In this document: one piece after another, positions 1 to 40,144 of the stretch
How positions within the stretch are numbered: the stretch's first letter is position 1
How the letters are laid out: every line of letters begins with the position of its first letter
Source: an uncultured Thiotrichales bacterium
GTDB taxonomy: Bacteria; Pseudomonadota; Gammaproteobacteria; CAIRSR01
Direction of reading: 5' to 3'
Length of the DNA stretch: 40,144 nucleotides
NCBI GenBank assembly: GCA_903824965.1
Contig: CAIJYR010000139.1
Location: forward strand, 1 to 40,144
Notes under the pieces: generated by a model
Seen by the model: only the letters and a program-made list of their open reading frames with translations
The model's database searches: none
Told to the model about the DNA's origin: nothing
Translations under genes and position numbers: made by a program

Positions 1-14
1 ACAAATGGCTTTAC

Positions 15-94
15 GCCGTGCTCGGTTGCCTTACGTTTTGTCTCAGCCCGCGATACGGCTGCGGACATCGACAAAACGTACGGCCCTCACGGCT
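15..94. repeat. Long imperfect hairpin at window edge
   Basis: Arms of 11 bp (32-42 and 70-80, tacgttttgtc and its complement) enclose a smaller CCCGC/GCGG stem. A further gccgtg/cacggc pair lies outside at 15-20 and 89-94. The element directly follows the 3' end of the minus-strand GAF gene, and its neighbouring sequence seems to supply that gene's last codons. It could be an extragenic palindromic repeat or a transcript end for the GAF gene. No other copy was noticed in the window. Confidence 0.5.
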
Positions 95-111
95 ACGCGG
101 GGCTCGTCGCA

Positions 112-1209
112 CTACGCTTCGCTCCATGTGCTCCTCGGTAGAATGTGTTCTATCCTCCTGAACTCGATTAAATTGGCAAGCGTATTTGCGATGATCGTAA
201 AAAAAGCCTCTTCATCTTTATCAGGAACATACCCATCTTTCACATACAACGTGATTAACCCAAGCAATCCATCCTTTGCAAGAATCGGAATGCAATAGTG
301 GCCATGAGGATGGATTCCATTGTAGGTGATCTCATGACGGTTGTCCAAATGCTGAGAAAAGAGCATAGATCCCGCTTGTGCCGCGCGTCCACACAAACAC
401 TGTCCTAAACGAACCTTTTTGCATTGCTTCTCAATACTTTTGTGAATATCATGATAAGCAACCATTTCGAGACATTGTTCTTCTTGGTTGAACAAAAAGA
501 CAGCACCCTTTTGTTCGACAGCCATCCACGGTAATTTTAGGAGAACATGCAAAGCAAATTCAAGTTGCCTTTCCATGGACATTTTTGTAACTGCGCTCTT
601 CAACAACGCATTGATGGCAACGCGTGATTGAGTGCTACGCAATTCACGCAATTCATGATCCATCCTGCTTTTTTCTTGTTCTTCTTTTAGACGAAAATGA
701 TTGATTCCCTCCCCAATGTCTCTCACAAGCTCGGAGAGTATGCCAACGTTTTCTGGTTCAAAATCCCCGACTTGCGACGAATAGATCGTTATTGCACCAA
801 ACACCTGTGCATTGACATAAACGGGAAGTGCAATGGAAGAAGCATAAGAACGTTGCAGCGCCTCTGTACGCCAAGGTAATAAGCTTTCCGAGGCTGCAAT
901 GTCTTGGCAGACTATTGGTTGCTTGTCTCTAATGCTGCTACCCGTTGGCCCACGCCCCCTTGTAACATCCATCCATGTAATGGCAACCGTCTCTAAATAG
1001 CCCTTTTCAGCACCATAGCTTGCAACAGGACGCACGGACTGTTTTTCGTCATACTCCTTCCTGCCAATCCAGCACATCCTGTACCCGCCAACCAGGACGA
1101 ATATCCTACATACTTCATCCAACAATTCTTCTTCTGTGCTCGATGACGAGATGGCCTTGGTTATATTGCGCAGTATTTCTAGTGGTTTGTGTGCCGACGA
1201 AATCATCAA
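112..1209 (-). CDS. Tandem GAF-domain sensor protein without output domain
   Basis: The 365-residue protein has no signal peptide or membrane segment, so it is probably cytoplasmic. Two GAF domains are visible. The first (about 15-170) has the GYRMCWIG start and a GRGPTG motif. The second (about 195-350) has LGQCLCGRAA and HGHYCIPI motifs. Both types usually occur upstream of histidine kinase, PAS or GGDEF domains, where they sense small ligands or redox state. Here the protein stops about 15 residues after GAF2, with no output domain. The final residues (PRSTWSEA) are encoded by repeat-like DNA, so an original C-terminus may have been lost. The ATG at 1209 is followed by a second ATG; either could be used. 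The role as a sensor is inferred from the domain family. Confidence 0.75.
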   Translation of the reverse strand: MMISSAHKPLEILRNITKAISSSSTEEELLDEVCRIFVLVGGYRMCWIGRKEYDEKQSVRPVASYGAEKGYLETVAITWMDVTRGRGPTGSSIRDKQPIVCQDIAASESLLPWRTEALQRSYASSIALPVYVNAQVFGAITIYSSQVGDFEPENVGILSELVRDIGEGINHFRLKEEQEKSRMDHELRELRSTQSRVAINALLKSAVTKMSMERQLEFALHVLLKLPWMAVEQKGAVFLFNQEEQCLEMVAYHDIHKSIEKQCKKVRLGQCLCGRAAQAGSMLFSQHLDNRHEITYNGIHPHGHYCIPILAKDGLLGLITLYVKDGYVPDKDEEAFFTIIANTLANLIEFRRIEHILPRSTWSEA

Positions 1210-1279
1210 CGTCCCCGAAGAACCATGTTTTTTTATATTAGTCGATTGTACACGAAGGACGTCGAATGTTACAAAGATC

Positions 1280-1296
1280 TGACAGAGTATCTGTCA
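1280..1296. promoter_or_regulatory. Palindrome in divergent intergenic region
   Basis: A tgacag/ctgtca palindrome with a 5-bp centre (agtat) lies in the 189-bp gap between the divergently transcribed GAF gene and the outer-membrane protein gene. Its size and place would suit an operator for a dimeric regulator, but no regulator is linked to it and no clear -35/-10 pair could be assigned next to it. Confidence 0.25.
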
Positions 1297-1398
1297 TGCA
1301 CACGGGAACGCAAGAAAACAAAGGCGTGGTGGTATTTGGACGGTGGCATCGCCTACAATCTGCCGTGACTCGAACGTAACCAATGCCCCTAGGACATC

Positions 1399-2652
1399 AT
1401 GCCCCTGGCCCACGCGGATAAACACGCTATGTTTCTAGCATACGCCTCTCTCCTCGGTACTCTGCTCTACTTGGGGCTTGCGGTTGGTACCGCGTGGGCG
1501 GGAATGACTTCAAAGGCTGCCTGGGACGCCATGCTCTACGTCTACCCTTCGTGGCTTTCTACCACGAAAGACAGCGTACTCAACCCAGGCAACCGTGTTG
1601 CGGCTTTGTCCAACAGCTCTTGGATGGGAGAGGCGCGTCTCAATGTGCGCCTAGAGGACGATCGTTTTCGCCTCACGCTACGACCCCTCCTGTCCATTCC
1701 TCAAGAGGCAGACGGAGTATCACACCCACAAGGGTACCTGAGCCAATGGCAAGCCCGCGCCGTTCTTTCACCAACCTGGACGGCGTCGTTGGGACGTGAG
1801 GTGATGAACTGGGGGCCGTCTCAGTTTCGATCACCAGCAAGCCCTTTTTATTTCGACAACGGTCGTTCTAACCCGTTACGCGAATTGTCTGGGGTGGATG
1901 CCGCTAAACTAAGCTGGATACCCAACAGAAGCCGATCGTTGAGCATGGCCTATCTACAAGGCAGCGGCCACGAAGCAGGAAGGGCATCGCCTGACCCCTG
2001 GCGGCACACCTGGCTCTTGCATGGGGATCTGCGGGGTGATGACTGGGCGGGTGGTCTCGTGTTGGCCCAACCCCAATGCCGATCCCTGTTCGTTGGCACC
2101 CACCTTCAGTGGACGGTGAACGATGCCTGGCTGATTTATGGGGAAGCATCCTCCTCGCGTCTCCCAAATGCGTTGGTGTCTCCTGCGGATCTAGGACTGC
2201 CCTTTGCGCTGCAGGCAGAATCCTCGCGGCAGTCCATCGGACTCATTGGTGCTACCGTGACACTCGAAAACGGCCAAAGCCTCTCAGGAGAATGGCTTCG
2301 CGACAACCACGGCTACCCCCCGCCGGAGAGTCAGAGCTATTTCGCACGGGCTGCGACCAACATGGCCAGTGCAGGACTCGCCCTTGCCGAAGCACCACCC
2401 TTGCTGAACCGAAACTACCTGCACCTCGTCTGGCAAAACAACCTCCTGGACGGCGATGACTACTGGCGCTTCATGTTCACCCGCAACCTAGACGATGACA
2501 GCAGTGCGATCGCCGGTTATTTCGAACAGCCCTTGGACAATCGACTCGTCTTGTTTGTCATGGGGGTTGTCAATGTCGGTGGCCCACGCCGAGAATGGTC
2601 GAGCCTGATCGAGAACAGCCTGACCCTTGGACTGCGGCTTGCACTTCCTTAA
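1399..2652 (+). CDS. Outer-membrane beta-barrel protein, Wzi/capsule-assembly-like
   Basis: The 417-residue protein begins with a hydrophobic segment (about 11-35, ending GTAWAG) that reads as a signal peptide. The rest alternates polar and hydrophobic residues with many aromatic strand ends (LSLAYLQG, YWRFMFTRNL, LTLGLRLALP), as in an outer-membrane beta-barrel. The segment REVMNWGPSQFRSP followed by FYFDNGRSNPLREL resembles the conserved part of the Wzi capsule-assembly family, whose members help anchor surface polysaccharide. The start at 1399 has a weak AGGA upstream; the ATG at 1429 would give a more typical signal peptide. A polysaccharide role is plausible but not proven, and no glycosyltransferase genes are nearby. 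The Wzz-domain gene at 17038-18219 is the only other polysaccharide hint. Confidence 0.5.
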   Translation: MPLAHADKHAMFLAYASLLGTLLYLGLAVGTAWAGMTSKAAWDAMLYVYPSWLSTTKDSVLNPGNRVAALSNSSWMGEARLNVRLEDDRFRLTLRPLLSIPQEADGVSHPQGYLSQWQARAVLSPTWTASLGREVMNWGPSQFRSPASPFYFDNGRSNPLRELSGVDAAKLSWIPNRSRSLSMAYLQGSGHEAGRASPDPWRHTWLLHGDLRGDDWAGGLVLAQPQCRSLFVGTHLQWTVNDAWLIYGEASSSRLPNALVSPADLGLPFALQAESSRQSIGLIGATVTLENGQSLSGEWLRDNHGYPPPESQSYFARAATNMASAGLALAEAPPLLNRNYLHLVWQNNLLDGDDYWRFMFTRNLDDDSSAIAGYFEQPLDNRLVLFVMGVVNVGGPRREWSSLIENSLTLGLRLALP

Positions 2653-2665
2653 GAGCCTGTTCCAG

Positions 2666-2684
2666 CCCTCTATCTCGTAGAGGG
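2666..2684 (+). terminator. Hairpin after the outer-membrane protein gene
   Basis: A 7-bp stem (ccctcta/tagaggg) with a 5-nt loop lies 14 bp past the stop codon. It is followed by G-rich and then T-containing sequence (ggagggttattt), not a clean T run. It could be a weak terminator or a degenerate copy of the GC hairpin repeat family. Confidence 0.4.
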
Positions 2685-2764
2685 GAGGGTTATTTGAAAA
2701 ACAGTCTGTTAGACTTCAGCTTTCCCCTTGCCGATACCAATCACTGAATCACTGGGAGTACCGA

Positions 2765-3058
2765 ATGAAACGCCTCTTGCTAAGCTTGATCTTGATCACC
2801 AGTCTTTTCCTACCTGCGATGAACGCCGATGCCGGAGTGGTGCGTGACGCAGGACGCTCTTGTGTCTTCGGTGCGGCACTGCTCGCCACCACCACCTACC
2901 TTGGCATGACCCCAACCCTATTGGCTACGGGAGCACTGGCATTGCCCGTGGCTGTCCAATCCGTGACGGCTTCCAATGCCATCATCGGCTGTGGTGTGAC
3001 GGCCGCTGCATCCGTCGCCGCTTCTTTGTTTACTTCTCTCTACGATGCGATTTTCTGA
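2765..3058 (+). CDS. Small exported protein with two hydrophobic segments, unknown function
   Basis: The 97-residue protein has a clear signal peptide (MKRLLLSLILITSLFLPAM, cleavage likely after NADA). Two Ala/Thr-rich hydrophobic stretches follow, about 33-63 and 70-92, each holding one Cys. No family was recognised. Its layout (signal peptide, Cys plus hydrophobic helix ending in TYLG, then Cys plus hydrophobic helix ending in FTSLYD) resembles the exported protein at 39437-39865, which has VYLLGG and YTSIAD at matching places. The two may be distant paralogues. A start-proximal GGAG (2754-2757) supports the ATG at 2765. The gene sits between the Wzi-like gene and recB on the same strand. 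Confidence 0.6.
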   Translation: MKRLLLSLILITSLFLPAMNADAGVVRDAGRSCVFGAALLATTTYLGMTPTLLATGALALPVAVQSVTASNAIIGCGVTAAASVAASLFTSLYDAIF

Positions 3059-3130
3059 GAGAGTCTGAGCACCCTCTCCGATGCACTCCCGTCAGAAACA
3101 GCATCAAAAACAGCAGCCGCCTCTCCCCTA

Positions 3131-3156
3131 CCCCCCCTCTCCTTCGGAAAGGGGGC
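3131..3156. repeat. Degenerate GC hairpin repeat upstream of recB
   Basis: A run of C and CT followed by ccttcggaaaggggg forms a hairpin just ahead of recB. It has the same C-rich arm, short loop and G-rich arm design as the copies at 6860, 7052, 8924 and 29898. Confidence 0.45.
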
Positions 3157-3182
3157 ACTCGAAATGCCCTGACCTGATCTAA

Positions 3183-6100
3183 ATGGATCTTTTTGACTAC
3201 CCCCTCAATGGCGTCAACCTGATCGAAGCCTCTGCCGGTACCGGCAAAACCTGGACCATCTGTGGCCTCTATTTGCGCCTACTGCTAGAACGGCAGTTGC
3301 ACGTCAAAGAGATCCTGGTCGTGACCTTTACCAATGCCGCCGCCGCTGAATTGCGGGAGCGTGTTCGTGGACACCTCCTAGAAGCCTTGGCTGGCTTACA
3401 CGCAGAAACAGCGTATTCTTCTTTCGTGCCGCGCCTGGTCGCGACCGTGCTGGCAAACACCGGCAAGACAGCAGATGATATACGCAACGCCTTGGAAGCG
3501 GCGCTCCATGCCTTCGATGAAGCATCTATCTTTACCATCCATGGTTTTTGTCAGCGTGTGTTGTCGGATACGCCTTTTGCATCGAGTTTACCCTTTGGCC
3601 TCGAACTCCTCCAAGAAGGCGAACAAGCCTTGCGCCTCGCGGCTGTGCGTGATTTTTGGCGTCGGTACATCGCATGGGGCAGTTTGCACCCCGCATTGAT
3701 CGATTATTTGATTGCCGAACAGGATTCCCCTGAACGCTGGGAACCTTTGTTTGCACGCCACCTGGCCAAACCCCTTTCCAAGATCCTCTGGCCTCCCTGG
3801 CCCCAGGATATGCAAGCGGCCCTCGACCGTTCCCTTCGTACCCTGCAGTGGGCTTTCGACCGAGCAAAATCCCTGTGGTCTGCACCGGATCAAGTCAGTG
3901 GCCCAACCGATATCCTGCTCAAACATCTCAATGCCCTCAACGGGCGCGTGTTTACAGCAAGTAGCATCGCAATCGGCGCAGCCCATTGGGACAGCTATTT
4001 AGGCCGTTCCAAACCTTCGATGAAGAGGGCCGTCCGAGAGGATAAATTGCATCTGTTTTGCACGCCAGAAATCAAACCCAAGAAAAACCACCCGACCCCC
4101 TATCACCCCTTTTTTGATGCCGCCCATGCCTTACTAGAGGCAAAAGAGGCGGTCGTAGAGGGGTTGGCATTGGCACGCCTTGCGTTGCTACGCGACATGC
4201 TAGAACAAGCAGCGTGCACCCTGAGTGACGAAAAACGGCGTGCCAGGCTTGTATCGTTCGACGACCTGCTGGGCAATGTGTACCGTGCGCTCACAGAGGG
4301 GGATGCTCCGTGGATCGCAGCCTCGTTGCGAAGCCGCTATCCCGTGGCTTTGATCGACGAATTTCAGGACACCGATCCACTTCAATTTGCGCTGTTTGAC
4401 CGCATTTATCAGGTCAGCAAAGGCAGGGGCGGATCGAATCCTTTTTTTGTGGTGGGGGATCCAAAACAGGCCATTTACAGTTTTCGCAATGCCGATCTGC
4501 ACACCTACCTGAATGCCAGAACGTGTGCGAGCCAGTGTCATACCCTGCGTCACAACCAGCGTTCTGTGGCACCCCTGATCGAATCACTGAATGCCCTGTT
4601 CAGTGCCAACCCATCGGCGTTCCTTTTGGAGGGTCTTGCCTACGATCCCGTTGCAGAAGGCGACAAGCCACGCAAAACGCTCCTGGATCAGACCGAAGAC
4701 CATGCCGCAGCCCTGCGTCTCTGGCAGCTGCCCCTACAGTCTCGCGCAGAGTCCCAGCGTCGTGTGGTACAAGCCACCGCCGCAGAGGTCGCACGCCTGA
4801 TTGCAGCGGGTCACGCGGGACAAATCACGCTGGATGGAAAAGGCTTGACCCCCGGACAGATCGCCATTCTGGTAAAAAGCCACCGCCAAGGCCGCTTGGT
4901 GCGGGATGCCCTCATACAACGAGGGGTGGGCAGTGTAGAACTGTCCCAAGAGAGCATTTTCAAGACGCAAGATGCACGCGATCTCGAACGGGTGCTGCTC
5001 GCGATCCTGGAACCAAGCCAAGCGAGCCTACTGTTTGCCGCCTTGTCTACGGAGATGATGGGGTACGATGCGATTGCGATCGCCGCCCTGCGGGAAGACG
5101 AAGACACCCTGATGGCGGTCATGACACGCTTTGAGCAGTATCATCAATTTTGGGCGCGCCGTGGGTTTGGTTTTCTGCTGCGGCGTTGGTTGGACGGAGA
5201 GCAGATCGTCCGGCGCTTGCTGGTTCGAGACGATGGCGAGCGGCGTTTGACCAATTTGCTGCACCTCGCCGAACTGTTACAAGAAGCCTCCAGTGAACAT
5301 CCCGCCCCCCATGCGTTGATGCGCTGGTTTAACGAGGCCAAGGTCGACGACAACCGTGAAGTAACCCAGTTGCGTTTGGAATCGGATCGCAACTTGGTGC
5401 AGATCGTGACGATCCACCGTGCGAAGGGCTTGGAATATGATTTTGTTTTTTGCCCGTTCTTGTGGGATGGCTATCAACATCGGTTTTCAGAACCGGAGGG
5501 CATCGGCTACCACGACGACCAAGGAGAATGGGTGATCGATTTCCGACCTGCCACCCTTTCAGATCAGGCCATCCAGTGTCGCCGCGCACGGGAAGCGGAT
5601 GCGGAATTGATGCGTCTTTTTTACGTAGCACTCACCCGTGCTGTGCAACGTTGTTACCTGGTGGTGGGTAGTTATTTTAGGCGCTATCCGAAAAGCATCA
5701 GTTTTGTAGAATCGAGCCGCAGTCTGTTGAATTGGTTGGTGGCGGGTGCTGGTCTCTCCTACGACGAATGGTTAGAAACCGAACGCACACCGGAGGAAAT
5801 CGCAGCCGCTTGGCAGACCCTGTCGGACAACCATGCACCTGCTTTGCGGATGGAAGCATTGCCCGAAGAAGGTGCGGATCGAATCATTGAACTTCCCACG
5901 CAGGATCCGAACGTATTGGTTGCGCCTGTGCCGCCGCTAGCTATTCCCCGTGGTTGGCAGTTCGCAAGTTTCAGTAGTCTGCAACGGGGGGGGCATCCCT
6001 CCGAGGGCACCCCTGCCGAATGGTTTGCAAGCGACCACGATGGGAGCAGTTTGCGGTACACGCTCGATCGCAGCACGCCCGATGCATTTTCTGTGGACGA

Positions 6101-6848
6101 TTTTCTTTCTTTTCCGCGAGGCGCTGCGGCGGGTGAATGTGTCCACGCGGTATTCGAGCGTGTCGATTTCACGGATCCTGCAGGGTGGGAACTAGCCATC
6201 CAATCGGCGTTGGCAGATCACCCGCTCACACTAGCAGGGAGCGATCCCCTCCCTGCCAGTCTCTTGCTGCCCCGTATGCTAGGACGGCTTTTAATCGATG
6301 TGATGGGGACTCGTCTACCGGAGGGCATTGTACTCGGCGAACTCTCGAAGGCAAACCGCCTGATTGATCTCGCTTTTCATTTCCCCATGGCGGATATTTA
6401 TGCACATACCCTGAATACATGGCTCTTCCAGCATGGGTATGCAACGGATCGTGTGTTGACGTTTGCGCGAATCCATGGCTACCTACGTGGGTATATCGAT
6501 TTGGTGTTTCGCCACCAGGGTCGGTTTTATCTCTTGGATTGGAAATCCAACCACCTTGGTTTTACGGCTCCTGATTATGATTTTGCCTCTATGAAGCGAG
6601 CGATGGACGCGCACGATTATCACCTACAGTACCTTTTGTACAGCGTTGCCTTACACCGATATTTGGCAAGTCGCCTACTACACTATGATTTTGATCAACA
6701 TTTTGGTGGTATATTCTATTTGTTTGTGCGAGGTATCCGCTTGGACTGGCAAACAGCCTCAAGCCCACTGCCTGGCGTGTATTTCCACCGTCCTGCACGG
6801 GACGTTATTGCATCGTTGGATGATTTGTTGGGCGGTACCGTTTTTTGA
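3183..6848 (+). CDS. recB: Exodeoxyribonuclease V subunit beta (RecB)
   Basis: RecB is the 3'-5' helicase and nuclease subunit of RecBCD, which processes double-strand breaks and loads RecA at Chi. The 1221-residue length is typical. Superfamily 1 helicase motifs are in order: Walker A SAGTGKT with Lys22, ALIDEFQDTDP (Asp392-Glu393), GDPKQAIYSFRNAD, and VTIHRAKGLEYDFVF. The C-terminal nuclease domain keeps its metal-binding set: GYIDLVF with Asp1106 and LLDWKSN with Asp1119 and Lys1121. The 13-residue Asp-Asp spacing equals that of the E. coli enzyme (D1067/D1080/K1082). Both activities are therefore expected. The gene is followed by recD on the same strand after 270 bp of repeats; recC lies about 3 kb beyond recD on the other strand. 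No obvious Shine-Dalgarno precedes the ATG at 3183. Confidence 0.96.
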   Translation: MDLFDYPLNGVNLIEASAGTGKTWTICGLYLRLLLERQLHVKEILVVTFTNAAAAELRERVRGHLLEALAGLHAETAYSSFVPRLVATVLANTGKTADDIRNALEAALHAFDEASIFTIHGFCQRVLSDTPFASSLPFGLELLQEGEQALRLAAVRDFWRRYIAWGSLHPALIDYLIAEQDSPERWEPLFARHLAKPLSKILWPPWPQDMQAALDRSLRTLQWAFDRAKSLWSAPDQVSGPTDILLKHLNALNGRVFTASSIAIGAAHWDSYLGRSKPSMKRAVREDKLHLFCTPEIKPKKNHPTPYHPFFDAAHALLEAKEAVVEGLALARLALLRDMLEQAACTLSDEKRRARLVSFDDLLGNVYRALTEGDAPWIAASLRSRYPVALIDEFQDTDPLQFALFDRIYQVSKGRGGSNPFFVVGDPKQAIYSFRNADLHTYLNARTCASQCHTLRHNQRSVAPLIESLNALFSANPSAFLLEGLAYDPVAEGDKPRKTLLDQTEDHAAALRLWQLPLQSRAESQRRVVQATAAEVARLIAAGHAGQITLDGKGLTPGQIAILVKSHRQGRLVRDALIQRGVGSVELSQESIFKTQDARDLERVLLAILEPSQASLLFAALSTEMMGYDAIAIAALREDEDTLMAVMTRFEQYHQFWARRGFGFLLRRWLDGEQIVRRLLVRDDGERRLTNLLHLAELLQEASSEHPAPHALMRWFNEAKVDDNREVTQLRLESDRNLVQIVTIHRAKGLEYDFVFCPFLWDGYQHRFSEPEGIGYHDDQGEWVIDFRPATLSDQAIQCRRAREADAELMRLFYVALTRAVQRCYLVVGSYFRRYPKSISFVESSRSLLNWLVAGAGLSYDEWLETERTPEEIAAAWQTLSDNHAPALRMEALPEEGADRIIELPTQDPNVLVAPVPPLAIPRGWQFASFSSLQRGGHPSEGTPAEWFASDHDGSSLRYTLDRSTPDAFSVDDFLSFPRGAAAGECVHAVFERVDFTDPAGWELAIQSALADHPLTLAGSDPLPASLLLPRMLGRLLIDVMGTRLPEGIVLGELSKANRLIDLAFHFPMADIYAHTLNTWLFQHGYATDRVLTFARIHGYLRGYIDLVFRHQGRFYLLDWKSNHLGFTAPDYDFASMKRAMDAHDYHLQYLLYSVALHRYLASRLLHYDFDQHFGGIFYLFVRGIRLDWQTASSPLPGVYFHRPARDVIASLDDLLGGTVF

Positions 6849-6859
6849 CTTTCAGCTCG

Positions 6860-6893
6860 CCCCTCTCCTGAAAGGAGAGGGGTTGGGGAGAGG
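6860..6893. repeat. Interspersed GC hairpin repeat after recB
   Basis: A perfect 10-bp stem (cccctctcct / aggagagggg) with a GAA loop, followed by ttggggagagg, starts 12 bp past the recB stop. The same element recurs at 8924-8957 with the same loop and tail. It may end or stabilise the recB transcript. Confidence 0.85.
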
Positions 6894-6940
6894 TGGATGC
6901 TGTTTTTGAATTGTTTTTGACCAACACCGAGCAGTTACTT

Positions 6941-7010
6941 ATATCTATATCTATATTTGTATTTATCTTTATCTTTATCTTTATCTTGATATTCATTTTA
7001 TATTTATTTC
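6941..7010. repeat. AT-rich microsatellite (TTTATC hexamers)
   Basis: A low-complexity tract with two tatcta-type units and four perfect head-to-tail TTTATC copies (6962-6985), then further tattt/tttat variants. It lies between two GC hairpin repeats in the recB-recD gap. No gene is supported here. Confidence 0.85.
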
Positions 7011-7051
7011 AAAGCAGGAAGATCAACAAGAAAGTCAAAGGAAGAAGATGT

Positions 7052-7070
7052 CCTCTCCTTCCAGGAGAGG
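7052..7070. repeat. GC hairpin repeat upstream of recD
   Basis: An 8-bp stem (cctctcct / aggagagg) with a TCC loop, followed by ggggcaa. It is a shorter copy of the 6860 and 8924 elements, 48 bp before the recD start, so it falls in the recD leader if recB and recD are co-transcribed. Confidence 0.75.
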
Positions 7071-7118
7071 GGCAAACTGAGAGTAAAAATCAACTGATTT
7101 GCAACGAGAACCTTGATC

Positions 7119-8960
7119 ATGATTTACAGGAACGATCTGGCCGATGGTTTTGCACATCACATCCAGCGTTGGGCGGAAGCGTCTGGAGAATGTGCAGACC
7201 ATGTGTCATTGCTTGTACAAGCTGCACGGTTAGTCAGTTCGGCCAACCAAGAAGGACACATCTGTATCGACATAGAAAGCCTGGCGCGGTTCTGGCCTGC
7301 ATTGGGCAAAGAAGAAGTCACACGACGCTTGCGTATAAGTCCCCTTGTGGCAGACGCCAGAAATGCCGATTGCGAACCACGCCCTTTGGTCATTGACGGT
7401 GAGGGCCGTATTTATCTACACCGCTATTTCGATTACGAACGACGGTTAGCGGTATGTCTGATTCGTCGTTTAGAACCATTACCGGCGGTGGTCGCGGTGC
7501 AGCCGCCGATCGCGGCGAGGGTCGATTGGCAAAAGCTTGCCAGTGCTTTGGCTGCGCGGAGACGTCTCACCATTATCAGTGGTGGCCCAGGTACCGGAAA
7601 GACCACGACCGTTGCCCACTTGTTGACACGACTCCTAGAACAAAATCCCGATGTGCAGATTGCTCTTGCAGCCCCCACGGGCAAAGCAGCGTCTCGGATG
7701 TTGGAAGCGTTGCGCCACCCGCTCGCCTGGTTGTCGCCTGAATTGCGCAAGCGTTTGCCGCGAGAATCGTATACCTTGCACCGATTGTTAGGCGTGACAC
7801 CCGATGCTGGGCGTTTTCGCCACCATGCAGACAATCCTCTCCCCTTCGATGTGGTGGTTGTGGACGAGGCTTCCATGTTGGATTTGGCGCTTGCCACGCG
7901 ACTCTTGGAGGCGGTACCGCTAAGTGCACGTTTGATTTTGTTGGGTGACAAAGATCAATTGGCTGCTGTGGAGGCGGGTGCGGTTTTTGCGGAATTGTCG
8001 GCGGATCCGAGTCTGACACCTGCGTGTATTGCCGATCTTGCACAAGCAACGGGAATACCCATAGAAGCCATTCGTCCACCAACGCCGATACAATCTACAC
8101 CGCTCAAGGACAGTGTGGTGTGGTTTCGTGAGAGTCATCGGTTTCCTGCAGAATCAGGAATCGGTCGATTGGCGGCTGATATCAACGCAGGTCGAGGGGA
8201 GGCGATTTGTGCATGGCTGCCGGATGCCGATCTGGATGGTTCTGCAGGTGTGACCTGGTTTGCGGAGGATACAGATACAGCGATCCATAAAATCATTTTG
8301 TCTGGTTATGACGAGTATCTACAGGCACTTCGTCAGCCCGTGATAAACCGAGCGGCGGTTTTTCGAGCTTTCGATCGGTTCCGGGTATTGTGCGCTGTTT
8401 GGGAATCAGGGCGGGGTGTGTGGGCGATCAATCGCATCGTGGATGCTTTCGTGCGACATGCGGTTGGTTGGGGCGGGAACGCAGAACTCGATCCTTGGTA
8501 TCCTGGTCGTCCGGTGATGGTGCATCGTAATGATTATGTGCTACAAGTATTCAACGGTGAGGTAGGGATTTGTCTTCCTGATGAAACGGGAAAACTTATG
8601 GTGTATTTTCCTGGGCAAGGCGATTCAGAAACCGAAACGATTTTCCGACCCATTGCACCGTTGCGCCTTCCTGAACATGACAGCGCCTATGCGAGTACGG
8701 TGCATAAGTCGCAAGGATCGGAGTTTGCGACTGTATTGTTCCTCTTGCCTGCACAACAGAGTCGTGTGCTTAGTCGGGAGTTGATCTATACTGGTGTAAC
8801 TCGTGCTACTGAGCAGGTGATTCTTGTCGGAAGTCGGGAAGTATTTCTGGCAGCTGTGAACAATCCTACCAAACGCCATTCTGGATTGGTTGCACGCTTA
8901 CAAGCATTTGACTGCAAACATAGCCCCTCTTCTGAAAGGAGAGGGGTTGGGGAGAGGTAA
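7119..8960 (+). CDS. recD: Exodeoxyribonuclease V subunit alpha (RecD)
   Basis: RecD is the 5'-3' helicase of RecBCD. The 613-residue protein has the expected SF1B motifs: Walker A SGGPGTGKTTT (Lys161), APTGKAASRM, VVVDEASMLD, LGDKDQLAAVEAG, and ASTVHKSQGSEF near the C-terminus. The ATG at 7119 is preferred over an in-frame TTG two codons earlier. The last 12 or so codons (about 8924-8960) are supplied by the interspersed GC hairpin repeat, giving a tail of SPSSERRGVGER. The original stop was therefore probably upstream, or was replaced when the repeat arrived. The gene lies downstream of recB and should be partly co-transcribed with it. Family assignment is certain; whether the altered tail matters is unknown. 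Confidence 0.95.
   Translation: MIYRNDLADGFAHHIQRWAEASGECADHVSLLVQAARLVSSANQEGHICIDIESLARFWPALGKEEVTRRLRISPLVADARNADCEPRPLVIDGEGRIYLHRYFDYERRLAVCLIRRLEPLPAVVAVQPPIAARVDWQKLASALAARRRLTIISGGPGTGKTTTVAHLLTRLLEQNPDVQIALAAPTGKAASRMLEALRHPLAWLSPELRKRLPRESYTLHRLLGVTPDAGRFRHHADNPLPFDVVVVDEASMLDLALATRLLEAVPLSARLILLGDKDQLAAVEAGAVFAELSADPSLTPACIADLAQATGIPIEAIRPPTPIQSTPLKDSVVWFRESHRFPAESGIGRLAADINAGRGEAICAWLPDADLDGSAGVTWFAEDTDTAIHKIILSGYDEYLQALRQPVINRAAVFRAFDRFRVLCAVWESGRGVWAINRIVDAFVRHAVGWGGNAELDPWYPGRPVMVHRNDYVLQVFNGEVGICLPDETGKLMVYFPGQGDSETETIFRPIAPLRLPEHDSAYASTVHKSQGSEFATVLFLLPAQQSRVLSRELIYTGVTRATEQVILVGSREVFLAAVNNPTKRHSGLVARLQAFDCKHSPSSERRGVGER
8924..8957. repeat. GC hairpin repeat encoding the RecD C-terminus
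   Basis: A 10-bp stem (cccctcttct / aggagagggg, one T-G pair) with a GAA loop and the ttggggagagg tail. It is nearly identical to 6860-6893. It is read in frame as the end of RecD, and the stop codon TAA follows it immediately. Confidence 0.85.
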
Positions 8961-9072
8961 TTTTCTGGGTTTGACTTGTCTTTTACTTGTCATCCAGTCA
9001 GGATCCAATCAAAGACAGCCCCTTTTCTCTTTTTAATATTCAGTAAAAGATGCTATCCGTTGGAGGTCAATC

Positions 9073-10368
9073 ATGGCTCAAATAGAAGGTTTCAGAATAC
9101 GTAATTTTGGTGCGCTCAAAGATATTACGCTTGGCAGGCTGAGTAGTCACTGGGGAAAGAATTACAGAATACCAATTACACCCCTAACAGTCGTCATAGG
9201 AAAAAATGGTGCTGGCAAGAGCACCTTGTTTGATGCGTTTGGTTTTCTTGCGGACTGTCTTAAATTCGGTGTAGAAGATGCTTGTGATCTTCGAGGTCGT
9301 GGTGGCATTAAAGGAATACGGACGCAAGGAGAAAGAGGCGCAATTGAGTATAATCTAAGCTATAGAGAAGATATGAACGCACGACCTCTTACATATGAAT
9401 TATCAATCGATATTGATGAATTTGATCGCCCATTTGTCTTGCGGGAACGCCTCAGGCAGAGACGCAAAGGACAGAGCTTCGGACAACCGTTTACATTCCT
9501 GATGTTAGAAAAAGGAAAGGGTCTTGCCTGGAAGGGTGAACAAGATGGGAAGAAGATTAATGAAGAGCAAGGTCAATTTGATTTTGACAGCTTTATGGAA
9601 TCCATGAGAAAAGAGAAAGAGGAATCTAAAGAAATAGAGATTGTCGATCTGGAAGATAATCGAAGACTTGGCATTGCAACACTGGGTGCATTAAAACAGC
9701 ATCCAAGGATTTCGGCTTTCCGCAAATTTATTGAGGGATGGCACCTTAGCTACTTTACCCCAGATGCTGCACGAGATTTGCCGCTTGCTGGGCCTCAGCA
9801 ACACCTCAACAGCAAGGGTGATAACCTCGGCAACGTTGTTCAGTTTATGGAGCGCGAACATGGCCCAAAGTTCCGAACTATCTTAAATAAAATCGCCGGA
9901 AAAATTCCAGGAATTGATAAAATCAGCACAGAGAGAATGCAAAATAACCGCTTATTACTGAAGTTCAATGATAAAGGTTTTCAAGATCCCTTTTATGTAC
10001 AACAAATGTCTGACGGGACGCTCAAACTATTTGCTTATCTGTTGTTGATGGAAGATCCAAACCCACCGCCATTCCTGTGCATTGAAGAACCGGAGAATGG
10101 TTTGTACCACAAATTGCTCGAATCGTTGGCCCATGAATTCAGGGAGCACGCAACCGGACGCAAGGGTGGATCGCAGATATTTATCACGACACATCAACCG
10201 TACCTTGTGAACGCACTCTCGCCGGAGGAGGTCTGGATTCTGGAAAAGAACGCGGACGGTTTTGCAACCATTCGGCGTGCCAGTGATGACCCAATCGTAC
10301 AGGGATTGGTCGAGGAAGGTCTTCCATTGGGTGGCCTTTGGTACAGTGATTATCTGGACGCGAGGTAA
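9073..10368 (+). CDS. AAA family ATPase (AAA_21/OLD-like), first gene of a two-gene module
   Basis: The 431-residue ABC-type ATPase has an N-terminal GFRIRNFGALKDITL strand-helix typical of SMC/RecF/OLD-like ATPases. Its motifs are Walker A GKNGAGKST (43-51), a signature-like QMSDGTLKL (311-319), Walker B PFLCIEEPENGL (333-344, Glu338-Glu339) and an H-loop with His374 (ITTHQPYL). A charged, probably helical insert lies at about 140-200. There is no C-terminal Toprim domain in this protein; the next gene, 4 bp away, may supply it. A strong GGAGG (9062-9066) sits 6 bp before the ATG. Codons are AT-richer than in recB or recC (many aaa, gaa, att), which suggests acquisition. Defence or nucleic-acid surveillance is inferred from the pairing, not shown. 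Confidence 0.85.
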   Translation: MAQIEGFRIRNFGALKDITLGRLSSHWGKNYRIPITPLTVVIGKNGAGKSTLFDAFGFLADCLKFGVEDACDLRGRGGIKGIRTQGERGAIEYNLSYREDMNARPLTYELSIDIDEFDRPFVLRERLRQRRKGQSFGQPFTFLMLEKGKGLAWKGEQDGKKINEEQGQFDFDSFMESMRKEKEESKEIEIVDLEDNRRLGIATLGALKQHPRISAFRKFIEGWHLSYFTPDAARDLPLAGPQQHLNSKGDNLGNVVQFMEREHGPKFRTILNKIAGKIPGIDKISTERMQNNRLLLKFNDKGFQDPFYVQQMSDGTLKLFAYLLLMEDPNPPPFLCIEEPENGLYHKLLESLAHEFREHATGRKGGSQIFITTHQPYLVNALSPEEVWILEKNADGFATIRRASDDPIVQGLVEEGLPLGGLWYSDYLDAR

Positions 10369-10372
10369 TCCC

Positions 10373-11026
10373 ATGCACTTTGAGATCATCGTGGAAGATC
10401 AGTCTGGCAAGCAAGCACTCGATATTCTAGTACCAAAGATCGTAGGTTCTGAGCATACCTATAGGATCATTCCGTATAAAGGTATTGGCCATACTCCTAA
10501 AAATCTCAAACCAAAGACGGATGCTAACAAAAGGATTTTGCTTGATCAGCTCCCAAGGTTGCTACGAGGCTTTGGCAAGAGCCTGAAGGAATATCAGAGT
10601 GCGGTTATTGTGGTGTGTGATCTGGACAAAAGGTGTCTGAAAGCCTTCCGAGAAGAATTGTATGCCGTTCTGAATGCTTGTAACCCTAAACCAGAGACTC
10701 GGTTCTGTATCGCAGTGGAAGAATGGGAAGCTTGGTTTCTTGGAGATATTCCCGCAATCAAATCAGCGTACCCAAAGGCAAAGGATAAGGTTCTGGAAAG
10801 TTATAAAAATGATTCCATCTGTGGCACATGGCAAGTTCTTGCAGATGCTGTCTTTCCTGGTGGGTCGAACGTACTGTCAGGCAATGGCTGGCAGGCCATT
10901 GGTTCCGAAAAGCACAAATGGTCTGAGAACATTACCCCGCATATGGACGTGAATAATAATAAATCCCACAGTTTTATTTATTTCCGCGAGAAGCTGACTG
11001 ACCTGTTGCGTATAGAGAAAGAATAA
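10373..11026 (+). CDS. DUF4276-like protein with Toprim-like motifs, partner of the AAA ATPase
   Basis: The 217-residue protein starts at an ATG 4 bp after the ATPase stop; the reading frame stays open further upstream only because it overlaps that gene. The features look like a Toprim fold: an N-terminal strand with Glu8 (FEIIVEDQSG), then a hydrophobic strand ending in an Asp-x-Asp pair (VIVVCDLDKR, Asp83/Asp85). A Glu-rich AVEEWEAWFLGD segment (114-125) follows, as in DUF4276 proteins. Toprim domains bind metal and cut or join nucleic acid in OLD nucleases, topoisomerases and primases. Together with the preceding ATPase it could form a split OLD/PARIS/AbiL-like pair; which type, if any, cannot be told by eye. 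It ends 9 bp from the convergent ubiX. Confidence 0.7.
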   Translation: MHFEIIVEDQSGKQALDILVPKIVGSEHTYRIIPYKGIGHTPKNLKPKTDANKRILLDQLPRLLRGFGKSLKEYQSAVIVVCDLDKRCLKAFREELYAVLNACNPKPETRFCIAVEEWEAWFLGDIPAIKSAYPKAKDKVLESYKNDSICGTWQVLADAVFPGGSNVLSGNGWQAIGSEKHKWSENITPHMDVNNNKSHSFIYFREKLTDLLRIEKE

Positions 11027-11035
11027 ATAAAAACA

Positions 11036-11644
11036 TCATTCCATACCCCAGCGAGGCAACAGTTGGTGCGTGACGCCCAGGTGATCCAAAATACGCGCCA
11101 CCACAAAATCAACGACCTCGGACACGGAAGTTGGTCGGTGATAAAAGCCTGGATTGGGTGGAAGAATTACAACGCCGAGGCGTGCAAGACGCACCATGTT
11201 TTCGAGGTGAATGACCGAGAAAGGTGTCTCCCGTGGCACAAGAATCAGGCGGCGATTCTCTTTGATACAAACATCCGCAGCACGCTCGATGAGGTTATCC
11301 GATCCGCCCATGGCAATGGCCGCCAAAGTCCCCATGCTGCATGGACAAATAACCATGGCCGACGGTGGATTGGAACCAGAAGCCAGCGGTGATGCCCAAT
11401 CTTGGGGATGAAAGACACGCAGTTGGTCGGATGCTGCGTGAAAGTGTTCTGTCAGAAAGCGTGCTGTTTCGCGTGGCAACTCAGGCAGTTCGATCGTCGT
11501 CTCCATGGAGAACACCGTCCTTGCCGCTGGAGAGATCAATAGGTGAACGGATCGTCCTGCGTGGAGCAAACACTCCAAGAGACGCAGACCATAGGGAATG
11601 CCAGAAGCACCCGTATAGGCAAGCGCAATGGATTCAGTAGACAT
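11036..11644 (-). CDS. ubiX: Flavin prenyltransferase UbiX
   Basis: UbiX joins a dimethylallyl group to FMN to make prenylated FMN, the cofactor of the decarboxylase UbiD in ubiquinone synthesis. The 202-residue protein has the family signatures: ALAYTGASGIPYGLRLLE at the N-terminus, CPCSMGTLAAIAMGGSDNLIERAADV in the middle, and LVPRETPFSVIHLENM near 137-152. Length is normal. The ATG at 11644 starts the conserved strand after six residues. The gene is on the same strand as recC but 352 bp away, across a repeat-rich gap, so it probably has its own promoter. It converges on the DUF4276-like gene. No ubiD is in the window. Confidence 0.95.
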   Translation of the reverse strand: MSTESIALAYTGASGIPYGLRLLECLLHAGRSVHLLISPAARTVFSMETTIELPELPRETARFLTEHFHAASDQLRVFHPQDWASPLASGSNPPSAMVICPCSMGTLAAIAMGGSDNLIERAADVCIKENRRLILVPRETPFSVIHLENMVRLARLGVVILPPNPGFYHRPTSVSEVVDFVVARILDHLGVTHQLLPRWGME

Positions 11645-11667
11645 GATGGCTTTCCTGAGCGTGCAAC

Positions 11668-11685
11668 TCTCCGATGAATCGGAGA
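11668..11685 (-). promoter_or_regulatory. Hairpin in the ubiX leader
   Basis: A 7-bp perfect stem (tctccga/tcggaga) with a TGAA loop lies 24 bp before the ubiX ATG. It would sit in the 5' untranslated region. A similar CTCCG...CGGAG stem occurs ahead of efp (21999-22018). The role is unknown. Confidence 0.35.
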
Positions 11686-11833
11686 TTGAGTTCTAGAAGG
11701 GCTGATGCGAAATACAAAAACAGCTTTTGACTGAGTATTAAAAAAATAAGATGTTGACTTTGATTTGATTCTCATTCTGCAAGACAAGTCACAAGCAGTC
11801 CCCTACCCCTCCCCACCCCCGCCCTTTTCCCTC

Positions 11834-11965
11834 CCGTATGCACACATCTTTTTCGAGCGTGCTCTATCAGATTGAACAATAAAGACAATTCTGATGTGCC
11901 CGAACGAATAACCTTGCGATTTTTCTCTGGCATAATCAATGGGTTATAAAGATGCGTGCATACGG
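11834..11965. repeat. Inverted repeat pair between ubiX and recC
   Basis: The 17-mer ccgtatgcacacatctt (11834-11850) recurs in inverted orientation at 11949-11965 with one mismatch. C-rich or G-rich hairpin-repeat sequence lies on the outside of both arms (11800-11833 and 11968-11986). About 98 bp of AT-richer DNA separates the arms. The layout suits a small non-autonomous element or a paired extragenic palindrome. No gene is seen in the 11645-11996 gap. Confidence 0.6.
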
Positions 11966-11967
11966 TA

Positions 11968-11986
11968 GCCCTTTCAGGGAAGGGGC
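11968..11986 (-). terminator. Hairpin downstream of recC
   Basis: An 8-bp stem (gccctttc / gaaggggc, one T-G pair) with an AGG loop lies 10 bp past the recC stop. It has no T tract on the recC strand, so it is only a candidate terminator. It also looks like a worn copy of the GC hairpin repeat. Confidence 0.4.
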
Positions 11987-11996
11987 ATGTCTAAAA

Positions 11997-14900
11997 TCAA
12001 AGGCGTGAATCCTGAAGATGTCGCAGAAGCGGATCGAATACCATTCTGGATATTGAACAGAACTCTTCGTCCAAGGGGTCTGCCACACCACGCAAGGCCA
12101 ACTGGTAACTAAGGTTGGCGCTTTCGCTACGGTTATAGTCACGATCGTTGATCCATTTCTCCTGCGCCTTTCTAAGAGTGCCACTGCTGGTACAATACGC
12201 CCACGCACTCTTCGGAAAAAAATGCACTGGTTTCAGCAAACCACTGCGATACACAGCCAGCAAGTTACCCAGTTCTTCGCGGGCATTTTCACAAGTCTTG
12301 AAAGAAAAACAACCATCACGAGAATGCCATTGGGTGGTTGCCGTACTCGGTGATTGAACGGCACACAAAAACAAATGGGCAAACCAACCCGCCAAATAAT
12401 CCATGGGTCGCGTGTCGTCATAACGATAACGGACTAGACCACTGGCACGTACATCGACCAGATCGCCGACCAGTTGCCAAGACTCGCCTTCTATATCAAA
12501 TGGCAGCACCTGACGAAGGGGAGCCAATATGGGGGAAGACAACTCGCTCGCAAGTCGATCGGCAAATGACTGGATCTCGACCAATTCTTCTTCTAGCAGC
12601 CGCTGACCAAAAGCACCCGTCGGAAACTCATTGCCAGCCGCTGCTAGAGCAAACAAATCAGGCATGTTGTCACAACGCGCCAACAACGTGGGCAACAATC
12701 GTTGTGCCATGGCTTGGCGGTTTGGGTATTCTCCCAAAAACGGCTCATCGTCCTGAAGCAATTCTTCGGATGCCGCCAAGGTGATGTTCAACCGTTGTCG
12801 AAGCACAACCCTGCAAGGATTACGAAAGAACCGCTCCAATTGTTCCAGGCTTACGCTTCGTGCTTCTTCTGGAGGCGGTGGCAAGGGATCTGTAAAGAAC
12901 GGAATCTGTGCGGTATCCCCCACCTCCCTTTCCGTTGCCGTTTCTTCTTCCTCGTTTTTGTCTCTCAGAGGGGGCGTGATGGATCGCTTTTGCTGCGATG
13001 CTTCTAACCGTTGGCGCAGGGCATCGCAATATTCTGCATGGTAACTGTGCAACCGAGCATCGTCTGCGCCCGTGAAATACACCGAGGAAAAAGCCTGAAG
13101 CGGATGCGCTACGATCAAGCGTCGGCGTGCACGTACCATGGCCCCGTCCAGACGCTCGCCCTCCTGCGGAAAAGCAGTCGCGGCCGCCAAATAATCCAGC
13201 AATTCTGCCACCAGCACCGAAGGCGGCATAGAGCGGTTGTCTCGAATGCTGCGTCCTCGGTAGCTGATATGAAAAGCATCGCGTGCCGACAACAGAAGAT
13301 CAAGAAAGAGGTTGCGCTCGTCCGTTCGGCGCTGTCGATCGCCCCTTCGTGGCGCACAGGCCATTAGGTCAAATTCGGCCGGATATTGCGTCCCTGGAAA
13401 GGTGGCATCGTCCATACCGATCACGCAAATGACCCGATAAGAGAGACTGCGTAGACTCGCAATCGAAGAAAAAGTCACCGTTCCTGTCGGTATACCGCCT
13501 CGTATCGGGTCGCTCCACTCATCCACGAGCGCCTGACGAATCAGTTCCAAAGGCAACGCAGATCCCGTACCACCTTCGACCATGTCCCGACACAGCCGAG
13601 CAATCGCATCACGCACCGCCCGCAAATCCTCCATCCACGCCAAAGAATCGGGCACAAAGTGATCCAATGCGTCGTTCAGCGAACGCTGCCACTCTTCCGG
13701 CCGCAACGGACGAGACCACGCACAACGCACGCGGTTCAATTGATCCAAAAAGCGCCAGAAGCGACCGAGTGATATGGCATCCAAGCCTTCGGGATTGCCC
13801 GCAGGCAGACAACCGTGGAGGATCGTATCTGTTGCGCGATCACCGAGTGCGTAGGACAAAAACAACCGATCCATGCCGTCCGAAAAACTATGACGCTCAC
13901 TTTTGGGCAATCCCAAAGCAACGCGCTGTTCTGCATCCCATCCCCAACAGATCCCTGACTGTTGGATCCAACGGTGGATCTGATCGAGCGCCGCACCGTC
14001 CAACCCATAGCGTTCGGCCACGGGGTCTTGCTGTAACAGTGCAAAGACAGCACTCGCCACAAAACGGCCACCACACACAGTCAGCAACGTGTCCATCAAA
14101 TGCGCCACCGGATTCACCTGCGTCTGCGGCTGGCCTGTGATGGTGTAGGGAATGCGTCGCATGGTGGGCGCAGTACCAAACACCATGTCGATGACGGGTG
14201 CCGCTTTGATCAGGTTGGGCGTCACCACCAAAATGTCTTGGGGGCGCGGCGGATCGTCACTCGCCAAAAGATCCAACAACCGGTCGTGTAGGACTTCCAG
14301 TTCCCGTGTCATAGAGTGACAGACATGGACTTCTAGGCTTCGATCTCCCTCCGAAGGCTGCACACTGCTTGGGGCTAGCTCCACCATGTTCAGGATGGCA
14401 TTCTGTACATGGGCAAGCAGGGTGCCACGCTCGTTCGGAAGAAACGCACTGCCGTCTTCTACGATAATGCCCTCGTCTGAAAACAATAGATCCAGATAGG
14501 CTTTGGTGGGTTGGCCCCACGAAGCCAGCAAGGTATTGCCGACTTCGTAGAAATGATCTCCGGTGTCGTGGCGGTTCGCCAAATAATGGAGCCGCTTAGG
14601 ATCGACGATCTCAAACCAATATTCTTGGCAGGGATTGAGGGCATAGACCCGAATATCTACCCACTGGGAGAGGTGTCGGAGAATGTCTAAATAAAGGGGC
14701 GGTATTGTTGGCAGACAGAACAAATGGGCCACGCTGGGTAGGCCGTATTGCGAAGTGGCGTTTGCACCCAACGCGGCCACCTTCTCGAAAAAGGCCACCG
14801 AGGGATGTTGCCGATGGATGCCGAGTTCGCCTGTGATCTGCCGCCACAGAGCAGCTTGCCAGGCTTCATCCTCACGTTTGTCTGGTGCGAGTTCTGCGGG

Positions 14901-15362
14901 TATGCGCTGCCCGTCAGACCACGCCGACAACCAGTCGGGTCGGTACGTAATATAATGCTCGAATACCTGCGTCACACGCTTCGCAAGATCCAAACGCATG
15001 AGCGGATCGGCCTGCTGTAAGTAACGCGCCAACCGAGGATGATCGGCGGTCAACGCACGATCCCCGAACTGCGCGTAGACCCGCCAGGCCAGCAGGTTGG
15101 GCGAAAAGGGCGAACGCGCTTGAACAGGCACCACCTGTGCGATGCACGTCCACAACCATTCGGCCAAGAAAGAAAACGCTACATTGGCACAAATCCCCAC
15201 GTGATCAGCGCACGCAAGCGTAACGCGACGTCGCAAGGCAGCACTGGGTACAATGACCGAGTGTGGTGCAAACACATCGATCTGCCCAGCATCGATTGCC
15301 AACTGTTCCAGCAAGCGATCCAACAAGAACTCAACGCGATTCGACAGCGTCAGGTGGAACAT
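11997..15362 (-). CDS. recC: Exodeoxyribonuclease V subunit gamma (RecC)
   Basis: RecC is the scaffold and Chi-reading subunit of RecBCD. The 1121-residue length matches the family. The N-terminus (MFHLTLSNRVEFLLDRLLEQL) and conserved blocks such as FCLPTIPPLYLDILRHLSQWVDIRVYALNPCQEYW, split here by helicase-like regions, are RecC-typical. CVIGMDDATFPGTQYPAEFDLM is the usual signature of the inactive second helicase half. No Walker A lysine motif is present, as expected. It starts 15 bp after the PP2C gene stop, so it seems to be the last gene of a signalling operon, and it lies on the opposite strand from recB and recD with two unrelated genes plus ubiX between. Such a split order means recC expression need not follow recBD. 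Confidence 0.93.
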   Translation of the reverse strand: MFHLTLSNRVEFLLDRLLEQLAIDAGQIDVFAPHSVIVPSAALRRRVTLACADHVGICANVAFSFLAEWLWTCIAQVVPVQARSPFSPNLLAWRVYAQFGDRALTADHPRLARYLQQADPLMRLDLAKRVTQVFEHYITYRPDWLSAWSDGQRIPAELAPDKREDEAWQAALWRQITGELGIHRQHPSVAFFEKVAALGANATSQYGLPSVAHLFCLPTIPPLYLDILRHLSQWVDIRVYALNPCQEYWFEIVDPKRLHYLANRHDTGDHFYEVGNTLLASWGQPTKAYLDLLFSDEGIIVEDGSAFLPNERGTLLAHVQNAILNMVELAPSSVQPSEGDRSLEVHVCHSMTRELEVLHDRLLDLLASDDPPRPQDILVVTPNLIKAAPVIDMVFGTAPTMRRIPYTITGQPQTQVNPVAHLMDTLLTVCGGRFVASAVFALLQQDPVAERYGLDGAALDQIHRWIQQSGICWGWDAEQRVALGLPKSERHSFSDGMDRLFLSYALGDRATDTILHGCLPAGNPEGLDAISLGRFWRFLDQLNRVRCAWSRPLRPEEWQRSLNDALDHFVPDSLAWMEDLRAVRDAIARLCRDMVEGGTGSALPLELIRQALVDEWSDPIRGGIPTGTVTFSSIASLRSLSYRVICVIGMDDATFPGTQYPAEFDLMACAPRRGDRQRRTDERNLFLDLLLSARDAFHISYRGRSIRDNRSMPPSVLVAELLDYLAAATAFPQEGERLDGAMVRARRRLIVAHPLQAFSSVYFTGADDARLHSYHAEYCDALRQRLEASQQKRSITPPLRDKNEEEETATEREVGDTAQIPFFTDPLPPPPEEARSVSLEQLERFFRNPCRVVLRQRLNITLAASEELLQDDEPFLGEYPNRQAMAQRLLPTLLARCDNMPDLFALAAAGNEFPTGAFGQRLLEEELVEIQSFADRLASELSSPILAPLRQVLPFDIEGESWQLVGDLVDVRASGLVRYRYDDTRPMDYLAGWFAHLFLCAVQSPSTATTQWHSRDGCFSFKTCENAREELGNLLAVYRSGLLKPVHFFPKSAWAYCTSSGTLRKAQEKWINDRDYNRSESANLSYQLALRGVADPLDEEFCSISRMVFDPLLRHLQDSRL

Positions 15363-15377
15363 CGGACATCCTGTGCT

Positions 15378-16322
15378 CTAGCGTTTTGTGCGGTGCGCCT
15401 GGTAGTGCAGTGCGGTGGAGGTGATAATCACCCCAAGCGAAGAATCATCGTCCAACAGACCATCGGCACACAGTCGTTCGAGATACCGTTCAAGCGCCGC
15501 TCGCAATCGTTGATCGGTCACTGTTTCTGGATCGTTTCTTGAGAAAAGCTCTTTCAGCGCCTCAAAGAAACGCAAGAGGGGCTGTTCCATTTTCAGCCAA
15601 ATCGTACTGTCCTTGGTGCGTCCCACGTTGACTTGATCGTTTGAATGGATACCATCCGTGCAGATCATGAGGAGATCCCCATGAACAGTATCTTTTTGTA
15701 TCTGTAGAATCGTTGGCTCTGCGTCGTCGTCCTCTGCCGTGGAGATCAAACGATAGAGTGCCTCTTTACCGTGTTCGTTCTGCAGGGTGTGGGGGTTGAG
15801 ATAATTCAAGGCATTCCACGGAAGGTATTGGTTCTCAGAAAATTCGTTGAACCCTCCACGCACATGCCAGATGGCACCGTTTCCCACATAGCCGAGCCAC
15901 AAAGAATGCTCGTCCTCCACAGCTACGATGAGTGTGGTGCCGAAGCTCTGTTCCCAATCGCACACGAGGTTCTCTTGGGCACAATACACCTCCGCGCGTT
16001 CACGGAGGCGCTGCCGGGCCTGCACAAACAGATGCCGCATGTCCGGCGCTGACCACCTCGTCGCCGATTCGATCAGGTGCGTTACCGTTTCTACACTCCA
16101 CTGTGCACCCAGTCCGGCGTGTTCCTGCGACCCCAGTCCATCTGCAATCACCACCGCACGCAATCCATGGGCAGGGCACTCCGCAGTCCCAACCGCGTCC
16201 TCATTGTCTGTGGGACGTTGACGATACGTAGCGGAGGCAACTGCGCTCACCGTTTTGAGAGGACGATCCACACCCATCAGCTTGCGTAGGGATCGACGCA
16301 CAAGACTGGGCACGAGGTGCAT
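15378..16322 (-). CDS. PP2C-family serine/threonine phosphatase
   Basis: The 314-residue cytoplasmic protein carries the PP2C metal-binding motifs: TDNEDA (Asp42), VIADGLGSQEHAG (Asp61-Gly62), SFGTTLIVA, CTDGI (Asp223) and DDDSSLGVI (291-299). These ligate two Mn/Mg ions that remove phosphate from Ser/Thr. The usual VGDSR block reads VGNGA (146-150), so that loop is altered. Its ATG shares one base with the TAA of the VWA gene (TAATG), so translation is coupled. In TerY-P-type modules a VWA protein, a PP2C phosphatase and a protein kinase occur together; here no kinase gene is present nearby. The substrate is unknown. Confidence 0.88.
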   Translation of the reverse strand: MHLVPSLVRRSLRKLMGVDRPLKTVSAVASATYRQRPTDNEDAVGTAECPAHGLRAVVIADGLGSQEHAGLGAQWSVETVTHLIESATRWSAPDMRHLFVQARQRLRERAEVYCAQENLVCDWEQSFGTTLIVAVEDEHSLWLGYVGNGAIWHVRGGFNEFSENQYLPWNALNYLNPHTLQNEHGKEALYRLISTAEDDDAEPTILQIQKDTVHGDLLMICTDGIHSNDQVNVGRTKDSTIWLKMEQPLLRFFEALKELFSRNDPETVTDQRLRAALERYLERLCADGLLDDDSSLGVIITSTALHYQAHRTKR

Positions 16323-16990
16323 TAGGAGATTTTCACGTTTTTGCCCGAAGACACCGACGCAATGAAAAATTTCCGTAGATCATCGGAACGATACGTGGTT
16401 CGGTAATGCGCAGGCGAGCTCGCCAAGTCACGCAGCAATTGTTCTGCAGCGGCGGTTTCCTGTGAGTTGTGGCCGGAGGCTGCAAACAGCGTGGAGCAGA
16501 TCGTAATTCTCGGATCCTGTTTGAGCGTATTGGCATCTTGGAGCGGCGTACCGCTGCTCAGACCATCGGACATCACGACCAACACCACACTGCGCGGTAC
16601 CGATTCCATGTTAGCATCGGCCAGAAATCGTTGTGCGATATCCCCTGCCCTGCGCAATCCTACCCCAATGTCTGTGCCCCCACCATGCGCTTTTTGTGGA
16701 TTGTATTCTGCGTAGTCATCGATGTGGGCGACGGGGGCCGCTGGGGTATGGATGATCGCTTTGTCATCAAAGGTCACAACCGCAATGGAAAAGTTCGGTG
16801 CCACACGGCTGGCCCTGAGCCTACCCAAGAGTTCACGCACAGCCAAATCAACGGCTTCGGCCTTCGATATCTTGTCAGGGGTCATGTCTTTCATAGACCC
16901 ACTGCCATCTAAGATCAAGATACCCAATTGATGTAACATGCGTGGCACGGCTGGCATTTCATCAAGATCGGCAATGCGCTCTGGACTCAT
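16322..16990 (-). CDS. VWA-domain protein (TerY-like)
   Basis: The 222-residue protein is essentially one von Willebrand A domain. The metal-ion-dependent adhesion site is intact: ILDGSGSM (27-33), GGGTDIGVGL with the MIDAS threonine, and VMSDGLSSG with the third Asp. No signal peptide or membrane helix is present, so it is cytoplasmic. The length and the tight coupling to a PP2C gene match TerY-like proteins of TerY-P signalling modules, where the VWA protein mediates metal-dependent protein contacts with the phosphatase and a kinase. The upstream Wzz-domain gene ends 47 bp before its ATG. The function is inferred from the family and the gene pair. Confidence 0.88.
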   Translation of the reverse strand: MSPERIADLDEMPAVPRMLHQLGILILDGSGSMKDMTPDKISKAEAVDLAVRELLGRLRASRVAPNFSIAVVTFDDKAIIHTPAAPVAHIDDYAEYNPQKAHGGGTDIGVGLRRAGDIAQRFLADANMESVPRSVVLVVMSDGLSSGTPLQDANTLKQDPRITICSTLFAASGHNSQETAAAEQLLRDLASSPAHYRTTYRSDDLRKFFIASVSSGKNVKIS

Positions 16991-17037
16991 GGTGGTGATT
17001 CTCTCGGTGGAAGAAACAAAGAGCCATTATATACCGC

Positions 17038-18219
17038 TTAGTCGCCTGAGGATGCTGCACCAAGACAGATTGAGTCCATTCGATTGCGCTTCTCCAGGTA
17101 CCGTTGCATATCCATCGCAACCGCTTGGGAACGAAGGGTCAGTTCCCTCCAGAGGTCGGGTATCGCCTCTTGTGCTTGGACGAGGTGTGCGCGTTGTTTC
17201 TCTAGGGCGGCAACTGCGGGGTGTGTGCTGCCAAGGCGACGCACGGCTTCTTCATGCTTCTGATCAAGCAAGCGAATTTGATCAGTCAATGCAGATCGTT
17301 GTTTTTGCAGATCGTGCGCATCCACCAGACCATGTTCCAGTAGGAAGTGATTCAGCGCGTTGGTGGAGTTCTCTAGACGTTCTTTAAAGGCTGCCACTTG
17401 CTTGGTCAGTGTTGCGAGCAGTGCGGTACTGCGTTCGCGCACTTGGCGATCGTATTCTTGGGCGACACCATGAAGAACCGCCAAACCGCGTTTCTCCTCG
17501 TCCCGCAAGGTCAGGGTAATGCGTCCAGAACTGCTTGGTTGTTCAACGATCCAGAGTCTGTTCTGAAGATGCTCGATGACTTTTTCGCGACTCGCACGGG
17601 TTAGAAAAAATTCCGTGCCAGGACGGGCGGTCAGTGCGGAAAGCAGTAGTGTCACTGTCCCACCCGCGAGCGCATTTCGCGCCAATACGCCCACCCTGCC
17701 ATCCAGCACGGATTGCTCGGTAGCCGTGTGGGGTGCGAAAAGATGGTAGGTGCCCACGGCGCCCGCCACCAGGATCCACTTCTCTCCCAGGGACGCGGGA
17801 GGCACCTCGAAGGTATCCACTTGAATGCGCTCTCCCCCCCATGCGTAGCGACCAAGAGCAGGGATGCCAAATGGGATACTGGTGTCTGGATCGGGTTGTG
17901 CGGCGGCGGCGATCATGGCCCCTAGCACCGGAAAAGAATGCGGTACTGCACCGAGGGTCAGCTGTTGATCCTCCACCACCCGCCCAAGCGTTTCGTCAGA
18001 ACGCATCGAGGCGATGGCTTCTGTTGTAGTCTCCGCCCTGACAAAGCCAGCATCCCCCAATAAACCACCGTTGGGACATGGATTCTGCCCGTGGAGGTTC
18101 ACAACAAGGGTGGTCTCGTTCGGCAGCAACACAAAAACCACCACGAGCACGCACAGGGCGGCAGCCACGAGTATGGGCACGAATTCGAGAAAAACACTGC
18201 GACGTTTGAACAGTTTCAT
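17038..18219 (-). CDS. Wzz/Wzc-like membrane coiled-coil protein lacking the kinase part
   Basis: The 393-residue protein has one N-terminal membrane helix (about 12-33). A Wzz-type periplasmic region follows, with segments typical of Wzc-like polysaccharide co-polymerases: LGEKWILVAGAVGTYHLF, TVTLLLSALTARPGTEFFLT and SREKVIEHLQNRLWIVEQ. A long coiled coil (about 250-370) contains the GSTHPAVAALEKQ motif. In Wzc proteins a second membrane helix and a cytoplasmic tyrosine kinase come next. Here the chain ends soon after LWRELTLRSQAVAMDMQRYL. It is therefore a kinase-less form or a truncated relic; the reading frame itself is clean. It heads the minus-strand run with VWA, PP2C and recC, and diverges from the chemotaxis receptor gene. 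The partner for chain-length control is unknown. Confidence 0.7.
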   Translation of the reverse strand: MKLFKRRSVFLEFVPILVAAALCVLVVVFVLLPNETTLVVNLHGQNPCPNGGLLGDAGFVRAETTTEAIASMRSDETLGRVVEDQQLTLGAVPHSFPVLGAMIAAAAQPDPDTSIPFGIPALGRYAWGGERIQVDTFEVPPASLGEKWILVAGAVGTYHLFAPHTATEQSVLDGRVGVLARNALAGGTVTLLLSALTARPGTEFFLTRASREKVIEHLQNRLWIVEQPSSSGRITLTLRDEEKRGLAVLHGVAQEYDRQVRERSTALLATLTKQVAAFKERLENSTNALNHFLLEHGLVDAHDLQKQRSALTDQIRLLDQKHEEAVRRLGSTHPAVAALEKQRAHLVQAQEAIPDLWRELTLRSQAVAMDMQRYLEKRNRMDSICLGAASSGD

Positions 18220-18295
18220 CAGGATTTGGATAAATAAGTATAGGATACTGATAGACTAACCGTATCTTGTTCAAAATACCACAGAGAAATGCACG
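18220..18295. promoter_or_regulatory. Divergent promoter region
   Basis: This 76-bp AT-rich gap must carry the starts for both the Wzz-domain operon and the chemotaxis receptor. It contains a gtat-agg-atac palindrome near 18238-18248. No convincing -35/-10 pair could be fixed by eye. Confidence 0.3.
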
Positions 18296-20416
18296 ATGAA
18301 CATGAAGATCGGTACGCGGCTTTGGGTTGGCTTTGGTCTTGTGCTTGCGATGTTGATCTGGGTGGTTTGGGTGGGTGCCCATGGCCTTGATATCGTGCAA
18401 GACAAAGTCGATCTGGTGGTAAAAGAGATTGTTCCTGGCACAGTGCTCGCCAATAAGATTGGCAATCAAATCGATGACACAAGCCGATTCTCACGTGACA
18501 CACTGATCCTAGAGAATCCAGAAAGAGTAAAACAAGCAATCGACTCTATTCTAGAAACTCGTCAAAGCACAAATCAGACGCTGGATACAATAGAAAGTAT
18601 TGTCAAAAGCGCAGAAGGCAAGAAAGTCATTACAAAGATGCGCAATGACCGCAATGCGTACCTTGCTGCACAGGATCGGTTTCTGGGAATGGTTCAGAAT
18701 GGCCAGCTTGAGGACGCTGCTAAACAATTGTACGGAGAAGTGACACAGCTTCAGAAGCCCTACGAGGAAGATGGGGATGCGCTCATTGCCCATCAACAGA
18801 AAGCAATGAATCAAGCCGGAGAGGATGCAACGGCGATCCAAGATAGGGGCATTCTGTTGTTGTTCAGCGTGGGAGGGGTAGCGTTCGTGTTGGCTGTAGG
18901 CATGGGGTTCTGGATTGGGATGAGCGTAACCCAACCTCTGCGTAAAGCGTTGGTCATCGTAGAGCAATTGGGTCGCGGTGAGATCCTCGATCCTGTGCAA
19001 GAAACCTGGCAAGGGGAGTTCGACGGAATCCGAAAGAGCCTCAATGACGCTAGCCTTTCCATCCATACCTTGATATCCGACATGAATTACATGTCCTCGG
19101 AACACGAGAAGGGTGACATTGATGTAAAAATCGACTCGACCTACTTTCAGGGAAGCTTTAAGACCATGGCCGAAGGGGTGAATGGTATGGTATTGGGTCA
19201 TATTGACGTGAAGAAAAAAGCCATGGCTTGCGTCAAAGCCTTTGGGGAGGGCCATTTTTCTGCGCCGATAGAGCGGTTTCCGGGCAAGAAGGTTTTTATC
19301 AACGACATCATCGAACTGGTGCGCGGCAATCTGAATGCGGTCATGGCGGAAACCAATACCATCATCCAAGCCGCTGCAGAAGGAAAGCTCAACCAGCGTG
19401 CCAACACTGATCAATTCCAGGGTGGCTGGAAGCAACTGGTCACGGGTTTTAATAGAACCTTGGATAACATCGTCCTACCTCTGAACGAGAGCATTCTGGT
19501 TCTCACGGAACTGGAGAAAGGGGATCTCACACAGCGTGTGCACGGTGATTATCAAGGTCAGCTCAAAGATCTAAAGGACACGGTCAACAACACCATTGCA
19601 AAACTCACACAAGTCATTGTGGAAGTGCGTAGTACAGCAGAGGTATTAGCGAGTGCTTCGGTGGAAGTGAATACAGCGGCACAATCGATGTCACAGGCAT
19701 CGAGCACACAGGCCGCCAGTGTCGAAGAAACCAGCGCAGCCGTAGAACAAATGTCTGCCTCGATTGCCCACAACACCAGCAATGCGAAAACGACCGATCA
19801 AATGGCTACCCATGCAGCACAAGAAGCCAGCATGGGCGGAGAAGCTGTCAAAGAGACCGTGACGGCCATGAAAGTGATTGCACAAAAGATCGGAATCATC
19901 GATGACATTGCGTACCAGACCAATTTGTTGGCCCTCAACGCAGCCATTGAGGCTGCACGTGCGGGTGAACAAGGCAAAGGGTTTGCGGTAGTTGCGTCGG
20001 AGGTACGTAAACTGGCCGAACGCAGCCAGGTTGCCGCACAAGAGATTGGAGAAATTGCAACAAACAGCGTAGAATTGGCTGAGAAAGCAGGTGCATTATT
20101 AAACACCCTCGTACCCCACATCAAAAAGACAGCCGATCTGGTACAGGAAATTGCCGCTGGCTCAAAAGAGCAATCATCGGGTGCTGCACAGATCAATAGG
20201 GCGATGAATCAGTTGAATCAATTAACCCAACAGGGTTCCAGTGCTTCGGAAGAACTGGCGGCGACGGCAGAGGAAATGAGCGGTCAGGCAGAACAGTTGC
20301 AAGAGAGAATGGCATTCTTTAGGGTGGAGTCCGTCAGCGACGCGCGTTCAGCCACAGTGCAAAAGAAAAGAGAACCAACCCATCCCCCTATGCCTTTTCG
20401 CAGAAGCTCCCATTAA
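18296..20416 (+). CDS. Methyl-accepting chemotaxis protein with extended HAMP relay
   Basis: The 706-residue receptor has a first membrane helix (about 9-29), a periplasmic four-helix-bundle type region (30-185) and a second helix (186-209). A long cytoplasmic part follows. HAMP-like units with GD/GE-x-hydrophobic motifs repeat at about 226-258, 271-302, 317-350, 360-395 and 406-440, so several HAMP units seem to be chained before the signalling domain. The CheA/CheW-binding hairpin tip is canonical ([22 protein letters not shown], split around 537-558, then [16 protein letters not shown]). The C-terminus (FRRSSH) lacks a CheR-binding NWETF-type pentapeptide. The ligand is unknown. It converges on epmA with a 4-bp gap and has no che genes beside it. 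With fliK in the same window, it supports flagellar motility. Confidence 0.93.
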
Positions 20417-20420
20417 CATC

Positions 20421-21395
20421 TCATGCCCGTCCCACGGGAAACGCTAGGACTGCATCGATGCTGGTCGCGCCCGTGACCGCCATAAGCAAGCGATCGATCC
20501 CCAAGGCGACCCCTGCACAGGGGGGAAGTCCATGAGAGAGTGCGTCCAGCAGCCGTTCATCGAGGGGAATCAGGGGCAGACCCATGCGATGGCGCTCTTC
20601 ACGATCGGCCTCTAGGCGCTTGCGTTGTTCTTTGGGGTCTCGCAATTCATGGAATCCATTGGCAAGTTCAACCCCTCCGAGGTAGACCTCGAAGCGTTCG
20701 GCGACCGCCGGTGGCCCGGGTCGCACTTGAGCCATCGCCGCTTGGGAGGCAGGATAATCGTACACAAAGGTGGGACGCCCGTTCTGTCCCAACGTGTCGA
20801 CAATCCGGTGGGTAAGGATCAGATCCAGCCAACCATTGCGGTCTATGCCCTCTAAGGAATCGAGGGAGGCGACGACCCCTAAGGCAAGTGCCTTCTCTCG
20901 TACTTCAGGGATGTCCGCTTCGAGGGGATCCAGTCCTGTGTTTTGCAAAAAAACGTCACGGTACGTGACACGCAGCGCCGGTCCACATCCCGCAACCTCC
21001 GCGAGCAAGGCATCCATTTCATCCATCAATGCGTGGTGGTCAAAACCCACTCGATACCATTCGAGCAACGTAAACTCAGGGTTGTGCCAACGTCCTTGTT
21101 CGCCATTGCGAAACACCTTGCACACCTGGTAGATCGACCCCACCCCCGCTGCGAGTAGACGCTTCATCGGAAATTCAGGTGAGGTGTGCAGATAAAAGCA
21201 CTGCCGACCCTCGCCCCCCTCTGGCCGATACTCGGTCACGAAACTCGCAATGTGCGGGTCGGTCGCGCCCGCAACGGACAAAACAGGGGTATCAACCTCT
21301 AGGACACCACAAGAGGCGAAAAAGGCACGGATCTGTGCAAGCATTTCAGCCCGTTTCTGCATCACCACAAGCGGACTGCTGGGGTGCCAATCCAC
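20421..21395 (-). CDS. epmA: EF-P--(R)-beta-lysine ligase EpmA
   Basis: EpmA (also PoxA/GenX/YjeA) attaches beta-lysine to a lysine of EF-P. It is a class II lysyl-tRNA synthetase catalytic core without the anticodon-binding domain. The 324 residues match the family's usual length. Visible motifs are VLEVDTPVLSVAGATDPHI near the N-terminus, the motif 2 region VFRNGEQGRWHNPEFTLLEW (112-131), and motif 3 GVALGIDRLLMAV near the C-terminus. The absence of an N-terminal OB-fold separates it from LysS. The gene starts 12 bp after the efp stop, so enzyme and substrate are made from one transcript. EpmB, which makes beta-lysine, is not in the window. Confidence 0.95.
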   Translation of the reverse strand: MDWHPSSPLVVMQKRAEMLAQIRAFFASCGVLEVDTPVLSVAGATDPHIASFVTEYRPEGGEGRQCFYLHTSPEFPMKRLLAAGVGSIYQVCKVFRNGEQGRWHNPEFTLLEWYRVGFDHHALMDEMDALLAEVAGCGPALRVTYRDVFLQNTGLDPLEADIPEVREKALALGVVASLDSLEGIDRNGWLDLILTHRIVDTLGQNGRPTFVYDYPASQAAMAQVRPGPPAVAERFEVYLGGVELANGFHELRDPKEQRKRLEADREERHRMGLPLIPLDERLLDALSHGLPPCAGVALGIDRLLMAVTGATSIDAVLAFPVGRA

Positions 21396-21407
21396 CTCTC
21401 CCCCTCG

Positions 21408-21977
21408 CTACTCTTTCACACGCGAAATATATTCCACGGTACGAGTGTCGACCTTGATGAGTTCCCCAATGTTGACAAACAGGGGCACACGCACAACCGC
21501 TCCCGTCTCTAGGGTTGCTGGTTTTGTGCCACCCGTTGAGGTATCTCCCCGCAGACCTGGATCGGTGTCCGCCACCCGCAAGACCACCTGATTCGGCGGA
21601 GCTACCGCGAGCGGAATTCCGTTGTACAGGGTGACGTTGCAGGTATCTTGCTCTTTGATCCAGAGCCTAGAGTCCCCGAGTGCAGCTTCGTCTGCTGCCG
21701 ATTGTTCAAAGCTTTCCTGATCCATGAAATACCACAGCGTTCCATCGTTATAAAGGTATTGCAATTGCATGTCTACCACATCGGCACCGTCTAGAACGTC
21801 GCCAGACTTGTAGGTGCGTTCGATCACGCGCTGGGTCTTGAGGTTGCGGATCTTGATGCGGTTGAACGCCTGCCCCTTGCCGGGTTTCACGTACTCGTTT
21901 TCGAGCACCGTACACGGGTCGCCATCCACCATCACTTTGAAACCCGATTTGATTTCGTTGGTACTAAAATTCGCCAT
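21408..21977 (-). CDS. efp: Translation elongation factor P
   Basis: EF-P relieves ribosome stalling at polyproline stretches. The 189-residue length is standard. The modification loop [10 protein letters not shown] places the acceptor at Lys34, as expected for an EpmA-dependent EF-P. The C-terminal S1-like domain includes [18 protein letters not shown] and the final [15 protein letters not shown] good ribosome-binding site (AGGAAACAGT) directly precedes the ATG; the same 13-base start region also precedes the parvulin gene. The gene forms a two-gene unit with epmA. Confidence 0.97.
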
Positions 21978-21998
21978 ACTGTTTCCTGAGTAAGCAGT

Positions 21999-22018
21999 TC
22001 TCCGGCTTGCTTCGGAGA
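21999..22018 (-). promoter_or_regulatory. Hairpin in the efp leader
   Basis: A 6-bp stem (tctccg/cggaga) with an 8-nt loop lies about 20 bp before the efp start, in the 123-bp gap after the parvulin gene. It has no T run on the minus strand, so a leader structure is as likely as a terminator. Confidence 0.3.
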
Positions 22019-22100
22019 GAGGTGGTTGGAGTAGACTTGTTATGTTCTTTCTGCACTTTCAGCGGATACAGCTATGTTCCATGATCCAGAGCTGATTGGC

Positions 22101-22934
22101 TTATTGAGCATGGGTTGGTTCGGTTCCATTGACCTCAACGTGTTCTTGCGTCTGCATTTTTACGACTGCCTGCGCTCGCAGATGTTGGATGTGTTCCTGC
22201 AATTTTGCACGTCGCAAATCCATTTTGATTTTCTCTTTCATATCCTCAAAAGAGGGCGGCGGATTTTCTCGCGTATCCTCATGAAGAATCACATGCCAAC
22301 CCGATTCGCTGTGAACAGGCTGAGTTGTATATTTCCCATTTTCCAAGAGGACGACGGCATCCGCCACTGATTTCACCATCTGGCCTGTGCTAAACCAACC
22401 CAGATCCCCACCATCGCTGGAATGGTCTTGAGATTTTTCCTTTGCAAGTTTCACAAAGTCACCACCGTTGTTCAACTCTGTGATGATGGCCTTTGCCTCT
22501 TCCTCGGTGGGAATGAGAATATGGCGTGCTTTATACTCACGATTGATCATCTCTTTAAGATGGCTGTTGTAAACATTGTGTAGCTCTTCATCGTTCAATA
22601 CGATACCAGCAGCAACGGTTTTTAGACCCGCAACCGCAAGGTGGTTGGCCATTTCGACAATGACCTCTGGTTGTTTATCAATACCACGTTGCACTGCGTC
22701 TTGACGCAGGACTTCAAGCGTGATCAACTCATCCAGCACCAGAGTACGATCTTTGGGAGAATTGGCGGGACGTAGGCGCAAATAGCCATCATACATAGAC
22801 TGGGTCACGGGTACACCATTCACAACCGCGAGAACTGGATCGGTCTTTGCGGCCGTATCTGCACCCACAGTGAAAGAAAGTCCCATCAGGAGTGCGGCGC
22901 CCAACAGCGCAGAAGTTCTCTTTTTGGTATACAT
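22101..22934 (-). CDS. Periplasmic peptidyl-prolyl cis-trans isomerase (parvulin/PpiC type)
   Basis: The 277-residue protein starts with a signal peptide (LLGAALLMGLSFTVGA). An N-terminal helical chaperone-like region follows (about 30-130, beginning PVLAVVNGVPVTQSMYDGY), then one parvulin domain (about 132-225) with YKARHILI, GGDFVKLAKEKSQD, GGDLGWF and SGWHVILHED. It belongs with SurA/PrsA-like foldases that help exported or outer-membrane proteins fold. The final 30 residues (after the domain) are charged. An AGGAAACAGT ribosome-binding site precedes the ATG. It lies between the YciI gene and efp on the same strand. It is not SurA itself, which has two parvulin domains. Confidence 0.92.
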   Translation of the reverse strand: MYTKKRTSALLGAALLMGLSFTVGADTAAKTDPVLAVVNGVPVTQSMYDGYLRLRPANSPKDRTLVLDELITLEVLRQDAVQRGIDKQPEVIVEMANHLAVAGLKTVAAGIVLNDEELHNVYNSHLKEMINREYKARHILIPTEEEAKAIITELNNGGDFVKLAKEKSQDHSSDGGDLGWFSTGQMVKSVADAVVLLENGKYTTQPVHSESGWHVILHEDTRENPPPSFEDMKEKIKMDLRRAKLQEHIQHLRAQAVVKMQTQEHVEVNGTEPTHAQ

Positions 22935-22964
22935 ACTGTTTCCTAGGTTCCTATGGTTAATGGT

Positions 22965-23264
22965 TTACGGCAACACTTTATAAAACGGTTTGACCACGAC
23001 CCTTGCATAAACACCCACTCCTGTATAGGGATCAGCGGCTGCCCAGGTTTTGGCGGCCTCTAGCGAAGAAAATTCAGCCACCACCAGGCTACCCGTAAAA
23101 CCCGCAGCCCCCGGATCCTCGGCATCAATGGCTGGATGAGGACCTGCGAGCACCAATCGTCCCTGGTCACGCAACAAGCGAATGCGTGCCAGATGGGCAG
23201 GTCTTGCGCTACGCCGCACCTCTAAGGTGTCGGGAGCGTCTTCGGACAGAATGGCGTACAGCAT
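22965..23264 (-). CDS. YciI family protein
   Basis: The 99-residue protein has the small alpha/beta YciI fold signatures: [20 protein letters not shown] at the start, [24 protein letters not shown] (split; with the conserved His near 24), [17 protein letters not shown], and [18 protein letters not shown] at the end. The family includes dehalogenase-like proteins that use a conserved His and Asp, but the cellular role is not settled. A GGAG lies 11 bp upstream of the ATG. The gene starts 32 bp after the channel fusion gene and ends 30 bp before the parvulin gene, so it is probably co-transcribed with both. Confidence 0.9.
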
Positions 23265-23296
23265 GGTGTTGGCATCTCCGTTTTTGCGGCATGTTG

Positions 23297-26200
23297 TCAG
23301 GCCGTTTCCTCAGCACAACGACTCTCTGGGAGGATGGGTTTGACCTGACCCCAGCCAAATCCTTCTTTTTGAAAGCTTTTAATCAATTTGTCCCAGAACA
23401 CAGCCCCTACCTTCGTGCATACCGGTTTACCATCCGGACTGCCCTTGACGTAGGTACGCACACGATAGACGGCCATCTGGGCCTCTCCTACCATTTGTAG
23501 GCCAAGCAGCGTAACGGCAGCGGGCGGGGTATCCCCTCTGAGCATCACGTGCGGATTGTCGGCAATGGCTCCTTTGATGAACTTCACCACTTTGTCCTGA
23601 TCCAGGGCTGGATCAACCGATACCTTGAGATCACAGAGAAAACCGGATCGGGTCGTGGACAGGTTGTGAACCTCCGATTCGGAAAGCTTGCCATTGGGAA
23701 TCGTCACGATATGGCCCTGTTCGTGCTCAATTTGTGTAGCACGCCAGGTAATATCCACCACCTTGCCCGTGAGGGGGGCCCCTCTTGCGATGCTCAGCCG
23801 CACCTTGTCACCAATCGCAAAGGGCTTCTCAACGTTCAGAATGATGCCTGACAAAACATTTGCGATATTGTCTTTAACGGCAATACCAATGATCATCGCA
23901 CTGAGTCCGGTCGTGGCCAGCAGGCCAGTGACCGATCCCTCGAATACATAGGACACCACCCCAAAGATTGCAGCGACAAATACAACACTCGCTGCCAATA
24001 AGCGCATAATGCCAGGCACTTTGCGCTTTGTTCTTTCCTCTAAAGGTATCCAGAGGAAGCGATCCATTGCGATCACAATCAGCAAGGCAGGCAGTAACCA
24101 CGTAGCAACATTATAAGTCGTCCAGACAATATCAGCGATACCAGCACTGGCATATTGCACAGTCTTGTCGAGCACCAGATTGCCGAACGATCCAAGAAAC
24201 AAGGGCCAGCAGACGAGACGTAAGAAAAAGGTCTGCACTCTCCAAAATGACCTTCCATATTTTCTGTCCAGAAAGAACGCGAGAAGCGCACCGATCCCTG
24301 AAAAAATGGCAACATACCAGAAATCTTTACTGGGAATAATGTCACGCGCCCGAATCAGATCAGGCTTGAGGAGAATGCCAAGCTCGATGTGCGAAAAGTC
24401 AGGCGCAGGCCGCCCAAAGCCAACATAATTCGGATCGCCCTCCGAGCTACGTGGCACAATGTCCTGAGAAATCCATGCCCTATCGATCACCCACCCACTG
24501 ACGCCGTTCAGTACGTTGGTGCGCGTCAGGATATTGACCATTGGATCGGCTCTGTCAGTGCCGGAATGCAAGAATTGACTAATGGCAAACAAAGGTTTGA
24601 GCAACAAAGCAGAAATGCCTTCTCCTTTGCTTTTTGTTGCAGCGGCAGCCGCATTAGAGGCTTGTAGCAGCGTATGGAGGGTAGTGTCACGCGTCATCCC
24701 CATACCGAGGATGTCCGTCACATACATGACATTGTGACGACTCAATAAACGATGGTGAAAACTAACCCCCATGATCAACGTATCGAAAGCACGCGGTGCG
24801 CTAGTAAAGTTCATGTAAAACTTACCATGCACGCGATAAGCTCGATAGGTAATGTCTTGTGTCTTGTCTTCGTGGTCTGGTTTGTCTAGACGGATGGGTT
24901 TGACAGCGTTGGAAAACACAATATCCTGAGGTTCAAAATCACCACGCCAGCGGAACCAGATCAAGAAGTCACCCTCAACCACCTTGCCTCTATCGTCGAA
25001 CGATGAAACACTGATGGGTTGAATGCCCGTGTACACAACATTGGTACGGTACATGAACCGATCGTTGACATAAATGGCACGGCCTTCCATAAATTGTTGT
25101 AATAAATTGCTTAAGCCTTCTTCACGAATTGGGATCAACTGCGTGGTTGTAGAAATCAAATCAACCCCATTAAATACCCCAATAAGAGGTGGACTGAGTT
25201 CTCTGTCTTTCGGGTTCAGAAGAACAGGGCCATTGATGCCCTGTGCTGGTTTGGCAGCAGCAGGCGAGGTTCCTGATAATTGCTGAAAAAGATGTGCTTG
25301 CAGCGATTCATCCGTTGCATCTCCTGCACCGATGCCGATTTGCAGCGCACTCACTACGCTCTGCACAGCATCATTCGCGTAGGCAGCAACCCAATCAGGA
25401 GAATGCCGGAAACGACCGATGAAGTCCGTCCTGAAATTTTGGGCACCCTCCCCTGCGACATCGAACAACATGGGGCTTGCGAGCAAAGTACCATTGAGCG
25501 CAGCCTCCAGAGAGCTTGGCCCGTTCCACTCTTTGCGCAACGTGTTGATGAACAGATCCGTGGCACAACTGCGTGTGCAAGCAATGGGATTGTGCAGACC
25601 CGTCAACCGCAGCCGAATGAGTGTACGCGCACTCGTGGTGGCATCCGCGAGGATCAAGATCGTGCCTGGCAGCTTTCCCTCGTTGAGTTGTTGTGCGGCT
25701 ACAGTCACTTGCGTGGCTAGGTTTGGGCTGTCTGGCGTCACAGGCCAGCGGTAGACCACCTTTGTGCCGAAGCGTTGCATGGTTTCATCAAAGGCATTGG
25801 CGAGGGCTTCGCCGCGTGGGGAATCCTCGTACAGGATGTGCACCGTTTTTTCGCCAACCACATTGCGTAGGTAGTTGGCAAGGAAGCGAGCTTCGTAATC
25901 TTCCGCAACCAGCAGACGACTTGCGGTTGCTTCAGGCAGTGGTGTCCGTTGCGATTGATCAGAGGCTAAGGTAATGACCCCCATTTTGCCTGCCGCATAG
26001 AGAGGCTCTGCGGGCGTGAGCGTGGCCAAGTGGGTGTGACCGATGACGGCAACCGCCCCCGAGGCTACCGCTGCTGCCGCCGCTTTTTTGGCTTGTTCCG
26101 GATCGTTGGCATCATCAAAGGTAAGAATGCTGAGTTCACGACCCCCAATGCCCCCCGCACGGTTGATATCAACCGCCTTCAGGGTCATTCCATCCAACAT

Positions 26201-26410
26201 GGCTGTGCCAAGATCAGCGTGATCACCGCTCAAGGGCGCAACCAAAGCAATGTGCAAAGGCGGCAACTTACTTTCTTTGACCGTAAAAACATAGAAACCA
26301 ATCGCCACGACAATGGCAACGAGAAAGGCCGCTGCAAGAATGACATAAAAAAGCCTGACCTTCGATAGCTTCGATGCATCAGGAAAGAAACGTTTCAATA
26401 CAGCAATCAT
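23297..26410 (-). CDS. Fusion of periplasmic binding domain, ligand-gated-channel-like domain and MscS channel
   Basis: This 1037-residue membrane protein has three recognisable parts. After a membrane anchor (about 20-43), residues 51-420 look like a LivJ-type periplasmic binding protein ([37 protein letters not shown]). Residues about 435-690 resemble the extracellular domain of bacterial pentameric ligand-gated channels: [32 protein letters not shown] and [16 protein letters not shown], the last in the position of the Cys-loop FD motif. Helices follow at about 698-714, 723-747, 762-782 and 800-821. An MscS core comes last: a Gly/Ala-rich pore helix (828-858), PFAIGDKV, the beta domain with [12 protein letters not shown], and an alpha/beta C-terminus. 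GGAG lies 6 bp before the ATG. I infer a chemically gated MscS-type channel. The first and last parts are secure; the middle is by resemblance only. Confidence 0.82.
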
Positions 26411-26482
26411 CGGTCACTCCATGGGTATACGATTACCATGAACATATCGAACACATCGAGCACTGGACTTCTCGGAACAAGG

Positions 26483-27403
26483 TTAATTTGCTTTCTTGAC
26501 GTCCTGTAGATACTGATCAAATATCTGACCATAGCGACCATTGGCATGTAATGCAGCAATTCCCTTATTAAAATCATCTACCAGTGCTTGGTGATGACAA
26601 GCTATTTTGAAATCGACGTTTATCTCTACGGGGACTTCGAGCACTGTTTCGTTGTAGTCATCCGGTCGATCACGCACCAGGGCATCACGAATAAAATGGA
26701 ACATGGTACGATCGATCACCAGCACTTGAACATTACCCCGTAAGAGCAAAGCTACTTGACTCGATCGATTTTCATGTTCTAAATAATTTTGTGCCTTTCC
26801 GATAACGCGCCTAAAATCAGCACCGAGATAATCTCTCGCCAAACTAAAGGCTTCCACAGTCTTGCCTGCGAGATCCTCGTAACTCTTTATGACAATATGA
26901 TCTTTCTTGAGGGTAAATGGCGTATAATGGTATGTTACGACCGGAACAGAAAAATAACTCTTCGATTTTAGCGATAACTCCGAGGATACCGTGGAAACAC
27001 ATTCAACTCCAAAACGCTCTGAGTCGTATTTGCTTTGGCGATGTGCAACTTCCATGAAATTAACGCACTTTCCTGTCAATCCGAAGGCATCATTAATGAT
27101 ATCTCGCTCAATGCCGTCTTTGCTGGAACCATTAAAATACGGTGGTTTGTTGTCTGGCACGGCAATCGTCACCGCGCCATCCGCGCAGGTGGTCGTTTTG
27201 TCCACGGGGGGTTTATAGTCAGTGATTTTCGGGACAGTCGGAAAACCGTGCTCGGAGCAGGCTGCGATCGAAAACACACACACCACAAAGGCTACCTGAC
27301 AGATCGCATACGCAACGCGCCTCCACCGATAAGGTAGTCGATAGGACAGTGCACGGATACACCTTGGTTTGCGTCCAGAACGGCTGATTGTGCTTTCGGT
27401 CAT
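26483..27403 (-). CDS. Family 3 extracellular solute-binding lipoprotein
   Basis: The 306-residue protein has a long basic N-terminus, then a hydrophobic segment (about 33-48) ending in a lipobox-like SIAAC with Cys49. It is probably a membrane-tethered periplasmic lipoprotein. The mature part reads as an SBP_bac_3 fold: VTIAVPDNKPPYFNG, DGIERDIINDAFGLTG, YEDLAGKTVEAFSLARDY and the C-terminal NKGIAALHANGRYGQIFDQYL. These proteins bind amino acids or similar small solutes. No ABC permease or ATPase is near. Instead the gene overlaps the upstream coiled-coil gene by ATGA and is followed 72 bp later by the channel fusion. It may hand ligand to that channel. The ligand cannot be read from sequence. 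Confidence 0.85.
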   Translation of the reverse strand: MTESTISRSGRKPRCIRALSYRLPYRWRRVAYAICQVAFVVCVFSIAACSEHGFPTVPKITDYKPPVDKTTTCADGAVTIAVPDNKPPYFNGSSKDGIERDIINDAFGLTGKCVNFMEVAHRQSKYDSERFGVECVSTVSSELSLKSKSYFSVPVVTYHYTPFTLKKDHIVIKSYEDLAGKTVEAFSLARDYLGADFRRVIGKAQNYLEHENRSSQVALLLRGNVQVLVIDRTMFHFIRDALVRDRPDDYNETVLEVPVEINVDFKIACHHQALVDDFNKGIAALHANGRYGQIFDQYLQDVKKAN

Positions 27404-27948
27404 CGCGGAGACATCATATTCTGCATATAGTTAAAGGGAGAGCTGAACGAGGATGCGCCCCGACCAATGTCGTAGGTCATCTGGTTCAGTTGAAGATTCA
27501 TCCCATTTACGTTCCCAGAAATAATCCGGACATTGCCAGTCAATTGATCGAGATTGATACGCATGACGTCCATATCGTGGGCCATGTTCGCCTGAATTTC
27601 CTTGATATTTCCCTGCATTTGTGTCATGTGGTTGTCCATGTCCATAATGGTGGCGCTCATGTCGATCATGTACGTATTCAGTTCCCTGAGCGTAGACTTC
27701 ATCCCATCGACGCTCTTCGTGACGTGGATGAACTGATCACGCATTTTGCCAACATCATTTGCCATGCTATTGACTTGGTGCGACATGTTGCCGACATACA
27801 GGGTCATGTGCCCCATGTCCTGCCCCATCATGACCATCATCTTGAGCATCGCAAAACCCATGGAACCGAAGCCAATGGCCAAGATACCCGCGATCATCGG
27901 CCTTTTTTTCCAGAATGGGAGGCTTGGTGCTTGTGCGTCTGTCAACAT
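27400..27948 (-). CDS. Met-rich membrane-anchored coiled-coil protein
   Basis: The 182-residue protein has a short cytoplasmic start, one membrane helix (about 17-40, MIAGILAIGFGSMGFAML) and then a long predicted coiled coil of about 130 residues. Met is exceptionally common: 28 of 182 residues, many at what look like core heptad positions (NMSHQVNSMANDVGKM, MIDMSATIMDMDNHMTQM). No enzyme motif was found and no named family is recognised. The stop codon overlaps the start of the solute-binding lipoprotein gene (ATGA), so the two are translationally coupled. It could oligomerise in the periplasm as an accessory or tether for the channel. A metal-binding role through Met is possible but unsupported. 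Confidence 0.75.
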   Translation of the reverse strand: MLTDAQAPSLPFWKKRPMIAGILAIGFGSMGFAMLKMMVMMGQDMGHMTLYVGNMSHQVNSMANDVGKMRDQFIHVTKSVDGMKSTLRELNTYMIDMSATIMDMDNHMTQMQGNIKEIQANMAHDMDVMRINLDQLTGNVRIISGNVNGMNLQLNQMTYDIGRGASSFSSPFNYMQNMMSPR

Positions 27949-28058
27949 GCGTGTGATCTGCTCATCCTACCCCAGTGGCACATGCATTCTAACCCAAAGA
28001 CAGCCATCCGCGCTATCCTTCACGCTTCTAAGCGGCTTGCGTGTGCAGGAGAGTCTCT
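27949..28058. promoter_or_regulatory. Divergent intergenic region before scpB
   Basis: This 110-bp gap separates the minus-strand channel operon from the plus-strand scpB group, so it should hold both promoters. No strong -35/-10 pair could be assigned. AGGAGA (28047-28052), 6 bp ahead of a GTG at 28059, is the likely scpB ribosome-binding site. Confidence 0.3.
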
Positions 28059-28610
28059 GTGTCTAGTGTGTCCGATCCATTGATGGCCATCCTTGAGTGT
28101 GCTCTTTTGGCAGCGGGTCAACCCTTGACCTTAGATCGTCTGGCAGCATTGTTCGACGAAGCCGAGCAACCCTCTCGTGAAGAACTGATCAGAGCATTGG
28201 CGCAGTTATCGGAGGCGTGCACAACACGCGGGGTCGAGTTGGTCGAGGTAGCCAGTGGTTGGCGTTATCAGGTTCGCCAAGAGTGGGCGCCCTGGATCGG
28301 GAAACTCTGGGAAGAACGACCGGTACGGTACTCGCGTGCCTTGTTAGAAACGCTCGCACTCATTGCCTACCGCCAACCCGTGACACGGGCAGAAATCGAA
28401 GATGTTCGTGGCGTAGCCGTCAGCAGTTCTACCCTAAAGACCCTTTTGGAACGTGAATGGATCCGTGTGGTGGGCCACCGCGAAGTCCCCGGCCGCCCTG
28501 CCCTGTACGCTACCACTAAGCAGTTCCTGGACTACTTCAACCTCCAACGGCTGGATGAACTTCCACCGTTGGCAGACTTGGCCGCACTCGACCCATCTGT
28601 GCACCCGTAG
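28059..28610 (+). CDS. scpB: Segregation and condensation protein B (ScpB)
   Basis: ScpB binds ScpA and the SMC protein in the bacterial condensin complex. The protein has the two winged-helix repeats of the family: ILECALLAAGQPLTLDRLAALF near the start, and RYSRALLETLALIAYRQPVTRAEIEDVRGV in the second half. VVGHREVPGRPALYATTKQFLDYF is the typical C-terminal signature. A GTG start at 28059 is chosen because AGGAGA lies 6 bp upstream, giving 183 residues; a GTG at 28041 and an ATG at 28083 are alternatives. It heads a group with the ampE-like gene (37 bp) and queF. ScpA and SMC are not in the window. Confidence 0.93.
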   Translation: MSSVSDPLMAILECALLAAGQPLTLDRLAALFDEAEQPSREELIRALAQLSEACTTRGVELVEVASGWRYQVRQEWAPWIGKLWEERPVRYSRALLETLALIAYRQPVTRAEIEDVRGVAVSSSTLKTLLEREWIRVVGHREVPGRPALYATTKQFLDYFNLQRLDELPPLADLAALDPSVHP

Positions 28611-28647
28611 TACACTCTGTGGCCCTAGCCTGTTCAAGCGTGTGTGT

Positions 28648-29490
28648 ATGGATCTGCTCTCTCTTTTGGTTGCCTTGGCATTCGATCAAACGAATCGTCA
28701 TCATACTGGCAAGCGTTTCTTGACGATGGTGGCCGATTGGCTCTGTGGTGGTTGGGGCGTGGCGGGGTTGGCTGCCCTGGTATCGGCTGTGTTTTTGTGT
28801 CACGTGTTGCTGCGAACCTTGTCGCCTATCGTCGGAGGACTGTTTGGTGCGGTGCTGTTGGTACTTTGCCTAGGGATGGGAGAACTCGCCTTTGCTGTGC
28901 GCGGCTATTTGGATATGCGGGTGCGCGACGACGAGGAAGGCGCACGTCACATCGCTTCTGCCCTTGCGGGGCGTGACGTTTGTAGTGCTGGAGTACGGCT
29001 GACACGAGAAATGTTGGCGGTGGTACTGGTGGAAGGGCATGCACGAGGCATCGGGGTATTGTTTTGGTACCTGGTACTCGGCCCTGCGGGTGCGTTGGCG
29101 GCAGCACTGGTACGCCCTATGGCGCTGCCCAACTGTCAGGCCATGGAAAAATCGGCACCGATCGTGGGTAAGGTCTGCTGGGCGATGGATTGGCTGCCTG
29201 CACGCATCTCGGCACTCTGCTACGGAGTTGCGGGTAGCCTGACCCACGCGCTCGGTAACTGGCGCTCCCGTGCCTGGAAATGGGATGAGCACAATACGGC
29301 CGTGCTGGTAGCAAGTGGTACCGGTGCGCTTTTGCTAGAAACGGAAACGTCTGGCGATTCCCTGCCTAAGGCAACGCCGGAAGCACAAGATGCAACCGTA
29401 GAAGGAGCACGAGATTTGGTCATGCGAGCACTGGTTGTGTGGGTCATCGCGGTAGCGTTGATCACGTTGGGGGGCTGGCTAAAACAATGA
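28648..29490 (+). CDS. AmpE/CobD-family membrane protein
   Basis: The 280-residue protein starts at the [17 protein letters not shown]; the frame is open further upstream only by overlap with scpB. Several hydrophobic segments are visible (about 30-50, 55-80, 140-160 and near the C-terminus 255-275). The layout and motifs ([44 protein letters not shown]) fit the AmpE branch of the CobD/CbiB superfamily. AmpE acts with AmpD in signalling for beta-lactamase induction in enterobacteria. The gene lies between scpB and queF and overlaps queF by ATGA, with no ampD or cobalamin genes near. Family assignment is good; the exact role here is open. Confidence 0.78.
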
Positions 29491-29876
29491 CGATTCAACC
29501 TACTCCCATCCTTGAGACCTTCCCCAATCCGTCGACAGAGCGTGATTACACCATTCACATTCGCATACCGGAGTTTACCTGTCTGTGTCCCAAGACAGGT
29601 CAGCCGGATTTTGCGACTCTCTACCTGGACTACGTGCCCTCGGCACTCTGTGTCGAGCTAAAAGCACTCAAGGGGTATATCTGGTCGTATCGTGACCAGG
29701 GTGCTTTTCATGAGGCGGTGACAAACCGTATTCTAAAAGATTTGGTTGCTGCGGTTGCACCTTCTTTCATGCGCCTACGCGCTGAGTTCAATGTCCGTGG
29801 TGGTATTTACACGACGGTAGTGGCTGAGTACAAAGCTGATGGCTGGATACCGCCCACGGTAGTTACGTTGCCCTGA
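29487..29876 (+). CDS. queF: NADPH-dependent 7-cyano-7-deazaguanine reductase QueF
   Basis: QueF reduces preQ0 to preQ1 in queuosine biosynthesis for tRNA. The 129-residue length is that of the short, single-domain type, unlike the long YqcD type of E. coli. The active-site segment [13 protein letters not shown] holds the thioimide-forming Cys34 and the proton-donor Asp41. The NADPH-binding motif [18 protein letters not shown] with the following HEAVTNRI is intact. The start at 29487 overlaps the ampE-like stop (ATGA), implying coupling. No other queuosine genes are in the window. A GC hairpin repeat lies 21 bp after the stop. Confidence 0.97.
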
Positions 29877-29897
29877 TGTGAAGGGTTTTGTACTAAA

Positions 29898-29917
29898 CCC
29901 CTTCCCTGGGGAAGGGG
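29898..29917. repeat. GC hairpin repeat after queF
   Basis: A 9-bp perfect stem (ccccttccc / gggaagggg) with a 2-nt TG centre, followed by ctgggggatggggttgggg. It has the same arm, hairpin and G-rich tail layout as the recB and recD copies, and could end the queF transcript. Confidence 0.75.
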
Positions 29918-29956
29918 CTGGGGGATGGGGTTGGGGTTTGGGTTGTGCTGTTTCTG

Positions 29957-30114
29957 ATCTTGATCTTGAACATCTTGAAAGTCTTGAACATCTTGAAAGT
30001 CTTGAAAGTCTTGAGCATCTTGAACATCTTGAAAGTCCTGAACATCTTGAAAGTCTTGAAAGTCTTGAACATCTTGAACATCTTGAAAGTCTTGAACATC
30101 TTGAAAGTCTTGAG
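29957..30114. repeat. Array of about 17 units of a 9-bp repeat
   Basis: Head-to-tail 9-mers alternate between cttgaacat and cttgaaagt, with a few variants (cttgagcat, cctgaacat). The array is about 158 bp and fills half of the 323-bp gap between queF and dapF. Because 9 is a multiple of 3, every frame stays open and gives spurious peptides (LEH/LES on the plus strand). I see no support for a gene. There are no unique spacers, so it is not a CRISPR array. Confidence 0.95.
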
Positions 30115-30199
30115 TTTTATAAAACAAAGTCAAACCCAGCCCCCTTTTCTTTTTTAGTACAAAGTCACAAGAAATCTTGTATCTCAAGAGAGAGGATCC

Positions 30200-31162
30200 G
30201 TGCAACTCACCCTTCTAAAATGCCACGGTTCGAGCAACGATTTTATTTTGCTTGACGAATGCAGCGGCATGAATCGATCTACCCCCGAAGGCGATCGATC
30301 CGCGATCACAAAGCTGTTATGTGACAGGCAAACAGGCATTGGAGCCGATGGTATCTTGTTCTATCTTGCGAGCCATGTTGCCGACTGTCAAATGAGGATG
30401 TTCAATCCAGACGGTAGCGAAGCAGAAATGTGTGGCAATGGCCTACGCTGTATAGGCCGATATTGTGCAGAACGGCTCGGAAAAGATACGGTCTCTGTAG
30501 AAACAAAAAAAGCCATCCTGCGTGTGAGCAAGGGTGCCCCGATCTATGAAGGCATCGAAACCTTTGAAGCCGAGATCGGCCCTGTTTCACTCGATCCAAC
30601 CTCGCTCCCGATGGCAGTCGATACGCCTGCGTTTGTCAATGCATACCTGCCCGAATTGTCCAGCATTTTACGATGGACAGCCCTTAGCGTACCCAATCCG
30701 CACATCATCACGCTGCTGGACAACATTGACCCAGAACAGGTCAATCAGATCGGCAGGACTGCAAACGGTTCTTCTACTTTTCCCAATGGCGTAAATGTTA
30801 GTTTTGTAAGAGACCTTGGGGAAAATAAAATATTTGTCATGACCTACGAACGTGGCGTGGGCATTACCTATTCTTGTGGTACAGCCATGTCTGCCTCTGC
30901 GTATGTTGCTAGTCTGCATGGCATCACAGCACAGGGTCAGCCCACACAGGTGTTCAACAACGGTGGCATGGTCATTTGCCATGTTCCAGACAACACAGGC
31001 AATATTTTATTAAAAGGAAATGCTACGTTTGTATTTGAAACCACCGTAACCGTTTCTGACGATCTCGATTCGATTGTCCTGCCATCTCCCTGGGAGATCC
31101 GCACTGCTGAAGTCAGCGCCTATGAGAGTCTACAGAAATACGCAAAATCCTTGATTTGGTAG
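30200..31162 (+). CDS. dapF: Diaminopimelate epimerase, divergent
   Basis: DapF converts LL- to meso-diaminopimelate for peptidoglycan and lysine. Both catalytic cysteines are present: Cys78 in NPDGSEAEMCGNGLRC and Cys226 in ERGVGITYSCGTAM. The fold motifs GIGADGILFY and FPNGVNVSFV are also there. Several normally strict positions differ: the start reads CHGSSNDF instead of the usual HGxGNDF, and the second cysteine loop reads GITYSCGTAMSAS rather than GETxACGTGA. The length is 320 instead of about 275, with a longer tail. A GTG start at 30200 follows AGAGAGGA. It may be a second, divergent DapF with the same or an altered substrate. It ends 41 bp before otsA. Confidence 0.85.
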   Translation: MQLTLLKCHGSSNDFILLDECSGMNRSTPEGDRSAITKLLCDRQTGIGADGILFYLASHVADCQMRMFNPDGSEAEMCGNGLRCIGRYCAERLGKDTVSVETKKAILRVSKGAPIYEGIETFEAEIGPVSLDPTSLPMAVDTPAFVNAYLPELSSILRWTALSVPNPHIITLLDNIDPEQVNQIGRTANGSSTFPNGVNVSFVRDLGENKIFVMTYERGVGITYSCGTAMSASAYVASLHGITAQGQPTQVFNNGGMVICHVPDNTGNILLKGNATFVFETTVTVSDDLDSIVLPSPWEIRTAEVSAYESLQKYAKSLIW

Positions 31163-31203
31163 AGAATGCCTAATTGAGATTGACCATTTAGGGTACAGAG
31201 TCC

Positions 31204-33450
31204 ATGCGCATGGCTTTCAGATTCATTGTACCCCTTCTCATCATCCTTGGATGCACCGCCTGGGGCACCTCTCCTCTTGTCGGGCAGTTAATGCACAGTT
31301 GGCTTCTCAGCGATGTCGAGTTACGGTCGCAACTGGTTTTTCACTCAATTCATGATACCGTGGACGTCATGATCTCGACCAAGGATGACGTCAAAATGGA
31401 CGAATTATTCCGCAGTATTGCGAGCGATGAAAGACTGTTGGCGCTTGGTTTATGCACATCGAATAGAATGTTGATGCACCGCTCACCAGAATGGCCCAAG
31501 ATCTTAGCCTGTCCAGCTCCTGAACAAAGGTTTGTGGTGGAACACCTAGCAGCCGGGCCGGTGTTGGCGGCGTCTTTTGCGCTTAGCTCTACGGAGAGCG
31601 ACCAACGGTATCTCGTCATCGTGCATGACCTTACCTTCATCGAACGGCGTAGCTCCACGCTTGAGAACTATTTGTCTGTATTCCTAGGCGTTCTGGGGGT
31701 TGTGGTGGCTTTGATCACCGCCCTCGTTGCCCAATTGACGCTGAGGGGCTGGATTCAAGTGATGTACAAAAGCTTGACGACCCCAGACCAAGGCCATGCG
31801 CACAAAAAATTGCTAGAACCCGAGATCGCACCCCTGGTACGCGAGGTACGCAAGATGTTGCGTGGCCTCGATGCGCCCAAAAGCGCAGCGGATGCCATTC
31901 GCATCGATTGGAACCCGGAAAGTCTACGCACCTTGCTCCGCAACGAATTACCGGAAGCACAAGTCATCGTGGTCTCCAACCGTGAGCCTTACATCCACCA
32001 CGAAGAGGAGGACGGCAGTATTGTCCTCCAGCGCCCCGCGAGTGGGTTGGTTACTGCCCTTGAGCCTATTTGTCGGGCGTGTGGTGGAACTTGGATCGCC
32101 CATGGCAGTGGATCAGCCGATCGGCGTACCGTCGATGCCAACGACCGACTCGCAGTGCCGCCAGGTGCTCCGACCTACACGTTACGGAGACTATGGCTGT
32201 CCGACGAAGAACAAGACGGCTATTATTATGGTCTCGCCAACGCAGGATTGTGGCCGCTTTGTCACATCGCCTTCGTTCGGCCTGTGTTCCGTACTGAGGA
32301 TTGGGAACAGTATGTTGCGGTGAATCGCAAATTCGCAGACGCAGTGGTAGCCGAAGCCAAAACCCAGAACCCCGTTCTGTTGGTGCAGGACTACCACTTT
32401 GCCCTCTTGCCGCGCATGGTACGCGAACGCCTACCAAACGCGACCATCATCACCTTTTGGCACATCCCTTGGCCTAATCCTGAAGCCTTCAGCATTTGCC
32501 CCTGGCGTGAGGAAATTTTATGGGGCATGTTAGGCAGTTCGATTTTAGGCTTCCACACGCGGTTCCATTGTCTGAACTTCTTAGAATCTGTAGACCGTTT
32601 TCTAGAATGCCACATTGATCGTGAGCAGAGCATTGTCAGTACCGGATCCAGTACCACCGTAGTACGCCCCTATCCAATCTCAATCGAGTGGCCCCCGACG
32701 GCTTTGGCCAATCAATGTGCGGTGCCTGTATGTCGTGCGATGATCCGCCAGCAATATGGTTTGGCTGAAAACACCCTTCTGGCGGTTGGCGTCGAGCGAT
32801 TTGATTATACCAAGGGCATCGCGGAACGCTTCCACGCTGTCGCACATCTGCTGGAACATCATCCCGAATGGATTGGTCGCTTCACTTTCTTGCAGATTGC
32901 AGCACCCACGCGTAGTCAACTTTCCGCGTACCGCAATACCCAGTTGGAAGCTGAGGTAGTCACTCGTACCATCAATGAACGTTTCGGTACCGCTGGATGG
33001 GTACCGATTATCCTGGTGGCCAAACATCATGATCCTGAGGCAGTTTTCACACTGTTTCGGGCTGCCGATCTCTGTATGGTCTCCAGCCTACACGATGGCA
33101 TGAATCTGGTCGCCAAAGAATTTGTCGCTGCCCGTGACGATGAAGACGGTGTTCTCATCCTGAGTACCTTCGCGGGGGCATCGCGGGAATTATTAGAGGC
33201 GTTAATCGTCAACCCCTATGACTGCCATGCCATGGGGGATGCCCTCCACCGTGGTCTTACCATGCCCCTTGAACATCGGCGTGAACGAATGCGGTTGATG
33301 CGTGAAATGGTGAGTGAACGCAATATTTATTTTTGGGCAGGCCGCATGTTGCTTGACGCTTCCCGGATGCGTAAGCGTCATCGAATCGAGGCCGATCTCA
33401 CTTTCGTCGAAACCTCGTCTAGCAACCGTCGGCGAGGAGGAACAGTATGA
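31204..33450 (+). CDS. otsA: Trehalose-6-phosphate synthase with membrane sensor-like N-terminus
   Basis: OtsA makes trehalose-6-phosphate from UDP-glucose and glucose-6-phosphate. The GT20 domain occupies about 250-740. It has [70 protein letters not shown] and [17 protein letters not shown]. The first 250 residues are unusual: a membrane helix (about 7-29), an extracytoplasmic region of some 120 residues, a second helix (about 154-178) and a linker. This is the layout of a membrane receptor, and it suggests that synthase activity is tied to a periplasmic or envelope signal. The stop overlaps the otsB start (ATGA). The operon continues with otsB, a GH15 enzyme and a sodium/proton antiporter. 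Confidence 0.93.
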
Positions 33451-34211
33451 CGTTGACGTTAGAGACTCCCACGATTGAACAGTGTTATAACTGGGCATTG
33501 TTTCTAGACATTGACGGAACCTTGGTGGACATCGCACCGACGCCGGACAGCGTGACCGTGTTGCCTACACTGCCAACACTGTTGAACGATCTTCGTCAGA
33601 CGCTTGGCGGCGCATTGGCTTTGATTAGCGGTCGCTCGATGATCGAGATCGACTACCTATTTCCTGGAAGACTCGACGCAGCCGGAACCCACGGTGTCGA
33701 ATGGCGCCATGCAGGAACGATGCTTCCTGAGGATGGCAACCATCATGATGCGATGAGCAACCTCATGCCTGAGATTGAGGATCGGGTGCGCAAGCTCCCT
33801 GGTTTGCTGATCGAAAAAAAATCGCACTCGTTTGCACTGCATTACCGTCAGCATCCTGAGCGTGAATCCGATGCATGGTCTTTAGCGGGATCCGCTTTAC
33901 AAGCATTAGGGGCTGACTTTCGTTTGCTCTTCGGCAAGGGCGTAGTTGAAATCGTCGCAGCGAATGCCGACAAGGGCATGGCCATCAAACGTTTTATGGC
34001 CCTACCACCTTATAGAGGACGGATCCCTGTTTTCGTTGGCGACGATGTCACAGACGAATGTGGATTTCAGGTTGTGAACCAGATGGGTGGCGTGTCTATT
34101 CGGGTGGGTGATACATCTTTTTCACTTGCACGATTCAAGATTGGCACCCCGCCGGAATTGCGTGCGTGGCTCTCTGCCATTGCAATACATTTGGAGACAA
34201 CACGACCGTGA
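33447..34211 (+). CDS. otsB: Trehalose-6-phosphate phosphatase
   Basis: OtsB removes phosphate from trehalose-6-phosphate to give trehalose. The 254-residue HAD-family enzyme has motif I FLDIDGTLVDIAP with the nucleophile Asp, motif II ALISGRSM, the cap region with GTHGVEWR, and motif IV VFVGDDVTDECGF. A strong GAGGAGG lies 6 bp before the ATG, and the start overlaps the otsA stop. The stop overlaps the GTG of the next gene (GTGA), so three genes are translationally coupled. Confidence 0.95.
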   Translation: MTLTLETPTIEQCYNWALFLDIDGTLVDIAPTPDSVTVLPTLPTLLNDLRQTLGGALALISGRSMIEIDYLFPGRLDAAGTHGVEWRHAGTMLPEDGNHHDAMSNLMPEIEDRVRKLPGLLIEKKSHSFALHYRQHPERESDAWSLAGSALQALGADFRLLFGKGVVEIVAANADKGMAIKRFMALPPYRGRIPVFVGDDVTDECGFQVVNQMGGVSIRVGDTSFSLARFKIGTPPELRAWLSAIAIHLETTRP

Positions 34212-36010
34212 GTACACTCGAACTGGGCGTCATCGGCAATGGTACTGTCGCTGCGCTGATTGACGTCAATGCCACCATCGTGTGGTGGGGGTTTCCGCGT
34301 TTTGATGGAGATCCTGTCTTTTATGCGTTGCTCAATGGCGCAGATCCGATCCGTCCTGAAGATCCGGAAAATGGTGGTTACTATGCCGTGGAACTGATTG
34401 GGTGCCATCAGCGTCAGCAACGCTACCTACCCAATTCGGCGGTACTGGAGACTCGCTTAGAAGACGCAAATGGCAATGCGGTGGAAATCATTGACTTTGC
34501 CCCTCGGTTCACACAATTCGAACGCATGTTCCGTCCGCCTATGTTGGTGCGTCGCATTGTGCCTGTGCAGGGACGCCCGCGAATCCGCATCCGGGTTAGA
34601 CCACGTTTCGATTATGGCACGTTGAATCCGCAACTCACACTGGGATCCAACCATATTCGCTTTCAGAGCCAATCGGGTGCGCTGCGCCTCACCACAACTG
34701 CGCCTTTGTCCTATGTGGTCGAAGAAACGGCATTCGTTGTCGAACACGACATTACCTCGTTTCTCGGATCTGATGAAGGACTCAACGCTGGTATCGAGGA
34801 CACTGCGCGGGTATTCCTGGAGCGTACTCTGTATCGCTGGCGAACCTGGGTGCGCTCGCTGTCGATTCCCTTCGACTGGCAGGAGGCGGTCATTCGCGCT
34901 GCGATCACCTTAAAGATCTGCAACTATGAAGAAACAGGGGCCATCGTCGCCGCATTGACCACGTCGATTCCCGAAGCACCGTTTACCCAGCGTACATGGG
35001 ATTATCGCTTCTGCTGGTTACGCGACGCCTATTTTGTTGTCCATGCACTCAATCGCTTGGGTACAACGCGGACGATGGAGGAATACCTTGGATATATCAC
35101 GAACATCGTCAGTGAAAGCGATGAAGAGGTACTGAAGCCCTGTTATGCCATTACCCGGCACACCGATCTGGAGGAGCGCATCGCTGCAAGCCTCGCAGGC
35201 TATCGGGGGATGGGGCCAGTCCGTATCGGCAATCAAGCACATTTGCAGATCCAGAATGATGTCTACGGTAGCGTGATCCTGGCCGCTACCCATGCATTCT
35301 TCGATCGCCGTTTGCCGTTGACGGGTGACATTGTGCTGTTCGAGCGGCTTGAGATCCTGGGACAACGCGCCCTTGCTGCTTATGACAAACCGGATGCAGG
35401 CCCATGGGAATTGAGGGCGTTTTCTGCCATTCACACTTTCTCAGCAGTGATGTGTTGGGCAGGGTGCGACCGCTTATCTAAAATTGCCGCTTCTTTGGGT
35501 TTGTCCGATCGAAAAACCCTGTGGCGACAACGGGCAGATCAATTGCATGCCGTTATTTCTCGTCGTGCCTGGAACGCTGAACTCGGTAGTTTTGTTGCGA
35601 CCTTTGAGGGCAACACACTCGATGCAACACTGCTGCTTCTGCACGAACTGAATTTTCTTGCCACAAACGATCCCCGTTTTGAGAGTACCGTTCTCGCTGT
35701 TGGTCGTACACTCAAACGCGGGGACTTGTTGTTGCGCTACGCTACCGAGGATGATTTTGGGTTTCCAGAGACCTCTTTCACAATCTGTACTTTCTGGTAC
35801 ATCGATGCTTTGGCTGCGCTGGGACGGAAAAAGGAAGCGCGTGCTTTGTTCGAGACCATGTTGAAACGACGCTCTGCCCTCGGTCTCCTCTCTGAGGATA
35901 TCCATCCGCAGACAGGAGAATTGTGGGGAAACTATCCTCAAACCTATTCCATGGTTGGCTTAATCAACTGTGCTATGCGTCTCTCTCGCGATTGGGAGGA
36001 AGCATTCTGA
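34208..36010 (+). CDS. Glycoside hydrolase family 15 (glucoamylase/trehalase-like)
   Basis: The 600-residue protein starts at a GTG overlapping the otsB stop; an upstream in-frame ATG inside otsB is less likely. It has the GH15 layout: an N-terminal beta-sandwich (ELGVIGNGTVAALIDVNATIVWW) and then an alpha/alpha-barrel with TWDYRFCWLRDAYF and GPVRIGNQAHLQIQNDVYG. The catalytic pair appears intact: Glu401 in GPWELR and Glu563 in LSEDIHPQTGELWGNYPQ. GH15 enzymes split alpha-glucosides such as malto-oligosaccharides or trehalose. Its place right after otsAB suggests trehalose turnover, but substrate preference cannot be read here. It has no signal peptide, so it acts in the cytoplasm. Confidence 0.92.
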   Translation: MSTLELGVIGNGTVAALIDVNATIVWWGFPRFDGDPVFYALLNGADPIRPEDPENGGYYAVELIGCHQRQQRYLPNSAVLETRLEDANGNAVEIIDFAPRFTQFERMFRPPMLVRRIVPVQGRPRIRIRVRPRFDYGTLNPQLTLGSNHIRFQSQSGALRLTTTAPLSYVVEETAFVVEHDITSFLGSDEGLNAGIEDTARVFLERTLYRWRTWVRSLSIPFDWQEAVIRAAITLKICNYEETGAIVAALTTSIPEAPFTQRTWDYRFCWLRDAYFVVHALNRLGTTRTMEEYLGYITNIVSESDEEVLKPCYAITRHTDLEERIAASLAGYRGMGPVRIGNQAHLQIQNDVYGSVILAATHAFFDRRLPLTGDIVLFERLEILGQRALAAYDKPDAGPWELRAFSAIHTFSAVMCWAGCDRLSKIAASLGLSDRKTLWRQRADQLHAVISRRAWNAELGSFVATFEGNTLDATLLLLHELNFLATNDPRFESTVLAVGRTLKRGDLLLRYATEDDFGFPETSFTICTFWYIDALAALGRKKEARALFETMLKRRSALGLLSEDIHPQTGELWGNYPQTYSMVGLINCAMRLSRDWEEAF

Positions 36011-36041
36011 CGATCGATCTATTTATCGTCCGGATCCAACG

Positions 36042-37349
36042 ATGACTGAACCACTCCCCGATCTTACAAGACATTGGGCAGGAATTGCTGCACTTCTCGT
36101 ATTCTGCATGGCGTATTTATTGGTAGTCACAGAAGAAATTACGCGTATGCGTAAGTCGAAACCTGTTGTGGTCGCTGCGGGCATTTTATGGATCTTTATC
36201 GGATTTGCCTATCGAAGTCTCGGCATATCGAACTTGGTGGATGGCGTTTTCCGTTACGTTTTTCTGGAATATGCCGAGCTTATGCTGTTCTTGCTGGTGG
36301 CGATGACTTATGTAAACACGATGGAAGATCGGAATGTCTTTGCTGTCCTCAGGGCATGGTTAGTTTGCTCAGGATTTAGCTACCGCGCATTATTCTGGGT
36401 AACTGGTGTGATGGCCTTTTTTATCTCTCCAATCGCCGACAATCTCACAACAGCGTTGGTGATGTGTGCCGTGGTGCTTTCTGTTGGTCGAGACTCGCCA
36501 CGGTTTGTTGTTCCATCGTGTGTCAATATCGTTGTCGCCGCTAATGCGGGTGGTGCTTTTAGCCCCTTTGGAGACATTACTACTTTGATGGTTTGGCAGA
36601 AAGGAATGCTGAGTTTCTCCGAATTCTTTCTGTTGTTCATCCCTGCCGTTGTTACCTTTATCGTCCCCGCTGCATGTATGCATTGGGCAGTTCCAACTGG
36701 CACACCACCCACTCACAATACTGTCGTAACCCTTAAGCCGGGCGCACGGCGGGTCATGGCCCTTTTTCTTCTAACCATTGCTACCACCGTTGGTGTTCAC
36801 AATTTCCTCTCATTGCCACCGATGCTTGGTATGATGACTGGTTTGGGCTATCTGCAATTGCAAGCCTATTTCTTACATCGATCGAGAGAGAATTTTTCTT
36901 TTGATGTTTTCCGCAAGATTGCCGATGTTGAATGGGATACCTTGCTCTTCTTTTTTGGTGTCATGATGTGTGTCGGTGCGCTGGGTGTGTTGGGATATTT
37001 GGCGGTAATGTCACATATGCTTTACGGACACTTAGGGCCGACCGCTGCCAATGTCTCGGTTGGGATCATCTCAGCGATTCTCGATAACATTCCATTGATG
37101 TTTGCGGTACTCACCGTCCATCCTGATATGTCACATGGCCAATGGTTGCTGATCACGCTGACGACTGGTATCGGCGGTAGCTTACTGTCAATCGGTTCGG
37201 CGGCAGGCGTAGCACTCATGGGACAGGTGCGTGGTATTTATACTTTTATGGCCCATCTGCGCTGGATGCCAGCAGTGGCGGCAGGGTATGGTGCCGGAAT
37301 CCTCGCTCATACAATACTGAACAAAGAGCTATTTCTGACAGTACAGTAA
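36042..37349 (+). CDS. nhaD: NhaD-type sodium/proton antiporter
   Basis: NhaD exchanges sodium for protons at the inner membrane and supports growth in salt or at high pH. The 435-residue protein has about 11-12 hydrophobic helices. The family motifs ISPIADNLTTALVM and ANAGGAFSPFGDITTLMVW are present, as is a matching second half with ISAILDNIPLMFAVL and TGIGGSLLSIGSAAGVALMG. The ATG at 36042 is preferred; the frame is open further upstream only inside the GH15 gene. It starts 31 bp after the GH15 stop, placing it in the trehalose operon. This suggests shared control of compatible-solute synthesis and sodium export. It converges on fliK with a 21-bp gap and no clear terminator. Confidence 0.93.
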   Translation: MTEPLPDLTRHWAGIAALLVFCMAYLLVVTEEITRMRKSKPVVVAAGILWIFIGFAYRSLGISNLVDGVFRYVFLEYAELMLFLLVAMTYVNTMEDRNVFAVLRAWLVCSGFSYRALFWVTGVMAFFISPIADNLTTALVMCAVVLSVGRDSPRFVVPSCVNIVVAANAGGAFSPFGDITTLMVWQKGMLSFSEFFLLFIPAVVTFIVPAACMHWAVPTGTPPTHNTVVTLKPGARRVMALFLLTIATTVGVHNFLSLPPMLGMMTGLGYLQLQAYFLHRSRENFSFDVFRKIADVEWDTLLFFFGVMMCVGALGVLGYLAVMSHMLYGHLGPTAANVSVGIISAILDNIPLMFAVLTVHPDMSHGQWLLITLTTGIGGSLLSIGSAAGVALMGQVRGIYTFMAHLRWMPAVAAGYGAGILAHTILNKELFLTVQ

Positions 37350-37370
37350 ACAGTAAGGGGCATACTGTCA

Positions 37371-39338
37371 TCAGGCAAAATAATCCACGAGTCTGCGCGA
37401 GCGAGACGCGGAGAGCTGCGAAACCAAAGGTTCTGAGTGAACCGATTCAACACCACGACGCCTCCCTTGCCAGGGGGTCTCTTGTCTCCCCTGCCATGCT
37501 TCTCCCGTATGATGCCCTGCACCCTGTTGATGCACCCCTGCACCGGACAGTTGCAGTCCTTGTGTTTCTAACATTTCTCTTAGTTGTGGTAATGCATTTT
37601 CAATGGTCTCCCGAACATTGGCATGTGGCGTGGTGAAGCTCACGCTGGCCTGACTGCCATTGAGTTCGATCTGCAGATGGAGAGGCCCCAGGTGGAGCGG
37701 CGTTACCTGCAACTCTGCTCGATGCGTTTGGTTTTGCATCATCCAAGCCATCCGCTGTCCCAAGTCTTTTTCCCAATTGGGCGTTCCAACGGCCAAGGGC
37801 ACATCAGGCGACTGTACCGCTTGTGTAGTATTGGTCGGCGCTGCCGTACCAGCAGGCTGAGAGGATGCGAAAGAAGTTATATCGCCTAGGCTCGGGTTCG
37901 TAGCCAAGGGCTGCGACGGATCTTTGGCATTGTCCAGGGTAGCATTGACATCCTCCTTCCGGGGCACTGCTGTACTTGTGTCCATGCCAGTGCTGGACGG
38001 TTCAGCCGAAGGAGCATCGACTGTTGCGGAGGGAGAAGTGTTTGATCCCACCCGTGCAGACAGTGTGTTGTTTCCGATTCGTTGCGCAGACGGTACGCTC
38101 GAAGAGACACCTGACAGTGCTGCTGGCGCTGTACCCGTCACGCTGCTTGGGATTGATGTCGTCGGTGTAGCCACACTTTGGTCACGCAGTGTCGAGATCG
38201 TTCCCTGCAGTCCTGGTGTTGAATCCCATGGGACGTTCGGTGTATTCGATGCTGGTAACGGTTGCGAGCCAGAGGGCGTTCCCCCCGTCGAGACCATCGT
38301 AGGCGAGGCTTCCGAGAGGTTCGTCGTCGTTCCCGTCAGCGACGGTTGCGAACCAAAAGGCGCTCCCCCCAGTGAGGTCATCGTAGGCGAGGCTTCAGAG
38401 GGATTCAGCGTTGTGCCCGTCAGTGGCGGTTGCGACCCAGAGGGCGTTCCCCCCGTCGAGGCCATCGTAGGCGAGGCTTCCGAGAGGTGCAGCGTCGTTC
38501 CCGTCAGCGACGGTTGCGAACCAAAAGGCGCCCCCCCCGTCGAGGCCATCGTAGGCGAGGCTTCAGAGGGATTCAGCGTTGTGCCCGTCAGTGGCGGTTG
38601 CGACCCAGAGGGTGTGCCTCCCATCGAGGCCATCGTAGGCGAGGCTTCAGAGGGATTCAGCGTTGTGCCCGTCAGCGACGGTTGCGACCCAGAGGGCGTG
38701 CCTCCCATCGAGGCCATCGTAGGCGAGGCTTCCGAGAGGTGCGGCGTCGTTCCCGTCAGCGACGGTTGCGAACCAAAAGGCGCTCCCCCCAGTGAGGTCA
38801 TCGTAGGCGAGGCTGTCGAGGGATTCGGTGTTGTGCTCGTCAGTGGCGGTTGCGACCCAGAGGGCGTTCCCCCCGTCGAGACCATCGTAGGCGAGGCTGT
38901 CGAGGGATTCGGTGTTGTGCTCGTCAGTGGCGGTTGCGACCCAGAGGGCGTTCCACGAAGTCCACTGGTTGCTTTGGCAACACTCGCTTGCGTCACACTG
39001 CCTGATGATATGCGTTGTGGGTGATTGCACGTACTGGAAGGAGATTTCGTCGCCCCAGCGGAGGTACTGGTAGAAGGGGTCGTCGTCGGTAGGAACGACA
39101 GAAACAATCCCGCCCATGCGTCGGCAGCAACCGTCGAGTCCTCTGGCTTCTCGCTGGTCGGCGACGAGCGGTGAACGGTGGGCGTGCTGTCCTTCGTGGT
39201 GTCTTTCAGGGATGCAGACGAACGCACGATGGCATCCGCAAAGCTCGCGCCACCGGATTCCGCCACTGCACCCGCCCCTGACAGTACAGAGGGTGCTGCA
39301 GACGGTACATGTGTCGAATTCACAACGAGAGTGGGCAT
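37371..39338 (-). CDS. fliK: Flagellar hook-length control protein FliK with expanded repeats
   Basis: FliK measures flagellar hook length and switches export to filament proteins. The protein is about 655 residues. Its C-terminal region carries the Flg_hook domain: RAELQVTPLHLGPLHLQIEL, ASVSFTTPHANVRETIENAL and LPQLREMLETQGLQLSGAGV. The N-terminal two thirds is Ser/Thr/Pro-rich and includes about eight 28-residue repeats (GGTPSGSQPPLTGTT-type). The start at 39338 has GGAG 9 bp upstream; the ATG at 39353 is an alternative. The frame remains open up to 39596, but that part overlaps the upstream gene. No other flagellar genes adjoin it, which is unusual. Repeat number could alter the molecular ruler's length. 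Confidence 0.85.
   Translation of the reverse strand: MPTLVVNSTHVPSAAPSVLSGAGAVAESGGASFADAIVRSSASLKDTTKDSTPTVHRSSPTSEKPEDSTVAADAWAGLFLSFLPTTTPSTSTSAGATKSPSSTCNHPQRISSGSVTQASVAKATSGLRGTPSGSQPPLTSTTPNPSTASPTMVSTGGTPSGSQPPLTSTTPNPSTASPTMTSLGGAPFGSQPSLTGTTPHLSEASPTMASMGGTPSGSQPSLTGTTLNPSEASPTMASMGGTPSGSQPPLTGTTLNPSEASPTMASTGGAPFGSQPSLTGTTLHLSEASPTMASTGGTPSGSQPPLTGTTLNPSEASPTMTSLGGAPFGSQPSLTGTTTNLSEASPTMVSTGGTPSGSQPLPASNTPNVPWDSTPGLQGTISTLRDQSVATPTTSIPSSVTGTAPAALSGVSSSVPSAQRIGNNTLSARVGSNTSPSATVDAPSAEPSSTGMDTSTAVPRKEDVNATLDNAKDPSQPLATNPSLGDITSFASSQPAGTAAPTNTTQAVQSPDVPLAVGTPNWEKDLGQRMAWMMQNQTHRAELQVTPLHLGPLHLQIELNGSQASVSFTTPHANVRETIENALPQLREMLETQGLQLSGAGVHQQGAGHHTGEAWQGRQETPWQGRRRGVESVHSEPLVSQLSASRSRRLVDYFA
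38256..38956. repeat. 84-bp tandem repeats inside fliK
   Basis: About eight full units and one partial unit of 84 bp (28 codons) lie head to tail. Units fall in two alternating subtypes, read as GGTPSGSQPPL and GGAPFGSQPSL, which points to higher-order duplication of unit pairs. Because 84 is a multiple of 3, other frames on both strands also stay open across the array. Confidence 0.95.
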
Positions 39339-39436
39339 CGAAAGGATCTCCATGCAGTGCATCATCCATGATGCATATTCCGTGCCCATCTCTGGCAGAT
39401 ACTCAAAAAAAGAACCAAATGCCAGCAAGACCTCCC

Positions 39437-39865
39437 TCAGTGGGAGGATTTTTGCGCTCCACCCCCCGCCATACCGCCATTCGCAACCGATGACCCAGAA
39501 GTAATAATGGCGGGCGAAGAATCCAGAAAAGAACGATCGGCGATCGATGTGTACAACATCATGGCCACGGGTGCAAGGGCCGCACCCACGTAGCACGCAC
39601 TAGAGAAGATGAAGGCTGCGGCTGCAGTTCCTTCCATCACACGTGCGGTGGGGATCACACCTTGCATGCCCATTGCGATACGACGGAAACCACCCAGCAG
39701 GTAAACCAAGGTGCCCGCCGTGAGGGTGCTGGCCGTCAAACAACCGACTCCACCGAGTTCGGAGTCCGTAAACGGTGACGTCAGTTGGTCGATCACAGGA
39801 GGCGGCTGCGCGACCGCAGGCCCGGCCAACACCAACAGCACCAACAAGGACGCTAGAAACCGCAT
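39437..39865 (-). CDS. Small exported protein, unknown function
   Basis: The 142-residue protein starts at the ATG at 39865; the frame is open further only into the tRNA gene. It has a signal peptide (MRFLASLLVLLVLAGPAVAQ, cleavage likely after AVA). Two hydrophobic segments follow (about 40-60 and 82-110), each next to a Cys. A Ser/Gly-rich tail ends AGGGAQKSSH. No known family is recognised. Its order of parts and short matches (GCLTAS...VYLLGG; YTSIADRSF) resemble the exported protein at 2765-3058. It lies 98 bp upstream of fliK and 29 bp downstream of tRNA-Gly. Confidence 0.65.
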   Translation of the reverse strand: MRFLASLLVLLVLAGPAVAQPPPVIDQLTSPFTDSELGGVGCLTASTLTAGTLVYLLGGFRRIAMGMQGVIPTARVMEGTAAAAFIFSSACYVGAALAPVAMMLYTSIADRSFLDSSPAIITSGSSVANGGMAGGGAQKSSH

Positions 39866-39894
39866 TGGAGTACCAAACAGGCAGGGGAGGGGTT

Positions 39895-39968
39895 TGGAGC
39901 GGGTGATGGGAATCGAACCCACGCTATCAGCTTGGGAAGCTGAAGTTCTACCATTGAACTACACCCGC
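39895..39968 (-). tRNA. tRNA-Gly (anticodon CCC)
   Basis: The minus strand folds into a standard cloverleaf. The acceptor stem pairs GCGGGTG with CACCCGC, the D arm contains AGTTCAATGGTAGAAC, and the anticodon stem tcagc/gctga encloses loop TTCCCAA with anticodon CCC. The T arm has GTGGGTTCGATTCCCAT. The 3' CCA is encoded (TCCA, 39895-39898). Length with CCA is 74 nt, as for tRNA-Gly. Confidence 0.97.
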
Positions 39969-39979
39969 GATACACCGCC

Positions 39980-40007
39980 ATTGTAACGACTTGCCACGGC
40001 GGGTCAA
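39980..40007 (-). promoter_or_regulatory. Sigma-70-type promoter of the tRNA-Gly gene
   Basis: On the minus strand a -35 box TTGACC (40002-40007) and a -10 box TACAAT (39980-39985) are separated by 16 bp. The -10 box ends 11 bp before the tRNA 5' end. It is the best promoter match noticed in the window and probably also serves the small exported protein gene. Confidence 0.75.
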
Positions 40008-40144
40008 GAGGAAGCCTTGTCCAATGTGAGATGAGCCTGAACGAGAGGGTGTGTTTCCAGCGTGAGGTGAGCCTGGATGTGCGAGATTTTGGATCATGGA
40101 GACATGATCGTTACACTACATACCCAAAGACTACAGACGCTGAC
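40008..40144. other. Window edge, no gene seen; short direct repeat
   Basis: No coding region is supported. A 14-mer, gtgagatgagcctg (40026-40039), recurs with one change at 40062-40075. Confidence 0.4.

Follow-up and report, generated by a model that had tools for sequence, protein, structure and literature searches.

A putative natural channel chimera: a periplasmic-binding domain and a nicotinic-type receptor domain joined to an MscS-type pore

We analysed a 40,144-nucleotide stretch of DNA (the window) encoding a 1037-residue protein in which the sensory half of one channel class appears to have been placed on the pore of another. In this protein, a membrane anchor is followed by a LivJ-type periplasmic-binding domain, by a middle domain of the kind found outside the membrane in pentameric ligand-gated channels (pLGICs), and by a five-helix channel of the unrelated, tension-gated YnaI/MscS type. 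According to the reading that we prefer, the sensor half of a pLGIC fused to a periplasmic-binding protein (PBP) would have exchanged its own four-helix pore for a five-helix YnaI/MscS channel, apparently once. We are highly confident of the natural-chimera architecture and of its descent from PBP-fused pLGICs. To the whole statement, which includes a ligand-modulated mechanism for the MscS channel, we assign a probability of roughly two in three.

Domain layout and the channel part

The gene occupies the minus strand (Table 1), a detail absent from a preliminary description of this DNA, which had correctly read the 1037 codons as a single uninterrupted frame. The periplasmic-binding domain placed there at residues 51-420 was found by Pfam as well (Peripla_BP_6 at 52-374, E 3.2e-25). 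The two-lobe fold of type I periplasmic-binding proteins was also recovered by Foldseek (LivJ 4gnr, TM-score 0.90 by target length), and a phmmer search of the PDB aligned the N-terminal part of the protein to amino-acid-binding proteins.

At the opposite end, residues 701-919 align to E. coli YnaI (phmmer against the PDB), and the Pfam domain MS_channel_2nd was detected at 849-918 (E 3.5e-18). This domain lies within the MscS part as first delimited (approximately 828-1020), but the channel extends further towards the N-terminus, with helices starting at residue 696. The MscS hallmark, a TM3 pore helix followed by a cytoplasmic beta domain, is present according to Pfam, the YnaI alignment and the AlphaFold model. 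The M1-M4 four-helix pore of pLGICs is absent, and the YnaI/MscS membrane domain stands in its place.

The full-length AlphaFold model (24 rows, mean pLDDT 77.9) comprises the anchor helix (residues 17-44), the two-lobe domain, a beta-rich domain, five helices and the vestibule domains of MscS. The membrane topology predicted by this computation places the sensors in the periplasm and, because five crossings are predicted after the periplasmic segment, gives the vestibule the cytoplasmic position that it has in MscS.

Table 1. Features of the channel gene and of the two genes upstream of it (window coordinates; residues refer to the 1037-aa protein)
Feature	Coordinates	Strand	Size, basis or remark
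Whole gene: anchor, type I periplasmic-binding domain, pLGIC-type extracellular domain, YnaI/MscS-type channel	23297..26410	(-)	1037 aa
Hydrophobic helix at the N-terminus (residues 17-44), probably an uncleaved signal anchor	26279..26362	(-)	AlphaFold helix and sequence
LivJ-type periplasmic-binding domain, residues ~51-415	25166..26260	(-)	Peripla_BP_6 E 3.2e-25; Foldseek LivJ 4gnr
pLGIC-type extracellular (ligand-binding) domain, residues ~419-690	24341..25156	(-)	AF2 and Foldseek; hhalign E 1.4e-42
Degenerate Pro-loop, residues 537-548, [12 protein letters not shown]	24767..24802	(-)	P-x-D/E-x-Q/H lost
Helical insertion within the extracellular domain, residues ~574-620	24551..24691	(-)	Low confidence
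Arg689, junction of receptor domain and TM1	24344..24346	(-)	Kept in 22/24 full-length MscS-type rows
Four predicted TM helices ahead of the pore helix: 696-718, 723-753, 756-794, 800-821	23948..24325	(-)	phmmer alignment to YnaI
MscS TM3-like pore helix, residues 827-860	23831..23932	(-)	
MscS cytoplasmic beta domain and alpha/beta domain, residues ~849-1015	23366..23866	(-)	MS_channel_2nd 849-918; AF2
Upstream gene, probable lipoprotein, type II periplasmic-binding (SBP_bac_3) superfamily	26483..27403	(-)	306 aa; SBP_bac_3 E 2e-4, below Pfam curated cut-off
Upstream gene overlapping the lipoprotein gene: membrane-anchored coiled-coil protein	27400..27948	(-)	182 aa

The pore helix and the beta domain together are the most strongly conserved part. 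Across 24 full-length members the glycines and alanines of this helix do not vary, and neither does the MscS beta domain; the mean pairwise identity of the MscS types reaches 55% for the pore helix and beta domain, compared with 39% for the receptor domain, 30% for the binding domain and 24% for the C-terminal alpha/beta domain. This pattern would fit a sensor that varies, a transducer that is conserved and a pore that is conserved strongly.

The receptor-type domain, its relatives and the exchange of the pore

Pfam gave no match for residues 420-690 of the window protein. An AlphaFold model of the middle domain (residues 417-701, mean pLDDT 81.9), built from an alignment of MscS-type sequences only, with no pentameric channel included, was compared with the PDB by Foldseek. 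Among the matches listed, 50/50 were extracellular domains of nicotinic, AChBP, GABA-A or 5-HT3 type, the best of them having an E-value of 8.4e-9 and a probability of 1.00. The TM-scores were moderate (up to ~0.6 by target length) and the rmsd values (5-13 A) large because of loops and the helical insertion, which occurs in the clade of the window protein and in some relatives, and is absent from the clade carrying a cyclic-nucleotide-binding domain (CNBD).

In profile comparisons (hhalign), the MscS-type middle domain (30 sequences) matched PBP-fused pLGICs with E 1.4e-42 over 215 columns, and stand-alone pLGICs with E 1.2e-16. The profile of the PBP-fused four-helix group in turn retrieved from the PDB GLIC-based chimeras (1.6e-26) and GLIC itself (~2e-24), while that of the stand-alone four-helix group retrieved ELIC (4.3e-19); both the GLIC and the ELIC matches extend over the receptor and four-helix domains. 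By these profiles, the relatives of PBP-middle-four-helix and middle-four-helix order are pentameric ligand-gated channels. A nine-row MscS-type middle-domain profile compared directly with PDB sequences found no pLGIC. The sequence link to pLGICs is therefore transitive, passing through these intermediates, and the fold link is direct. The original identification of the middle region as the extracellular beta-sandwich of a ligand-gated channel thus gains support from the fold search with this region alone and from the chain of profiles, in which the resemblance persists. All three motifs quoted for the protein are present; one of them, [10 protein letters not shown], is not, however, an intact pLGIC strand motif but a degenerate remnant of the Cys/Pro loop.

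Relatives were gathered by whole-genome searches of ~770 sampled genomes and one Verrucomicrobiales MAG. They display three architectures: PBP-middle-MscS (in some cases with a C-terminal CNBD), PBP-middle-four helices, and middle-four helices alone. The three-part order noted in the preliminary description recurs in 27 genomes of two phyla (some with several copies, a few of the copies being truncated) and in Azospirillum, where nine plasmid records contain a near full-length match to the middle and channel part. Judged from the sequences, such an architecture is far beyond chance. Full-length homologues are 70% and 61% identical in family members and 25% identical in the Verrucomicrobiales MAG; those of the Azospirillum megaplasmids share ~40-43% identity over the middle and channel parts, and all three domains were confirmed in them. 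In Azospirillum sp. B510 the homologue bears the annotation ABC transporter substrate-binding protein.

The C-terminal cNMP_binding domain is absent from the window protein. Its carriers are L029, L030, L032, L033, L036, L037, L085 and L086, with Pfam-positive matches in L029, L030, L033, L036 and L037; these are four-domain channels, with periplasmic and cytoplasmic ligand domains on one MscS pore. In one protein of this type (L036:3250-7047), an insertion of ~100 mostly hydrophobic residues separates the receptor domain from the MscS helices and may form extra transmembrane helices. Genome G404 has, besides MscS-type copies, two adjacent and overlapping same-strand genes (L111:2418-5925), one for a stand-alone and the other for a PBP-fused pLGIC, so that receptors of all three architectures coexist.

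In a tree of the binding and receptor domains, all 28 MscS-type rows fall on one side of a branch (support 81/91), beside the PBP-fused four-helix channels. When the receptor-domain tree was rooted on stand-alone pLGICs, the MscS type formed one clade (100/98), and the PBP-fused four-helix group required two changes. The simplest reading of these topologies is that the MscS types are nested within the PBP-fused pLGICs, which is consistent with a single pore swap. The CNBD would, most simply, have been gained or lost in one sub-branch, whose support is only 55/91. Several rows have long branches, and the details within the trees are therefore unsure.

The contact between receptor and pore carries a further mark of such an exchange. 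Both the P-x-[DE]-x-[QH] loop, which in pLGICs contacts the pore domain, and the arginine preceding M1 occur in 29/29 four-helix relatives in which the region is present. Among the MscS types, the loop motif was found in 0/30 (in two further sequences this region is missing through truncation or masking), and 1/32 has the arginine; the Azospirillum sequences likewise have no loop motif. Arg689, which most full-length MscS types keep (Table 1), is a different arginine from the pre-M1 one. The acidic residue of this loop and a basic residue before the membrane domain were suggested to be universal and involved in gating (Tasneem et al., PMC549065). Core residues of the receptor domain (W485, F531, D566, W640 and S673 in the window numbering) are kept in MscS and four-helix types alike. 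Since the core has been retained and the coupling motif has disappeared, the fold has been preserved and the old coupling surface lost, as expected if coupling was rebuilt.

Two other explanations of the architecture were considered. The middle domain could be an unrelated beta-sandwich spacer that came to resemble a receptor by convergence, as might be argued from the missing Pfam and PDB sequence matches; against this stand the profile E-values of 1.4e-42 and 1.2e-16 to pLGICs, and the fact that the binding, receptor and membrane domains follow one another in the same order as in PBP-fused pLGICs and are nested among them in the trees. We rejected convergence, which the profile matches and the receptor-domain tree make very improbable. 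The genome of the window protein is in 265 contigs, which might raise the suspicion that assembly or gene prediction had fused two genes. The chance of this is negligible, and we discarded it as well: an identical fusion is encoded in 27 genomes, in the single-contig complete genome G734, and on plasmids of Azospirillum sp. B510 and A. brasilense Sp7.

Ligand pocket, neighbouring genes and the proposed mechanism

In LivJ, Ser79 and Thr102 grip the amino-acid head group. The corresponding positions are replaced and variable in the clade of the window protein, and largely kept in the CNBD clade. These residues are not a requirement for every type I binding protein; their variation suggests that ligands have changed, and the window clade may bind something other than an amino acid, or may bind its ligand less strongly. 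We did not adopt a branched-chain amino acid as the ligand, key pocket residues being replaced in this clade.

The SBP_bac_3-type lipoprotein encoded upstream is a likely partner of the channel. Both upstream genes are conserved beside the channel gene in the related genome L003 (56% identity for the lipoprotein, 64% for the coiled-coil protein, the latter in the same position). The L070 and L089 copies likewise have a binding-protein gene ahead of them, of the SBP_bac_3 and the ABC_sub_bind type, respectively; an association with binding-protein genes has been reported likewise for pLGICs (Tasneem et al., PMC549065). In many same-phylum relatives, as in Azospirillum sp. B510, the channel gene is instead followed by type I secretion genes (ABC, HlyD, TolC/OEP), close to which lie genes of cadherin-like or VCBS giant adhesins; in B510 the channel and ABC genes overlap by four bases. 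This neighbourhood can be seen at L121:6765-14221 (Azospirillum sp. B510 pAB510b) and in L116, L117 and L120.

The window itself contains several other gene groups. An osmolyte locus ~5 kb from the channel (31204-36010, plus strand) carries trehalose-6-phosphate synthase-type (GT20) and trehalase-like GH15 genes, and near the channel gene there is a gene (18296-20416, plus strand) for a methyl-accepting chemotaxis protein whose domains include 4HB_MCP_1 and several of the HAMP type. RecB/RecD/RecC-like genes are located at 3183-15362 (UvrD-type 3183-6848, RecD-like 7113-8960 and, in opposite orientation, RecC 11997-15362); an AAA_21 ATPase gene (9073-10368) interrupts the series.

In the mechanism that we propose, the binding domain would close on a small molecule in the periplasm, and the receptor-type beta-sandwich domains, arranged as a ring atop the pore, would relay the change to the first transmembrane helices. 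The MscS pore would then open, or its tension threshold for opening would shift. The MscS relatives in the PDB have mostly seven chains or multiples of seven. As pLGICs assemble from five subunits and MscS proteins from seven, one of the two has to change if a continuous ring is to run through both. In crystals, isolated GLIC extracellular domains reportedly formed hexamers, and ring size may therefore be flexible; our literature search found no relevant paper on non-pentameric GLIC extracellular domains. Ligand dependence, the direction of gating, ring formation and heptameric assembly are what we infer for this protein.

The fold and profile evidence bears out the first description of the protein as the sensing part of one channel class on the pore of another, and the binding-protein genes directly upstream in G000, G001, L070 and L089 count in favour of a ligand-modulated channel. 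The replaced LivJ head-group residues, the mismatch of pentamer and heptamer, the lack of a PDB sequence match for the receptor domain of the MscS type, and the large rmsd values of the Foldseek matches count against it. The strong conservation of the pore and beta domain and the wide variation of the pocket positions within the clade would also suit a channel gated by tension only, whose two periplasmic domains merely assemble, localise or brake it, for instance through contacts with the cell wall or secretion machinery; the many members that reside in type I secretion/adhesin loci could conceivably have a structural role there. We nevertheless consider this rather unlikely, as the family has kept the binding-protein fold complete, with the domain order known from PBP-fused pLGICs, and stand-alone binding-protein genes adjoin several copies. 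It is also improbable that the protein is a solute receptor signalling by conformational change or through partners, with an MscS part that conducts little or no current. The association with secretion and signalling genes, and the signal integration suggested by a CNBD at the cytoplasmic end in one clade, agree with such a role, but the invariance of the pore-helix glycines and alanines and of the beta domain in 24 full-length members would be unexpected without a pore.

The ligand-modulated channel can be extended to a broader picture, which we offer tentatively and at somewhat less than even odds. A nicotinic-type ring derived from a pentamer would drive a heptameric MscS pore via a rebuilt interface; one clade would in addition be controlled by cyclic nucleotides from inside; and in Azospirillum and its kin the channel would control, or be controlled by, the type I secretion of giant adhesins.

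Comparison with known systems

The closest known proteins are the PBP-fused pLGICs, described since 2004 (ART-LGIC with PBP-I, PMC549065). They share with the window protein an N-terminal type I binding domain followed by a nicotinic-type ligand-binding domain, both homologous, as well as nearby binding-protein genes. They differ in retaining the Pro-loop, the pre-M1 arginine and a pore of four helices, whereas the pore of the present protein is MscS; bacterial members, according to Tasneem et al. (PMC549065), preserve the core of ligand-binding domain and four transmembrane helices. DeCLIC (PMC9897478) is a bacterial pLGIC with an additional N-terminal modulatory module, but its extra domains are jelly-roll lobes and its pore is an ordinary four-helix pentameric one.

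YnaI and other small channels of the MscS family share the five-helix membrane part, the TM3 pore helix, and, on the cytoplasmic side, a beta and an alpha/beta domain. YnaI lacks a periplasmic sensor, whereas the window protein carries ~690 extra N-terminal residues. The bCNG channels (MscS plus CNBD) resemble one clade of the present family in their C-terminal cNMP_binding domain, which the window protein does not have; to our knowledge, bCNG proteins are devoid of periplasmic-binding and receptor domains. In ionotropic glutamate receptors and GluR0, a periplasmic-binding-protein sensor has been set on a foreign pore; that pore is K+-channel-like, unlike the one described here, and there is no nicotinic-type domain. 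Among open-licence PMC papers, we found no description of MscS joined to periplasmic-binding or receptor domains.

The receptor domain and pore of pLGICs are usually treated as one core, and here the receptor half sits on an unrelated pore. This provides a natural test of the role of the coupling loop, of a nicotinic-type ring under sevenfold symmetry, and of the chemical opening of MscS pores. Relatives occur in many bacteria, and the homologues in cultured Azospirillum, such as the laboratory strain A. brasilense Sp7, make the coupling of sensors and pores across channel families testable. The parts, namely PBP-fused pLGICs, MscS and bCNG channels, were already known; what would be new here is the transplantation of a receptor domain between two unrelated channel superfamilies.
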